The translations under genes and the position numbers were made by a program. A stretch of 64,000 nt of DNA from NCBI RefSeq assembly GCF_001509555.1, contig NZ_LMAS01000003.1, positions 249,100 to 313,099 on the forward strand. The letters are read 5' to 3'. Below, in pieces: positions 1 to 64,000 of the stretch. The notes beneath the pieces are model-generated. The model did no database searches and was not told where the DNA came from. It saw only the letters and a list, made by a program, of their open reading frames with translations. Position 1 is the stretch's first letter. The number at the start of each line of letters is the position of its first letter. Origin of the DNA: Bacillus sp. FJAT-29937. GTDB taxonomy: Bacteria > Bacillota > Bacilli > Bacillales > Cytobacillaceae.

Positions 1-1
1 A

Positions 2-814
2 ACTTTAAATCTGCCGAAAACAGAATCAGTCGCAACACAAGCCTTGGAACATTTAGTAAAGGATGGTCCAGTAACAGAAATGCTGCCAAATGGCTTTATG
101 TCTGTTCTGCCTGTTGATACGAAGTTATCTGTCGATATTAAGGATAAGGTGGCAACAGTCAACTTCTCTAAAGAATTTAAGGAATATCAGGCAGAGGATG
201 AATTGAAAATCCTTGAATCTGTCACATGGACTTTAACTCAATTTGATTCGATTGATAAAGTAAAGTTTAAATTAAATGGTCATGAGCTTAATGAAATGCC
301 TGTAAATGGCACTCCTATCGGGGAAACATATAGCAGATCAAAAGGTATTAATCTCGATACTGCAGATGTCCTTGATATTCGCAATACGAAGCCTGTTACT
401 GTTTACTACATTGGCGGAGAAGCAGACTCATACTATTATGTTCCGGTAACGAAGAGAGTGACGAATAATGAGGCTAACAATTTGCGAGCTGTTGTAAACG
501 AGTTAGTTAAAGGCCCTAGCATTGCCTCTAACCTTGAAAGCGACTTCTTAGCAGAAGTTAAGCTTTTGGATGATCCGAAAATTGAAAATGGAAAAGTGAC
601 TCTTAACTTTAATGAGTTTGTATACAGCAACTCTGAAGAGAAAATTGTTTCCAGGCATTTATTAGATGCCCTTGTTCTTTCATTAACTGAACAAAAAGGA
701 ATAGAAAGCGTTGCGATCACAGTTAACGGCAAGTCAGATTTTGTCAATGATGAGGGAGAAAAAATGACCGAGCCTGTTACACGTCCGCAAAAAGTAAACA
801 CAGGTAGTTTTTAA
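2..814 (+). CDS. gerM: Spore germination protein GerM, C-terminal part (5' end outside window)
   Basis: The frame is open from base 2, and the real start lies upstream of the window, so about 270 C-terminal residues are seen. The sequence contains two GerM-type repeats (roughly the first 120 and the last 130 visible residues); each has a conserved pattern of short beta strands and the second ends in a 'VTLNFN' core. GerM is a sporulation lipoprotein of the forespore/mother-cell envelope that contributes to engulfment and germination. The N-terminal lipobox is not in view. It is followed by a weak terminator-like hairpin and then rph, the B. subtilis order. The family assignment is firm; the exact role in this organism is inferred. 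Confidence 0.88.
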   Translation, partial: TLNLPKTESVATQALEHLVKDGPVTEMLPNGFMSVLPVDTKLSVDIKDKVATVNFSKEFKEYQAEDELKILESVTWTLTQFDSIDKVKFKLNGHELNEMPVNGTPIGETYSRSKGINLDTADVLDIRNTKPVTVYYIGGEADSYYYVPVTKRVTNNEANNLRAVVNELVKGPSIASNLESDFLAEVKLLDDPKIENGKVTLNFNEFVYSNSEEKIVSRHLLDALVLSLTEQKGIESVAITVNGKSDFVNDEGEKMTEPVTRPQKVNTGSF

Positions 815-849
815 AAAAAGTTTTTTGATATACTATATAATGACAATGA

Positions 850-878
850 AAGAGGAGGCGACATGCCCCCTCTTCTTT
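850..878 (+). terminator. Weak intrinsic terminator after gerM
   Basis: A 9-bp stem (850-858 with 866-874, one A/C mismatch) closes a 7-nt loop and is followed by a T-rich stretch. It separates gerM from rph, although read-through is plausible. Confidence 0.45.
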
Positions 879-913
879 ATTTGTTGTTTTGGAATAAGGG
901 AGGAATGTAACTT

Positions 914-1684
914 ATGCGTGCTGACGGAAGGGAACAACAGCAATTAAGACCTATACATATTGAAACAAATTATTTAAAGCATCCTGAAGGATCCGTGTTA
1001 ATAAGCGTTGGGGATACAAAAGTTATTTGTACTGCAAGTATAGATGAGCGGGTTCCGCATTTTATGAGGGGAGAAGGAAAAGGGTGGATTACAGCTGAAT
1101 ATTCCATGCTTCCCAGAGCAACCGAACAACGGAATATTCGTGAAGCAGCGAAAGGGAAAATCTCTGGACGAACAATGGAAATTCAGAGATTAATTGGACG
1201 TGCTCTTCGGGCAGTTGTTGATCTGGAGGCAATCGGAGAGAGAACAATTTGGCTGGATTGTGATGTGATCCAAGCGGATGGAGGCACGCGAACTGCCTCC
1301 ATAACAGGCGCATTCGTTGCCATGGCTTTGGCTTTAGATAAAATTGCAAAAAGTAAAAAACTGGCAAAATACCCAATCAAAGACTTTCTAGCAGCAACAA
1401 GTGTAGGAATATTAGAAAATAAACAAGTTGTCGTAGATTTAAATTATATAGAAGACTCGAAAGCTCTCGTTGATATGAATGTGGTTATGATCGGCAATGG
1501 GGAATTCGTTGAGCTGCAAGGAACAGGGGAAGAAGCCACCTTTTCATATAGCGAGCTCCAGGAGCTATTAAAAGCAGCCCAGAACGGAATGGCCTCCCTT
1601 TTTGAGATGCAGCAAGAAGCGCTTGGTGAAGCCATTACAAGTAAAATTAATGCAAGAAAAGAAAGTTTAGAGGGGAAGGCTTAG
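914..1684 (+). CDS. rph: Ribonuclease PH
   Basis: 256 residues, close to the usual length for this phosphorolytic 3'-5' exoribonuclease, which trims tRNA 3' ends and releases nucleoside diphosphates. The N-terminus (MRADGR) and the internal RGEGKGW, RATEQR and [12 protein letters not shown] motifs are typical of the RNase PH fold, with the phosphate-binding Arg and catalytic Asp region near residues 80-120. The ATG at 914 has a GGGAGG ribosome site about 7 bases upstream. It is followed one base later by the purine NTP pyrophosphatase, so the two are probably co-transcribed. Confidence 0.97.
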
Positions 1685-1685
1685 A

Positions 1686-2297
1686 ATGCAAGAAGTGATT
1701 ATTGCTACAAAAAATGCAGGAAAAGCAAAAGAGTTTGAGCGCATGTTCATGCCGCTCGGCTATAAAGTTAAAACGTTAATAGACTTTCCAGAGATAGAAG
1801 ACATTGAAGAGACAGGGAGTACCTTTGAAGAGAACGCGATTTTAAAAGCAGAAAGTGTCTCAAAGGCACTAAATAAAATCGTGATCGCGGATGATTCCGG
1901 GCTTTCTGTCGATGCGCTTAATGGCCGGCCAGGTATTTACTCAGCTCGATATGCCGGGGAAGAAAAAAGCGATGAAGCCAATATGGCAAAAGTGCTGGAT
2001 GAATTAAAGGATATACCTGATAATGATCGACAAGCGAGGTTTTACTGTGCATTGGCTGTAGCCGTACCAGGTGTTGAAACATTCACTGTTTCCGGAACAT
2101 GTGAGGGCTTGATTTTACGTGAAAAGAGGGGCTTGTATGGTTTCGGTTATGACCCCATCTTCTTTGTAGTGGACAAGGGTAAAGCCATGGCAGAATTAAA
2201 GCCAGAAGAAAAGGCGGAAATTAGCCATAGGGCACAGGCCTTAAGAAAATTAGAAAGCAAGCTGCCTACCCTCCTCCCGAAGGCAGAAAACTCATGA
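1686..2297 (+). CDS. rdgB: XTP/dITP non-canonical purine NTP pyrophosphatase (RdgB/HAM1 family)
   Basis: 203 residues. This enzyme hydrolyses dITP, ITP and XTP to the monophosphates and so keeps deaminated purines out of nucleic acids. Family marks are visible: the N-terminal '[13 protein letters not shown]' substrate loop, '[11 protein letters not shown]' with the catalytic Asp, '[12 protein letters not shown]', and the C-terminal 'GFGYDPIF' and 'SHRAQAL' blocks. It begins one base after the rph stop and overlaps the next gene by four bases, which marks it as the middle gene of a tight operon. The B. subtilis equivalent is ysnA. Confidence 0.96.
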
Positions 2298-2803
2298 GAT
2301 TGTTGATTGTCAGTGATAGTCATGGCTTGACAGATGAATTAACGGAAATAAAAGAGCATTCTATGGAAATTGATAAACTGATACATTGCGGGGATTCAGA
2401 ATTAGAATCAGATCATCCTAGCTTAGAGGGCTATACTGTTGTACGCGGAAATTGTGATTTTGATAAAGCTTTCCCAGAGGAACATGTTGAGGTAATAGGC
2501 GGCCATAAGGTTTTCATTACACATGGCCATCGCTATGCTGTAAAATCAACCTTATTAAATCTGAGCCTGCGTGCGAAGGAAGTCGGTGCCAAGATTGTTT
2601 GTTTTGGTCACTCCCACTATTTAGGAGCAGAAATGATTGATGATATTCTTTATATCAATCCAGGGAGCATTCGGCAGCCAAGAGGACGAAAAGAGAAAAC
2701 ATATGTTATAATGGACATTGAAAAAGATGAAATAAACTTAAGTGTTTATGATCTAAGGCTTGGCGAAATAAATGGATTTTCACAAAAGTTTTTACTAACG
2801 TAA
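2294..2803 (+). CDS. ysnB: YfcE/MJ0936-type metallophosphoesterase
   Basis: 169 residues of the small calcineurin-like phosphodiesterase family. Metal-ligand motifs appear in order: 'SDSHG' (residues 7-11), 'HCGDSE' (about 32-37), 'VRGNCD' (about 51-56), 'THGHRY' (about 76-81) and 'GHSH' (about 103-106). The ATG overlaps the preceding stop (ATGA). The natural substrate of this family is unsettled, so only phosphodiesterase activity is inferred. It matches ysnB by position and sequence type. Confidence 0.9.
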
Positions 2804-2827
2804 GATGCTACGAAGCATATATTATTC

Positions 2828-2850
2828 AGGGGGAAGATCATCTCCCCCCT
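2828..2850. terminator. GC-rich hairpin after ysnB
   Basis: AGGGGG (2828-2833) pairs with CCCCCT (2845-2850), and the stem continues after one mismatch to a 3-nt loop. No T-run follows on the plus strand, so it may act as an mRNA 3' barrier rather than as a strong intrinsic terminator. Confidence 0.5.
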
Positions 2851-2875
2851 AAATAAAAAATATTTACTTTTTATG

Positions 2876-2904
2876 TTGACATTTCATTGTTAGCCTACTA
2901 TAAT
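2876..2904 (+). promoter_or_regulatory. Consensus sigma-A promoter of tRNA-Arg
   Basis: A perfect -35 TTGACA (2876-2881) and a perfect -10 TATAAT (2899-2904) are separated by exactly 17 bases. The tRNA begins about 30 bases downstream. A full-consensus promoter is typical of stable RNA genes. Confidence 0.93.
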
Positions 2905-2933
2905 AAAACTTGTCGTTGAAATTAATTAATTAT

Positions 2934-3010
2934 GTCCCAGTAGCTCAGCTGGATAGAGCATACGCCTTCTAAGCGTACGGTCGGGAGTTCGAATCTCTCC
3001 TGGGACGCCA
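2934..3010 (+). tRNA. tRNA-Arg (anticodon TCT/UCU), with encoded CCA
   Basis: A complete cloverleaf is visible. The acceptor stem is 2934-2940 with 3000-3006, the anticodon stem TACGC/GCGTA (2961-2965 with 2973-2977), and the 7-base loop holds anticodon TCT at 2968-2970. The T-arm carries the TTCGAAT core. The 3' CCA (3008-3010) is genome-encoded. It reads AGA/AGG arginine codons. It is a solitary tRNA with its own promoter and terminator. Confidence 0.97.
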
Positions 3011-3039
3011 TCTAAATACTACATACACCATAATTTTAT

Positions 3040-3108
3040 AACCTTTTATATCGTAAGAAATTACAGCCATTATTGACTTGGACTTTCTACGATATAGAAG
3101 GTTTTTTT
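3040..3108 (+). terminator. Intrinsic terminator of tRNA-Arg
   Basis: A 16-bp stem (3040-3055 with 3088-3103, one T.G pair) encloses a 32-nt loop and is followed by a seven-T run (3102-3108). Confidence 0.85.
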
Positions 3109-3121
3109 ATATGACAAAAAT

Positions 3122-3152
3122 AGGCAAACACAATGAATGTGCCTGCCTTTTT
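3122..3152 (-). terminator. Possible terminator for the minus-strand unit
   Basis: AGGCA (3122-3126) pairs with TGCCT (3144-3148), with an inner CAC/GTG pairing. Read on the minus strand the hairpin is followed by ATTTTTG. It would end transcripts coming from the minus-strand peptide and DUF3231 region. The stem is short and interrupted, so this is tentative. Confidence 0.35.
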
Positions 3153-3195
3153 CATGCAATGTGGAAATTGTCGATACTTAAAATTGACTCAATGC

Positions 3196-3318
3196 TTATG
3201 CTAAAGTTGGCATTCTTAATGAAGACTTTAACTTTATTTCCATCCTATGAATAAAGAAGGAAGCTCTAACAGCCAGTTCAATTAATAATGTCAATAAGCT
3301 AAGTAGAGTTTTCAACAT
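3196..3318 (-). CDS. Putative 40-residue hydrophobic peptide
   Basis: On the minus strand an ATG at 3318 opens a 40-codon frame ending in TAA at 3196. A GGAGGG ribosome site lies 4-5 bases upstream. The peptide has a Leu-rich N-terminal half (MLKTLLSLLTLLIEL) that could span or bind a membrane, and a basic C-terminal half. A 16-bp palindrome lies about 25 bases upstream and a minus-strand hairpin about 45 bases downstream. I recognise no family. Chance ORFs of this length are common, so this is a candidate only. Confidence 0.28.
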   Translation of the reverse strand: MLKTLLSLLTLLIELAVRASFFIHRMEIKLKSSLRMPTLA

Positions 3319-3342
3319 GTATCCCTCCACATTGAATTTTTA

Positions 3343-3358
3343 GTGTTATAAATAACAC
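3343..3358. promoter_or_regulatory. 16-bp perfect palindrome, operator-like
   Basis: GTGTTAT-AA-ATAACAC is a perfect 7-bp inverted repeat with a 2-base centre. It lies between the remnant DUF3231 gene and the start of the putative small peptide, where a minus-strand promoter would be. No known operator consensus was recognised. Confidence 0.35.
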
Positions 3359-3393
3359 AGTCTTATTTTCCGATTGATCACCCAATTTTATTC

Positions 3394-3998
3394 TTATCGG
3401 TTTATTAATTTGCTTCGGTCTTCAACTTGAGGAGGCTCTTCATACCAACCGTTTTTAAACATAATTTCAAGCCCATCTTGCCCATAAAAATATACATCTT
3501 TGGCGAGTATTGCTGTTTTTAAGGATATATCATTTCTTAATGTAAAAAACGTTCCGAAACTGCTCCCCACAATACTAAACCCATTTAGAAGGTTGATGCA
3601 AAACATCATAAGTTTATCAGAAAATGGCGCAACAGTTGAGTTTGTCACTGTACTTCACGCCTATTCATATTAATTGAGTACATTCCCAAACTAACTTGTT
3701 TTAAGACGCGGATAAACATAATGTCAAAGCCTTTCTCGAACAAGTTTGGTGCATCTAAATTAACATCTTCTTTTGTGAATCCAATAGGAATAACTGCTCC
3801 TTCACTTTCAAAAACCGATTTCATCAATTCGACATAATAATCGAGCTCCTGCCACAGCATGCCCATTATGTTCTTAGACTCTTGGTCATCCGCCTTTTCA
3901 AGGAAGTATTCTAACATTCTTAAAATCATTGTCTTTTCTTGATATGTAACCCAAAGCGTGCCGAGCTCTGAGGAACTTATAGGGTTAATTTGCTTCAA
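3394..3998 (-). pseudogene. Remnant of a DUF3231 gene (internal deletion plus frame break)
   Basis: Two minus-strand frames belong to one family. The first (3998 to 3645, TTG start with GGAGGAGG upstream, 117 residues) matches the N-terminal part of two-repeat DUF3231 proteins, with 'GTLWVTYQEKTMI' and 'GFTKEDVNLDAPNLF'. The second (3648 to 3394, 84 residues) matches the end of the second repeat, with 'NSTVAPFSDKLMMF' and 'NGWYEEPPQVEDR'. The middle, on the order of 100-130 residues of a protein usually near 330, is missing, and the pieces are joined out of frame at a GTGA overlap. DUF3231 function is unknown; the proteins are common in sporeformers. The family call rests on memory of its motifs. 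Confidence 0.72.
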
Positions 3999-4151
3999 AG
4001 GAATTCCTCCTCCATTATTCTCTAAGATAAATTATTTCCATATTAGTTAAAGCTATTCGATTATAAAAAGACCATAAATGAGTGAAAACAATATTCTTCT
4101 GTAAGATTAAAATGGATGAAATGATCCTCTGAGCCGACTTAAGGAAAATCC

Positions 4152-4187
4152 AACAAATTAAATTCAATTTATTGAATTTAATTTGTT
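4152..4187. other. 36-nt AT-rich perfect palindrome in the gene-free stretch 3999-4299
   Basis: Bases 4152-4168 are the exact reverse complement of 4171-4187, separated by TT. No T-run follows on either strand, so it does not look like a normal terminator. It lies about 110 bases upstream of the ilv promoter. Nothing else was recognised between 3999 and 4299. Confidence 0.6.
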
Positions 4188-4299
4188 CATAAAAAAGTTA
4201 AAAAATTTATTATGTGCAGGAACATTTGTAAATCAACGATGAAAGCGGATTCACATAATTGGAGTAATTAAAATTATCAAATAATTTGCAAATAGGGTG

Positions 4300-4328
4300 T
4301 TGACGGTTTAATAAAATCAGCGTAAGAT
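4300..4328 (+). promoter_or_regulatory. Sigma-A promoter of the ilv-leu operon
   Basis: TTGACG (4300-4305) and TAAGAT (4323-4328) are spaced by 17 bases. Transcription would start near 4335 and produce a leader of more than 400 nt containing the T-box. Confidence 0.65.
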
Positions 4329-4464
4329 AGTCCTCAATATAAGAAAATAAAAAGCTCAACAAAAGCTAAGCAAACACTTTAGTTGATAAATTAATTTCTT
4401 AAAACAGTTTTTTTTAACCTTAAAGTTCAATGGTTTAAAGCAGTGAAAAATCATAATGAGTTAA

Positions 4465-4757
4465 AGCGAAGAAGAGGATAAGTAGTTTTATGATATGGGA
4501 TTTCCAGAGAGCCGGCGGGTGCTGAAAGCCGGTAATTCCAACGTAAAGTGAACTCACCTCAGAGCACCAGCTTGAAAGATCTCTCTAGTAGAGTTGGTCG
4601 GGTGTTGCCCACCCGTTATCAAAACGAACAGGATTTTCTGTTCATAAGTGCACGCTTTTGCGTGAATTTAGGGTGGTACCGTGGAATAGGTTAATAAGCC
4701 TTTTCATCCCTTTACCTGCGATAAGTAGGTTTATGAGGGATGGAAGGGCTTTTTTTA
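4465..4757 (+). promoter_or_regulatory. T-box leader of the ilv-leu operon (predicted Leu specifier CTC)
   Basis: The T-box core AGGGTGGTACC at 4670-4680 precedes a terminator whose 15-bp stem pairs 4696-4710 with 4737-4751 and ends in a T-run (4750-4757). In Stem I, CTC at 4553-4555, followed by A and CC, sits where the specifier loop is expected, which fits a leucine-tRNA sensor. Uncharged tRNA-Leu would stabilise the antiterminator and allow expression of ilvBHC-leuABCD. A leucine T-box on this operon is also known in B. subtilis. Confidence 0.88.
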
Positions 4758-4796
4758 TTGAAATTATGTAAGGAACAAAGAGGAGGTTTTATTAGA

Positions 4797-6518
4797 ATGT
4801 TGCAGGAAGCTGCCTATACAGAATCAAGTCCGAAGACTACAACTGTCACGGGTGCAGATCTGTTATTAGAAGCCTTGGAAAAGGAAAATGTAGAAGTAAT
4901 TTTTGGATATCCAGGAGGAGCAGTCCTACCGATTTATGACAAAATATATCATTCAAAAATCCTCCATGTATTGCCGAGACATGAACAGGGCGGAATTCAT
5001 GCGGCTGAAGGCTACGCAAGAATTTCAGGTAAACCGGGGGTGGTAATTGCCACTTCAGGACCAGGAGCGACAAATATTGTGACAGGATTAACAGATGCCA
5101 TGATGGACTCCTTGCCTCTCGTCGTATTTACAGGTCAGGTAGCAACAAGTGTCATCGGTTCAGATGCGTTCCAGGAAGCGGATATTCTGGGAATAACAAC
5201 ACCAATAACAAAGCATAACTATCAAATTCGAAATATTGAGGATATTCCAAGGATCGTGAAGGAGGCATTCTATATTGCTTCTAGCGGAAGACCTGGTCCA
5301 GTGCTAATAGATGTTCCAAAAGATATTGCAGCTTCTGTTTCAAATCGTCCGGAAGAGCAAGAAATTAATTTACCTGGGTATCAGCCAACATTACAGCCTA
5401 ACTATTTACAAATTCGTAAATTAACTGAAGCTGTAAGCAGTGCAATGAAACCAGTCATACTAGCGGGTGCCGGAGTGCTTCATGCTAAAGCTTCACAAGA
5501 GTTAAAGGAATATGCCGAACAGCAGCAGATTCCTGTTATCCATACATTGCTTGGCTTAGGCGGTTTCCCAGCTGATAATAAGCTTTTCGTAGGGCTTGCA
5601 GGGATGCATGGCTGCTATGCGGCAAATATGGGACTAAGCGAATGTGATTTACTTATCAATATCGGAGCACGCTTCGATGATAGATTAACGGGTAATTTAC
5701 AGCACTTTGCACCAAAAGCAACAGTAGCTCACATCGATATCGATCCAGCTGAAATTGGCAAAAACGTGCCGACAGCGATTCCGATTGTAGCTGATGCAAA
5801 GGAAGCTTTAAAGCAATTGGTTCAGCAAAATGGAAAGCCGCCAGTCAATGCGGAGTGGCGTGAGCAGATCCAAAAGTGGAATGAGGAATACCCGTATTAT
5901 TACGGAGTGTCTACTGAAGACAATTTAAAGCCTCAGAAAACGATGGAGATGCTATTCGAGAAAACAGCCGGGAATGCAATTGTTGTTACTGACGTTGGTC
6001 AGCATCAAATGTGGGCAGCGCAGTATTACCGCTTTAATCAAGCAGACAGATGGGTAACTTCAGGGGGATTAGGAACAATGGGATTCGGTCTTCCAGCAAG
6101 TATCGGTGCCCAATTCGCTGATCCTGACGCATGTGTTGTTGCTGTTCTAGGAGATGCTGGTTTCCAAATGTCTACACAAGAGCTTGCTGTCATAAGAGAA
6201 TTCAATCTTCCAATCAAGATTTGTATTTTTAATAACCACTCTTTAGGAATGGTACGACAATGGCAGGAAATCTTCTATGAATCGCGTTTTTCTCATAGTA
6301 AAATCTCAGTTCAGCCTTCCTTCGTGAAACTAGCTGAAGCATACGATATTAAAGGGTATGTGATTAGATCAGAGGAAGAAGCAGAGAAGATTTTAAACGA
6401 GGTATTGAATGATCGTGAACCAGTTCTGCTAGATTTCAGAATTGATCCAAATGAAAATGTATATCCAATGATCGCACCAGGAAAAGGATTGCATGAAATG
6501 GTAGGTGCTAAGCCTTGA
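4797..6518 (+). CDS. ilvB: Acetolactate synthase large (catalytic) subunit
   Basis: 573 residues from the ATG at 4797, which has AGGAGG at 4781-4786. A longer in-frame start at 4740 lies inside the terminator stem and is rejected. The enzyme condenses two pyruvates, or pyruvate with 2-ketobutyrate, at the first common step to valine, leucine and isoleucine, using ThDP, FAD and Mg. Visible marks are '[10 protein letters not shown]' with 'RHEQGG' (ThDP-activating Glu region), the central FAD-binding domain, and C-terminal 'GDAGFQMS...NNHSLGM' (ThDP/Mg motif). It overlaps ilvH by four bases. Confidence 0.97.
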
Positions 6519-7033
6519 AAAGAACAATAAGTATGACAGTTTTAAACCGTCCAGGCGTACTTAATAGAATCACTAATTTATTTTCCAAGCGAAACTTTAA
6601 TATTGAAAGCATCTCAGTCGGACTGACAGAGCATGAAGGCGTTTCTCGAATCACATGCGTTGTCCATGTTGAGAGCGATCGTGAGGCTGAACAGATCACG
6701 AAGCAACTGAATAAGCAAATTGATGTATTAAAAGTTGTGGATATAAGTGATCAATCGATTGTCGCAAGGGAATTGGCCTTAGTAAAAGTTCCTGTAACTG
6801 CACAAACAAGAAGTGAAATTTATTCACTTATTGAGCCGTTTCGAGCAACTGTAATCGATGTGGGCAAGGACAGTCTAGTTATTCAAATAACAGGTGAATT
6901 CGAAAAGATTGAAGCTTTCATTGAGTTAATTAAGCCATATGGCATTAAAGAATTGGCAAGAACCGGAACAACAGCCTTCCCTAGAGGGACACAAAGAACA
7001 GCAAAAGATTTAAAGAACATATCAATTGTTTAA
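6515..7033 (+). CDS. ilvH: Acetolactate synthase small (regulatory) subunit
   Basis: 172 residues. A TTG start overlaps the ilvB stop (TTGA), implying translational coupling. The N-terminal ACT domain (about residues 3-75) contains '[11 protein letters not shown]' and 'NIESISVG', the valine-binding region that mediates feedback inhibition in the family. The C-terminal half is the subunit that activates IlvB. The length is normal. Confidence 0.95.
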
Positions 7034-7092
7034 GAGTAATAGTTCAACACATTATAATAACTAAAAAATTCAAAATAAAAAATAAACTTTAG

Positions 7093-9664
<2,572 letters not shown>

Positions 9665-9720
9665 ATTATAAGGTTTATATCAACTAGAAAATCACATAAT
9701 TACTAAACGGAGGGATAAAA

Positions 9721-10833
9721 ATGGAAAAGCGTATCGCTGTACTACCAGGAGATGGAATCGGCAAAGAGGTGGTAAAAGGAGCAATAGAAGTTTTACAGGC
9801 TGTTGGAGAGCGTTTCGGTCACCAGTTTCATTTTGAATATGGAGTAATTGGTGGGGAAGCAATTGATACGGTTGGAACACCGCTGCCCGATGAGACAGTT
9901 GACCTATGCAAACAAAGCGATGCGGTTTTACTAGGGGCAGTTGGCGGTCCTAAATGGGAGAGCCAGCCGCCTCACCTCCGGCCTGAACGCGGTTTATTGA
10001 AAATTCGAAAAGATTTAAATTTATATGCCAATTTAAGACCAACCACCTATTATCAAAGTCTTGCAGATTCTTCCTCTCTTAAAAAGGAAGTGATTGAAGG
10101 CGTAGATATGCTGATGGTTAGGGAATTAACAGGCGGCTTATACTTTGGAAAGCCAAGTGAACGCACGACAAGAGATGGCGAAGCAGCTGTCGTAGATACA
10201 TTGTTTTATAAAAAGGAAGAAATGCAAAGAGTCATTAAGCTTGCATTTGAGCTTGCAAAAGCACGCAATGGGAAAGTAACCTCAGTCGATAAGGCTAATG
10301 TATTAGAATCGAGCCGAATGTGGAGAGAGGTAGCCGAAGACATATCAAAGGACTATCCTGAAGTTGTTCTCGAGCATATGTTAGTCGACAATGCGGCGAT
10401 GCAGCTGATTAGAAAGCCAACACAATTTGATGTCGTAGTTACTGAGAATTTGTTTGGAGACATCTTAAGTGATGAAGCCTCTGTTCTTACTGGATCATTA
10501 GGAATGCTGCCATCAGCAAGTTTATCAGCGGAAGGGCCATATCTATACGAACCAATCCATGGCTCAGCTCCCGATATCGCAGGGAAAGACCTTGCTAATC
10601 CACTAGCAACGATTCTTTCAGCCGCGATGATGCTAAGACTTTCATTTGGAATGAATGAGGAAGCAGAATCGATTGAACATGCAGTAAATCAAGTACTTGA
10701 AGCCGGATACCGTACAGGTGACATCATGTCGCCCGGAATGAAGCAAGTTTCAACTACTGAAATGATTGCAGAAGTTAAAGCAACATTGCTTGATAATGAA
10801 GCTATTTTGAACATCATGGGTGCTTATGCATAG
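9721..10833 (+). CDS. leuB: 3-isopropylmalate dehydrogenase
   Basis: 370 residues. It oxidatively decarboxylates 3-isopropylmalate with NAD. It starts at an ATG preceded by GGAGGG. Family motifs are 'GDGIGKEV' at the N-terminus, 'GAVGGPKW', 'LLKIRKDLNLYANLRP' (substrate arginines) and 'NLFGDILSDEAS' (metal-binding Asp). The stop TAG (10831-10833) coincides with the first bases of a structured repeat, so the last codons may have been affected by its insertion. Confidence 0.97.
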   Translation: MEKRIAVLPGDGIGKEVVKGAIEVLQAVGERFGHQFHFEYGVIGGEAIDTVGTPLPDETVDLCKQSDAVLLGAVGGPKWESQPPHLRPERGLLKIRKDLNLYANLRPTTYYQSLADSSSLKKEVIEGVDMLMVRELTGGLYFGKPSERTTRDGEAAVVDTLFYKKEEMQRVIKLAFELAKARNGKVTSVDKANVLESSRMWREVAEDISKDYPEVVLEHMLVDNAAMQLIRKPTQFDVVVTENLFGDILSDEASVLTGSLGMLPSASLSAEGPYLYEPIHGSAPDIAGKDLANPLATILSAAMMLRLSFGMNEEAESIEHAVNQVLEAGYRTGDIMSPGMKQVSTTEMIAEVKATLLDNEAILNIMGAYA

Positions 10834-11012
10834 AAAAGCGGAAGCGCCTTCGGAACAATTAAAGGACAATTGTTCCTGCGATGATTATTCGCAGAAGATT
10901 TCCTTTGTGCCCAGGGGCGACAAGCATAAGGCAAGCCGACAGGAAGGTTGTACTTTAACTTTTCTGACGGATTGACTTATGACCTCGAGCCCCTAGGCGC
11001 TGGAGCTAGACA
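10831..11012 (+). repeat. Multi-branched structured repeat, copy A (between leuB and leuC)
   Basis: The element starts with TAGAAAAGCGG, in which TAG is the leuB stop, and ends near GAGCTAGACA. Predicted helices are an outer stem 10843-10849 with 10995-11001, arm 1 10852-10860 with 10868-10876 (9 bp perfect), arm 2 10877-10881 with 10889-10893, and arm 3 10913-10918 with 10989-10994, which encloses CATAAG/CTTATG and a further hairpin. Copy B at 15725 shares the linkers with compensatory changes in the stems. It fills most of the leuB-leuC gap and is transcribed with leuB. Confidence 0.8.
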
Positions 11013-11056
11013 GATAGAAAAGCGGAAGCTCTTTTGAGTTACAGTTAGACAGATAA
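11013..11056 (+). repeat. Short deletion derivative of the same repeat
   Basis: Directly abutting copy A is a second ATAGAAAAGCGGAAG start followed after about 15 bases by a TTAGACAGAT end. It looks like a repeat copy whose centre is deleted. Confidence 0.55.
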
Positions 11057-11067
11057 AAAAAGTATAG

Positions 11068-11096
11068 ACACGGCCAGAAATGGTCGTGTTTCTTTT
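11068..11096 (+). terminator. Intrinsic terminator between leuB and leuC
   Basis: A 9-bp stem ACACGGCCA/TGGTCGTGT (11068-11076 with 11081-11089, one G.T pair) with a GAAA tetraloop is followed by TTCTTTT. It should lower expression of leuCD relative to ilvBHC-leuAB. Confidence 0.75.
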
Positions 11097-11126
11097 AAAA
11101 ATAACACATTGAAGGGGGAGGAAAAA

Positions 11127-12539
11127 ATGGGAAAGTCAATAATTGATAAAATTTGGGAACAGCATATTGTCCATCAGGAAGAGGGGAACCCTGACCTATT
11201 ATATATTGACCTGCATTTAGTCCATGAGGTTACATCTCCACAGGCGTTTTCTGGATTGAGAATGAAGAATCGGAAAGTAAGAAGACCGGATAAAACATTT
11301 GCAACCGTTGATCATAATATCCCAACTGATAATCGTTATGAAATCAAGGATGCTGTTGCTTTAAATCAAATGTCGACGCTAGAAAAGAACTGTACAGAGT
11401 TTGGTGTTCAACTAGCAGGCATTGATAGCCCGGATCAAGGGATTGTACACGTTATCGGACCTGAACTTGGTTTAACCCAGCCGGGAATGATGATTGTTTG
11501 CGGTGATAGTCATACATCGACACATGGAGCTTTCGGATCCATAGCGTTTGGAATTGGGACGAGCGAGGTTGAGCATGTTTTAGCGACTCAAACAATTTGG
11601 AGAGAAAAACCAAAAACATTAAAGCTTGAAATTAATGGTGAGCTTAAAAAAGGCGTGACTGCAAAGGATCTCATCCTTTACGTTATTGCGAAATATGGAA
11701 TTGATTTCGGAACAGGTCATGTCATTGAATATTGTGGAGACACGATTAAGAGAATGACTATGGAAGAAAGAATGACCATTTGTAATATGTCCATTGAGGG
11801 CGGAGCGCGTGCTGGACTTATTAACCCGGACGAAACGACATTTAATTATATTCAAGGAAGAAGATATGCTCCAAAGGGTGAGGAATTCTCTCAGGCTGTG
11901 GATAAGTGGAAAGAGCTTGCTTCCGATGCGGATGCTGAATATGATTCGGTCATCGCTATTGATGCAAATGACATTGCTCCTATGGTAAGCTGGGGAACAA
12001 ATCCATCGATGACTGCGAAAATAAGTGATCGAATCCCGACTATGGATAATTGCAAAACAGAGATCGAAAAGAAATCGCTTGAACGGGCACTTGCCTACAT
12101 GGGATTGCAGGAAGGTCAAAAAATTGAAGATATTGAGATTCAACATGTCTTTATTGGCTCTTGTACGAATTCTAGAATAGAGGATTTACGCCAAGCTGCT
12201 AGCATTGCAAAAGGAAAGAAAGTCCATCAGAATGTTAGAGCGCTTGTCGTTCCAGGTTCACAGCAAGTGAAGAAGCAAGCAGAATCAGAAGGATTAGATG
12301 TCATCTTCAAACAAGCTGGGTTTGAATGGCGTGATTCTGGCTGCAGCATGTGCTTAAGTATGAACAATGATATCGTTCCTAGCGGAGAGCATTGTGCTTC
12401 AACCTCTAACCGGAATTTCGAGGGCAGACAAGGATCTGGGGCAAGAACGCACTTAGTCAGTCCAACCATGGCTACAGCTGCTGCAATCTATGGAAGATTC
12501 GTTGATGTTAGCTCATTGATAACAGCAGAAACAGTTTAA
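11127..12539 (+). CDS. leuC: 3-isopropylmalate dehydratase large subunit
   Basis: 470 residues from the ATG at 11127, with GGGGGAGG at 11114-11121. An upstream in-frame TTG at 11109 overlaps this ribosome site and is rejected. It is an aconitase-type [4Fe-4S] enzyme, with cluster cysteines in 'GSCTNSR' and in 'CSMCLSMN', and '[13 protein letters not shown]' in the N-terminal domain. With LeuD it isomerises 2- to 3-isopropylmalate. No new promoter was recognised between the upstream terminator and this gene, so its expression probably depends on read-through or an unseen promoter. Confidence 0.97.
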
Positions 12540-12565
12540 TTATAGGAAAGAAGGAGGGAATACGA

Positions 12566-13159
12566 ATGAGCGGTTTTAAAGTTTTAGAAGGAAAAGCGGC
12601 AGCTCTTGATCGAGCAAATGTAGATACAGATCAAATTATCCCGAAGCAATTTTTAAAAAGAATTGAAAAAACAGGGTTTGGCCAATTTTTATTTTATGAT
12701 TGGAGATTTTTGAAAGATGGGGAGCCAAATCCAGAATTCGAATTAAATCGTCCCGAAAACGAAGGTGCATCCTTTTTAATTGTCAATGAGAACTTTGGTT
12801 GTGGATCTTCCCGGGAGCATGCACCATGGGCACTATTAGACTATGGCTTTAAAGCGGTCATTGCCCCTTCATTTGCTGATATTTTTCATCAAAATTGCTT
12901 GAAGAACGGAATACTTCCAATTCAGCTTAAAGAGGAAGAAGTATCTTATTTATTAGCCAAAGGAAAATCTCAGGCGTTCCAGCTGAAAATTGACTTAGAA
13001 CAGGAAACAGTCTCAGATGATAGTGGCTTCTCCACATCATTCCCGATCAATGATTACTGGAAGAAGATGTTGATGAACGGCTGGGATGAAATTGAAATTA
13101 CCCTTCAGCTGGATGAAAAAATTGCTGAATATGAAAAGTCCCTGCAAGGTGTTCGCTAA
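12566..13159 (+). CDS. leuD: 3-isopropylmalate dehydratase small subunit
   Basis: 197 residues with the swivelling-domain motifs 'DRANVDTDQIIPKQFL' and 'GCGSSREHAPWAL'. It partners LeuC. The ATG has AAGGAGGG upstream. It is the last gene of the branched-chain amino-acid cluster, followed at once by a strong terminator. Confidence 0.97.
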   Translation: MSGFKVLEGKAAALDRANVDTDQIIPKQFLKRIEKTGFGQFLFYDWRFLKDGEPNPEFELNRPENEGASFLIVNENFGCGSSREHAPWALLDYGFKAVIAPSFADIFHQNCLKNGILPIQLKEEEVSYLLAKGKSQAFQLKIDLEQETVSDDSGFSTSFPINDYWKKMLMNGWDEIEITLQLDEKIAEYEKSLQGVR

Positions 13160-13163
13160 GCGT

Positions 13164-13204
13164 AAAGGATTCACAGTCAACTCTGTGAATCCTTTTGTTT
13201 TTTT
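13164..13204 (+). terminator. Strong intrinsic terminator after leuD
   Basis: A perfect 13-bp stem (13164-13176 with 13183-13195) and a 6-nt loop are followed by TTGTTTTTTT. Confidence 0.93.
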
Positions 13205-13253
13205 ATAATAATCATGCTACACTAAACTTCAAAAACGAAGCGGCGTGACATAA

Positions 13254-14282
13254 ATGAAAAAACGGAATCGGAAAAAACTAAACGATAAAGTTGTCCTTTT
13301 TCCTGGTTTGGAAAAGAGGCTTTTGGAAAAAGGCCTTGAAAGCCTTCAGCAAAAAAGGTTCCGTGAGGCGATTGACTTTCTTGAAGAGGCAAATATTTTA
13401 GAAGAAGAAAATAATGATATACATATTGGACTGGTTCTTGCTTATTTTGAGTCCGGACAATTAACGAAAGCAAAGGAATTGGCAAATAGCATGCTCCAAA
13501 AGGGCATCGGTGATTATATTCAAATTATTGATCTCTATTTAATGATTCTCGTGCAATTGCATCAGTACGATGAAATCGTAAAAACGATTGAAATATTAAT
13601 AGAAGAAAAAGAAATTCCGGAAGAAAAAATTGACCATTTTTCACGGATGCTCCACTTTAGCAAAAGAATGGCTGAAACATCTCCAAATATTCATATAGAT
13701 GATCCTATTCAGGATGAAACTTCGGATATGGAAATAGATCTTTTTTCATTAAAGGATCAGCACGAGCAAATCCAAATGGCTACAATGTTAACAAATAGAA
13801 ACTTAAAGCCTTTTATTAATCATATAAAGGCTTATCTAGAATCAAGTGAAGGACAGCTGTTCTTTAAAACGTTGCTTTTAAATGTTCTAATTGAACACGG
13901 GTATGAAAAAGAGGTTAACGTGGAAAAGTTCGGGGAAGCGATGATTGTTAAACCTTCAAATCTCCTAGGTGCTCAGCATAATAGTCAGATGGATAAACTG
14001 GTAAACATCGCAGCCAACCAGCTTGAACATGAAGACCCCATTCTCTTTGAACATATCAAAAGTTTGATAGAGCGCCATTTATTTATTCTATTTCCGTTTC
14101 AGCTTAAGCCCTTTAGTGAAAATGTTTGGGGAGCTGCCTATCATCAACTTGCAGCGGAGTATCAAGGACTCCGTTACACTATAAAGGATCTAGCTTTAAG
14201 ATACAAAGCTACGGAGAAAGAGATCGGTCAAGCAGGGGCATTTCTAAAGAAAATAGAAGAAATTTCATCCCCAAATTATTAG
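13254..14282 (+). CDS. ysoA: TPR-containing protein, YsoA-like
   Basis: 342 residues. The N-terminal 110 residues look like tetratricopeptide helices ('FREAIDFLEEANILEEENNDIH', 'AYFESGQLTKAKELA'), followed by an acidic linker and a helical C-terminal half. No catalytic motif is seen, so a scaffold or adaptor role is likelier than an enzyme. Its place between leuD and tig matches ysoA of B. subtilis, whose function is poorly defined. The gene stands alone after the leuD terminator. Confidence 0.8.
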   Translation: MKKRNRKKLNDKVVLFPGLEKRLLEKGLESLQQKRFREAIDFLEEANILEEENNDIHIGLVLAYFESGQLTKAKELANSMLQKGIGDYIQIIDLYLMILVQLHQYDEIVKTIEILIEEKEIPEEKIDHFSRMLHFSKRMAETSPNIHIDDPIQDETSDMEIDLFSLKDQHEQIQMATMLTNRNLKPFINHIKAYLESSEGQLFFKTLLLNVLIEHGYEKEVNVEKFGEAMIVKPSNLLGAQHNSQMDKLVNIAANQLEHEDPILFEHIKSLIERHLFILFPFQLKPFSENVWGAAYHQLAAEYQGLRYTIKDLALRYKATEKEIGQAGAFLKKIEEISSPNY

Positions 14283-14443
14283 CTTCAATGTTGAAAGCTA
14301 GGGTCTGTATGTTATAATATAATGGTTGTATATGTAAATGGTATTTATTATGTAAAAAAATGATAATGCTTGGGAATCGAGCTGTATCAATACCAATTCG
14401 TTACGAATGAAATGATAATAGATTGTTGGAGGGAAATAATTAT

Positions 14444-15727
14444 ATGTCTGCTAAATTTGAAAAGCTAGAAGGGAACGTTGGAGTTCTTACAATTGAAGTA
14501 GATGCAGAAAAGGTAAACGAAGGTTTAGACGCTGCATTTAAAAAAGTCGTTAAACAAATTAATGTACCTGGCTTCCGTAAAGGAAAAATGCCTCGTGGTA
14601 TGTTTGAAAAGCGTTTCGGCGTTGAATCACTTTACCAAGATGCAGTAGATTTTCTTCTGCCTGAAGCATATGCAGGTGCTATCGAAGAAACTGGAATTGA
14701 GCCAGTAGATCGCCCAGAAATCGATGTAGAACAAATCGAAAAAGGCAAGAGCTTAATTTTTACAGCAAAAGTAACTTTAAAGCCTGAAGTAAAGCTTGGC
14801 GAATATAAAGGACTTGAAGTAGAAAAATTCGATACAGAAGTAACAGAAGAAGACGTAAATAACGAACTTAAATCTATGCAAGAAAGACAAGCTGAGCTTG
14901 TAGTGAAAGAAGAAGGCAAAGCTGAAACTGGCGACACAGTTGTAATGGACTTCGAAGGATTTGTTAACGGAGAAGCATTTGAAGGCGGCAAAGCTGAAAA
15001 CTATTCTCTTGAGCTTGGTTCAGGTCAATTTATTCCTGGATTTGAAGAACAATTAGTTGGAACTGCAGCTGGCGAATCTAAGGATGTTGAAGTTTCATTC
15101 CCTGAAGAGTACCATGCTGCTGAATTAGCTGGCAAGCCTGCTGTATTTAAAGTAACTGTTCATGAAATCAAAACAAAAGAACTTCCTGCTCTAGATGATG
15201 AGTTCGCAAAAGATGTTGATGAAGAAGTTGAATCTTTAGATGCTCTTAAAGAAAAAGTAAAAACACGTTTAGTAGACAGCAAGAAGCATGAAGGTGAGCA
15301 TTTTGTTCAAGATGCTGTAGTAGAAAAAGCTTCAAAAAATGCTGAAATCGATCTTCCATCTGTAATGGTTGATACAGAAATCGACCGCATGATGAATGAA
15401 TTCGAACAACGTCTTCAAATGCAAGGTATGAACCTTGATCTTTACTTCCAATTCTCTGGTCAAGATAAAGCTGCACTAAGCGCTCAAATGAAAGAAGAAG
15501 CAGAAAATCGCGTACGTGTAAACTTAACTCTTGAAGCAATTGCAAAAGCAGAGAACATCGAAGTAACAGACGAAGAAGTAACTGCTGAGCTTAGCAAAAT
15601 GGCTGAAATGTACAACATGTCCGTTGAAAGCATCGAAAAAGCTCTTGGAAGCCTAGAAGGACTTAAAACAGACCTTCAAATTAAAAAAGCAGTTGAGTTC
15701 TTAGTAGAAAACAGCAAAACAAAATAG
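14444..15727 (+). CDS. tig: Trigger factor, ribosome-associated chaperone/prolyl isomerase
   Basis: 427 residues from the ATG at 14444, with GGAGGGAAAT upstream; an in-frame codon at 14423 is rejected. It has the ribosome-binding tail ('GFRKGKMPR', about residues 42-50), an FKBP-type PPIase domain (about 160-245, '[11 protein letters not shown]', '[13 protein letters not shown]') and a helical C-terminal chaperone arm. It binds nascent chains near uL23. Codon choice is strongly biased, as in highly expressed genes. Its TAG stop is the first base triplet of repeat copy B. Confidence 0.97.
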
Positions 15728-15850
15728 AAAAGTGGAGCCGACTGTTCTGCCACGACAAGCATAAGGCAAGCCAGCTGGAAGGTTGTACTTTAACCTTCTA
15801 GATGGATTGACTTATGACCTCGAGTGGCAAGGAGGCAGAACTAGACAAAG
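15725..15850 (+). repeat. Structured repeat, copy B (tig 3' UTR)
   Basis: It starts TAGAAAAGTGG, in which TAG is the tig stop, and ends near AACTAGACAAAG. It shares with copy A the linkers CGACAAGCATAAGGCAAGCC and GGATTGACTTATGACCTCGA. The closing stem reads TGCCAC (15748-15753)/GTGGCA (15824-15829) where copy A has AGGGGC/GCCCCT, a compensatory change. An outer pairing GTTCTGC/GCAGAAC (15744-15750 with 15835-15841) is also possible. It lies before the tig terminator, so it is transcribed. Confidence 0.8.
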
Positions 15851-15873
15851 AATAAACATAAGTAAATAAAATG

Positions 15874-15904
15874 AACAAGGCGCGATTATTCGTGCCTTGT
15901 TTTA
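15874..15904 (+). terminator. Intrinsic terminator of tig
   Basis: An 11-bp stem (15874-15884 with 15891-15901, one G.T pair) closes a 6-nt loop and is followed by a short T-run. The rest of the gene-free stretch up to clpX (15905-16248) is AT-rich and shows only a candidate promoter. Confidence 0.85.
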
Positions 15905-16135
15905 TACAATAAACATATAATTACATACATAATTAATCTTATTACTACATAATGTTTTTTAATAACCTACATATGAAGGATTTGGATAAATTCTTTCGAT
16001 TTAAATTGATCAATAATGGTTAAGCTTAGTTTATTAGGAATATAATTTTAACATAAGTTAGATGTGAATCCTCTTTGCAAACAAAGATACATAATAGAAC
16101 ATAAGTGTTTTCATTTCCTGTCCATTGTGAAAATA

Positions 16136-16144
16136 TGTTACAAT
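16136..16144 (+). promoter_or_regulatory. Candidate extended -10 promoter of clpX
   Basis: TGTTACAAT contains TG-N-TACAAT, an extended -10 element. No clear -35 was seen. It lies about 105 bases upstream of the clpX start. No CtsR-type direct repeat was recognised. Confidence 0.4.
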
Positions 16145-16248
16145 GCAGTACATAACAAAAAATGATTGTAAAGAAAAAGTTTTAATAACGTAACAGTTTG
16201 CATAAGATTCGCAGAAATAATTGGATGTTTTTTTAAGGGGTGAAGGAT

Positions 16249-17511
16249 TTGTTTAAATTTAGTGATGAAAAAGGACAATTAAAATGTTCTTTCTGTGGAA
16301 AAACTCAGGATCAAGTGCGAAAACTTGTTGCAGGTCCAGGTGTATATATATGTGATGAGTGTATAGAGCTCTGCACCGAAATCGTTGAAGAAGAGCTTGG
16401 AACCGAAGAGGAAGTTGAGTTTAAAGATGTCCCAAAACCAGCTGAAATCCGTGACATTCTTGATGAATACGTAATTGGACAGGATCAGGCGAAAAAATCA
16501 TTATCAGTAGCCGTGTACAATCATTACAAGCGTATTAATTCCAATAGTAAAATCGATGATGTGGAGCTTTTCAAAAGCAACATTTGTATGATTGGACCAA
16601 CAGGAAGCGGAAAAACCTTATTAGCTCAAACATTAGCACGTATTTTAAATGTGCCGTTTGCTATTGCTGATGCTACTTCTTTAACAGAAGCAGGCTATGT
16701 AGGGGAAGATGTTGAAAATATTTTATTAAAGCTTATTCAATCAGCAGACTATGATGTGGAGAAAGCGGAAAAAGGCATTATTTATATTGATGAAATTGAT
16801 AAGGTAGCCCGTAAATCAGAAAATCCTTCCATCACTAGAGATGTTTCTGGTGAAGGGGTTCAACAAGCATTATTAAAAATTCTAGAGGGGACTGTAGCAA
16901 GCGTTCCGCCTCAAGGTGGCCGTAAACACCCTCATCAAGAATTCATTCAAATTGACACAACGAATATTTTATTTATTTGTGGAGGCGCATTTGACGGCAT
17001 CGAACAAATTATTAAACGCCGCTTAGGTCAAAAGGTTATTGGCTTTGGATCGAACACAAAAGAAACCGATGTAGACCAAAAAGAACTTCTAACTAAAGTT
17101 CTTCCAGAAGATCTTCTGAAATTTGGTTTAATCCCGGAATTTATTGGCCGTCTTCCAGTGATTGCAAGTCTTGGCTTGCTAGATGAAGAAGCATTAATTG
17201 AAATTCTGACTAAACCAAAAAATGCATTAGTGAAGCAATATCAAAAGATGCTAGAGCTTGACGATGTTGAGCTTGAATTTGAAGATGCGGCACTAGTAGA
17301 AATTGCCAAGAAAGCCATTGAGCGCAAAACAGGAGCCCGCGGACTTCGTTCTATTATCGAAGGAATTATGCTGGATGTTATGTTTGATCTTCCTTCCCGT
17401 GATGATATTAAAAAATGTATCATTACAAAGGAAACAATCACAGAAAATACATCACCAAAGCTTATTCTTGAAGATGGAACGATTGTAAAAGAAGAAAAGA
17501 CTTCTGCATAA
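16249..17511 (+). CDS. clpX: ATP-dependent Clp protease ATP-binding subunit ClpX
   Basis: 420 residues from the TTG at 16249, with AAGGGG 8 bases upstream, which is the typical length for Bacillus ClpX. The GTG at 16240 has no room for a ribosome site. The N-terminal zinc-binding domain has two CxxC pairs ('CSFCGK', 'CDEC'), the Walker A is 'GPTGSGKT', the pore loop is 'GYVGED', the Walker B is 'IIYIDEIDK', and the IGF loop that docks ClpP ('VIGFGS') is present. It unfolds substrates for ClpP. The gene is monocistronic with its own terminator. Confidence 0.98.
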
Positions 17512-17536
17512 CAAAAAAGAAGCCCTTGAAATAGAG

Positions 17537-17565
17537 AAAGCCAAGCCTTTATGGTTTGGCTTTTT
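17537..17565 (+). terminator. Intrinsic terminator of clpX
   Basis: An 11-bp stem (17537-17547 with 17553-17563, one G.T pair) is followed by a T-run through 17565. Confidence 0.88.
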
Positions 17566-17634
17566 GCATGGATTTTTGGGATATTTTTAAGCAGCATATT
17601 TCAAAATCCCCCCAGCTTTTTACAGTAAAATCTT

Positions 17635-17663
17635 GTTTATTCCAACTCAGTCAGGGAGATACT
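17635..17663 (+). promoter_or_regulatory. Sigma-F (forespore) promoter of lonB
   Basis: GTTTA (17635-17639), a 15-base spacer, then GGAGATACT (17655-17663). This fits every constrained position of the sigma-F consensus I know (GYWTA, 15-16 bases, GGNNANAHT). The lonB start is about 40 bases downstream. B. subtilis lonB is known to be forespore-expressed. Sigma-G reads similar sites. Confidence 0.85.
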
Positions 17664-17703
17664 AGCATATATCACCGAGAACTAGATTGCAGGAGGGAAA
17701 AGT

Positions 17704-19371
17704 ATGAGTTGGACGGGGATCGCCTTATTTATTCAATTGTTTTTTGGAATTGTGATTGGTCTTTATTTCTGGAATTTGCTTAAAAATCAACGAACACAGA
17801 AAGTATCAATTGATAGAGAATCAAGAAAAGAAATGGACCAATTGAAAAAGATGAGATCCATCTCTTTAACTGAGCCTTTAGCAGAAAAAGTTCGCCCATC
17901 AAGCTTTGCAGACATAGTCGGTCAAGAGGATGGAATTAAATCGTTAAAAGCAGCTCTATGCAGCCCAAACCCGCAGCATGTGATCATTTACGGACCGCCA
18001 GGAGTAGGAAAAACAGCCGCAGCAAGATTAGTTTTAGAAGAAGCGAAAAAGACGGCAAAATCCCCTTTTAAACTTTCATCTGTATTTATTGAATTAGATG
18101 CCACTACGGCCCGATTTGATGAAAGAGGGATTGCAGACCCGCTGATCGGATCAGTTCACGATCCTATTTATCAAGGAGCGGGAGCCATGGGACAAGCTGG
18201 CATACCTCAGCCGAAACAAGGGGCTGTCACAAATGCACATGGTGGCGTCCTTTTTATTGATGAAATTGGAGAACTTCATCCTATCCAAATGAACAAATTA
18301 CTAAAAGTGTTAGAGGATCGGAAAGTATTCTTGGAAAGTGCCTATTATAATGAGGAAAACACCCAAATCCCGAATCATATCCATGATATTTTTAAAAATG
18401 GCCTTCCAGCTGATTTTCGATTAATTGGAGCGACTACAAGAACACCTAGTGAGATTCCTCCGGCCATTCGTTCCAGATGTATGGAGGTATTTTTCCGCGA
18501 GCTGGCTGAAGAGGAAATCGCAGATGTCGGCAGAAGAGCAGCGGAGAAAGTTAATCTGTCCATTAGTGAAAATGGATTAATGATCCTTGCTTCTTACGCT
18601 CGGAACGGCCGCGAAGCAGTCAACATGATTCAAATTTCAGCAGGGCTTGCCATTACAGAAGAACGAAATTACATAAAAGATGAAGACATTGAGTGGGTTA
18701 TTCAATCGAGTCAGCTGACACCAAGAATGGAAAGAAAAATAAACACCAGTTCTGAAGTGGGATTAGTTAATGGTCTAGCTGTATATGGCCCGAACTCAGG
18801 CGCACTCCTCGAAATTGAGGTTACCATTATTCCTGCAAAAGACAAAGGAAGTATTAATATTACAGGTATTGTTGAAGAGGAAAGCATTGGCGGACAAGGA
18901 AAATCCATTCGCAGAAAAAGTATGGCAAGAGGATCGGTTGAAAATGTTCTAACCGTTCTTCGTTCGATGGGTGTCCCTGCAAGCGACTATGATATCCACG
19001 TCAATTTTCCCGGCGGTGTTCCAATAGATGGCCCATCCGCAGGTATTGCTATGGCCACCGGGATTTATTCAGCGATTTATAAGTATCCTATTGACCACAC
19101 TGTTGCCATGACAGGAGAAATAAGTATTCATGGGCATGTGAAACCGGTTGGCGGTGTTTATCCTAAAGTTAAAGCAGCAAAAAAGGCTGGGGCCAAAACC
19201 GTTATTATTCCAAAAGAAAATATGCAATCCATCCTAAATGAAATAACCGGAATCACCATTGTTCCTGTCAGTCATTTGAATGAAGTTTTTGAAATAGCCC
19301 TATTGAAGAACTTTCACCTGGAACAATCCATCACTGCTTCAATCGAATTGGCAAAAAAAGAAAGCATTTAG
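17704..19371 (+). CDS. lonB: ATP-dependent protease LonB, forespore type
   Basis: 555 residues. Unlike LonA it lacks the long N-terminal substrate domain and begins with a membrane segment (about residues 2-25, 'FIQLFFGIVIGLYFWNLL'). An AAA+ module carries Walker A 'GPPGVGKT' and Walker B 'VLFIDEIGE'. The C-terminal Lon protease domain has Ser445 in 'DGPSAGIAM' and Lys488 in 'YPKVKAA', spaced 43 residues apart as in the Ser-Lys dyad. An AGGAGG site precedes the ATG. Its sigma-F-type promoter indicates forespore expression. Confidence 0.96.
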   Translation: MSWTGIALFIQLFFGIVIGLYFWNLLKNQRTQKVSIDRESRKEMDQLKKMRSISLTEPLAEKVRPSSFADIVGQEDGIKSLKAALCSPNPQHVIIYGPPGVGKTAAARLVLEEAKKTAKSPFKLSSVFIELDATTARFDERGIADPLIGSVHDPIYQGAGAMGQAGIPQPKQGAVTNAHGGVLFIDEIGELHPIQMNKLLKVLEDRKVFLESAYYNEENTQIPNHIHDIFKNGLPADFRLIGATTRTPSEIPPAIRSRCMEVFFRELAEEEIADVGRRAAEKVNLSISENGLMILASYARNGREAVNMIQISAGLAITEERNYIKDEDIEWVIQSSQLTPRMERKINTSSEVGLVNGLAVYGPNSGALLEIEVTIIPAKDKGSINITGIVEEESIGGQGKSIRRKSMARGSVENVLTVLRSMGVPASDYDIHVNFPGGVPIDGPSAGIAMATGIYSAIYKYPIDHTVAMTGEISIHGHVKPVGGVYPKVKAAKKAGAKTVIIPKENMQSILNEITGITIVPVSHLNEVFEIALLKNFHLEQSITASIELAKKESI

Positions 19372-19378
19372 ATGGTCA

Positions 19379-19420
19379 ACTTCGGCTAATTGTTACCAGC
19401 ATGAAAGCCGAAGTTTTCTT
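19379..19420 (+). terminator. Intrinsic terminator of lonB
   Basis: ACTTCGGCT (19379-19387) pairs perfectly with AGCCGAAGT (19406-19414), followed by TTTTCTTT. Confidence 0.85.
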
Positions 19421-19430
19421 TATGTAGAGA

Positions 19431-19526
19431 GGACGGACATTTAGATCCAGGTTGGCGTGCGAGAAGTCCATCCAGCCCGTTTGGACGGACATTTAGACCA
19501 AAGTTGGCATGCGAAAAGTCCATCCA
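19431..19526. repeat. Tandem duplication, 52-bp period (two copies)
   Basis: Copies at 19431-19474 and 19483-19526 share the 44-base core GGACGGACATTTAGA...AAGTCCATCCA with six mismatches. Each copy is bounded by an imperfect inverted repeat, GGACGGAC against GTCCATCC. The start-to-start distance is exactly 52 bases. It lies between the lonB terminator and the candidate lonA promoter. Confidence 0.85.
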
Positions 19527-19559
19527 AGAACACTTTAAATAGTGCTACAGCTTCTCAAA

Positions 19560-19589
19560 TTAGACACTTACACATAAATAAGTTAGAAT
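19560..19589 (+). promoter_or_regulatory. Candidate sigma-A promoter of lonA
   Basis: TTAGAC (19560-19565) and TAGAAT (19584-19589) are 18 bases apart, about 68 bases before the lonA start. The match to consensus is moderate. Confidence 0.4.
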
Positions 19590-19656
19590 TGTACAAAGAA
19601 AATATTAGCAATTTTAGGCTAATGAAGATATGTATTATGGAGGTGCTTCCTGGGTT

Positions 19657-21984
19657 ATGGCGAAAAAGAAAGAAATTATCGTCCCCCTCCTGCCGCTAAG
19701 GGGTCTGCTTGTATATCCAACGATGGTCCTGCACTTAGATGTTGGCCGTGAAAAGTCGGTGCAAGCCCTTGAAAAAGCGATGGTAGATGACCATCTAATT
19801 TTCTTGACTACACAGAAAGAAATATCGATAGATGAACCCGCAGAAGACGATTTATACCAAATTGGAACATTAACACGTGTCAAGCAAATGCTTAAGCTTC
19901 CTAACGGGACAATCCGGGTTTTAGTAGAAGGGTTAAAAAGGGCGCAAATCATTGAATTTAAAGATGACCCTAACCACTACACAGTCAAAATAGAAGTATT
20001 CGATGAGGAAACGACAAAGGATACAGAAGATCAAGCTTTAATGAGAACGATGCTGGAATACTTTGAACAATACATAAAGGTATCGAAAAAAGTATCAGCA
20101 GAAACGTATTCTGCTGTTTCGGATATTGAAGAGCCTGGGCGCATGGCGGATATTATCGCATCCCATTTACCTTTAAAGCTAAAGGAAAAGCAGGACATAT
20201 TAGAAACCTTTGATGTTAAAGACCGGATGAATCAAGTTATTGAAATCATTCATAATGAAAAAGAAGTATTAAATTTAGAAAAGAAAATTGGGCAGCGCGT
20301 AAAGAAATCAATGGAACGCACACAGAAGGAATATTATTTACGCGAACAAATGAAGGCTATCCAGAAAGAGCTTGGAGATAAAGAAGGAAAGACAGGAGAA
20401 ATTGCTGACCTTACTGAAAAAATTGAAAAAGCCGGCATGCCAGAGCATGTCCAAACGACCGCTCTTAAAGAGCTAGATCGTTATGAAAAAATCCCTTCAA
20501 GCTCTGCGGAAAGCGGCGTTATCCGAAATTATATTGAATGGCTGATTTCATTGCCATGGAGCAAGGCAACGGAAGATGATTTAGATATTCATAAAGCAGA
20601 ACGCATCTTAAATAATGACCATTACGGTCTTGAAAAAGTGAAAGAACGTGTTCTGGAATACTTAGCTGTTCAAAAGCTGACGAATTCATTAAAAGGGCCA
20701 ATCCTTTGCCTTGCAGGACCCCCTGGAGTAGGTAAAACAAGCTTAGCACGTTCCATTGCTACATCCCTCAACCGAAATTTTGTCCGTATTTCACTTGGCG
20801 GTGTTCGCGATGAATCTGAAATTCGGGGACATCGAAGAACGTATGTAGGTGCTATGCCAGGCCGTATTATTCAGGGAATGAAGAAAGCTGGAACAATTAA
20901 CCCAGTATTTTTACTTGATGAAATTGATAAAATGTCAAGTGACTTCCGGGGAGATCCGTCTTCAGCGATGCTTGAAGTTTTAGACCCTGAACAAAACCAT
21001 AACTTTAGTGATCATTATATTGAGGAAACATATGATCTTTCAAAAGTCATGTTTATCGCAACAGCAAATAATTTAGCGACTATTCCTGGACCACTTAGAG
21101 ACCGGATGGAAATTATAACAATTGCTGGTTATACAGAGCTAGAGAAAAACCATATTGCAAAAGATCACCTTTTACCGAAACAAATTAAAGAGCATGGTCT
21201 TACAAAATCCCAGCTTCAAATTCGCGAGGACGGAATTCAAAAGGTCGTTCGCTATTACACAAGAGAAGCGGGCGTACGCGGACTTGAAAGACAGTTGGCA
21301 ACGATATGCCGGAAAACAGCGAAGATTATTGTCTCAGGTGAAAAGAAAAAAGTTGTAATTTCCGAAAGAAATGTGGAAGACTTCCTGGGCAAGCCAATTT
21401 TTCGCTATGGGCAAGCTGAGATTGAAGATCAAGTTGGTGTGGCGACAGGGCTTGCTTATACAACAGTTGGTGGGGATACACTGCAAATTGAAGTATCTCT
21501 TTCACCAGGCAAAGGCAAGCTTGTTCTTACAGGGAAGCTTGGAGATGTCATGAAGGAATCAGCTCAAGCAGCCTTTAGCTATGTTCGTTCCAAAGCAAGT
21601 GAGCTAGGGATTGAAGAGGACTTCCATGAAAAGTATGATATTCACATTCACGTTCCGGAGGGTGCCGTCCCTAAAGATGGCCCATCTGCAGGTATTACGA
21701 TTACAACTGCTTTAGTGTCTGCCCTTTCTGGTAAGCGAATCCGTAAAGAAATTGGGATGACTGGGGAGATTACTTTGCGTGGGCGCGTCCTGCCAATTGG
21801 CGGCGTTAAAGAGAAAACACTCAGTGCTCATCGAGCGGGTCTGACGAAAATCATTCTTCCAAAGGATAATGAAAAGGATATTGATGATATTCCTGAGAGT
21901 GTCCGCGATGACCTGGAATTTGTTCTTGTTTCCCATGTAGATGAAGTGCTGAAGCATGCATTGACTGGCGGTGCAGAAGCATGA
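19657..21984 (+). CDS. lonA: ATP-dependent protease LonA
   Basis: 775 residues from the ATG at 19657, with GGAGGTG at 19639-19645. It has the N-terminal substrate-binding LAN domain ('[13 protein letters not shown]'), a central helical linker, an AAA+ module with 'GPPGVGKT' and 'FLLDEIDKM', and a protease domain with Ser677 ('DGPSAGITI') and Lys720 ('GGVKEKTL'). It is the soluble general Lon protease that degrades misfolded and regulatory proteins. Its stop overlaps the engB start (ATGA), the B. subtilis arrangement. Confidence 0.98.
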
Positions 21985-22562
21985 AGGTAAATTCAGCAGA
22001 TATCGTCATTAGTGCGGTAAAGCCTGACCAATATCCGGGTGACGCTTTACCAGAGTTTGCTTTAGCAGGCAGGTCCAATGTTGGGAAATCTTCGTTTATT
22101 AACAAAATGTTAAATCGAAAAGCGTTAGCTAGAACTTCATCAAAGCCTGGGAAAACACAAACATTAAATTTTTTCCTGATTAATGAGATGTTACATTTTG
22201 TCGATGTACCTGGTTATGGCTACGCTAAAGTTTCTAAAAAAGAAAGAGAAGCCTGGGGCAAAATGATTGAAACGTATTTAACATCAAGAGAGCAGCTAAA
22301 AGCTGTTGTGCAAATAGTTGATTTGCGTCATCCCCCATCTCAGGATGATATCATGATGTATAATTTTCTAAAGCATTACGAAATCCCATGTGTCATTATT
22401 GCTACAAAGGCCGATAAAGTTCCGAAATCAAAATGGCAAAAGCATATAAAAATAACGAAAGAAACACTGGACCTCGATCCAAATGATCCTTTGATCCTCT
22501 TTTCGTCCGAAACTGGACAAGGGAAGGATGAAGCATGGTCTGTGCTTCTAAGCTATATATAA
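21981..22562 (+). CDS. engB: Ribosome biogenesis GTP-binding protein EngB/YsxC
   Basis: 193 residues. The TrmE-Era-like GTPase motifs are clear: G1 'GRSNVGKSS', G3 'DVPGYGYA' and G4 'TKADKV'. This small GTPase acts in assembly of the 50S subunit and is usually essential. It is translationally coupled to lonA by a four-base overlap and followed by a strong terminator. Confidence 0.97.
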
Positions 22563-22567
22563 GCTTC

Positions 22568-22601
22568 AATCCCGATGCAGAAATGCACCGGGATTTTTTT
22601 T
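22568..22601 (+). terminator. Intrinsic terminator of lonA-engB
   Basis: AATCCCG/CGGGATT (22568-22574 with 22589-22595), one mismatch, then TGCA/TGCA around a GAAA loop, followed by eight T residues. Confidence 0.93.
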
Positions 22602-22796
22602 GGCTATAAGAATGAATTATATCAATCTATATTTTACTAATAGAGAAAAAGCCGGTATGAAAGTATGAATATTTTTAGACTGCTAGAAGCAATCACGAAA
22701 ACATTTAGCAGAAAATATGAATCTTAGAAGAATTCTTATCATATGTTTAGGTAATTAGAAAAAATTTGAGAGAAGATGAAAGGGGAATTTCTAATA

Positions 22797-23579
22797 GTGA
22801 AGCATCTTGGAAAGGGATTACTTTTATTCATTTCTATTATTGTTCTTGCTGCCTGTGGGTCAAAGGAAGCATCGAATGAGGGCTTTAAGCTTGTCGAGAA
22901 AGGTAAGTTTATTTATGCATCGTCAGGTGAATTTAACCCATTTAGTGTGACGAATGCAGATGGGACGATGACCGGTTTTGACATTGAGGTAGGAGAAGCT
23001 ATAGCAAAAGAACTTGGGCTGGAGCCAGTTCAGAAAAAGTTTAAGTTCGGAGGCATCGTGGAAGGGGTTAAATCAGGCCGCTTTGATGCAGCTGTTGCTA
23101 GTCATACAATCACGGAAGAACGGTTAGAAGCGGTAAATTTCTCGATTCCATACTACTATTCTGGACCGCAAATCTATGTCCGTCCTGACAGCAAGGTTGA
23201 AACAATTGATGATTTAAAAGGATTAGAAATTGCTGTCGCTAAAGGAACTACTTATGCAGATGTCGCACAGCCTGTAACAGATAATATTAAATTTTACGAT
23301 AGCGATGTCGTGGCGCTTGAAGCATTAAGTAAAGGAAAGCATGATGCAGTCATCACTGATTTTATTACGGGTAAAGAGGCAATTGGCGCTGGAATGAATA
23401 TTGTTGGTAAAGAATTGCTGGGAAAAAGTGAACAAGCAATAGCTGTTGCGAAAGAAAACGAGGGGCTTTTGAAAAAAATTAATGAAGCGCTTGAGAAATT
23501 ACATGAGAACGGAACATTGACGGAAATCAGTAAAAAATACATCGGCGAAGATATTACGAAAGACCCTGAGAAGGAATAA
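22797..23579 (+). CDS. Amino-acid ABC transporter substrate-binding lipoprotein
   Basis: 260 residues from the GTG at 22797, which has AAAGGGG upstream; an ATG at 22776 gives a 7-residue longer form with a cramped ribosome site. It has a type II signal peptide with lipobox 'LAAC' (Cys20). The mature part is a family 3 solute-binding protein (SBP_bac_3), with 'GTMTGFDIEVGEAIAKELG' and 'GRFDAAVASHTITEER' resembling polar amino-acid binders. The exact ligand cannot be read from sequence. It heads a binding protein, permease, ATPase set that is absent from this spot in B. subtilis. Confidence 0.88.
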   Translation: MKHLGKGLLLFISIIVLAACGSKEASNEGFKLVEKGKFIYASSGEFNPFSVTNADGTMTGFDIEVGEAIAKELGLEPVQKKFKFGGIVEGVKSGRFDAAVASHTITEERLEAVNFSIPYYYSGPQIYVRPDSKVETIDDLKGLEIAVAKGTTYADVAQPVTDNIKFYDSDVVALEALSKGKHDAVITDFITGKEAIGAGMNIVGKELLGKSEQAIAVAKENEGLLKKINEALEKLHENGTLTEISKKYIGEDITKDPEKE

Positions 23580-23581
23580 GC

Positions 23582-23612
23582 AAATAGAGGATGACTTAGT
23601 CATCCTCTATTT
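23582..23612 (+). promoter_or_regulatory. Intra-operon hairpin after the binding-protein gene
   Basis: A perfect 14-bp stem (23582-23595 with 23599-23612) with a 3-nt loop and no T-run. Such hairpins in ABC operons often protect the upstream message, so that binding protein exceeds permease. That role is inferred here. Confidence 0.7.
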
Positions 23613-23768
23613 ATTAATAAGACTATAGTTGAGAATTAGCCTTATGCATGCATGCGAACGGGTTTTATTCGGGACGAATAACGTAGAGAGCAGGTGTGCA
23701 TAAGGCGGTTTGATCGCCAACAATATTCAGTAACAAAAGCTATTAATAAAAGTAAAGGAGGAAAGCCT

Positions 23769-24416
23769 GTGGATTTATTTACAAAATTTATGGACACATA
23801 CCCCATTTTCTTAAAAGGAATGGTCCTTACATTCCAACTCACGATTATTTCCATTTTTATCGCTATATTTATTGGCCTCTTTTTTGCCTTTTTAAAGATT
23901 TCGAAGGTGAAGGTATTAGAGTTAGTAGCAGATGCATATATTTTTCTCGTACGGGGAACACCGCTCGTTGTGCAAATCTTTATTTTCTACTTTGGTTTAA
24001 CCTCTATCAATATGCCAGACTTCTGGGCTGTTGTTCTTGGACTAGCCTTTCATAACGGTGCGTATATTGCTGAAATTTTCCGAGGGGCGATCCAGTCAGT
24101 CGATCATGGTCAGATGGAGGCAGGGCGTTCTCTTGGTATGACAGTTTCCTTAGCGATGAGGAGGATAATTCTCCCACAAGCTATTCGCAGGGCGCTGCCG
24201 CCCCTTGGAAATCAATTTATCATTGCCCTAAAGGATTCCTCGCTTGCATCTTTTATCGGAATGTACGAGCTGTTTAATGTAGCGACTACTCAAGGCTCAA
24301 TTAAATACGACTATATGAGCTACTTGCTCATTGTAGCGGTTTACTATTTAGTATTAGTTCTATTCTTCTCCATTATTGTCAGGATAATCGAAAAAAGAAT
24401 GGCTAGCAGCGATTAA
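23769..24416 (+). CDS. Amino-acid ABC transporter permease
   Basis: 215 residues from the GTG at 23769, which has AAAGGAGG at 23754-23761; the frame extends 25 codons further without a good start. It has about five membrane segments and the HAAT-family pattern 'RGTPLVVQIF'. The ATPase-contacting EAA loop is 'EAGRSLGMTVSLAMRRIILP'. It would form a homodimeric channel with the ATPase encoded next. Confidence 0.92.
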   Translation: MDLFTKFMDTYPIFLKGMVLTFQLTIISIFIAIFIGLFFAFLKISKVKVLELVADAYIFLVRGTPLVVQIFIFYFGLTSINMPDFWAVVLGLAFHNGAYIAEIFRGAIQSVDHGQMEAGRSLGMTVSLAMRRIILPQAIRRALPPLGNQFIIALKDSSLASFIGMYELFNVATTQGSIKYDYMSYLLIVAVYYLVLVLFFSIIVRIIEKRMASSD

Positions 24417-24431
24417 GAAAGGAGTTATCAT

Positions 24432-25169
24432 ATGAGCGGTACGGTCATGATAAAAGTTGACATGCTAAATAAATCCTTTGGGGATTTGCACGTATTAAAG
24501 GATATTAATATGACGGTTTGGCAGAGTGAAGTGGTTTGTTTAATAGGCGCGAGCGGCTCAGGGAAAAGCACACTTCTTCGATGCATCAATTATTTGGAAT
24601 TAAAGGATAGTGGGCTAGTCATAATTAACGGGGAGCAAATTGAAAAGGAAACCCATGATCTTAATAAGGTTCGGGCACGAGTTGGGATGGTATTTCAGCA
24701 TTTTAATTTATTCCCTCATAGGACGGTACTCGAAAACGTGATTGAAGCTCCCATTTATGTGAAAAAGATATCTAAAGAGCAAGCTTTAGCCGAAGGAAAA
24801 GCATTATTGAAAAAAGTAGGTCTCTCAGATAAGGAAAATGTGTACCCATCCAAGCTGTCTGGCGGACAAAAACAGCGGGTAGCCATAGCAAGGGCATTAG
24901 CGATGAAACCTGAAATCATGCTGTTTGATGAGCCTACATCTGCTTTAGATCCCGAGCTTGTTGGCGAGGTGCTTGCTACAATGAAGGAGCTGGCTGAAGA
25001 GGGAATGACAATGGTTGTCGTCACACACGAAATGGGCTTTGCCAGGGAGGTTGCTGATTGGGTCGTCTATATGCATGAAGGCCGTATTGTCGAAGTTGGA
25101 CATCCGAAGGACTTATTCTCTAATCCAAAGGAAACCCGTACAAAACACTTCTTAGATTCGGTATTATAA
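24432..25169 (+). CDS. Amino-acid ABC transporter ATP-binding protein
   Basis: 245 residues; the ATG has AAAGGAG 7 bases upstream. It has a complete nucleotide-binding domain: Walker A 'GASGSGKST', Q-loop '[10 protein letters not shown]', signature '[15 protein letters not shown]', Walker B '[12 protein letters not shown]' and H-loop 'VVTHEMGF'. It is similar to GlnQ/ArtP-type importers. It is the last gene of the importer operon and converges on a minus-strand gene. Confidence 0.94.
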
Positions 25170-25174
25170 ACACG

Positions 25175-25202
25175 GAGGACAGGGAATAATAACCTTGTCC
25201 TC
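25175..25202. terminator. Bidirectional terminator between convergent genes
   Basis: GAGGACAGGG (25175-25184) pairs with CCTTGTCCTC (25193-25202), one G.T pair. T-rich sequence follows on the plus strand (TTATTTCTTTTT). It abuts the stop of the minus-strand membrane gene. Confidence 0.75.
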
Positions 25203-25688
25203 TTATTTCTTTTTAAAAAACAGAAAGTAAATACCCGCAAGAATAAAGATGGCTGGCCAAAACTTCCAGGCGGTTGAAACCCCGTTTTCCAATAAACCAA
25301 ACCATACAATAATCCGGTCGTAAAATAGGAGCAAGGAAGCAAGAATTAAAAATAAGATTCCTTGAAATAACCCGGTTCTAGTTTTTTGGTGCTGAAGTAA
25401 AAAGCCTAAAGCAATGATTAAAATAAATGTTCCGATATGATCCGGCCATATTTCAAGACGATTCACAACATGGAAATGCAAGCCAAACCCCGTCAGGATG
25501 ACACCTGGTAAGATGGCATGATAATCCTTCGCTCCGTAGCCTTGAAATAAAAATGCGATCCCAACGATGATTAAAAGGCTAGGCCATGTAAAAAAGGGCT
25601 GAAAAATCTTGATATTTGATTGTTGAAGAAAGAAGTATGCTCCAAAGCCAATTAGGATAATACCAGGGAAAACTCTCTGATTTTTCAT
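25203..25688 (-). CDS. Small polytopic membrane protein (LiaF/DUF5668-like TM repeats)
   Basis: 161 residues, almost entirely hydrophobic, with about eight short segments in paired repeats such as 'PGIILIGFGAYFFL' and 'PGVILTGFGLHFHV'. Each is followed by 'WPSLLIIVGIAFL'-like stretches, the pattern of LiaI/LiaF-type TM domains. It starts at ATG on the minus strand, with AAGGGTG upstream. B. subtilis has a membrane gene, ysxD, between ysxC and hemA, so this may be its counterpart, although I cannot confirm the orthology. No function is known. Confidence 0.7.
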   Translation of the reverse strand: MKNQRVFPGIILIGFGAYFFLQQSNIKIFQPFFTWPSLLIIVGIAFLFQGYGAKDYHAILPGVILTGFGLHFHVVNRLEIWPDHIGTFILIIALGFLLQHQKTRTGLFQGILFLILASLLLFYDRIIVWFGLLENGVSTAWKFWPAIFILAGIYFLFFKKK

Positions 25689-25918
25689 ATTTACACCCTT
25701 TCAATAAGGTTCACTTGAATCTATAGGCAATTTTTGATACTGTACATATGGGAGTATTTTGTCGAAAAAACATATAAACATGATTTGTGTACGATCAATT
25801 TCAATGAATATTTTACCATATGAGTTCAAGATCTGTTCACATTTTCGCATAAATTAACGGGAAATAAGTGCTACAATTAAGATATTATTGTGTAAATCCT
25901 TTGGGGGGTCCATTCTAA

Positions 25919-27265
25919 ATGCATATAGTTGTTGTTGGTCTAAATTATAAAACAGCCCCTGTAGAAATTCGGGAGAGATTGACGTTTAACCCTTCTCAAT
26001 TAACAGATGCTATGAAAACGTTAAAAGATAAAAAAAGCATCCTTGAGAATGTTATTCTGTCTACTTGCAACCGGACTGAAATCTATGCGGTTGTTGATCA
26101 GCTTCATACAGGCCGTTACTATATTAAGGAATTTTTATCAGAGTGGTTTAACATAGAGAAGGAAGAATTTTCTCCTTATTTGTTTTTTTATGAGCATGAA
26201 GGGGCTATTGAGCATTTATTTAATGTCTCCTGTGGACTGAATTCCATGATTCTAGGAGAGACCCAAATTTTGGGACAGGTACGTACAAGCTTTCTGATGG
26301 CCCAGGAAGATCATACGATTGGAACGGTGTTTAACCATTTATTTAAACAAGCAGTTACGGTAGCAAAACGTGCTCATTCTGAAACAGAAATTGGCGCCAA
26401 TGCCGTTTCAGTTAGCTATGCAGCAGTAGAACTGGCAAAAAAGATATTTGGTTCATTAGAGAATAAGCATGTACTGATTTTGGGAGCCGGGAAAATGGGC
26501 GAGCTTGCGATCCAAAACCTCCATGCAAACGGTGCAAGTAAGGTAACCGTTATCAATCGTACTTTTGAAAAAGCGCAGGATTTAGCCGGACGATACGCTG
26601 GCAAGGCGAAAACGCTTCAAGAACTTCAGTGCTCTCTAGTTGAGGCAGACATTCTAATTAGTTCCACTGGTGCAAAAGAGTTTGTTGTCACGAAGGAAAT
26701 GATGACTGGCGTTGAAAAAATGCGTAAAGGAAAGCCTTTATTCATGGTAGACATCGCTGTGCCCCGTGACTTGGACCCTGCCCTCGCTGAATTAGATACT
26801 GTCTTCTTATATGATATAGATGATCTTGAAGGAATTGTTGAAGCAAACCTGCAGGAGCGTAAGAAGGCGGCAGAAACAATTCAGCTTATGATTGAGCAGG
26901 AAATTGTTGAATTTAAACAATGGCTGAATTTGCTAGGCGTCGTTCCAGTTATCTCTGCATTAAGGGAAAAGGCATTAGCGATTCAGGCTGAAACAATGGA
27001 AAGTATTGAAAGAAAGATGCCAAATTTAAGTGAACGCGATAAAAAGGTACTAAATAAACATACAAAGAGCATCATTAACCAGCTGTTAAAAGATCCTATT
27101 TTACAGGCGAAGGAAATGGCTGGGGGCAAGGAAGCTGATAAGGCATTAGAATTATTTATGAAAATTTTTAATATCGAAGAACTTGTTTCCGAGCGGAAAA
27201 TAGCACAGCAAGCCGAATCACAAAATTCTATCGCTCATATGTCACAGGCTTCCTTTCAATCGTAG
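25919..27265 (+). CDS. hemA: Glutamyl-tRNA reductase
   Basis: 448 residues. It reduces glutamyl-tRNA to glutamate-1-semialdehyde with NADPH, the entry to C5 haem synthesis. The catalytic Cys is in '[10 protein letters not shown]' (about residues 47-56). Also present are '[16 protein letters not shown]', the Rossmann 'LGAGKMG' and a C-terminal helical dimerisation domain. A GGGGGG ribosome site precedes the ATG, and a TACAAT -10-like box lies at 25872-25877. It heads the hem operon. No PerR box was recognised. Confidence 0.97.
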
Positions 27266-27277
27266 GAGTACTAGAAT

Positions 27278-28111
27278 ATGATCGATATATATATGACACG
27301 GCTGCATGAAGCTACTGTCGTTCTGTATGCCTTAAGTGTCTTACTATACTTTATTGATTTCCTACATCATAACCGGAAGGCAAACCGTATTGCCTTCTGG
27401 TTACTTGCATTTGTATGGCTTTTGCAAACTGTCTTTCTCTTTTTGTACATGATGAAAACAGGAAGATTTCCTGTATTGACGATTTTTGAAGGATTATATT
27501 TTTATGCCTGGGTGCTCATTACTTTGTCATTAGCGTTAAACCGTTTTCTTAGGGTAGATTTTATTGTCTTTTTTACAAATGTCATTGGTTTTATCATTAT
27601 GGCCATTCATACATTTGCCCCTGTGCAGTATGAATCAAATGTGATGGCTCAAAAGCTCATTTCTGAGTTGCTGTTAATACACATTACAGTTGCGATTTTG
27701 TCATATGGGGCATTTTCCTTGTCTTTTGTATTTTCCGTATTATATTTAATTCAGTATGACCTGTTGAAAAGAAAGAAATGGGGCCCAAGGCTATTAAGGG
27801 TTGCGGATTTATCGAAGCTGGATAAAACCTCATATGTATTAAATGTGATTGGTGTTCCCATGTTGATGATTAGCTTAATCTTAGGCGTTCAGTGGGCCTA
27901 TATTAAGGTGCCAGATATGATTTGGTACGATTCTAAAGTGGTCGGTTCTTTTGTCGTTATCGCTGCATACAGCATTTATCTGTATTTAAAAGTAGGCAAA
28001 GGGCTTGTCGGGAACCAATTAGCATTATGGAATATTGCATCCTTTCTAATTGTCTTAATTAACTTTTTTCTATTCGGTTCATTATCATCTTTCCATTTCT
28101 GGTATTCGTAA
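27278..28111 (+). CDS. hemX: HemX, CcsA-like integral membrane protein
   Basis: 277 residues with about eight transmembrane helices and conserved tryptophans and histidines typical of the cytochrome c assembly (CcsA/HemX) superfamily. In B. subtilis HemX lowers the amount of HemA, so it is viewed as a regulator of haem synthesis. It begins 12 bases after hemA, as in that operon. Confidence 0.93.
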   Translation: MIDIYMTRLHEATVVLYALSVLLYFIDFLHHNRKANRIAFWLLAFVWLLQTVFLFLYMMKTGRFPVLTIFEGLYFYAWVLITLSLALNRFLRVDFIVFFTNVIGFIIMAIHTFAPVQYESNVMAQKLISELLLIHITVAILSYGAFSLSFVFSVLYLIQYDLLKRKKWGPRLLRVADLSKLDKTSYVLNVIGVPMLMISLILGVQWAYIKVPDMIWYDSKVVGSFVVIAAYSIYLYLKVGKGLVGNQLALWNIASFLIVLINFFLFGSLSSFHFWYS

Positions 28112-28125
28112 ATTAGGAGGCTGTC

Positions 28126-29058
28126 ATGAGAAAAATTATCGTAGGTTCACGCAGAAGTAAACTTGCATTAACACAAACAAATTGGGTAATCGATCAATTG
28201 AAGGAGATTGACCCATCCTTTGAATTCGAAGTGAAGGAAATTGTCACGAAAGGCGACCGCATATTAGATGTGACACTTTCGAAGGTTGGCGGTAAGGGTT
28301 TATTTGTGAAGGAAATCGAGCAGGCCATGCTGGATAAAGAAATTGATATGGCTGTCCACAGTATGAAGGATATGCCGGCAGTTCTGCCTGAAGGGTTAAT
28401 AATCGGATGTATTCCCGCTAGAGAAGATCATCGGGATGCACTAATATCAAAAGACCATGTTCGTTTCGCAGACCTCAAACCTGGTGCTGTTATTGGTACG
28501 AGCAGCTTACGCAGAGGAGCGCAGCTATTAGCTCGCCGACCAGACTTAGAAATTAAATGGATTAGAGGAAATGTAGATACAAGATTAGCTAAGCTTGAAA
28601 CTGAAGAGTATGATGCGATTCTATTAGCAGCTGCTGGATTAAAGCGGTTAGGCTGGGCAAGTGATGTCGTGACAGAATTATTAGACCCAGATATTTGCTT
28701 GCCTGCTATTGGGCAAGGGGCTCTTTCTATTGAATGCCGCAGTGATGATGAAGAACTGCGCGGTTTATTAGATAAATTTACATGCAAGGAAACAGAAGCA
28801 ACTGTTCGCGCAGAGAGAGCATTCCTTCACAAAATGGAGGGAGGCTGCCAAGTGCCGATCGCTGGCTTTGCGGAGCTTAATGGAGAAGAAATTGTGCTTA
28901 CCTGCCTGGTTGGCTCTCCTGATGGTAAAGTGATCTACTCAGAACAAGTGAAAGGCTTAGACCCAGAAGAGGTCGGAGTGGAAGCGGCTAATCTCTTAAT
29001 TAAGCAGGGAGCTAAAGAATTAATCGATCAGGTGAAAGAGGAGCTGGACCAGGAATGA
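28126..29058 (+). CDS. hemC: Hydroxymethylbilane synthase (porphobilinogen deaminase)
   Basis: 310 residues. It polymerises four porphobilinogens to hydroxymethylbilane. The dipyrromethane-cofactor cysteine lies in '[10 protein letters not shown]' (about residue 241). Substrate arginines are in '[11 protein letters not shown]' and the catalytic Asp is in 'HSMKDMPA'. An AGGAGG ribosome site precedes the ATG. The stop overlaps hemD (ATGA). Confidence 0.98.
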
Positions 29059-29852
29059 CCGGTGGAGGCGAGGGCGTAGGGGCCCTTCCTCTTAAGGGAA
29101 TGTCAGTCCTCGTTCCTAGAGGGAAGGAGCAAGCGAAAACCTTTTCAAATTTAATTAAAGGATATGGGGGAATTCCTGTTGAAATTCCTCTCATCGCCTT
29201 TAAGCCAGTAGAAATTACAGATGAGATTACGAAGATTATTCATCAGTTACATACGTATGACTGGATTATTTTTACGAGCAATGTCACGGTTGAAACCTTT
29301 CTTTCCTTTATCGACTCTCCTGAAAGAATGGAGCTGCCCAAAATCGCAGCCATTGGAAAAAAAACAGAAGCCTGCCTGCTGGACGCAGGAATAAAGGTGG
29401 ATTTTATTCCAAGAGAGTATGTAGCGGAAGGGTTTGTTAAGGATTTCTTGCCGCATGTGAAGGCAGGTATGAATATTTTAATCCCTAAAGGAAAACTGGC
29501 TAGAAATATTATTTATACCGCCATAACGGAAAAAGGCGCAAATGTGGACGAGATTATCATGTATGATACTTTCTTTCCTGATGAAAGCAGAACGAAATTA
29601 GCTGAGGCATATACGGAAGGAATAATTGATATCCTTGCTTTTACAAGTCCCTCAACTGTTGATCATTTTATGAGAGTGATGAAGGAAAACGAGCTTTATC
29701 ATCGGCTGGAAAATAGTATAATTAGCTGTATTGGCCCAATTACAAAGGATAGAATTATATCCTACGGACTAAATGTTCACTGTGAGCCGGCCATCTATAC
29801 AACTGATCATATGCTAGAAAGTATTATTGAATATGTAAATATGAAAAAGTAA
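29055..29852 (+). CDS. hemD: Uroporphyrinogen-III synthase
   Basis: 265 residues. The family is poorly conserved, but the two-lobed pattern is present: '[13 protein letters not shown]' at the start, '[13 protein letters not shown]' near residue 75, and '[13 protein letters not shown]' near residue 195. It closes hydroxymethylbilane to uroporphyrinogen III. Its start overlaps the hemC stop and a short Gly-rich N-terminal extension (TGGGEGVG) is unusual; a slightly later start is possible. Confidence 0.9.
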
Positions 29853-29877
29853 TTTTTCATTTAGAGGAGTGAGCCTA

Positions 29878-30855
29878 ATGGATATCCAATTTACGAGACA
29901 TAGAAGACTTCGCCAAAGTCCAAATATGAGAGCTTTAGTCCGTGAGAACCATTTAAGTACAGACGACTTAATTTATCCGATTTTTATTGCTGAAGGACAG
30001 AATATTAAAAGAGAAATTTCCTCTATGCCTGGAATTTATAATTTATCTTTAGATCATCTTGAAGAAGAAATGAATGAGGTTGTTTCATTAGGGATTAAAT
30101 CTGTTCTCCTTTTTGGGATTCCGATTGAAAAAGACGAATGTGGCAACCAAGCTTTTCATGATCATGGAATTGTTCAAGAAGCGACTAGATTTATTAAAGA
30201 TAAGTTCCCTGATGTCATTGTGATTGCCGATACTTGTCTATGTGAGTACACAAGTCATGGGCATTGCGGTGTGATTGAGAACGGACAAGTATTAAATGAC
30301 GCTTCACTTGATTTATTAGTGCAAACCGCTGTCAGCCAGGCGAAAGCAGGCGCAGATATTATTGCTCCATCCAATATGATGGATGGATTTGTCGCTGCGA
30401 TTCGTGCAGGCTTGGATGAAGCTGGCTTTGAAAATGTGCCGATTATGTCTTATGCAGTTAAATATGCTTCAGCATTCTATGGCCCATTCCGTGATGCGGC
30501 TGACAGTACACCACAGTTTGGCGATCGTAAAGCCTACCAAATGGATCCGGCGAACCGCATGGAAGCTTTGCGTGAAGCAGAATCCGATTTAATGGAGGGC
30601 GCTGACTTTATCATTGTGAAGCCGGGAATGCCTTATCTTGATATCGTCCGTGATGTGAAAAATAATATTAATCTTCCAGTCGTTATTTATAATGTGAGCG
30701 GGGAATATTCCATGGTGAAAGCAGCCTCACAAAATGGCTGGATTGATGAAGAGCGTATTGTCATGGAAATGCTAGTTGGAATGAAGCGTGCCGGCTGTGA
30801 TTTAATTATTACCTACCACGCTAAAGATGCGGCAAGATGGTTGAGAAATCAGTAA
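29878..30855 (+). CDS. hemB: Delta-aminolevulinic acid dehydratase (porphobilinogen synthase)
   Basis: 325 residues from the ATG at 29878, with AGAGGAG 8 bases upstream; an in-frame GTG at 29869 is too close to that site. It condenses two ALA molecules. The metal-binding cysteines are in '[14 protein letters not shown]' and the Schiff-base lysine is in '[14 protein letters not shown]'. A second active lysine lies in '[10 protein letters not shown]'. Confidence 0.97.
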
Positions 30856-30896
30856 TTGTTAATAACAACTCCAATAAAAACGAGAAGAGGGATTAA

Positions 30897-32186
30897 ATGC
30901 GCTCTTACGAAAAATCTGTTCAGGCGTTTAAAGAAGCAAGCAAATTGATGCCTGGTGGGGTTAACTCACCTGTACGTGCCTTTAAATCAGTAAAGATGGA
31001 CCCGATTTTCATGGAAAGAGGAAAGGGTTCCAAAATTTATGATATCGATGGCAATGAATATATTGACTATGTTTTATCATGGGGCCCCCTAATTCTAGGA
31101 CATTCGAATGATCGTGTTGTGGAAGCCATTAAGAAGGTTGCCGAAATGGGTACAAGCTTCGGGGCACCAACTGTTCAAGAAAATGATCTGGCCAAGCTTG
31201 TTCAGGAGAGAGTGCCTTCTATTGAAATCGTCCGCATGGTCTCTTCTGGTACAGAAGCAACAATGAGTGCGTTAAGGCTTGCGCGCGGCTATACTGGCCG
31301 AAATAAAATTTTGAAATTTGAAGGCTGCTATCACGGACATGGGGATTCCTTGCTTATTAAAGCAGGGTCTGGAGTTGCTACACTTGGACTGCCAGATAGC
31401 CCAGGGGTTCCAGAAAGTGTAGCCAAAAATACCATTACTGTTCCTTATAATGATTTAGAAAGTGTTAAGTATGCTTTTGAACAGTTTGGCGAAGATATTG
31501 CCTGTATTATTGCCGAGCCTGTTGCTGGGAATATGGGAGTTGTTCCGCCGCTTCCTGGCTTCCTAGAAGGCTTGAGAGAGATCACGACTCAATATGGTGC
31601 CCTTCTAATCTTTGACGAGGTTATGACTGGGTTCCGTGTTGACTATCATTGTGCTCAAGGCTATTACAATGTTACACCAGATATCACTTGTTTAGGCAAA
31701 GTAATCGGCGGGGGACTTCCTGTTGGTGCCTACGGTGGTAAGGCTGAGATTATGGAGCAAATTGCACCAAGCGGCCCAATTTATCAAGCGGGTACATTGT
31801 CTGGAAATCCATTAGCCATGACGGCAGGCTATGAAACATTAAGCCAATTGACACCAGATTCCTATAAAGAATTCCAGCGTAAAGGGGATTTATTAGAGGC
31901 AGGCATAAAAGCCGCGGCAGAAAAATATGAAATCCCTCATACTTTCAACCGTGCTGGCTCAATGATCGGTTTCTTCTTTACAAATGAAGATGTCATCAAC
32001 TATGACAAAGCCAAATCTTCAAACCTTGACTATTTTGCAACCTACTACAGAGAAATGGCTAATCAGGGAATATTCCTTCCACCTTCCCAATTCGAAGGTC
32101 TCTTCCTATCCACTGAACATAGTGATGAAGATATCGAAAAAACAATCCAAGCAACAGAAAATGCCTTTTCAAAGCTCAAAGGCTAA
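30897..32186 (+). CDS. hemL: Glutamate-1-semialdehyde 2,1-aminomutase
   Basis: 429 residues. This PLP enzyme makes 5-aminolevulinate from glutamate-1-semialdehyde. It shows '[11 protein letters not shown]' at the N-terminus, '[16 protein letters not shown]', the PLP-Asp motif '[11 protein letters not shown]' and the lysine in '[13 protein letters not shown]'. It ends the hem operon with a strong terminator 9 bases on. Confidence 0.98.
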
Positions 32187-32194
32187 ATTGACTG

Positions 32195-32225
32195 ACACTC
32201 ATCTTATTAGATGGGTGTTTTTTTA
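32195..32225 (+). terminator. Intrinsic terminator of the hem operon
   Basis: ACACTCATCT (32195-32204) pairs with AGATGGGTGT (32209-32218), one T.G pair and a TATT loop, followed by eight T residues. Confidence 0.93.
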
Positions 32226-32262
32226 TTTGGCTATGTTAAAGAATGATGTTGATTTTGACCAC

Positions 32263-32396
32263 TGTTGATTGCAGTGGAAGGCACGAAGACTCCTGCGGGA
32301 GGAAGCGAAACAGGCGAGACCCCGCAGACACGAAGTGGCGAGGAGGCTCGGCGGTCGCCCGCGGAAAGCGAAGTGCCTGGAACGGAAGATCAACAA
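32263..32396. repeat. GC-rich dispersed repeat with terminal inverted ends
   Basis: About 134 bases, much richer in GC than their surroundings, bounded by TGTTGATTG and CAATC-side GATCAACA inverted ends. Internal pairings include GGCAC (32279-32283)/GTGCC (32373-32377) and CTCCTGCGGGAG. It resembles a repeat I recognise from many Bacillaceae intergenic regions ('GACTCCTGCGGGAG...GAGACCCCGCAG...GAGGAGGCTC'). It carries an incidental open frame that is not a gene. From 32397 to 32530 nothing else is apparent. Confidence 0.8.
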
Positions 32397-32555
32397 TCAT
32401 GTTAACAGAGCCTTTTATTTAAAAACAAGTGAATGTATTTTTTATGTAAGTTTTTTGCCGAGCTGTGATAATTTCAATCATAAAAAAATTGTCATTCTCA
32501 TAAAGTGTAAATGACATAGTGATTAAACGTAACGGTTATGAAAGGAGGAGTCGCT

Positions 32556-33656
32556 TTGTCTCAAGGAAACCCATCGTCTTTACGATTTTCTTTAGAGGAA
32601 TCTGTCTGGTTTCAAAGAGGACAGGAAGTATCTGATTTAATTTCAATATCACTTGACCCAGATATTCTTATTCAAGAAAATGATCAATATGTAACGATTC
32701 AAGGAGCACTCGAGCTATCAGGTGAATATAAACGGTATGAATCAGCAGAAATAGAATTTGATGATTCGTTTACCGCTCCGAAATTTATTCAAGTTGTAGA
32801 AGAAAGAGAAGAAGGGGTTTGTGAATTCACTCACTTCTTCCCGGTAGACATAACGATACCCAGAAATAGAATTGAAAGTGTCCATAACATTGATGTGTTA
32901 GTCGAGTCTTTTGATTATGTTTTTCCTGAAAGAAGCTGCATGAAGTTAACAGCGAATTTAACTATTTCTGGTTTGTACGGGGAACAGCAGCATGCTCCAC
33001 AAAGGACAGAAACTGAAGACAATGAGCCAGCTTATCATATGGAAGAGGCAACGCCTGAATTAAACTGGAATATAGAAGAAGAGGATGAATCAACTGGGGA
33101 TAGAGAACCTAGTGCAGAACAGGAAAGCAATATGATTTATGTTCCATTCGAGGCTGAAGCGAAAAAACAGCCTGAAGAAGCAGTGAGAAATGAAGAAGTT
33201 GAGGAAGAGGCTGTTGAGGAAAAGATTGAAATACAGCCGGAGATCTCCTTCTCGGCACAAAGAAGCGAAGAAAAAACGCCTTCCGCCGAGGAAATCTATT
33301 CGATGCCAAATGTAGAAAAAAGTCCGGTTCAGGCAGTCGAAATAGAAATCGAGCAAGAATCAAGCAGTGACGAATCCTCTGATCATATTGCCAAAAAACA
33401 AGAAGCAGATAAAAAGAAGAAAAAGCCATCGAAAAAGAAAAGCATGTCTTTAACTGAATTTTTTGCTCGGAAGACAGAGGATGATGTGGCAAGGCTAAAG
33501 GTTTGTATCGTTCAGGTTGGCGATACGATCGATATCATTGCCGAAAGATACGAAATTCCTGTTGGGCGGCTACTCAGTGTGAATCATTTAGAAATTAGTC
33601 AGGATATATATGAGGGGCAAGTCCTTTATATCCCAGTTGCTGTTGCCCACAAATAA
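32556..33656 (+). CDS. spoVID: Stage VI sporulation protein D (coat encasement factor)
   Basis: 366 residues from the TTG at 32556, preceded by AAAGGAGG; the ATG at 32538 lies upstream of that site. The N-terminal domain ('LRFSLEESVWFQRGQE', 'ISLDPDI', 'ALELSGEY') is the SpoVID/DUF4115-like module that promotes coat encasement. A long acidic, Glu-rich middle (about residues 150-310) precedes a C-terminal LysM domain (about 315-363, 'VQVGDTIDIIAERYEIP') that targets the forespore surface. It is a mother-cell protein that recruits SafA and SpoIVA in B. subtilis. The sigma-E promoter could not be placed confidently. Confidence 0.93.
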   Translation: MSQGNPSSLRFSLEESVWFQRGQEVSDLISISLDPDILIQENDQYVTIQGALELSGEYKRYESAEIEFDDSFTAPKFIQVVEEREEGVCEFTHFFPVDITIPRNRIESVHNIDVLVESFDYVFPERSCMKLTANLTISGLYGEQQHAPQRTETEDNEPAYHMEEATPELNWNIEEEDESTGDREPSAEQESNMIYVPFEAEAKKQPEEAVRNEEVEEEAVEEKIEIQPEISFSAQRSEEKTPSAEEIYSMPNVEKSPVQAVEIEIEQESSSDESSDHIAKKQEADKKKKKPSKKKSMSLTEFFARKTEDDVARLKVCIVQVGDTIDIIAERYEIPVGRLLSVNHLEISQDIYEGQVLYIPVAVAHK

Positions 33657-33670
33657 TTTCTAAATCATAG

Positions 33671-33704
33671 CTGGGCAGGGAAAATAGCAACCTGCTCAGT
33701 TTTT
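33671..33704 (+). terminator. Intrinsic terminator of spoVID
   Basis: CTGGGCAGG (33671-33679) pairs with CCTGCTCAG (33691-33699), one G.T pair, followed by TTTTT. Confidence 0.85.
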
Positions 33705-33709
33705 CTATT

Positions 33710-33746
33710 TGTCTAGCTCTAGCACTAGCCGCGTAAACGCTTTTTT
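33710..33746 (-). repeat. Inverted remnant of the structured repeat family
   Basis: Read on the minus strand it starts AAAAAAGCG and ends GCTAGAGCTAGACAA, the same ends as copies A and B with the centre missing. It lies between spoVID and ysxE. Confidence 0.5.
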
Positions 33747-33765
33747 ATAAAGGCAGGTGATTCTT

Positions 33766-34827
33766 ATGAAAGAGAAGAATCGATTACAGAACGTATATCC
33801 AATTTTAAAGCATTATGCAATTGAACCCCATTTTGTTGAGGAAATGGGAAGGGTCCAAAAAATCTATTCAAATAAAGGCGTTTTTGCCTTGAAAAAAATT
33901 GACCCTAAAGACGGGGGAGATTTTGTCAAGCACATACAAGGCCTTTATCAAAAGGGCTATAATCGCATCGTGCCCGTCTTTCCAACAATGGATGGAAGGT
34001 ATGCTGTATTACATGAAAATGAACTTTATTACCTCATGCCCTGGATGATGAATGAAGCAAAAGAATTAAGCCATGAACGCCACCATCAGCTCTTTCGTGA
34101 ATTAGCAAGATTGCATACTTTATCAGCAACTGAATTAAAGATTAGTAAAGAAGACAGAAGCGAACATTATGAAAAAACACTGTTAGAAAGGGAAAAAGAA
34201 CAGGAGTTTTTAGAAGGATTTATGGAAGCTTGTGAACAAAGAGACTATTTGTCCCCCTTTGAATTAATGTTCGTTCTTTCCTATAACGAAATGCAGCAGG
34301 CTTTAGATTATTCTATTAGAAAGCTGAAAGAGTGGTACGAAAAAACGAAGGATCATGAAAAGGCCCGAATTGTAACCGTTCATGGGAAAATCTCAACAGA
34401 CCATTTTTTATATGATGACAAGGGCTATGGGTATTTCTCAAACTTTGAACGGGCTAAACAAGGTTCCCCCTTACATGACCTGCTTCCATTTTTGTCAAGA
34501 ACGTTAAAAACCTATCCAAAAAGATCAGAGGAATGTATTGAGTGGATTTATACGTATTTGAAATACTTCCCTTTAAAAGAGGATGAATTGCTCCTATTTC
34601 AAAGCTATTTTGCCCATCCAGGTGCGGTTATTCGTGCAGCTGAGAAATATTACAAAAATCCTTATAGCCATCAGGAGCGGAAGATTCTTCTGCACTATCA
34701 AAGACAATATTGGCAAATTAAAAATACGGAATATGTATTAATGAGGATGGAAGAGATCGAGAGGCAAAAGCAAGAAGCAAAAGCGCAGGCAGAGGCAGCA
34801 GCAAAACAAGAAGGAGCCCAAAATTAA
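33766..34827 (+). CDS. ysxE: Spore coat-associated CotS/YsxE-family kinase-like protein
   Basis: 353 residues from the ATG at 33766, with AGGCAGGTGA upstream. It has the fold pattern of aminoglycoside-phosphotransferase-like CotS proteins: 'GVFALKKI' (Lys of the N-lobe), 'HQLFRELARLHTLS', and a 'VTVHGKISTDHFLYD' block in place of the usual catalytic HGD. The Asp is replaced in this His-Gly-Lys version, so kinase activity is doubtful. B. subtilis YsxE is a coat protein dependent on SpoVID. The C-terminus is an Ala/Gln/Glu-rich helix. Confidence 0.88.
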   Translation: MKEKNRLQNVYPILKHYAIEPHFVEEMGRVQKIYSNKGVFALKKIDPKDGGDFVKHIQGLYQKGYNRIVPVFPTMDGRYAVLHENELYYLMPWMMNEAKELSHERHHQLFRELARLHTLSATELKISKEDRSEHYEKTLLEREKEQEFLEGFMEACEQRDYLSPFELMFVLSYNEMQQALDYSIRKLKEWYEKTKDHEKARIVTVHGKISTDHFLYDDKGYGYFSNFERAKQGSPLHDLLPFLSRTLKTYPKRSEECIEWIYTYLKYFPLKEDELLLFQSYFAHPGAVIRAAEKYYKNPYSHQERKILLHYQRQYWQIKNTEYVLMRMEEIERQKQEAKAQAEAAAKQEGAQN

Positions 34828-34840
34828 ATAAATTTTGGGC
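34816..34840. terminator. Bidirectional terminator overlapping the ysxE stop
   Basis: GCCCAAAATT (34816-34825) pairs perfectly with AATTTTGGGC (34831-34840). The ysxE stop codon lies in the hairpin, and on the minus strand the stem is followed by TCCTTCTTGTTTT. Confidence 0.7.
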
Positions 34841-34841
34841 C

Positions 34842-35033
34842 CTATAATAGCTCCATGCGGAAAGCAACGGCAATTAGTATTAAGACAGCAAGGAATAATA
34901 CGTCAAACGTAGTTGGAAAAATAATGACTCGTATTCCTTGAAAGCAGCAAAATGGAATAATAAATTGGGTGCAAGCCCCTCTAATTGTTCTTAACCACGG
35001 CGGCAGTGTATAAGGATTATACTTTCTTCTCAT
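34842..35033 (-). CDS. Conserved-looking 63-residue hydrophobic protein
   Basis: On the minus strand the ATG at 35033 has AAAGGGG exactly 7 bases upstream. The N-terminus is basic and aromatic (MRRKYNPYTLPPWLRT), followed by two probable membrane segments ('QFIIPFCCFQGIRVIIF', 'DVLFLAVLILIAVAF'). It is convergent with ysxE and shares its terminator. The ribosome site, composition and compact placement support a real gene. I think similar small proteins occur here in related Bacillus species but cannot name a family. Function unknown. Confidence 0.65.
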   Translation of the reverse strand: MRRKYNPYTLPPWLRTIRGACTQFIIPFCCFQGIRVIIFPTTFDVLFLAVLILIAVAFRMELL

Positions 35034-35197
35034 TTACATGCCCCTTTCCAACTTTTCTCCTTTCATATTATGTGTCATCCTCAATGATCGTGCTTTAAAT
35101 TTGGAACTATCTGAACGGCTTAAATAGAAAATCGATCATGCTTTAAGGCACCAATCCCGTCCATTTGTATAATATATTGATAAAAAGGGAATAATGA

Positions 35198-35227
35198 TTG
35201 ACGTAAATCCTATTTATTAGGTACTAT
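35198..35227 (+). promoter_or_regulatory. Sigma-A promoter of valS
   Basis: TTGACG (35198-35203), an 18-base spacer and TACTAT (35222-35227), just upstream of the T-box leader. Nothing was recognised between 35034 and 35197. Confidence 0.65.
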
Positions 35228-35247
35228 ATTGATATTAATAAATGAAC

Positions 35248-35530
35248 AGCGTAGATAGGGAAGAGTACGATGGCTATTTGCTTTTAGAGAGGAAAACTAT
35301 TAGCTGAAAGGTTTTCTAAGCAGATCCGTTGGAAGGTCGCCCTTGAGCTTCTTTCGCGAAAGGATGCAAATTCGAGTAGTGGAAGACGGGAAATCCGTTA
35401 TCTAGTTAAGAGTCAATCAATTATAGATTGCGGGCGTTAAGTCGTCCCTGCTTTTCTATTTTCGGTTGAAAAAAAGGTGGTACCGCGAAGCAAACTCCAT
35501 TCGTCCTTTTATGACGAATGGGGTTTTTTG
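35248..35530 (+). promoter_or_regulatory. T-box leader of valS (predicted Val specifier GTC)
   Basis: The leader begins with the conserved GATAGGGAAGAGTA element (about 35253-35266). GTC at 35336-35338 occupies the specifier position (GGTCGCC). The T-box AAGGTGGTACCGCG is at 35474-35487. The terminator pairs 35494-35505 with 35513-35524 (12 bp, one T.G) and ends in TTTTTTG. It senses uncharged tRNA-Val, which fits the valyl-tRNA synthetase gene downstream. Confidence 0.92.
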
Positions 35531-35571
35531 TTTTTTTAGGATAATGGATGTAATCGAAAGGAATGAATGAA

Positions 35572-38217
35572 ATGGAAACGAAGGAATTAACAATGCCGAC
35601 CAAATATGATCCTCAAACAATTGAACAGGGACGCTATGAATGGTGGCTGAAGGGGAAATTTTTCGAGGCAAAGGATGATGCGGATAAAGAGCCATATACA
35701 ATCGTTATTCCCCCTCCCAACGTGACAGGAAGGCTTCATTTAGGCCACGCATGGGATACGACTCTACAAGACATTTTGACACGAATGAAGCGTATGCAGG
35801 GCTATGATGTTCTATGGCTGCCAGGAATGGACCATGCGGGGATTGCAACTCAGGCAAAAGTAGAGGAAAAGCTTCGCAGTGAAGGAAAAAGCCGCTATGA
35901 TTTAGGCCGTGAAAAATTTGTTGAAGAAACTTGGAAATGGAAAGAGGAATATGCTAGCCATATCCGCCAGCAATGGTCTAAGCTTGGACTTGGTTTAGAT
36001 TATTCACGTGAGCGTTTCACACTTGATGAAGGCTTATCAAAGGCTGTTCGTGAAGTATTTGTGAGTTTATACAATAAAGGGCTTATTTACCGGGGCGAAT
36101 ATATTATCAACTGGGACCCTTCAACGAAAACAGCTTTATCAGATATCGAGGTTATTCATAAGGATGTTCAGGGTGCGTTTTACCATATGAGATACCCGCT
36201 CACTGATGGCACAGGACATATTGAAATTGCAACAACTCGTCCTGAAACGATGTTAGGTGATACAGCAGTAGCTGTTCATCCGGAAGATGACCGTTATACG
36301 CACTTAATTGGGAAAACGGTTAAGCTCCCGATTGTTGGCCGTGAAATTCCAATTGTCGGAGATGATTATGTTGATATGGAATTTGGTTCAGGAGCTGTAA
36401 AAATTACACCTGCACATGACCCAAATGACTTTGAAATCGGAAATCGCCATAATCTAGAACGAGTTCTTGTTATGAATGAAGACGGCACAATGAATGATAG
36501 AGCCGGCAAATATAAGGATATGGACCGTTTCGAATGCCGTAAGCAAATTGTTAAAGATCTGCAGGAGCAAGGTGTATTATTCAAAATTGAAGAGCATATG
36601 CATTCAGTTGGCCACTCTGAACGAAGCGGTGCCGTTGTCGAGCCATATTTATCAACTCAATGGTTCGTAAAAATGCAGCCGTTAGCAGATGAAGCCATTG
36701 CCCTGCAGTCGAAGGAAGAAAAAGTAAACTTTGTTCCCGACCGATTTGAAAATACGTACTTGCGCTGGATGGAAAATATTCGCGACTGGTGTATTTCTCG
36801 TCAGCTTTGGTGGGGACATCGGATTCCAGCCTGGTACCATAAAGAAACTGGTGAAGTGTATGTAGCGCAAGAAGCTCCAGAAGATATTGAAAACTGGGAA
36901 CAGGATAAAGATGTCTTAGACACATGGTTCAGTTCTGCTTTATGGCCATTTTCAACAATGGGCTGGCCGGACGTTGAATCAGCGGATTTCAAACGTTATT
37001 ATCCGACAGACTGTCTCGTTACAGGCTATGATATTATTTTCTTCTGGGTATCTCGGATGATTTTCCAAGGACTAGAATTTACAGAACAAAGACCGTTTAA
37101 AGACGTATTAATCCATGGCCTTGTTCGTGATGCGGAAGGACGCAAAATGAGTAAATCCCTTGGCAACGGTGTAGACCCAATGGATGTCATTGATAAGTAT
37201 GGTGCAGATTCACTGCGTTATTTCTTATCAACAGGAAGCTCTCCAGGCCATGATTTGCGTTTTGGCATGGAAAAGGTTGAAGCAACATGGAATTTTGCGA
37301 ATAAGATTTGGAACGCATCCCGTTTTGCTTTAATGAATATGGATGGATTAACATTTGAAGAAATCGATTTAACAGGAGAAAAATCGGTTGCTGATAAATG
37401 GATTTTAACAAGGTTAAATGAAACGATTGAAACGGTGACAAGATTGTCCGACCGTTATGAATTCGGAGAAGTTGGCCGCGTACTATACAACTTTATCTGG
37501 GATGATTTCTGTGATTGGTATATTGAAATGGCGAAGCTTCCGCTATACGGTGAAAATGAAGCGGCAAAGAAAACAACTCGTTCTATATTGGCTTATGTTT
37601 TAGACAATACGATGCGTCTATTGCACCCGTTCATGCCGTTTATCACAGAAGAAATTTGGCAGAACCTTCCTCATGCTGGGGAATCCATTACAGTTGCGGA
37701 ATGGCCTAAAGTAAATGCGGAATTTACAGACACCCGCGCGGCAGGCGAAATGAAGCTTTTAGTAGAAATCATTCGTTCCGTACGTAATAGCCGCGCGGAA
37801 GTAAACACTCCGCTAAGCAAGAAAATCAAAATGATTTTAAAGGCCAAAGACGAGTCTGTTCTTAGTACTCTTGAAAATAACCGTGGATACATTGAACGCT
37901 TCTGTAATCCAGAAGAGCTGACAGTTGCGATTGAAGTAGAAACACCTGAGAAGGCTATGACTTCTATCGTTACAGGTGCAGAAATTATTCTTCCGCTTGA
38001 AGGGTTAATCAATATCGAGGAAGAAGTAGCCCGTCTGCAGAAGGAATGGGAGAAATTAGATAAAGAAGTGGAGCGGGTTCAAAAGAAACTCAGCAATGAA
38101 GGCTTTGTCAAAAAAGCTCCGGAAAAGGTAATTGAAGAAGAGAAAGCAAAAATGCAGGACTACAGCGAAAAGCGAGCAGCCGTAGAAGCACGCATTAAAG
38201 AATTAAAAGGGGAATAA
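35572..38217 (+). CDS. valS: Valyl-tRNA synthetase
   Basis: 881 residues from the ATG at 35572 (METKELTMP), about 10 bases after AAAGG; an in-frame ATG at 35563 is only one base from that site. Class I signature 'HLGHA' (HIGH) is near residue 54 and 'KMSKS' near 525. Also present are the CP1 editing domain ('[17 protein letters not shown]') and the C-terminal coiled-coil tRNA arm (about residues 815-880). It charges tRNA-Val. Regulation by the T-box immediately upstream is expected. Confidence 0.98.
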
Positions 38218-38225
38218 ATTTGGTT

Positions 38226-38253
38226 GAAGGCGAATCCATATGGGTTCGTCTTC
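38226..38253 (+). terminator. Hairpin after valS
   Basis: GAAGGCGAATCC (38226-38237) pairs over 12 bp with GGGTTCGTCTTC (38242-38253), two G.T pairs and an ATAT loop. The following T content is weak (CTCTTG), so folC may receive read-through. Confidence 0.65.
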
Positions 38254-38306
38254 CTCTTGCTATTAAAAAATTACATAATATAACGTCATTTTTGGAGGCA
38301 GTAATC

Positions 38307-39614
38307 ATGTTTACAACTTATGAAGAGGCTGTTTCTTGGATTCACTCTAGGCTAAGGCTTGGAGTCAAGCCAGGGCTCAAAAGAATGGAATGGATGATGG
38401 AAAAACTGGATCACCCCGAGAGAAGGGTAAAATCGGTGCATATAGGTGGAACGAACGGCAAGGGGTCAACGGTTACTTATCTGCGCTCAATACTCCAGGA
38501 TGCAGGTTATGCTGTCGGGACGTTCACTTCTCCTTATTTCGAACAATTTAATGAACGAATATCGATCAATGGAATACCGGTAAGCGATGATGAAATTATT
38601 AGATTGGCTAATGATATCTACCCCCTTTCACTTGAATTAGAGGAAACAGAGCTCGGCGGTCCAACCGAATTTGAAATTATTACCGCTATGGCTTTACAAT
38701 ATTTTGGACGTGTAAATCCCGTTGACATTGTGCTTTTTGAAGTAGGCCTTGGCGGCAGATTTGATTCAACCAACATAATTTTGCCGATCCTTTCCATTAT
38801 CACGAATATCGGTCTTGACCATACTGGCATTCTCGGCGACACACATGCAGAGATTGCTTTTGAAAAGGCTGGTATTATTAAACCAGGTGTAAGTGTAATC
38901 ACAGCTGTTAAACAGGAGGAAGCTCTACAAGTAATCCTTGAAAAAGCAGGAGAACTGAATGCTCCAATCTATTCACTAGGAAACGAAATAGTCATTCGAG
39001 AGCACACATCAACCGAAATTGGAGAAGTATTTACGCAAAAAACACCGTTTAAAGAATGGGAAAATCTCGAAATATCAATGGCAGGTAAACATCAGACAGA
39101 AAATGCGGCATTAGCCGTTATGGCAGCAGAAGTATTAAATAAGTTTTATTCCTTTTTAATTGAGGACGAGCATCTTTATAGCGGGTTAAAAAAGGCTTAT
39201 TGGCCAGGAAGATTCGAAATGATGTCTAAAGACCCAGTGGTTGTCATTGATGGCGCCCATAATGAGGAAGGGATTACTGCATTTATACATGAGTTGAAAA
39301 ATCGCTTTAGCGACAAAAAAATAAACCTCATCTTTACAGCCCTTGCAGACAAAAAACTAGATAAAATGATTGAGAATTTAGATGCAATCGCTGACAAAAT
39401 TACCTTTGTTGAATTTGACTATCCACGTGCGGCTAAAGCAAAGGACTTATTTGAACTAAGCGGAAATATAAATAAGCATTTTAACCCTGATTGGAAAAAA
39501 GCCATTGAAGAAAATATCAGACCACTGCAAGAAAGTGAAATACTTGCAATAACAGGCTCTCTATACTTTTTATCGGAAATGAAGCCTTATCTAGCAAAAA
39601 TGTTAAAGAAATGA
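38307..39614 (+). CDS. folC: Folylpolyglutamate synthase / dihydrofolate synthase
   Basis: 435 residues from the ATG at 38307, with GGAGG at 38294-38298; the frame is open further back to 38220 through the valS hairpin. It is a Mur-ligase-type enzyme with P-loop 'GGTNGKGSTVTYL', the omega-loop 'TSPYFEQFNERI' and 'VVIDGAHN' in the C-terminal domain. It adds glutamates to folates. B. subtilis has folC in the same place, followed by comC. Confidence 0.95.
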   Translation: MFTTYEEAVSWIHSRLRLGVKPGLKRMEWMMEKLDHPERRVKSVHIGGTNGKGSTVTYLRSILQDAGYAVGTFTSPYFEQFNERISINGIPVSDDEIIRLANDIYPLSLELEETELGGPTEFEIITAMALQYFGRVNPVDIVLFEVGLGGRFDSTNIILPILSIITNIGLDHTGILGDTHAEIAFEKAGIIKPGVSVITAVKQEEALQVILEKAGELNAPIYSLGNEIVIREHTSTEIGEVFTQKTPFKEWENLEISMAGKHQTENAALAVMAAEVLNKFYSFLIEDEHLYSGLKKAYWPGRFEMMSKDPVVVIDGAHNEEGITAFIHELKNRFSDKKINLIFTALADKKLDKMIENLDAIADKITFVEFDYPRAAKAKDLFELSGNINKHFNPDWKKAIEENIRPLQESEILAITGSLYFLSEMKPYLAKMLKK

Positions 39615-39692
39615 TATGTGACATTATTTTGAAAATTTGATAAGATGGTCTTGTTACTATTTTCCTATAAATGTTTGCGAGGAGGGGCGAAA

Positions 39693-41408
39693 ATGATAAG
39701 TGCTATTAAGAAAAAGGTAATTTGGGGGCTATGGGTCCTTATTTTCCCACCAAGCTTATGGCTAATCTATCAGTTATACCCTCCTCATATAACTGTAGCC
39801 GAAATTGACATTTTTGTTTTCCTAATTCTTGCGCTCTTTGTAGCAGCAACCCCAATGATAATAAACGGAACACCTATTTTCCTATTACAGTGGGTTGCCT
39901 GGGCTTTATTTTTAACTTTTGGCTTGTTTATTGAATTGATTATCGTTCAGTTAACGTTAATCGCCTTATTTATAAGAGTTAAATTAACAAAAGAACAAAT
40001 TTTTCGGCTTCCCCTAAACTCACTTATGTTTTTGTTCGTTTCCTTCCTGAGCGGTACAATTTATTACAAGCTTGGCGGCAGCCCTGGTGCAAGATTAGCG
40101 GAAATGGATCATTCTTTTTGGCTGATTCCTATTTATCCGATTCTCTATTATATATTTAATCATTTCTTTATTTGGATCATTAATATGGTTCTTTATAATG
40201 GGAAACGAGAGACATTTGGCATTGATTTTATTTGGGAAACTGTAACGACAATTATTACTTTCCCAATGGGTTTTGTTCTTTTCATTCTATACAAAGAATT
40301 GGGTCTCGTTGCCCTTATTTTTGTCGGAATTCCATTTGCGAGCCTTTCTATTATATTGAATTTGTATTATTCTAGCAGAAAAATCAATGAATTATTGCAA
40401 AACGCGACAGAAATCGGCCACCAGCTCGCTGAGAGTTTAAATGTAGATGAGGTCCTCGATTTATTTATACAGAAGCTGACCGAAATGCTGCCTGTTGATT
40501 ATGCTTATATTCTCGATATTATTGATAATGAGGAACTACAAATTATTCGCCAGGTTGAAAAGGGAGAAATAAAATCTTCAAAAATAGAACCGCTACGGAA
40601 AAGCGAAGGGATTAGCGGTCTTGTTTGGCAACAGAAGAAAGCAGCACTTTTCAACTCTCAAAAAGAATGGAAGAATATCGTGAAAGGCTATATGCCTGAT
40701 AAGGTCGAAAGCGTTTTAAGTATGCCGATTGTCCGCAATAGTGAGGCCATCGGGGTACTTTTTCTAGCATCTTCTCAGAAAAGGGCCTATGAAAAATCCC
40801 AGCTCATGATCGTCGATATCCTATGCTCCCACTTTGCTATTGCAATCGAAAATGCTAGAAACTATGAAAAAACAAAAGCACAAAGCGAACGCTGTGCCTT
40901 AACAAAGCTATACAATTACCGTTACTTTGAAAATCGTCTAAGCTTTGAGTGCGAAAAATTAAAAAATCAGGAAAGAGAAGTAATCTCTCTAATTATTCTA
41001 GATATTGATCATTTCAAGTCGGTTAACGATATGTATGGTCATCAAAGCGGGAATGAAATTCTATATCAGCTTGCTAATCTTCTAACAGACTTAATAGGGC
41101 AAAAAGGCACAATTGCACGATACGGGGGAGAAGAGTTCGTGATCCTTCTTCCAAATATAGAAAAAAGCAATGCTGTCAAAATAGCTGAACAGGTTAGACA
41201 AAAAATCGCAGACTACATTTTCACACTCGAACACCATATCGGGAAAAACGAACAAATCCAGCAAGTCCATATCACAGCATCCATCGGAGTCGCCGCTGCC
41301 CCTCATGACGCAGACGAACCCCTCGCACTCATTCGCCACGCCGACCGGGCCCTATATGTCGGTGCAAAACGAGCGGGGAGGAATCGAGTGGCGGAGTATG
41401 TGAAATAG
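39693..41408 (+). CDS. Membrane GAF-GGDEF diguanylate cyclase
   Basis: 571 residues from the ATG at 39693, which has AGGAGGGG upstream. About seven membrane helices (residues 9-230) form a sensor region, then a GAF domain (about 242-389), then a GGDEF domain (about 399-571). The catalytic signature is 'RYGGEEF' (about 475-481) and the metal/nucleotide loop is 'DIDHFKSVND', so it is predicted to be active in making c-di-GMP. The inhibitory RxxD site is absent (GQKG at that position), suggesting no classical product inhibition. It lies just before the pilus locus. The input signal is unknown. Confidence 0.9.
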   Translation: MISAIKKKVIWGLWVLIFPPSLWLIYQLYPPHITVAEIDIFVFLILALFVAATPMIINGTPIFLLQWVAWALFLTFGLFIELIIVQLTLIALFIRVKLTKEQIFRLPLNSLMFLFVSFLSGTIYYKLGGSPGARLAEMDHSFWLIPIYPILYYIFNHFFIWIINMVLYNGKRETFGIDFIWETVTTIITFPMGFVLFILYKELGLVALIFVGIPFASLSIILNLYYSSRKINELLQNATEIGHQLAESLNVDEVLDLFIQKLTEMLPVDYAYILDIIDNEELQIIRQVEKGEIKSSKIEPLRKSEGISGLVWQQKKAALFNSQKEWKNIVKGYMPDKVESVLSMPIVRNSEAIGVLFLASSQKRAYEKSQLMIVDILCSHFAIAIENARNYEKTKAQSERCALTKLYNYRYFENRLSFECEKLKNQEREVISLIILDIDHFKSVNDMYGHQSGNEILYQLANLLTDLIGQKGTIARYGGEEFVILLPNIEKSNAVKIAEQVRQKIADYIFTLEHHIGKNEQIQQVHITASIGVAAAPHDADEPLALIRHADRALYVGAKRAGRNRVAEYVK

Positions 41409-41410
41409 TT

Positions 41411-41440
41411 AAGACCCCCAAGGTTTTTGGGGGTCTTTCT
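41411..41440 (+). terminator. Intrinsic terminator of the cyclase gene
   Basis: AAGACCCCCAA (41411-41421) pairs perfectly with TTGGGGGTCTT (41427-41437), followed by TTTCTATTT. Confidence 0.9.
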
Positions 41441-41480
41441 ATTTACGCTATTAAATATAAGGAATGCACTTTTATCGGTT

Positions 41481-41917
41481 CATGGTGCGTGTTTTGTGGT
41501 GTCTTTTGGTGAAAGGATGACTATGAAGCGTTCATGGTGCGCGTTTTGAGGAATCTTCATTCGAAACGAGGACTATGAAGTGTTCATGGAGCGTGTTTTG
41601 AGTGATCTTCATACAAAACGATGACTATGAAGCGTTCATGGTGCGTGTTTCGAGGGGTCTTCGTTCAAAACGAAGACTATGAAGTGTTCATGGAGCGTGT
41701 TTTGGGGAAACTTCAATCAAAACGATGACTATGAAGCGTTCATAGTGCGTGTTATGAGGAATCTTCATTCAAAATGATGACTATGAAGTGTTCATGGAGC
41801 GTGTTATGAGGAATCTTCATTCAAAATGATGACTATGAAGTGTTCATGGAGCGCGTTTTTGGGAAACTTCAATCAAAACGATGACTATAAAGTGTTCATG
41901 GAGCGCGTTTTGAGGAG
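41481..41917. repeat. 52-bp tandem array, eight full units and a partial ninth
   Basis: Units begin (CATGG or CATAG) at 41481, 41533, 41585, 41637, 41689, 41741, 41793 and 41845, each exactly 52 bases apart, with a partial unit from 41897. The consensus includes GCGYGTTTTGAGGAATCTTC, then TTCAAAACGATGACTATGAAG. Most units contain an inverted repeat GTTTTGA/TCAAAAC around the CTTCA core. Units vary between TGCG and AGCG after CATGG. The period is not a multiple of three and stops are frequent, so it is not coding. It fills the gap between the cyclase and the minor-pilin operon. Confidence 0.97.
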
Positions 41918-41950
41918 GAATCAGGTAGATGAGTATGAGAAATAGGAAAA

Positions 41951-41971
41951 CCCCCAACAAAATTTTGGGGG
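41951..41971 (-). terminator. Terminator of the minus-strand minor-pilin operon
   Basis: CCCCCAA (41951-41957) pairs with TTGGGGG (41965-41971). On the minus strand the hairpin is followed by TTTTCCTATTT, downstream of the 42077 stop. Confidence 0.7.
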
Positions 41972-42076
41972 GGCTTATCTCTTTTATAAGGTAATTAGGA
42001 AATGATAGTATTCAAAATCAAAAAATAAACTTCTTACCGATATACGCATAGGTGATATCGGCTTTACTATATTGTA

Positions 42077-43285
42077 TTAGTAATATTCTGCTTCAATATT
42101 AGGGTGTACTAACCAATTGTAAAGACCGCCTCCAATAGGCTCAGAAGTACGTAAACAGTTCTTATTAAATGCATCATACCCGGTATCCTCTGGTAAATAA
42201 GGTGACCATTGATTGTTTTTCCACAAATAAATGTCACCCTTTACACAAACCGAAGCTTTATTTTTTACATTAGTTATTTGCTTTTTAAAATATGCATTTT
42301 GTTGAATGGTGATTTCTGCGTGGGTATCAATAACCTCAATTTGACTATCAAATAGGGCATTGCCTCCAACATTTAAAACAGATTTTGTCCCAAAATTAAC
42401 TCTGCCCATAGCCATAAAATTCCCATCAACATTTATGATATTGTGATTATCAGTGTGTAAGGCTCCGCCAATAAATAAATCATTTTCTACATCCAAAATT
42501 GAGGTATTACTCCCCGCAGTTTTCATTCCAAGACTTCCATTAATTATCAAATTATTGTTAAAAGCCCAGTTTGACTTTTTCTGTATATCAACTGAACCTA
42601 ATAACTCGACAAAGGCATCAGTGCTGAATGGGTTTTTGTTTGTCTGTGAATACACAACGCTGACATTCTTTAGATTCTTAATATCATCAAGGGTTAAGAT
42701 TTGGGTTTTACTGCCAGAGAATGTAGGTTTCTTTGGAACTTGTTCGAATGGATCAAGTTTAATATTATCATTACCATTACCATTGTTTAATGGTGCAATT
42801 GTTATGGTTGCATCAATTACAGCATCACTATTATCTTTCTCCTTTATGGATCCATTGCTAGTGACAAAAAGCACAATTTCATTTTTATCTAAATTACACC
42901 CTCCATTAATATCCTTTGTTGAATAACTGCCAGTTTCAAGTGGAGGTGACAGAACACTAACACTGAATTTGCTCACTTTGCTATACAAATTGTTACAATA
43001 TGCTATTCTAGAAGCTTCTTGATCTATTATTTTTTTATCTTTGTCTTTATACTTTAAATAGTTATTTGGATCTGCATTAAATACCATTACTCTTTGATCA
43101 ATCAAGGTTTTATAATGCAAAACCCCCATTTCAGCCAAGTGCCTTGCTTGAACATTTTCTTCCTTTTTATTAAATTGTTTGGTGGATGAAAGATTCATCG
43201 ACAGCATAGTTAACCCTATTGTTGTAAAAAGGATCATTAACAATAAGACAGTAGGAAGTGCCCCTCCCTTTTCATTATGAAACAT
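42077..43285 (-). CDS. Large PilX-like pilin with beta-helix-like C-terminus
   Basis: 402 residues from the ATG at 43285, preceded by AGAGGTGG. The N-terminus 'NEKGGALPTVLLLMILFTTIGL' is a PilX/GspK-like hydrophobic helix, with a Gly-Gly-Ala cleavage-like site but no Glu at +5. The C-terminal 200 residues have short repeating strands ('NLIINGSLGMKT', 'NVDGNFMAMGRV', 'NVGGNALFDSQIEV', 'VCVKGDIYLW') suggesting a right-handed beta-helix or bactofilin-like stack. Several cysteines could form disulfides. It is the last gene of a three-gene minus-strand minor-pilin operon. A pilus-tip or initiation role is inferred, not shown. Confidence 0.7.
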   Translation of the reverse strand: MFHNEKGGALPTVLLLMILFTTIGLTMLSMNLSSTKQFNKKEENVQARHLAEMGVLHYKTLIDQRVMVFNADPNNYLKYKDKDKKIIDQEASRIAYCNNLYSKVSKFSVSVLSPPLETGSYSTKDINGGCNLDKNEIVLFVTSNGSIKEKDNSDAVIDATITIAPLNNGNGNDNIKLDPFEQVPKKPTFSGSKTQILTLDDIKNLKNVSVVYSQTNKNPFSTDAFVELLGSVDIQKKSNWAFNNNLIINGSLGMKTAGSNTSILDVENDLFIGGALHTDNHNIINVDGNFMAMGRVNFGTKSVLNVGGNALFDSQIEVIDTHAEITIQQNAYFKKQITNVKNKASVCVKGDIYLWKNNQWSPYLPEDTGYDAFNKNCLRTSEPIGGGLYNWLVHPNIEAEYY

Positions 43286-43299
43286 CTTTATTCCACCTC

Positions 43300-43695
43300 T
43301 CAATTTAACTTACTGAATGTTGTTTCGACAGTATATGTTAATCCATCTTTTTCTAGCTCTAAATAGAAGTGAACTGGATTGCTTTTTCTTGAAACATTAA
43401 GGACTATATAGTTAAATCCTTCTGATATGACCTTTCCATCCATTTTTAATATATTGTCTTGAACAGAAAGTTTGATAGGGTTACTCATTTTTCCTTCATC
43501 GTACTTTCTCAAGTATTCTCTTCGGACTATTTCGGTAATATAGTTAGCTTCTTGTTGCAGCAGTTGATTTGTAGTATTTCGGTTATATGCTTTTTTTCCA
43601 TCTATTAAAATACTGCTAAGTAATGTAATGATCAAAGCTAGGATAGTGATGGTAGCTAATAGTTCAACTAAAGTAAAACCACGCTGATTATTCAT
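43300..43695 (-). CDS. Type IV minor prepilin (PilW/ComGF-like)
   Basis: 131 residues. A type III signal 'MNNQRGFTLVELLATITIL' has a prepilin peptidase site after Gly6 and Glu at +5 of the mature protein. The remainder is a short globular domain without a recognised fold. It overlaps the preceding prepilin gene by four bases and is followed by the larger pilin, so the three are probably translated from one message. Confidence 0.85.
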   Translation of the reverse strand: MNNQRGFTLVELLATITILALIITLLSSILIDGKKAYNRNTTNQLLQQEANYITEIVRREYLRKYDEGKMSNPIKLSVQDNILKMDGKVISEGFNYIVLNVSRKSNPVHFYLELEKDGLTYTVETTFSKLN

Positions 43696-44105
43696 GTTGT
43701 TTCCTCCTCTTTTATGTACATTTCAGTTGTAAAAAAGGAATCAGCGATATTACTTTGTGGAATTGACGTTACATCGATCTTTATCCTTCTTAATTTAGAA
43801 GAAATAATTTCTTTTATCTCAATTTTAACTTTATATTCAGCATATGTTGTATCGTTTACATAAAAAACACCATTCTCTAGCCTATAACCCTTTTGTAACA
43901 GTTGTTTGTAAGACGATAAATTTCGAATGTCTCCTACTACTTTTTCGCCAACATCAATAGCAGTTAACTTTTCTTTGTTATAATGGGTAAACTTGGCGGA
44001 CTGAATAAAAATTGTAAAAAATGTTATTAGTACTATTGATAAAAGTGTTATAGCTACCAAAATTTCAATAAGAGTTAATCCTTTTTCATTTTTCAAAAAC
44101 CTCAT
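43692..44105 (-). CDS. Type IV minor prepilin
   Basis: 137 residues from the ATG at 44105, with GGGGG about 8 bases upstream. The leader 'MRFLKNEKGLTLIEILVAITLL' has a Gly9-Leu processing site and Glu at +5. It is the first gene of the minus-strand minor-pilin operon, divergent from the main pil operon. A compact T4 pilin fold is expected; the exact minor-pilin class (PilV/PilE/GspI-like) is not resolved. Confidence 0.85.
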   Translation of the reverse strand: MRFLKNEKGLTLIEILVAITLLSIVLITFFTIFIQSAKFTHYNKEKLTAIDVGEKVVGDIRNLSSYKQLLQKGYRLENGVFYVNDTTYAEYKVKIEIKEIISSKLRRIKIDVTSIPQSNIADSFFTTEMYIKEEETT

Positions 44106-44345
44106 GCTTTTATCCCCCATTAAAACCAAAATTCATAGTGTAGTAAATTTTGATTAAAAAACTACAAAATCAACCATATTCCAGTATTGAGCTCTTTCCA
44201 TACAATTAACTTTATTATACAATATGAATCATTCAAGATAAGTTTTTATTTAGGTCTATTATAGTAGTTTTTGATAATCTGTAACATTTTTCCTAAGGTT
44301 TTTGTGATAAATTCGAATTATAATTTTCTATGGGGGGGTTGAGGA

Positions 44346-45173
44346 ATGATAACTATTATATTTTCGATAGTTTCACTGGTTATTCTTACGCCCGTTCTGC
44401 TTTTCATGCCGATTGGAATTTCAAATAAGTGGAAAATCTGTTTGGTTGGAGTTGCTTTCTTACTAGCAAATATAGGACTTATGGCTAACATGCAAATTCC
44501 ATTTTATCAAGCAATATTGATTATTGTTCTACTTTGTGGATTAATTGCCCTTTTGTTAGAGAAAAGAGTAGTGGCAATTCCTCAATCCAAAGTAGAATCT
44601 GAATCGATACATAAGAAAATCATTTCTATTGAAAAAGAAACTGTACATAGTGAAAATGAGAAACTAAACATAATCATTGAAAAAGAAAATTTAACAACTG
44701 TGATAAGTGAAGTAGCTGTAAGTAGCGAGATCTCTCAAGAAGATGATGATTTAATAAAATTGGCATATTCTATCGACAAGCAAGACGAAGCCGCAGAGGA
44801 AATTAAAATAGGTGTACATAAAAAGTTTGAAACTGAAAAAACGGAAAATCCTTTGGACTTCGACGAGGATGTATCATTTCTAGAAAATCGGGTGGCAGCA
44901 ATCACCATTAAAGGAGAAGTGGGTAGTACGGATCTTCAGGAGAATCATTCCGAAAAAGCTTATATGTCCGAAATTGAGAGATTACTCGATGGAAATGACA
45001 TAGGGGATGGAACAGAAAAGATGCCTAATACAATTACGCCTATTTCTCAACCTGTAATGGAAGAGCTAGAGGAAATTGTGTTTACAAAAGAACTTCAAAT
45101 AAAAGAAGATAATAAGAAATCAAAAGATTTGAATGAAGAAATCGAAATTGAAGAACTAATTTTTCATAAATAA
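44346..45173 (+). CDS. Unknown membrane protein heading the pil operon
   Basis: 275 residues. Three hydrophobic segments (about residues 3-24, 30-47 and 52-71) are followed by about 200 acidic, probably cytoplasmic, residues rich in Glu, Lys and Ile and predicted to be mostly helical or disordered. GGGGGGTTGAGGA precedes the ATG and a TATAAT box lies at 44319-44324 without a clear -35. I do not recognise the family. Its position suggests a pilus-assembly accessory role, which is a guess from context. Confidence 0.65.
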   Translation: MITIIFSIVSLVILTPVLLFMPIGISNKWKICLVGVAFLLANIGLMANMQIPFYQAILIIVLLCGLIALLLEKRVVAIPQSKVESESIHKKIISIEKETVHSENEKLNIIIEKENLTTVISEVAVSSEISQEDDDLIKLAYSIDKQDEAAEEIKIGVHKKFETEKTENPLDFDEDVSFLENRVAAITIKGEVGSTDLQENHSEKAYMSEIERLLDGNDIGDGTEKMPNTITPISQPVMEELEEIVFTKELQIKEDNKKSKDLNEEIEIEELIFHK

Positions 45174-45202
45174 GTAAGCATCATTGAAAGGGAGTCGGCT
45201 AG

Positions 45203-46528
45203 GTGAAAAACAAGCAGGGAGTTAAAATTTTTATTGTGCTTTTTCTTTGTACTTTTTTTATCTTCGCCTTCTCGCATTATGGTGCTTCGGCCTTCAATTC
45301 GATAATCAAAAATGGAGACATTTTTGGTGAGAATACGATGGTTGGAAATGTTAACATTTCGGGTAAAAATGAATTAGAGGCGATAAGAGCAGTAGATGAG
45401 CAGTTAACCCTTTGGTTAGATGAAATGGTAATAAATATTCATTTTAAAGAAAAACAGATTCAGTTAGACAATGCTTTGATTCGGTTTAATGTGACGGAAT
45501 CCGTTAAAACTGCACAACATGGACAGAGGAATATGGTGATTGTCCATTTTGAAGAGAACACACTAGAAGAATCCATCTTGAATTCATACCCGACAATAGA
45601 TTCCCAGACTATTAATTTTGAGAAATTACAAACGGATTTGTTAAATAGTGCTGCACAATTACAATCTGAACAACTTGAATTAAAACTAGAAGACTATCTG
45701 ACTAGTTCAACTTTCAATGAAGATGTTGTGCTTCATGAAGTTCAAGTTAAAACAGATGACGTTCAGTTAAGCAGTATAATTGATAAACCTATTGAGATTC
45801 CAGCCAATAGTAGGTTCTCTTTGCTCAAGTTAATTGAAGAAAAAGGGCTTAACGATGTGTCTGAAGAGGCTCTAAATGCCATAGCTTCTGGCATATACCA
45901 ATTAATTTTGCCGACTAACTTTGCAATTATTGAAAGAAATATTGGGAATGAAAAGCCTGATTTCATTCCATTAGGTTTTGAAGCAAAAATAGATTTACAA
46001 AAAAATATGGATCTGATTTTTGCTAATCCAAATAAAATACCATACGAAATTAATATGGAGTTTTTTGACAATACATTAATCTTTTCACTTAAAGGGAAAT
46101 CTTTTTTACATACGTATGAGGTTGTTTCAAAGGATGAACAAAGCTTTAAACCGAAGATTATAAAACAGTATAATTCTTTGTTGGAACCTGGTGAAAAAGT
46201 GGTTGAAAGGCAAGGAAAGGAAGGCTTGTTTATTAAAGTTTTTCGAGCGATTTATGATGAAAAAGGCGCATTTTTAAGGAGTGAAGCTATTTCAGAAGAT
46301 TTCTATCCTCCTATTCATCAAATTGAAGTGAATGGTCTCATTAATAACGCCGAAGTTGAAGCTGACATTCAAGAAGAGACAGGTTCGGAAAATGCTGAGT
46401 CGCTAGATAATAATCAACAGAGTAATAATAGCAATTCGACAAGTTCTGAGACGGATGAAGAGGCAATTGGAGGAGTGCTTGAATCGAATAGTGATCTCTG
46501 GGGCAAGCCCATTGAGCAAATGAAATAA
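45203..46528 (+). CDS. VanW-like/G5-like exported protein
   Basis: 441 residues, GTG start with AAGGGAG upstream. One N-terminal membrane anchor (about 8-28) is followed by an extracellular region. Residues about 195-310 resemble a VanW domain ('IPANSRFSLLKLI...FAIIERNIG...FIPLGFEAKID...NPNKIPYEI'), but the usual Gly-Gly-Gly-Ile-Cys-Gln core is changed to 'ASGIYQLIL', losing the Cys. Residues about 320-380 are G5-like ('LLEPGEKVVERQGKEGLFIKVFR'). The tail is Ser/Asn/Glu rich. VanW function is unknown; a cell-wall or pilus-passage role is inferred. Confidence 0.7.
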   Translation: MKNKQGVKIFIVLFLCTFFIFAFSHYGASAFNSIIKNGDIFGENTMVGNVNISGKNELEAIRAVDEQLTLWLDEMVINIHFKEKQIQLDNALIRFNVTESVKTAQHGQRNMVIVHFEENTLEESILNSYPTIDSQTINFEKLQTDLLNSAAQLQSEQLELKLEDYLTSSTFNEDVVLHEVQVKTDDVQLSSIIDKPIEIPANSRFSLLKLIEEKGLNDVSEEALNAIASGIYQLILPTNFAIIERNIGNEKPDFIPLGFEAKIDLQKNMDLIFANPNKIPYEINMEFFDNTLIFSLKGKSFLHTYEVVSKDEQSFKPKIIKQYNSLLEPGEKVVERQGKEGLFIKVFRAIYDEKGAFLRSEAISEDFYPPIHQIEVNGLINNAEVEADIQEETGSENAESLDNNQQSNNSNSTSSETDEEAIGGVLESNSDLWGKPIEQMK

Positions 46529-46550
46529 TCATATAAAGCAGGGATAGTAC

Positions 46551-48209
46551 ATGAAACAAAATCGGCAGCGGCTTGGTGATTTACTTGTAAATGCTGGCCT
46601 TATTACAGAAGAGCAGCTTGTAGTAACATTAAAGGAAAAGAGCGATGGGCAAAAGCTTGGTGATGCTCTTCTTCAAAGGGGATATATTACAGAACAGCAG
46701 CTTATTGAAGTACTTGAATTCCAGCTTGGCATTCCACATATAAGCCTGTATCGATATCCATTTGATACAAAGCTATTCAATATTATTCCAAAAGAGATAG
46801 CAAAGCGTCAGCTCTTAATTCCTATGAAAAGAGACGGGGACAAGCTATTCGTCGCTATGGCAGATCCAATGGACTTTTTTGCGATTGATGATTTACGTCT
46901 ATCAACAGGATTCCAAATAGAGACGGCTATTGCAACGAAAGATGATATTTTAAGAGCGATAAACAAGTATTATGACATCGATGAGGGCTTTGAAGAATTA
47001 CTGGGTGAGGATACGCAAACGGAGACAGTTCAAGAAGAAATAACTGATCAGGATTCACCCATTGTAAAATTAGTGAACCAAATTTTATCAAATGCTGTTA
47101 CGATGAAAGCTAGTGATATTCACATTGACCCACAGGAAACGAAAGTTGTTGTTCGTTATAGAATTGATGGGGTCCTTAGAGTAGAACGGGTTCTACCAAA
47201 GCACATGCAGGGTGTTCTTATTGCCAGAATCAAAATACTCGCAAACCTAGATATTACAGAGCACCGAATTCCGCAGGACGGAAGAATTAAAGTAAACCTT
47301 GACTTTCATCCTGTTGATTTACGTGTTTCCACTTTGCCTACTGTATTTGGCGAAAAAGTGGTTATGCGGATTCTCGATTTAGGCAGCTCTTTAAATGATA
47401 TAAACAAGCTAGGTTTCAATAAATTAAATTTAAAGCGATTTAAAGACATGATCGAAAGGCCAACGGGAATTGTTCTGTTAACAGGCCCTACAGGTTCTGG
47501 GAAATCATCGACTTTATATGCGGCATTAAACCAGTTAAACAGTGAAGAAGTGAATATTATTACGATTGAAGATCCGGTTGAGTACCAACTTGAAGGCATT
47601 AATCAAATTCAAGTAAATTCCAATATCGGGATGACATTTGCGGCAGGCTTGCGCTCTATTCTTCGTCAAGACCCTAATATCATTATGGTCGGTGAGATTC
47701 GGGATAAGGAAACAGTTGAAGTCGCTATCAGGGCGTCTTTGACAGGACATTTAGTATTAAGTACTTTACATACAAATGACTCCATCGGGACCATTACAAG
47801 ACTGATGGATATGGGGGTTGAGCCTTTCCTAGTTGCCTCCTCTTTAAGCGGAATTGTCGCCCAGCGTCTCGTAAGGCGGATATGCAGAGACTGCTCAGAA
47901 GAACATGTTCCATCTAAGCGTGAGGTTGAAATCTTTGCAAAAAGAGGCATGAACATTGAAAAAGTAACTCGTGGACGCGGATGTTCATCTTGTAATATGA
48001 CGGGTTATAAAGGGAGGCTTGCGATTCATGAAGTTCTTGTCGTAAATGATGACATAAGAAGAATGATTATGAATGGCGAATCTATTTCAAGATTAAGAGA
48101 GTTAGCGATCCAAAATAAAACCATTTTCCTTATTGATGATGGTTTATTAAAGGTGAAACAAGGGGTAACAACAACAGAAGAAGTTCTAAGAGTCGCAATA
48201 CTTGAATAG
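46551..48209 (+). CDS. pilB: Type IV pilus extension ATPase PilB with MshEN domain
   Basis: 552 residues. The N-terminal domain (about residues 4-150) carries two tandem MshEN-type motifs: 'RLGDLLVNAGLITEEQL' at 5-21 and 'KLGDALLQRGYITEQQL' at 33-49, the pattern that binds c-di-GMP in MshE. The ATPase has Walker A 'GPTGSGKSST' (about 312), an Asp box, Walker B 'IIMVGEIRD' (about 376), a His box 'LSTLHTND' (about 401) and a four-cysteine zinc site (CRDC about 445, CSSC about 474). It powers pilus extension at the inner face of the membrane. Confidence 0.95.
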   Translation: MKQNRQRLGDLLVNAGLITEEQLVVTLKEKSDGQKLGDALLQRGYITEQQLIEVLEFQLGIPHISLYRYPFDTKLFNIIPKEIAKRQLLIPMKRDGDKLFVAMADPMDFFAIDDLRLSTGFQIETAIATKDDILRAINKYYDIDEGFEELLGEDTQTETVQEEITDQDSPIVKLVNQILSNAVTMKASDIHIDPQETKVVVRYRIDGVLRVERVLPKHMQGVLIARIKILANLDITEHRIPQDGRIKVNLDFHPVDLRVSTLPTVFGEKVVMRILDLGSSLNDINKLGFNKLNLKRFKDMIERPTGIVLLTGPTGSGKSSTLYAALNQLNSEEVNIITIEDPVEYQLEGINQIQVNSNIGMTFAAGLRSILRQDPNIIMVGEIRDKETVEVAIRASLTGHLVLSTLHTNDSIGTITRLMDMGVEPFLVASSLSGIVAQRLVRRICRDCSEEHVPSKREVEIFAKRGMNIEKVTRGRGCSSCNMTGYKGRLAIHEVLVVNDDIRRMIMNGESISRLRELAIQNKTIFLIDDGLLKVKQGVTTTEEVLRVAILE

Positions 48210-48220
48210 GGGTGCGAAAG

Positions 48221-49261
48221 ATGAAGGAAAAAATAGATTATTTATTACGCGCCGCATTTGAATTAAAAGCATCAGATTTACATTTAACTGTAGGCATACA
48301 GCCAGTCCTTAGAATCAATGGGGATTTAAAAAAATATGGGAAGGACACATTAAAGCCTGAGGAAACTGAGGGGATGGCACGTGCGATTGTCCCAGAACAT
48401 ATGTGGGAGCAATTCAAGGAAAAAGGCGAATTGGATTTTTCCTACGGCATTCCCGGTGTTTCCAGATTCCGTGTAAATACATATCAACAGAGGTCGTGTA
48501 TTGCATTGGCGATTCGTGTCGTGCCAACAAGAATCCCGACAATTGATGAACTGGAGCTGCCGAATATTTTACGGAAAATTTCCGAAAAGCCACAGGGCCT
48601 TGTTCTTGTCACAGGACCAACAGGGAGCGGAAAGTCAACGACTCTTGCTTCAATGATCCAATATATGAATGAAACGATGCGTAAGCATATTATTACACTT
48701 GAGGATCCGATTGAGTATTTGCACAAGCATGGGAACTCGATTATTGATCAGCGGGAGGTTGGCTTTGATACGAGAAATTTTGCCAACGGTTTGAGGGCTG
48801 CCTTGCGTCAGGACCCAGACATTATTTTAGTCGGTGAGATGCGTGATTTGGAAACAATTCAAACCGCGATTACCGCTGCGGAAACTGGACATTTAGTTTT
48901 GGGTACTTTACATACATCAAGCGCTCCTGCAACGATTAATCGGATTATTGACGTATTTCCTCCAGCACAGCAGCCGCAAATTCGAATTCAGCTAGCTTCT
49001 GTTTTAGTGGGAATTGTTTCGCAGCGTCTTTTTCAGAGGGAAGATAGAAAAGGCCGGAAAGCAGCGACTGAAATTCTCATAAACAATTCAGCTGTTGCCA
49101 ACCTAATACGAAATGAAAAAATTCATCAAATCATTAGTATCATGCAAACTTCACGGGCGCAAGGGATGCATACGCTTGAGGCGAGTATTAAAGATCTTAT
49201 TCAATCCGGCATAATCTCAAAGGATGCGGCCGAACCATTTTTACAGGAGCTGCTAGTTTAA
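48221..49261 (+). CDS. pilT: Type IV pilus retraction ATPase PilT
   Basis: 346 residues from the ATG at 48221, with ATAGGGGTG upstream; a GTG at 48212 overlaps that site. It has the PilT signature 'ASDLHLTVG' at the N-terminus, Walker A 'GPTGSGKSTT' (about 131-140), Walker B 'IILVGEMRD' and a His box 'LGTLHTSSA'. No zinc cluster is present, as expected for PilT. Its presence implies retractile pili capable of twitching or DNA uptake. Confidence 0.96.
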   Translation: MKEKIDYLLRAAFELKASDLHLTVGIQPVLRINGDLKKYGKDTLKPEETEGMARAIVPEHMWEQFKEKGELDFSYGIPGVSRFRVNTYQQRSCIALAIRVVPTRIPTIDELELPNILRKISEKPQGLVLVTGPTGSGKSTTLASMIQYMNETMRKHIITLEDPIEYLHKHGNSIIDQREVGFDTRNFANGLRAALRQDPDIILVGEMRDLETIQTAITAAETGHLVLGTLHTSSAPATINRIIDVFPPAQQPQIRIQLASVLVGIVSQRLFQREDRKGRKAATEILINNSAVANLIRNEKIHQIISIMQTSRAQGMHTLEASIKDLIQSGIISKDAAEPFLQELLV

Positions 49262-49262
49262 T

Positions 49263-50468
49263 ATGGCACGGTTTAAATATTCCGGCAGAGACCGAAAAGG
49301 GAAAGTAGAAGGAGTCATAAATTCCACATCCAAACGGGAAGCAATGTTTAAGCTTCGAGAGGATGGCATCAGAATTCTTGAAATAACAGAGGTGCCTGAA
49401 TCCATTTTTACAAAGGATATCTCTATTGGAAATCCCGTGAAGCTTCAGCATTTTGTCATTTATCTTCGACAGTTTTCTACCCTTTTAAAGGCAGGAGTTT
49501 CAGTAGTAGACTCTACGAAAATACTATCAGCTCAAACAGAGAGTAAAGCATTGAAAAAAGCTTTACTTGATATTGAACAGGATTTACGTGAAGGAAATCC
49601 TTTGTCAGATGCAGCTGCAAAACATAAGGAAATCTTTACACCAATGTTTATTAATATGGTTCGAGCCGGTGAAGCTGGCGGGAATATGGATGAAACATTG
49701 GACCGGCTAGCTGAGCATTATGAAAAGCAGCATGGCACACGGCAGAAAATTAAATCCGCACTTGCTTATCCAATAGTTGTTGGTATTGTAGCAATTGGAG
49801 TAGTTATTTTCCTATTAGTATCCGTTGTTCCTACGTTTGTCGCCATGTTCGAAGATTTTGGCGGGGAACTGCCTGCAATAACGAAGTTTGTTTTAAGTTC
49901 AAGTGAGTTTATGCAGAGGTATTGGTGGTTAATCGTTCTGTTTTTCTTTGCACTAGCCATTAGTATTGTTATGCTTAGAAAAAATCCGCAGACAAAATAC
50001 TATTTGGATTACTTTATCCTGCGAATTCCTATATTCGGTAAAATGCTGCAAAAGGCAGTCCTTGCTAGAATGACAAGGACGCTTAGTTCATTATTTACTA
50101 GTTCAGTGCCCATATTGCAAGCTATGACGATTGTCGAAAGAGTTGTAGAGAATGAGGTAATTGCCAAGGTTATTCGTGAGTCTAGAAACTCTCTTGAAAG
50201 GGGGCGATCACTAACTGAACCGATGAAAAAACACTGGGCCTTTCCTCCTCTAGTAACACAAATGATTGTGATCGGGGAAGAAACAGGATCACTAGATGCT
50301 ATGCTTGGAAAAGTAGCTGATTTCTATGAAAAAGAGGTAGAAAACAGTACGGATAGAATTAAATCTCTTATTGAACCGTTAATGATTGTCTTCCTTGCTG
50401 GCATTGTCGGAACAATTGTGACTTCTATTATGGTACCAATGTTTGAAATCTTTAACCAGGTTGGATAA
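49263..50468 (+). CDS. pilC: Type IV pilus inner-membrane platform protein PilC
   Basis: 401 residues with two T2SSF domains (about 65-190 and 270-395). Both carry the conserved helical pattern ('FVIYLRQFSTLLKAGVSV', 'MARMTRTLSS...VPILQAM', 'MIVIGEETGSLDAML') and three membrane helices (about 165-190, 215-240 and 370-395). It is the platform on which PilB and PilT act. It begins one base after pilT. Confidence 0.95.
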   Translation: MARFKYSGRDRKGKVEGVINSTSKREAMFKLREDGIRILEITEVPESIFTKDISIGNPVKLQHFVIYLRQFSTLLKAGVSVVDSTKILSAQTESKALKKALLDIEQDLREGNPLSDAAAKHKEIFTPMFINMVRAGEAGGNMDETLDRLAEHYEKQHGTRQKIKSALAYPIVVGIVAIGVVIFLLVSVVPTFVAMFEDFGGELPAITKFVLSSSEFMQRYWWLIVLFFFALAISIVMLRKNPQTKYYLDYFILRIPIFGKMLQKAVLARMTRTLSSLFTSSVPILQAMTIVERVVENEVIAKVIRESRNSLERGRSLTEPMKKHWAFPPLVTQMIVIGEETGSLDAMLGKVADFYEKEVENSTDRIKSLIEPLMIVFLAGIVGTIVTSIMVPMFEIFNQVG

Positions 50469-50574
50469 TGTTTGCAATTTATTAACATTTTTATCTATTA
50501 TTTTATTTAGTTTCTAGTATAATTATAGATAGGTATTAAGTCTTAATTTATTCTTATTTGAGAGGAAGGTTTGT

Positions 50575-51003
50575 ATGTTAAAAATGATTGGAAAAAAACT
50601 GAAAAATCAGCGTGGGTTGACGTTGGTTGAGTTATTGGCTGTTGTCGTTATTTTGGGTATTATTGCCGCAATTGCGGTGCCAAGCATAGGCGGAATTATT
50701 CAGAAGTCAAAAGAGGATGCAGTAAAGGCTGAGGCTGTGCAGGTATTGAATGCTGCAAAATTATTTAGTGCTTCTACTCAAGTTACAGCTTCAACAACAT
50801 TAACTAATACTAGCACTCCTAATCTAAATCAGTATTTGGATAATCCCGGAACCTATTCTATTACAATAGCTCCTGGAACTGATGGGAAAATCACCTATTC
50901 TAATGTGAATGTTGATAAAAAAGGAATTAAATTTATATTCTCTACAGAGGCCGATGTAATTTCTGGAAGTGGTACTAAAGGAACAGCTACAACAACCCCT
51001 TAA
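50575..51003 (+). CDS. pilA: Major type IV pilin PilA
   Basis: 142 residues. The prepilin leader 'MLKMIGKKLKNQRGLTLVEL' is cleaved after Gly14, giving a mature start LTLVE with Glu5, followed by the canonical helix 'VVVILGIIAAIAVPSI'. The short C-terminal globular part is rich in Thr and Ser and lacks cysteines. GAGAGGAAGG precedes the ATG. A TATAAT box in the 106-base gap after pilC may provide an extra promoter for this abundant product. Confidence 0.92.
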   Translation: MLKMIGKKLKNQRGLTLVELLAVVVILGIIAAIAVPSIGGIIQKSKEDAVKAEAVQVLNAAKLFSASTQVTASTTLTNTSTPNLNQYLDNPGTYSITIAPGTDGKITYSNVNVDKKGIKFIFSTEADVISGSGTKGTATTTP

Positions 51004-51029
51004 GGTAAAAATAATTAAGGAGTAACACA

Positions 51030-51779
51030 TTGATAATCACATTTATTTTTATATATGGTATATGTTTAGGCTCCTTCTTCAACGTAGTCGGCCTCCGCGT
51101 CCCACAAAACCAATCCATTGTGGCACCGCGGTCAGCCTGTCCAAAATGCAAACATCAGCTCACTCCATTTGAGCTGATTCCCGTCCTATCCTATTTATTT
51201 CAAGGGGGAAAATGCCGCCAATGCAAGGTGCGCATTTCTCCTATTTATCCATTCATGGAGCTGCTCACAGGATTGCTGTTTGCGGCAGCCCCATTAGTAT
51301 TAGGCTGGACAAGCGAGCTGTTTGTCGCTTGGACGTTAATCTCATTATTTATGATAATTACTGTTTCTGATATCACGTATATGATCATCCCTGATAAAGT
51401 GTTGCTCGTGTTTATGGGGATTTTTTTATTGGAACGGGCTCTTATACCTCTTGATCCAGGGTGGGATTCCCTCCTAGGGGCAGCTGTAGGTTTTTTCCTT
51501 CTGCTTTTGATTGCAATTATTAGTAAAGGAGGAATGGGCGGAGGGGATATTAAGCTCTTTGCTTTGTTAGGACTAGTGGTTGGTACGAAAATCGTTCTGT
51601 TATCTTTCTTTCTCGCAACTTTGTACGGAGCGGTCTTTGGTATAATTGGGTTATTAACCGGAAAGCTGAAAAGGAAAAATCCAATTCCATTTGGTCCATT
51701 TATTGCTGCAGGAACACTGACTGCTTATTTTTATGGAGATATTATCATCCGAAGCTACTTTACGTTTTTGGCATCTTGA
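51030..51779 (+). CDS. pilD: Prepilin peptidase/N-methyltransferase PilD (ComC family)
   Basis: 249 residues from a TTG start with TAAGGAG upstream. The N-terminal methyltransferase region has paired CxxC motifs ('CPKCKH', 'CRQCKV'). The aspartyl peptidase core has 'VSDITYMIIPD' and 'GMGGGDIKLF', with the two catalytic aspartates in membrane loops, and there are about seven to eight membrane segments. It processes PilA and the minor prepilins. In B. subtilis the matching chromosomal slot holds comC alone. Confidence 0.95.
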   Translation: MIITFIFIYGICLGSFFNVVGLRVPQNQSIVAPRSACPKCKHQLTPFELIPVLSYLFQGGKCRQCKVRISPIYPFMELLTGLLFAAAPLVLGWTSELFVAWTLISLFMIITVSDITYMIIPDKVLLVFMGIFLLERALIPLDPGWDSLLGAAVGFFLLLLIAIISKGGMGGGDIKLFALLGLVVGTKIVLLSFFLATLYGAVFGIIGLLTGKLKRKNPIPFGPFIAAGTLTAYFYGDIIIRSYFTFLAS

Positions 51780-51800
51780 ATTTAGTAAGGGGTTTAATCA

Positions 51801-52778
51801 ATGGCATTTTCCGTATTTTCTCGAAAAAACCGCATCATCAATTTGGTGATTAATGACTATTCAATTCGGTTTGTTGAATTGAAGAACACGAATCCGCTTA
51901 GCATCTATAGATGGGGTCAGCGGTTTATTCCGTTTGGGATCGTTCGGGATGGAAAAATCATTGATCATGGCACATTGGAAACGATTCTGGAAGAATGTAT
52001 TACTGATTGGAAGATTCCGAAACGTTCTGTCCGATTCATCGTACCTGATTCGTTCGTTATAATCCGGAAAGCCAGTATTCCTGCAGATGTGAAAGATGAT
52101 GAAATCAATGGCTATTTATATTTGGAGCTCGGCAGCAGTATTCATCTTCCATTTGAGGAGCCTGTCTTTGATACGTATACAATAAATCAAGAGAAGGATA
52201 AAAAAGAAATTTTAATATTTGCGGCTCAAGAAGAAAATGTTATGGAATGCGCGAATTTATTATCAAGTGTGAAGCTTGTTCCTTCGGCTGCGGATATTTC
52301 TTCGTTGTCTCTCTATCGGCTATATCATCAGTTGGACATGCAAGATCAGGATGAACGGCTACTAATGATTCAATTTGATCTGAATATGGTCAATCTTTGT
52401 ATTTTTGAAAACCAATTCCCGCTATTTATGCATCATTTATTAATTGATTTTGATGATGATCTTTGGTCTGTTAAATCTAGCAGCAAAGAGAATCAAGAGT
52501 TTCAATTCAGTGGAAGTCAAACGGATTTGCTCTTTCAATTGGAGGATATTTTTAAGGAGATTGGGAAGTTTCTTGATTTCTATCGATATTCGATTCACCA
52601 AGGAAAACAGCAAATATCCAAGATCCTGTTAAATGGAGATCACCCTTATCTTGATCTAATTGAAAAGGAAATAGAAGCAAGATTTGATATCCCACATCAA
52701 ACTATTCATTTAGCAACAGAAGATAATCTACCAAGATCACATTATCTTACTCTGGGGCTTGCATTGAAAGAGGTGTAA
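51801..52778 (+). CDS. pilM: Type IV pilus assembly actin-like protein PilM
   Basis: 325 residues with the PilM/FtsA-like ASKHA layout: 'INLVINDYSIRFVELK' at the N-terminus, 'IPADVKDDEINGYLYLELGSSIHLPFEEPVFD' near residue 90 and a late 'ILLNGDHPYL' block. It is cytoplasmic and expected to bind the PilN N-terminus. The nucleotide-binding glycines are less regular than in Gram-negative PilM. Confidence 0.88.
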   Translation: MAFSVFSRKNRIINLVINDYSIRFVELKNTNPLSIYRWGQRFIPFGIVRDGKIIDHGTLETILEECITDWKIPKRSVRFIVPDSFVIIRKASIPADVKDDEINGYLYLELGSSIHLPFEEPVFDTYTINQEKDKKEILIFAAQEENVMECANLLSSVKLVPSAADISSLSLYRLYHQLDMQDQDERLLMIQFDLNMVNLCIFENQFPLFMHHLLIDFDDDLWSVKSSSKENQEFQFSGSQTDLLFQLEDIFKEIGKFLDFYRYSIHQGKQQISKILLNGDHPYLDLIEKEIEARFDIPHQTIHLATEDNLPRSHYLTLGLALKEV

Positions 52779-52780
52779 GC

Positions 52781-53404
52781 ATGCTCGTTGAGATTAACCT
52801 ACTCCCCAAAAAAGAATCACGGAAAACATCTCTTTACATGCTTATCGGTGCATTCACTCTTATTTTGCTAATCGGTGTTGGTATAACAGTCTGGATTGGG
52901 CAAGGCTATAAGGAGAAAATTGAATCTGTTACAAAGCAGCAGACTGCTACTCAGGAATTAATTGCCACAGAGCAGGAGGAAATTGCCAATGCAGAATCGT
53001 TAAACTCAATAGAAGAGCTGAAAAAAGCTGTAGCCTGGGCTGAAGACTATCTGATAAAAACAGTACCGATTTTGAGACAGTTTACTGCGTTACTTCCTGA
53101 ACGTGGTTTTGTGCAAACCCTTAGCTATGAGGAAACAGGCAATATTGTTATCACGGTACAATTTGATACGAGTCGAGAAGCCTCTTATTATTTAAAATCG
53201 ATGCTAGATTCTGAATGGATAGAAGACGCAATGATCAATTCGTTAACAACGAATGTGCTGGCAGAGGAAAAAAAGGTCGAAGCTGCAAGTATAGAGTCTG
53301 AACAGCAGAAAATCCTCCCTCGTTATTTGGCGGAATATGAGGTTATATTAAACCGTTCATTTATAAAACAAGAGGCTGACAGCAAAGGAGGGGAAGAATC
53401 ATGA
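52781..53404 (+). CDS. pilN: Type IV pilus assembly protein PilN
   Basis: 207 residues. It starts 'MLVEINLLPKKESRK', matching the PilM-binding INLLP motif of PilN proteins, followed by one membrane helix (about residues 18-41) and a coiled-coil plus ferredoxin-like extracellular part. It overlaps pilO by four bases. Confidence 0.92.
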   Translation: MLVEINLLPKKESRKTSLYMLIGAFTLILLIGVGITVWIGQGYKEKIESVTKQQTATQELIATEQEEIANAESLNSIEELKKAVAWAEDYLIKTVPILRQFTALLPERGFVQTLSYEETGNIVITVQFDTSREASYYLKSMLDSEWIEDAMINSLTTNVLAEEKKVEAASIESEQQKILPRYLAEYEVILNRSFIKQEADSKGGEES

Positions 53405-54174
53405 CCCTTCTATCTTCTAAAAAAGGAAAGCTGTATTCGATTATTGGAATCATGAATATTATTTTGTTATTTATAGGGCTTTACTTTCTATATATCCAAC
53501 CATTAAAGTCGACTTTGGCTAATAAGCAACGGGAACTGCAAACGGAAGAACAGCTCCTCGCGGTTATTGAAAGTCAGATTCATGATACTGGATCTGATTC
53601 GTTAGAAGGAACAGAAGAACTACAAAAGAAACTGCCGGTTAAACCGTTAGTCGAGCAGCTGATGCTTGATATTGAGCAGGCGGAAGTCGTGTCTGGAAGT
53701 CTAGTGACTAATATGGAATTTTCGATGGGTGAGATAGAAGAAGATACAACGGAGGAACAGCTAGAGATAGATTTAGAAGAGTCACCGGCAGATGAACAGG
53801 CAGAAAATACATCGAACATTCCTATGCCTGTAGGAATGAAAAAAACGACAGTTGTGTTAACAGTGAATTCCTCTAACTATTTTGAAATGGAAAAGTTCAT
53901 TGATTCTATAGAATCGGAAAATCGGATCATCCTAGTCGAAAATCTGCAAATTGAAGGCCAAGAAGAGGTCGTTTCAACTGATCAAGAGAAGCAGCTTATT
54001 GTGTCTGAAATAACAATCTCGGCCTTTTATATGCCAGCACTGACAGACTTGATTGACCAGCTTCCGAAGATGGCCGTCCCGAAAACTGTCGAAAAGAAAA
54101 ATCCATTTAGTATGTCCGGCAATATTTCCGAACCATCAGAGAAAGTACCAGGAGACCAAACTCAAGACTATTAA
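53401..54174 (+). CDS. pilO: Type IV pilus assembly protein PilO
   Basis: 257 residues. A short cytoplasmic N-terminus is followed by one membrane helix (about 11-32), a coiled coil with 'LANKQRELQTEEQLLAVIE', an acidic linker, and a PilO-like domain ending in 'NPFSMSGN'. It partners PilN in the alignment complex. It is the last pil gene, and a strong terminator follows. Confidence 0.85.
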   Translation: MTLLSSKKGKLYSIIGIMNIILLFIGLYFLYIQPLKSTLANKQRELQTEEQLLAVIESQIHDTGSDSLEGTEELQKKLPVKPLVEQLMLDIEQAEVVSGSLVTNMEFSMGEIEEDTTEEQLEIDLEESPADEQAENTSNIPMPVGMKKTTVVLTVNSSNYFEMEKFIDSIESENRIILVENLQIEGQEEVVSTDQEKQLIVSEITISAFYMPALTDLIDQLPKMAVPKTVEKKNPFSMSGNISEPSEKVPGDQTQDY

Positions 54175-54196
54175 AAAATTTGACGAAAATCCAACG

Positions 54197-54232
54197 TAAC
54201 AAGACGACAAAAGTCTTGTTATTTTTTTTTTT
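54197..54232 (+). terminator. Intrinsic terminator of the pil operon
   Basis: AACAAGAC (54198-54205) pairs perfectly with GTCTTGTT (54213-54220), extendable by one T-A pair, followed by a run of ten T residues. Confidence 0.93.
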
Positions 54233-54282
54233 CGATATGTTAGGATGAAACATAATCATCAATCGACATGGAAGGAGGACGA

Positions 54283-55362
54283 ATGGTGGAAGGCCCGGAA
54301 AAAGGTAGAACCATTACGATCAAAATAAATGGCAAGCATCGGTCCTATAAAGAAAACCTTGTGGAAGAAGGTCAAAAAGAGGATATAAAAATTGAGCGTT
54401 TACAAGAGGAAGTCAAAACAGAAAAATGGGATAATATGTCTTTGGAAGAATCGGCAGCCGCGAAGGAAACGGCTGATGATGATAGCTTTGATTGGATTCT
54501 GCCAGAGGACACGATAGAAACAGATTTAAAAGAGTATAAGATAGCAACACAGACGAAGAAAACTAGTAAAAAAGGAAATGGGACATTCGGCCAAAGCTTT
54601 AAAAAGAATAGGCATAAGGGATTTCTCACATCCGTATTCATAACTGTTTTTTTTGCTATTTTACTAGGGACAGGCTTTGGATTTATTATGTTAAAGCTAG
54701 TCATCACTGAAAATTCAGCAGAAATGGAGCAGCCTGTTATTGCTGAGCCAGTCGCAGAGGAAGAGGTCAAACAACCTGAAGGTTCTGAAACAGCTGTTTT
54801 ACAACCTCTATCCACCTTTGTTATCCAAGGTGGAGTATTCTCTAATATTGAAGCAGCTAAGCAAATCGAAGGGGAACACATACAAAAAGGCATCTCTTCA
54901 AAGGTGATTGAAACCAATGGACAGGCCGTTCTTTATTTAAGTACTGCCTCAAGTATTGAAGACGCCAAGGTAATAGGGAATCAATTCAAGGACAAAGGGT
55001 ATGAAGCTTTTGCAAAGCCAATTACTTTAGAGGAGAAATCACTGGAGGGGCTTCTGCCAGCGGAGAAAAAAATAATCAATGCTGCTCCCACTATTTATCA
55101 AGCTATTGCAGAGGGAGCAACAGAAGCAGCAACGAAACAAACATTATCAGATGCTAATGCTGATAAAATAGCAGCACAAATTGAAAGCATAAAGACCATT
55201 AAAGAAGATCAGCTAAAAAACAAAGGGATCATTTCATTGAATAATGAACTTAATCATGCACAACAACAATTAATGGCATATAAAGGAACAAAGGATTCCA
55301 CAGCTTTAACAAAGGTTCAACAGCATTTACTCGAATTTGTATCGGTTTATCAAGCGTTGTAA
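54283..55362 (+). CDS. spoIIB: Stage II sporulation protein B, SPOR-domain membrane protein
   Basis: 359 or 360 residues, starting at the ATG at 54283 or the GTG at 54286 after AAGGAGG. It has an acidic cytoplasmic N-terminus, one membrane helix (about residues 110-136, 'VFITVFFAILLGTGFGFIML') and a SPOR peptidoglycan-binding domain (about 176-245, 'FVIQGGVFSNIEAAKQI'). In B. subtilis SpoIIB localises to the sporulation septum and assists engulfment. Its position between the prepilin-peptidase region and maf matches B. subtilis. Confidence 0.9.
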   Translation: MVEGPEKGRTITIKINGKHRSYKENLVEEGQKEDIKIERLQEEVKTEKWDNMSLEESAAAKETADDDSFDWILPEDTIETDLKEYKIATQTKKTSKKGNGTFGQSFKKNRHKGFLTSVFITVFFAILLGTGFGFIMLKLVITENSAEMEQPVIAEPVAEEEVKQPEGSETAVLQPLSTFVIQGGVFSNIEAAKQIEGEHIQKGISSKVIETNGQAVLYLSTASSIEDAKVIGNQFKDKGYEAFAKPITLEEKSLEGLLPAEKKIINAAPTIYQAIAEGATEAATKQTLSDANADKIAAQIESIKTIKEDQLKNKGIISLNNELNHAQQQLMAYKGTKDSTALTKVQQHLLEFVSVYQAL

Positions 55363-55524
55363 AAGTACATATTTTTGCTTGCAGAAAAAGCAGGTGAAAA
55401 TTTATTTGAGTGGATGTTTAAGAACAATTATAGAAACTAAATGCTCTAGTAGTTTAATAAATTACTAATTATTTACATTTACCGCCCTTAATCGAATATT
55501 TTCTGGGAAATAACGCAAATTATT

Positions 55525-55563
55525 GGAGTCTGTTCTTACTTTTTCGACAGACTCCTTTTTAAT
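55525..55563 (+). terminator. Intrinsic terminator of spoIIB
   Basis: GGAGTCTGT (55525-55533) pairs perfectly with ACAGACTCC (55547-55555), followed by TTTTTAATTTT. The stretch 55363-55524 before it is AT-rich without recognisable features. Confidence 0.88.
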
Positions 55564-55632
55564 TTTGATAAGGTAAAGGACTAAAGTATTCGATTACATG
55601 AAAGATTTATTTATTTACTGTTATAAAATTGT

Positions 55633-55662
55633 TTGTCCTGCTGATTTTTGGTACGATATAGA
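55633..55662 (+). promoter_or_regulatory. Candidate sigma-A promoter of maf-radC
   Basis: TTGTCC (55633-55638), an 18-base spacer and TATAGA (55657-55662), about 45 bases before the maf start. Confidence 0.45.
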
Positions 55663-55704
55663 TGTATCTCCCGATATGATACAAATTTAAGGTAAGGTGA
55701 TTAT

Positions 55705-56280
55705 ATGAAAAACCTCATTCTAGCCTCTTCTTCTCCACGACGAAAAGAACTTCTTGAAAATCTTCATATAACCTTTGAAGTATCCAGCAGCGATGTCGAT
55801 GAAAGCTTTGACCCGGCATTAACACCGGGTGAAGTTGTCATGGAGCTTAGCAGTAGAAAGGCAAAGGCAGTAAGTTTACAACACCAAGAGTCATTTGTCA
55901 TTGGTGCAGATACGGTAGTCGTTCTTGAAGGTACCGTATTAGGAAAGCCGAAGGACCGAACAGAAGCTTATTCGATGCTAAAGGGTCTATCGGGCAAAAC
56001 CCATTCTGTTTATACAGGGGTATCCATCATCGCACCGGATAAAGAAAAGAATTTCTATGTGAAAACAGATGTGGTGTTTTGGGAGCTTTCAGATGAAGAA
56101 ATAAATGCTTACATTGACACCAGTGAACCCTTCGATAAGGCAGGGGCATACGGAATTCAAGGCTTCGGCAGTGTACTCGTCAAGGAAATCAAAGGTGATT
56201 ATTTTTCCGTTGTTGGTCTGCCAGTATCAAGGACAGTTCGTGAATTAAGAAATGCAGGATATTTCCAACCATTTTCTTAA
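55705..56280 (+). CDS. maf: Maf family nucleoside triphosphate pyrophosphatase
   Basis: 191 residues. Maf proteins hydrolyse dTTP/UTP and modified pyrimidine nucleotides. The motifs are 'LASSSPRRKELL' at the N-terminus, 'SRKAKAV', 'GADTVVVLEG', 'GKPKD' and 'DKAGAYGIQGFG'. The B. subtilis protein influences septum formation. It lies upstream of radC and the mre-min cluster, as in B. subtilis. Confidence 0.96.
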   Translation: MKNLILASSSPRRKELLENLHITFEVSSSDVDESFDPALTPGEVVMELSSRKAKAVSLQHQESFVIGADTVVVLEGTVLGKPKDRTEAYSMLKGLSGKTHSVYTGVSIIAPDKEKNFYVKTDVVFWELSDEEINAYIDTSEPFDKAGAYGIQGFGSVLVKEIKGDYFSVVGLPVSRTVRELRNAGYFQPFS

Positions 56281-56335
56281 AATTAAATTCATCTAAAACT
56301 CCCTAACGCCGATGTGTAAGGGAGGAAATGAATTA

Positions 56336-57025
56336 ATGGAAACACAAAGCTTAATGATCAGGGATTTTCCGCAGGAGGAGCGTCCAAGGGAACGCTTTAT
56401 CCAAAATGGGCCTCAAAGTTTATCTACCCATGAACTTGTTGCCATCCTTCTTCGCAGCGGGACAAAGGATGAATCGGTTCTGCAATTATCCAACAGGCTG
56501 CTTACTCACTTCGAAGGCTTACGGCTATTAAAGGATGCATCTTTGGATGAAATTACTTCTATAAAAGGAATTGGCACAGCTAAAGCCATTCAGCTTTTAG
56601 CAGCCGTTGAAATCGGCAGAAGAATATCCAATTTATCTTATGACGACCGCTACACGATCCGCTCTCCAGAGGACGGGGCCAAATATGTCATGAACGACAT
56701 GCGCTTCCTTTCTCAGGAGCATTTCGTTTGCCTCTATCTCAATACAAAAAATCAAGTTCTTCACAAGCAAACGGTTTTTATCGGCAGCCTAAATGCCTCA
56801 ATCGTGCATCCGCGCGAAGTTTTCAAAGAAGCTTTTCGGCGTTCAGCTGCTTCAATTATTTGTGCACACAATCATCCTAGCGGTGATCCCGCGCCAAGCA
56901 GGGAGGACATTGAGGTGACGAAAAGGCTGTCTGAGTGCGGAAAAATAATTGGCATTGAGGTGCTCGACCATCTCATTATTGGGGAAAATAAATTTGTGAG
57001 TCTGAAGGAAAAAGGGTATTTATAG
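56336..57025 (+). CDS. radC: RadC/MPN-domain protein
   Basis: 229 residues from the ATG at 56336, with GGGAGG at 56320-56325. It has an N-terminal helix-hairpin-helix-like region ('ITSIKGIGTAKAIQLLA') and a C-terminal JAB1/MPN metal site 'HNHPSGDPAPSREDIEVTKR' (His-x-His-x10-Asp). Despite its name, a DNA-repair role is unproven in this family. Confidence 0.95.
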   Translation: METQSLMIRDFPQEERPRERFIQNGPQSLSTHELVAILLRSGTKDESVLQLSNRLLTHFEGLRLLKDASLDEITSIKGIGTAKAIQLLAAVEIGRRISNLSYDDRYTIRSPEDGAKYVMNDMRFLSQEHFVCLYLNTKNQVLHKQTVFIGSLNASIVHPREVFKEAFRRSAASIICAHNHPSGDPAPSREDIEVTKRLSECGKIIGIEVLDHLIIGENKFVSLKEKGYL

Positions 57026-57135
57026 CACTATGTTTTTATTTGACGATAAGCTATAATATTGTTTATGCTTTTTTACGTGAAAGATTATAATCACCTACTT
57101 GAAAAGTAACTTTTTTATGAAAATAAATATACTAG

Positions 57136-58212
<1,077 letters not shown>

Positions 58213-58218
58213 TATCAT

Positions 58219-58260
58219 GATTGAAGCCCATTCACCTGAAACAGTGACTGGGCTCCAATC
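58219..58260 (+). terminator. Long hairpin between mreB and mreC
   Basis: GATTG and GCCCA (58219-58230) pair with GGGC and CAATC (58250-58260), with an inner TCAC/GTGA. There is no T-run, so it is probably a partial terminator or processing site. Confidence 0.5.
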
Positions 58261-58362
58261 GTGTTTATTAAAAGGAATTCCCCTGACTAACGAATAATCT
58301 TTCTTAACTAAACAATGCTCTTCGTCTAATTCTTATATAAATAGTAAATTGAGGTGTTAAAA

Positions 58363-59247
58363 ATGCCACAATTCTTTTTGAATAAACGCCTGATTATTTT
58401 GCTTGTTAGCATCATTATTCTCGTGGCATTGATTGGGTTTTCATTAAAGGAACGTGAACAATTAAGCTGGCCAGAGCAGTTTATTAAGGATACTACTGGA
58501 TGGATTCAAACAGCTATTTCTCGTCCAACTCATTATGTTGCTGGTTTCTTTGAAAATTTGCAAGACTTGCAAAATACATATACCGAAAATAAAGAGTTAA
58601 AAAAGCGGCTTGATGAACTCGCACGTCTTGAAGCGGATGTACAAATGCTGAAAAAGGACAATACCGAGCTTCGTGAAATTCTTGATAAAAAGGAATCATT
58701 AAGTGAATTTGATCCGATACAAGCGACAGTTATTGGCAGAAATCCTGATCGATGGACCGACCTTCTCATTATCAATAAAGGGTCTAAAGATGGCATTAAA
58801 CAAAATATGGCTGTCATTACGGCAAATGGTTTGATTGGGAAAGTTAAAAATAGTCAGCCTCTAACTTCTACAGTTCAGCTGCTAAGTGCGATGGATCCGA
58901 CTAATCGTATTTCAGCTGAAATACAGGCAAATGGAAATAGCTATTATGGTCTGATTGAAGGATATGACAAAGATAAAGGACTATTATTACTGAAAAGAAT
59001 TCCATTTGATGCAAAAGTAGAGAAGGGGCAAAATGTCATCAGCTCTGGGAAGGGCGGGGTGTTTCCTAAGAATCTTCCAATTGGAAAGGTAGTTGAAGTT
59101 GCACCGGCTGAATACGGCCTAACTTTAACAGCCTATGTAAAGCCTGGGGCAAATTTATATGATATTGAGCATGTAATGGTTGTAAATAGGAAAGCTTTAC
59201 AGCCTGCCTTGGAAGATATGATCGATGATAAGGAGGAGGAGCTGTGA
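58363..59247 (+). CDS. mreC: Rod-shape determining protein MreC
   Basis: 294 residues from the ATG at 58363 (an in-frame GTG at 58354 lies in the ribosome site). It has one membrane helix (about residues 9-28), a coiled coil (about 67-110, 'NKELKKRLDELARLEADVQ') and two beta-barrel domains with 'VIGRNPDRWTDLLIINKG'. It links MreB to the extracellular wall-synthesis machinery. Confidence 0.96.
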   Translation: MPQFFLNKRLIILLVSIIILVALIGFSLKEREQLSWPEQFIKDTTGWIQTAISRPTHYVAGFFENLQDLQNTYTENKELKKRLDELARLEADVQMLKKDNTELREILDKKESLSEFDPIQATVIGRNPDRWTDLLIINKGSKDGIKQNMAVITANGLIGKVKNSQPLTSTVQLLSAMDPTNRISAEIQANGNSYYGLIEGYDKDKGLLLLKRIPFDAKVEKGQNVISSGKGGVFPKNLPIGKVVEVAPAEYGLTLTAYVKPGANLYDIEHVMVVNRKALQPALEDMIDDKEEEL

Positions 59248-59759
59248 GAAAATTTCTTCTTCCTCTTTTATTCATTTTGATATTCATTGCAGAAAGCATT
59301 TTTATCGAGTTGATGCCAGAGAAAGCTTTTGGAGAAGCTTACATTATTGTACCTAGGTTTTTAATGATTGCCTTAATTTTTCTAACCGTTTATGGCCCAA
59401 GAAAATATGGGATCATTTATAGCTTCTTTGTTGGCCTATTATTTGATATTGTTTATACCGAAATTATCGGGATTTATTTATTTATGTTTCCATTAGTTTC
59501 CTATATCATTCTGAAGCTAATGAAAATATTACAAACCAATATTGTCATTGTTTCCATTGTAGCCTTGATTGGGGTGATGCTCCTGGAGTTAGGAGTTTAT
59601 GAAATGTATTTCTTAATTCATCGGACCACCATGTTATTTTCTACTTTTATGTCACTTCGTTTTTTGCCAACAGCGATTTTTAATTTAATTTTCATTATTA
59701 TTGCAGCTTATCCGCTTAAAAAGCATTATGATAAACTAGTAGCTAGCTTGGATATTTAA
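59244..59759 (+). CDS. mreD: Rod-shape determining protein MreD
   Basis: 171 residues with five to six membrane helices and the MreD pattern 'GLLFDIVYTEIIGIYLFMFPLVSYI'. A GTG start overlaps the mreC stop (GTGA), with AGGAGGAGG just upstream. Confidence 0.94.
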   Translation: MRKFLLPLLFILIFIAESIFIELMPEKAFGEAYIIVPRFLMIALIFLTVYGPRKYGIIYSFFVGLLFDIVYTEIIGIYLFMFPLVSYIILKLMKILQTNIVIVSIVALIGVMLLELGVYEMYFLIHRTTMLFSTFMSLRFLPTAIFNLIFIIIAAYPLKKHYDKLVASLDI

Positions 59760-59865
59760 TACTTTTCATTGTAAAAATTAAATTCCCGCACTTTCTATCA
59801 ATGAATTCTAATCCTAAAAAGGATTTTTTAGCCTTTCTGTCGAATTCTTTTTATTTATGGAGCGT

Positions 59866-59885
59866 ATAAAGCGCTTGCGCTTTTC
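59866..59885 (-). repeat. Small GC hairpin, possible repeat remnant
   Basis: AAAGCGC (59868-59874) and GCGCTTT (59877-59883) form a short inverted repeat. Its reverse strand reads GAAAAGCGCAAGCGC, like the 5' end of the structured repeat family. Confidence 0.35.
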
Positions 59886-59906
59886 TTATGAGGTGAACAT
59901 CTTGAC

Positions 59907-60584
59907 ATGAAGAAATTCCAAAATATTACGATTAAAGGGACAAAGGATGGATTAATCCTCCATCTCGATGATTCCTGTTCTTATGAAGATTTAAAAAAAG
60001 AGTTAGATATTAAGCTTTCTGAAAGCTCGAGATCACGTGAAGATCGACTAATCACAGTAAAAGTTCAGGTTGGCAACAGATATTTATCGAACGAGCAGGA
60101 AGAAGAGTTGAAAGAGCTCATTCGGCAAAAGAAAAACCTTGTTGTAGATTCAATCATTTCCAATGTCATTACGAAAGAAGAAGCATCAAAATTAAATGAA
60201 GATACTGAAATTATACCGATTGCTAGAATTATTCGATCTGGTCAAGTGTTGCATGTACCAGGCGATCTCCTTCTCGTAGGGGATGTTAATCCTGGAGGGA
60301 CCGTTATTGCAGGCGGAAATATTTATATTATGGGGACATTAAAGGGGATTGCACATGCAGGCTTTTATGGAAATAAAGAAGCAATCGTTGCAGCATCCAG
60401 CATGAAGCCTTCACAATTGCGAATTGCCTCTTGTATTACAAGAGCTCCTGACCAAAATCAGGAACAGGAAAAGAGAGAAATGGAATGTGCCTACATAAAT
60501 GAGCAAGATCAAATTACAGTAGATAGATTGCAAGTGTTGATGCATCTAAGACCAAATATTACGAGGTTGGAAGGGGGACAATAG
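59907..60584 (+). CDS. minC: Septum site-determining protein MinC
   Basis: 225 residues. The N-terminal FtsZ-binding domain (about 1-100) is followed by a C-terminal beta-helix (about 110-210, '[30 protein letters not shown]'), which binds MinD. It inhibits FtsZ assembly away from mid-cell. GAGGTGA lies 11 bases before the ATG. Confidence 0.96.
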
Positions 60585-60585
60585 G

Positions 60586-61389
60586 ATGGGAGTAGCAATT
60601 GTCATTACATCAGGTAAAGGTGGAGTTGGAAAAACGACAACTTCAGCAAATATTGGAACAGCCTTAGCTCTGCAAGGAAAAAGAGTTTGCCTCGTCGATA
60701 CAGACATTGGCCTCCGTAATTTAGATGTGGTGATGGGACTTGAAAACCGTATCATCTATGATCTAGTCGATGTATTAGAGGGACGGTGCAAGATTCATCA
60801 GGCTCTTGTAAAAGATAAACGGTTTGAAGATCTGCTATATTTATTGCCAGCCGCACAAACGAGTGATAAAACCGCAGTCACTCCTGAGCAAATGAAGGTA
60901 CTCGTTAATGAATTAAAACAAGACTATGATTATATCATTATTGATTGTCCTGCCGGTATTGAGCATGGATATAGAAATGCAGTTGCAGGTGCCGATAAAG
61001 CAATTGTTGTAACAACACCAGAAGTTTCAGCTGTTCGAGACGCAGACCGTATTATAGGCCTGCTTGAAAAAGAAGAAAATGTTGAAGCACCAAGGCTAGT
61101 GATTAACCGGATCCGCAGTCAAATGATGAAAAATGGAGATATGCTCGATGTGGATGAAATTGCCGCCCATCTATCTATCGAACTAATAGGCATTGTGGCA
61201 GATGATGATGAAGTCATTAAAGCTTCGAATCACGGAGAACCAATTGCCTTAAACCCTAATAGCAAAGCTTCTATTGCTTATAGAAACATTGCCCGCCGAA
61301 TATTAGGAGAATCGATTCCCCTTCAGCCTCTGGAGGAAAATCATGTAGGCGTTTTCTCAAAAATTAAAAAGTTTTTCGGTGTGAAGTAA
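60586..61389 (+). CDS. minD: Septum site-determining ATPase MinD
   Basis: 267 residues with the deviant Walker A 'GKGGVGKTT' and switch regions 'DTDIGLRNLDVVMG' and 'IIDCPAGIE'. The C-terminal amphipathic membrane-targeting helix is 'FSKIKKFFGVK'. It recruits MinC to the membrane. It begins one base after minC and is followed by a terminator. Confidence 0.98.
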   Translation: MGVAIVITSGKGGVGKTTTSANIGTALALQGKRVCLVDTDIGLRNLDVVMGLENRIIYDLVDVLEGRCKIHQALVKDKRFEDLLYLLPAAQTSDKTAVTPEQMKVLVNELKQDYDYIIIDCPAGIEHGYRNAVAGADKAIVVTTPEVSAVRDADRIIGLLEKEENVEAPRLVINRIRSQMMKNGDMLDVDEIAAHLSIELIGIVADDDEVIKASNHGEPIALNPNSKASIAYRNIARRILGESIPLQPLEENHVGVFSKIKKFFGVK

Positions 61390-61416
61390 AAGTCAGGGAA
61401 TTTCCTTGGCTTTTTT
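61390..61416 (+). terminator. Intrinsic terminator after minD
   Basis: A ten-position stem 61390-61399 with 61403-61412 (two G.T pairs and one mismatch) is followed by six T residues. Confidence 0.75.
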
Positions 61417-61646
61417 CTATGTGGTAATTAATTGTCGTTGGATTTATTGAACAAGCCTTGATGTACGAAGTAATCACCAGCGCAGAGAAATAAAGCCAAC
61501 GACATTTACATACTAGATTGGGGGTGCAAATTCGATAAGAGGCCTTTTGCTGCTGCTTCTATAAGATTCACATTATTAAAAGTCATACTCCCATTGGACA
61601 ACTCATAGACTTGTACAAAAGAATCATAAGGGAATGGTGGGGGCGT

Positions 61647-62423
61647 ATGAGATCACGAGCAGATGAAATACGAAAGCGGATGGAACGGAGAAAAAGAGAA
61701 AGAGAGCGAATGACAAAACCGGTAAGAAAACAAAATCTTTGGACGGAAGATGAAGAAAGATATGGCTTTGATAGGATTTCTTCGTATGACGGCAAAGGGG
61801 AAGAAAGCTTTCATCCTTTATTCCGGAAAGAACATTTCTTATTTAAAATACTTGCCTCTGCATGCCTATTTTTAATTATCGCTATCATGTTCAAAAACAA
61901 TGCTGGAACCTTTGAACCTGCGAGGAACTTTGTCACGAAAACGATGGAAAATGATTTTCAATTTGTTGCTGTTGCGAATTGGTATGAAGAAAAATTCGGC
62001 AAACCCTTAGCCCTTTTACCATTCAAGGAAGAGGAAGAAGGGAAAAAGGAGTTAACTCCAAAAACAGAGTATGCTTTGCCAGCTTCAGCTAGAATTCTTG
62101 AGGATTTTCAAGAAAATGGGCAAAGAATTACAATTGAAACGAGCAAGGATGCTGCTGTCATCGCCATGAGTGAAGGGTTAGTTAAATTTGCCGGGAAAAA
62201 GGACGGCTTTGGAAAAACCGTCATTATTAGCCACGCTGATAATAGTGAATCATGGTATGGAAATTTAGAGGAAATTAACGTGAATCTCATGGAGTATGCT
62301 GAAAAAGGTACGGAATTAGGTAAGTCAACGGCAATGGAGGATGGAATAAAGGGTTCCTTTTATTTTGCTATTAAAAAGGGTGATGATTTCATTGACCCGA
62401 TACAGGTGATCCCATTTGAATAA
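61647..62423 (+). CDS. spoIVFA: Stage IV sporulation protein FA
   Basis: 258 residues from the ATG at 61647 (MRSRADEIRKRMERR), with GGTGGGGG upstream; the frame stays open further back without a good start. It has a basic cytoplasmic N-terminus, one membrane helix (about 68-86) and a degenerate LytM/M23 peptidase domain (about 165-255, 'SEGLVKFAGKKDGFGKTVIISH') lacking the zinc ligands. It anchors and inhibits SpoIVFB until sigma-G-dependent signalling releases it. It overlaps spoIVFB. Confidence 0.93.
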   Translation: MRSRADEIRKRMERRKRERERMTKPVRKQNLWTEDEERYGFDRISSYDGKGEESFHPLFRKEHFLFKILASACLFLIIAIMFKNNAGTFEPARNFVTKTMENDFQFVAVANWYEEKFGKPLALLPFKEEEEGKKELTPKTEYALPASARILEDFQENGQRITIETSKDAAVIAMSEGLVKFAGKKDGFGKTVIISHADNSESWYGNLEEINVNLMEYAEKGTELGKSTAMEDGIKGSFYFAIKKGDDFIDPIQVIPFE

Positions 62424-63282
62424 ATTCGCAGGATTGATAAAATATATTTATATTCACCCGCTTCTTTGGGTTGTTATTGGATTAGCTGTGATGACCGCAC
62501 ATTTTATAGAATTGTCTCTGTTTTTGCTTATAATTTTTGTTCATGAAATGGGGCATGCGGCAGCAGCGTCTTTTTTTTCGTGGAGGATTAAACGGATTGC
62601 CTTGCTGCCATTCGGCGGCGTTGCGGAAATCGAAGAGCATGGAAATCGCCCTTTAAAGGAAGAACTGATTGTTATTCTATCAGGGCCTCTCCAGCATATT
62701 TGGCTGATTGGGGCTGCATACGTGCTTTATCAGTTTTCGTTTCTCTCAGAAGGCATGTACGAATTGTTCATCCAGTATAATTTAATGGTTTTGTTATTTA
62801 ATCTGCTGCCCATTTGGCCGCTTGATGGAGGAAAGCTCGTTTTTCTATTCTTATCCATCTTTCAATCATTTCCAAATGCACACCGGAGAGCTTTGCTAAT
62901 TTCTGCAGCTTGCACATTGCTTTTTTCAGTATTAATCTTAATATTTTCTCCAATCAATTTAAATATTTGGGTAGTAATCGCTTTTTTGCTATTTTCACTG
63001 TACCATGAATGGAAACAAAGCCGTTATGTTTTCATGCGTTTTCTGCTTGAAAGGTATTACGGAAAGAATAGTGACTTTCGTCAGCTAAAGCCTATTGTAG
63101 TGAAAGAGGATGAAATGGTTATGCATGTGCTAGAGAAATTTCAGCGCGGCTTTAAGCATCCGATTATTATTGAAAAAAACGGGAAAGAAAAGGGTTCAAT
63201 GGACGAAAACGAGCTTTTACATGCCTATTTTACGGAAAAAATGGTCACATCCCGTATTGGAGATCTGCTCTATGTTTATTAG
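62416..63282 (+). CDS. spoIVFB: Stage IV sporulation protein FB, pro-sigma-K intramembrane protease
   Basis: 288 residues from a TTG overlapping spoIVFA by eight bases. It is a site-2 metalloprotease with zinc motif 'HEMGH' (about residues 43-47) and the third ligand in 'PIWPLDGGKL' (about 133-142), within about six membrane helices. The C-terminal CBS domain (about 215-288) senses nucleotides in the family. It cleaves pro-sigma-K in the mother cell. Confidence 0.96.
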   Translation: MNKFAGLIKYIYIHPLLWVVIGLAVMTAHFIELSLFLLIIFVHEMGHAAAASFFSWRIKRIALLPFGGVAEIEEHGNRPLKEELIVILSGPLQHIWLIGAAYVLYQFSFLSEGMYELFIQYNLMVLLFNLLPIWPLDGGKLVFLFLSIFQSFPNAHRRALLISAACTLLFSVLILIFSPINLNIWVVIAFLLFSLYHEWKQSRYVFMRFLLERYYGKNSDFRQLKPIVVKEDEMVMHVLEKFQRGFKHPIIIEKNGKEKGSMDENELLHAYFTEKMVTSRIGDLLYVY

Positions 63283-63303
63283 AAATTAAAGTGAGGAACT
63301 ATT

Positions 63304-64000
63304 TTGTATACATTGATTATTAATCATTTAACAAGGGAAAAACGGTATGCTTTAGTTAAAAATAATGTCGTGGAAAAGCTAGTTATTCAACAGCCGAAGC
63401 ATCAATCCGCTGTAAGCAATATTTATTTAGGAATAGTAGAAAAAGTCCTGCCCGGCATGAATGCAGCCTTTGTTGATATTGGCCAGGAAAAAAGCGGGTA
63501 CTTGCATCGAGATAAAATGGCGTCTTTTGTACAGGCAGAGGAAGATGGGGCTAAAAATGTCTCCTCTTATGCTCATCAAGGCGAAAGGCTGCTTGTTCAA
63601 GTGGAAAAAGATGCAGCAGGAACAAAGGGGCCGCGTTTATCAGGCATCATTGAGCTGCAAGGAAATCATTTCATTTACATGCCTCGTGGACGTTATATCG
63701 CCGTATCAAAAAAAATTGAAGATTACCAAGAAAGAGAAAAGCTGCGCGAGCTTGGCCACGAATTGAAAGAGCCAGAAGAGGGGCTTATTTTTCGAACATC
63801 ATCAAAAGACACACCGAAAGAACAGTTATTAGCCGAGCTTGGACAGCATCGGCTTAAATACAAGGAGATTCTTCATACTGCTGGTGCTTTAAAAAAGCCA
63901 GGAAATGTTCTGGAGAGAAATTCATTGCTGGATGAAATTTCTGAGGAGTTAGAAAGACTAGCAATAAATGAAATTATTGTGGATGATTCCGCTTTAAAGG
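63304..64000 (+). CDS. rng: Ribonuclease E/G family protein (3' end outside window)
   Basis: A TTG at 63304 with GTGAGGAAC upstream opens a frame with no stop to the window end; 232 codons are seen. The N-terminus matches RNase E/G: the S1 region 'NIYLGIVEKVLPGMNAAFVDIGQEKSGYLH', then 'LLVQVEKDAAGTKGPRLS' and 'GRYIAVSKKI'. The catalytic DNase I-like part with its metal aspartates would lie beyond the edge. As I recall, B. subtilis itself lacks an RNase E/G here. Confidence 0.9.
   Translation, partial: MYTLIINHLTREKRYALVKNNVVEKLVIQQPKHQSAVSNIYLGIVEKVLPGMNAAFVDIGQEKSGYLHRDKMASFVQAEEDGAKNVSSYAHQGERLLVQVEKDAAGTKGPRLSGIIELQGNHFIYMPRGRYIAVSKKIEDYQEREKLRELGHELKEPEEGLIFRTSSKDTPKEQLLAELGQHRLKYKEILHTAGALKKPGNVLERNSLLDEISEELERLAINEIIVDDSALK

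Follow-up and report, generated by a model that had tools for sequence, protein, structure and literature searches.

An intact type IVa pilus locus in the folC-spoIIB slot of Bacillus sp. FJAT-29937, and comC as the peptidase gene probably kept after pilus loss

The Com pilus of Bacillus subtilis is made by the comG operon together with comC, the gene of the prepilin peptidase. In Bacillus sp. FJAT-29937 a whole pilus locus, peptidase gene included, lies between folC and a gene in the position of spoIIB, which raises the question of whether comC is the relic of such a locus or whether the pilus genes were gained around it. We addressed this in a stretch of 64,000 nucleotides (here the window, in whose positions all coordinates are given), located on a 760 kb contig of the 4.55 Mb genome. 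For comparison, 59 pilD regions, each spanning about 20 kb and partly picked to include genomes without pil genes, were combined with 80 named loci, the best by similarity to the PilD of the window, and with the window itself. This gave 136 distinct pilD loci, of which 99 were pil-plus (at least three of full-length pilB, pilT, pilC and pilM) and 37 were not, the latter including two cut contigs (L155 and L187) and one partial locus (L118).

The pil locus is intact and occupies positions 42077-54174, with folC and a diguanylate cyclase (DGC) gene on one side and spoIIB on the other. It is arranged as two divergent units: a minus-strand unit (44129 to 42077) of three minor pilins, and a plus-strand unit (44346-54174) in the order orf275, VanW/G5, pilB, pilT, pilC, pilA, pilD, pilM, pilN, pilO. 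The features of the slot are:

38220..39614, plus strand: folC, left landmark (TIGR01499, E 6.9e-122)
39645..41408, plus strand: DGC with a membrane N-terminus and a GGEEF motif (both by eye), a GAF domain (GAF_2, E 6.9e-14) and a GGDEF domain (PF00990, E 9.7e-41)
41411..41437, plus strand: terminator-like hairpin behind the DGC gene, 12-pair stem
42077..43303, minus strand: minor pilin, ComGG/PilX-like (ComGG-like NCBIfam model, E 3.3e-5, below its cut-off; no Pfam match)
43300..43695, minus strand: minor pilin, clear prepilin motif (N_methyl, E 8.3e-9)
43692..44129, minus strand: minor pilin, clear prepilin motif (N_methyl, E 3.8e-7)
44346..45173, plus strand: orf275, membrane protein with an acidic tail (by eye), no Pfam match
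45203..46528, plus strand: VanW/G5 protein, with a membrane helix, a part like a peptidoglycan-binding domain, a degenerate VanW domain and a G5 domain
46551..48209, plus strand: pilB, extension ATPase with an N-terminal MshEN c-di-GMP-type domain (TIGR02538, E 2.4e-187, 624 bits, below the model cut-off of 675.65; NF053729, PF05157 and motif table)
48212..49261, plus strand: pilT, retraction ATPase (TIGR01420, E 4e-145, 483 bits, above the cut-off of 319)
49263..50468, plus strand: pilC, platform protein (TIGR02120, E 9.4e-117, below cut-off; T2SSF, E 8.4e-67)
50575..51003, plus strand: pilA, major pilin, between pilC and pilD (N_methyl, E 3.5e-8)
51030..51779, plus strand: pilD, equated with comC, prepilin peptidase (A24_N, E 1.3e-32; Peptidase_A24, E 1.2e-18)
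51801..52778, plus strand: pilM (PilM_2, PF11104, E 1.3e-17)
52781..53404, plus strand: pilN, from its position, a weak Pfam PilN match (E 0.022) and relatives in 98 of the 99 pil-plus loci
53401..54174, plus strand: pilO, from a weak PilO match (E 0.021), T2SSM (E 2.6e-5) and relatives in all 99 pil-plus loci
54196..54222, plus strand: terminator-like hairpin, 10-pair stem followed by a T run
54268..55362, plus strand: SPOR-domain protein in the spoIIB position, right landmark (SPOR, E 7.8e-5)

The reading frames of the pil locus are open, and PilB, PilT and PilC cover their family models almost end to end. The core type IVa set (PilB, PilC, a prepilin and an A24 peptidase) is present together with a dedicated retraction ATPase, PilT, and so is the PilM-PilN-PilO base, with a clear PilM, and with a PilN and a PilO that are weak by Pfam and conserved in order. 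No secretin gene was found among the ORFs read at 39.6-54.2 kb. Judged by its genes, the locus is an intact monoderm type IVa pilus system. The first-pass annotation had claimed a full set of pil genes with three divergent minor pilins, and all of these are present, open and where it had placed them; every gene that it named was right, but it missed those at 44346-45173 and 45203-46528 and the c-di-GMP-type domain of PilB. The hairpin at 54196..54222 would end the pil operon ahead of spoIIB, and another follows the last minor pilin, although terminator-like sites as a class are not enriched (14 in the region against 11.1 expected from shuffles). Downstream of the SPOR-domain gene are genes read as maf, radC and mreB.

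The two genes that open the plus unit travel with the pilus. Relatives of orf275 occur in 66 of the 99 pil-plus loci and in none of the 37 others, and the VanW/G5 gene in 85 and one, respectively. The VanW/G5 protein is thus pil-linked and, from its helix, predicted to be membrane-anchored. It does not belong among VanW proteins with the conserved Cys of the GGGICQ motif: at that place in the alignment the pil-linked proteins have Tyr in 47 of 49 cases and never Cys, whereas the other VanW protein of the genome (L201) carries GGGICQ. A possible though not probable role for the VanW/G5 protein, which we put forward tentatively, is that of a component dedicated to monoderm pili: anchored in the membrane, it would act as a collar or guide, gripping peptidoglycan and letting the pilus through the thick wall. 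In this reading a VanW domain without its former Cys would do in monoderms what wall and outer-membrane components do for diderm pili, and this candidate wall protein could account for the passage of monoderm pili through the wall. Among the minor pilins, the product of 42077..43303 has a tapirin-like C-terminal beta-solenoid (residues about 230-360). Tapirins of Caldicellulosiruptor bind cellulose and are encoded beside type IV pilus genes; Foldseek gave no significant match.

Residues 7-58 of PilB match the MshE-type c-di-GMP domain (NF053729, E 5.6e-17), with PF05157 behind it (E 3.4e-22). The MshEN receptor is described, in the accessible text of PMC5013675, as a pair of motifs of 24 residues that contain Arg, Gly, Leu and Gln. 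In a motif table of 99 PilB proteins of at least 450 residues each, the first Arg is conserved in 97, and the Gly residues at 9 and 37 and the Gln of motif II in all 99. The Gln of motif I is replaced by Lys in 97 and the Arg of motif II by Lys in 90, and the linker between the motifs has 4 residues in the PilB of the window compared to 5 in MshE. According to the same text, MshE has an important Gln in motif I, while the relaxed search motif permits Lys at the positions substituted here (PMC5013675). Binding of c-di-GMP by PilB, at a predicted MshEN site with a conserved Lys variant, is plausible, and we infer c-di-GMP control of this ATPase.

A c-di-GMP-type domain in PilB makes the neighbouring DGC (longest ORF from 39645; 39693 is its second in-frame ATG) a candidate for a dedicated pilus switch, forming a local circuit with the MshEN domain. 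Where folC is visible, a DGC gene stands beside it in 19 of 35 pil-plus loci, the window included, and in 6 of 27 pil-minus loci (Fisher p 0.018, uncorrected for kinship), a bias that fits such a switch. However, the DGC stays without pili in those 6 genomes, 16 of the 35 pil-plus loci have none beside folC, the gene has its own terminator-like site, and the genome contains 11 GGDEF places. We regard the switch as doubtful: a private circuit is not supported, given the 6 pil-minus loci with the DGC and the number of GGDEF places. The first-pass annotation had the DGC flanking the pilus locus, and it does adjoin it, but it is not specifically a part of it; it is a neighbour of folC that outlasts the pili in some genomes.

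Pilus loci of this kind are common in the order and the locus itself is not unusual: in an even sample of 397 genomes across the order, 261 have a member of the PilT family, as do 101 of the 129 genera (14 control genomes, B. subtilis among them, were also searched). About two thirds of the sampled genomes may therefore make retractile pili, which have hardly been studied. Of the 99 pil-plus loci, 85 show folC, spoIIB or maf and the other 14 lie outside the slot. Most pil-minus loci read folC-comC-spoIIB or folC-DGC-comC-spoIIB, with comC elsewhere in the remainder. Both states occur within the window's own genus, where one locus is full (L061) and another is the bare slot folC-DGC-comC-spoIIB (L060), with gaps of 270 bp and 240 bp flanking comC. 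In the PilD tree L060 and L061 group as sisters (SH-aLRT 99), and the window stands apart from both. A Paenibacillaceae locus (L193) has the same pilA-pilD-pilM order with folC and spoIIB not nearby, so the position of pilD inside the operon is independent of the folC-spoIIB slot.

The prepilin peptidase is as a rule single. One A24_N-type gene is present in 392 of the 397 genomes of the order, two in 2 and none in 3. In the window's genome pilD is the only A24_N match at E<=10, leaving no second gene of this type that could be a separate, true comC. ComGA scores above the cut-off in 77 of 81 genomes. It also does so in the genome of the window, where comGB to comGG follow it (by eye); no peptidase gene lies beside these comG genes. 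The B. subtilis control likewise has the peptidase domain, and gave no PilT-family match at E<=1e-80. Since pilD is the only A24_N peptidase found and comG is also present, PilD should process ComGC alongside the Pil pilins, and piliation and DNA uptake are probably linked through this one enzyme. Its nearest named relatives are those of Robertmurraya siralis and Bacillus methanolicus (73%), which would put the genome in the Bacillaceae.

Loss of the pilus has left traces. When 28 pil-minus loci were searched with the proteins of the window, three proved to retain pieces of pil genes next to comC. Cytobacillus horneckiae (L122) has a piece of pilC and a piece of pilA, then comC; Bacillus sp. 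OV166 (L126) has comC followed by pieces of pilM and pilO; and in Parageobacillus caldoxylosilyticus (L151) a piece of pilB runs into a piece of pilC as a single ORF, without a pilT gene. Extending the search to 1079 pil proteins as queries in 26 pil-minus slots (a set without L151) yielded clear relics in L122 and L126 only, the weak matches in L122 (pilM, E 8e-4), L137 and L138 being at chance level for 1079 queries.

Loss and gain were traced over the 88 loci that have both Maf and RadC (61 pil-plus and 27 pil-minus). The minimum is 16 changes, whether the marker tree or the PilD tree is used. On the midpoint-rooted marker tree, a pil-plus root requires no gains and 16 losses and a pil-minus root 3 gains and 14 losses (17 changes), while forbidding losses requires 31 gains. 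On a PilD tree of 134 loci (L118 unscored; rooted on L193 by choice), a pil-plus root gives 2 gains and 21 losses (23 changes) and a pil-minus root 4 gains and 21 losses (25 changes); 25 losses result when gains cost double, and 46 gains when losses are forbidden. These counts mean that losses dominate in every history, although a piliated root is only mildly favoured. Peptidases of piliated and unpiliated genomes interleave in the tree, and an arrangement with all 61 pil-plus peptidases on one side of a branch and the 27 pil-minus ones on the other was rejected (AU test, p 1.8e-60).

Could the pilus genes instead have been gained repeatedly, by horizontal transfer into a folC-spoIIB slot that held a lone comC, or have come and gone many times? 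Presence is patchy (261 of 397 genomes), the pil-minus root costs a single change more than 16 losses, the 14 pil-plus loci outside the slot would suit such a history, and in Paenibacillus thiaminolyticus the pil operon is on a predicted mobile element, as far as the accessible text of PMC9765702 goes. The trees speak to both sides. Of 39 well-supported splits in a PilB-PilT-PilC-PilM tree, 18 are contradicted by equally well-supported ones in the tree of Maf, RadC and MreB, and 8 of 32 strong PilD splits are in conflict likewise, which makes a degree of horizontal exchange, or weakness of the markers, likely. Yet the pil tree shares 20 of 57 splits with the marker tree, compared to at most 2 in 200 shuffles, PilD shares 34 of 85, and pil and marker distances correlate at 0.69 (1000 permutations gave no more than 0.40), an agreement to be read with the fact that Maf, RadC and MreB adjoin the pil locus and are not independent of it. 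If gains alone were at work, most of the 31 events would have to hit one and the same slot and leave the peptidase gene within the operon. PilD and ComC interleave, and the decaying fragments beside comC in three genomes show loss. We consider repeated gain unlikely. That the locus serves DNA uptake as a second competence pilus, and not motility or adhesion, is more improbable still: the peptidase is probably common to pil and comG and retractile pili take up DNA in other bacteria, but this genome carries a comG operon as well, and across the order comG, unlike pil, is nearly universal.

We postulate instead, with good though incomplete confidence, that this is an intact and mostly vertically inherited monoderm type IVa locus, and that its pilD is the gene kept as comC after repeated loss of the pilus. 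PilB would build the pilus and PilT retract it, on a base of PilC, PilM, PilN and PilO, with PilA as the fibre and the three minor pilins probably forming the tip. PilD, encoded mid-operon, would be the same gene as Bacillus comC and should mature the pilins of both machines, Pil and ComG. Pili were probably present in the ancestor of the order; many lineages would then have dropped the pilus genes but retained pilD, since the comG machine, nearly universal in the order, requires it, resulting in folC-comC-spoIIB. Of the two options in the first-pass annotation, the one in which comC is the relic of a full pilus locus thus gains support from the remnants in 3 of 28 loci, the gene order of L193, the parsimony counts and the interleaved peptidases, without a firm root state (16 against 17 changes); a PilD grouping away from ComC, which it had named as contrary evidence, was not seen. 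This would give a textbook competence gene a testable history: comC would be an orphaned pilD, held by competence after many pilus losses.

Among known systems, the Com pilus of B. subtilis resembles this one in its peptidase, a gene that in the loci compared shares both slot and tree with pilD. Its operon is separate and lacks PilT, PilM, PilN and PilO, and the window's genome differs in having a comG operon in addition to the pil locus. Streptococcus sanguinis belongs to another order of Bacilli. Its retractable monoderm type IV pili resemble the pilus predicted here (PMC4832360, accessible text), and its pil cluster differs in comprising 21 genes in 22 kb (PMC5389465, accessible text). Within the Bacillales, a 2011 paper by Imam et al., in the part accessible, lists pil operons in Bacillus sp. 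NRRL B-14911, two Geobacillus and Exiguobacterium, and states that a significant number of Gram-positive pil operons include pilT (PMC3244431). It resembles our case in describing a monoderm pil operon alongside a com operon, NRRL B-14911 having com, pil and tad; in that part folC occurs 0 times, and the folC-spoIIB slot, an origin of comC as a relic and the VanW/G5 gene go unmentioned. The type IV pilus operon of P. thiaminolyticus Mbale is similar in that its PilB has an N-terminal MshEN domain and that control by c-di-GMP is expected there (PMC9765702, accessible text). It differs in its location on the predicted mobile element and in an MshEN motif described as perfectly conserved; in the PilB of the window, Lys takes the place of the motif I Gln.

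On the side of the pil locus beside the minor pilins, which in the window is occupied by the diguanylate cyclase gene (DGC), all seven relatives scanned (L061, L062, L065, L085, L103, L106 and L110) encode a large protein that contains a Big_2 or VWA domain and could be a pilus adhesin. In L061, a PRC-barrel gene (L061:7384-8118) is located between the membrane protein gene orf275 and the VanW/G5 gene. By eye, this gene is found at the same place in L103, L106 and L110, the Pfam assignment being that of L061 only. The window lacks it.

Among the folC-spoIIB intervals, those of two Siminovitchia genomes carry a big antisense gene adjoining comC (1032 aa in L137 and 1031 aa in L138). The locus L131, from a record titled Pseudomonas sp. 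ISL-84, has a Bacillus-type interval (folC-DGC-comC-spoIIB) and grouped close to the window, and its title is therefore probably wrong.

The window also contains two T-box leaders:
4460-4714, T-box leader 1
35243-35511, T-box leader 2, immediately preceding the gene read as valS

Tad-type genes are also present elsewhere in the window's genome (L005, G000:C6:18008-21373), comprising an ATPase, identified by a search match, and proteins that by eye resemble TadB and TadZ. On this gene content, the genome may combine three filament systems (com, pil and tad), a coexistence that is reported for Bacillus sp. NRRL B-14911 (PMC3244431).
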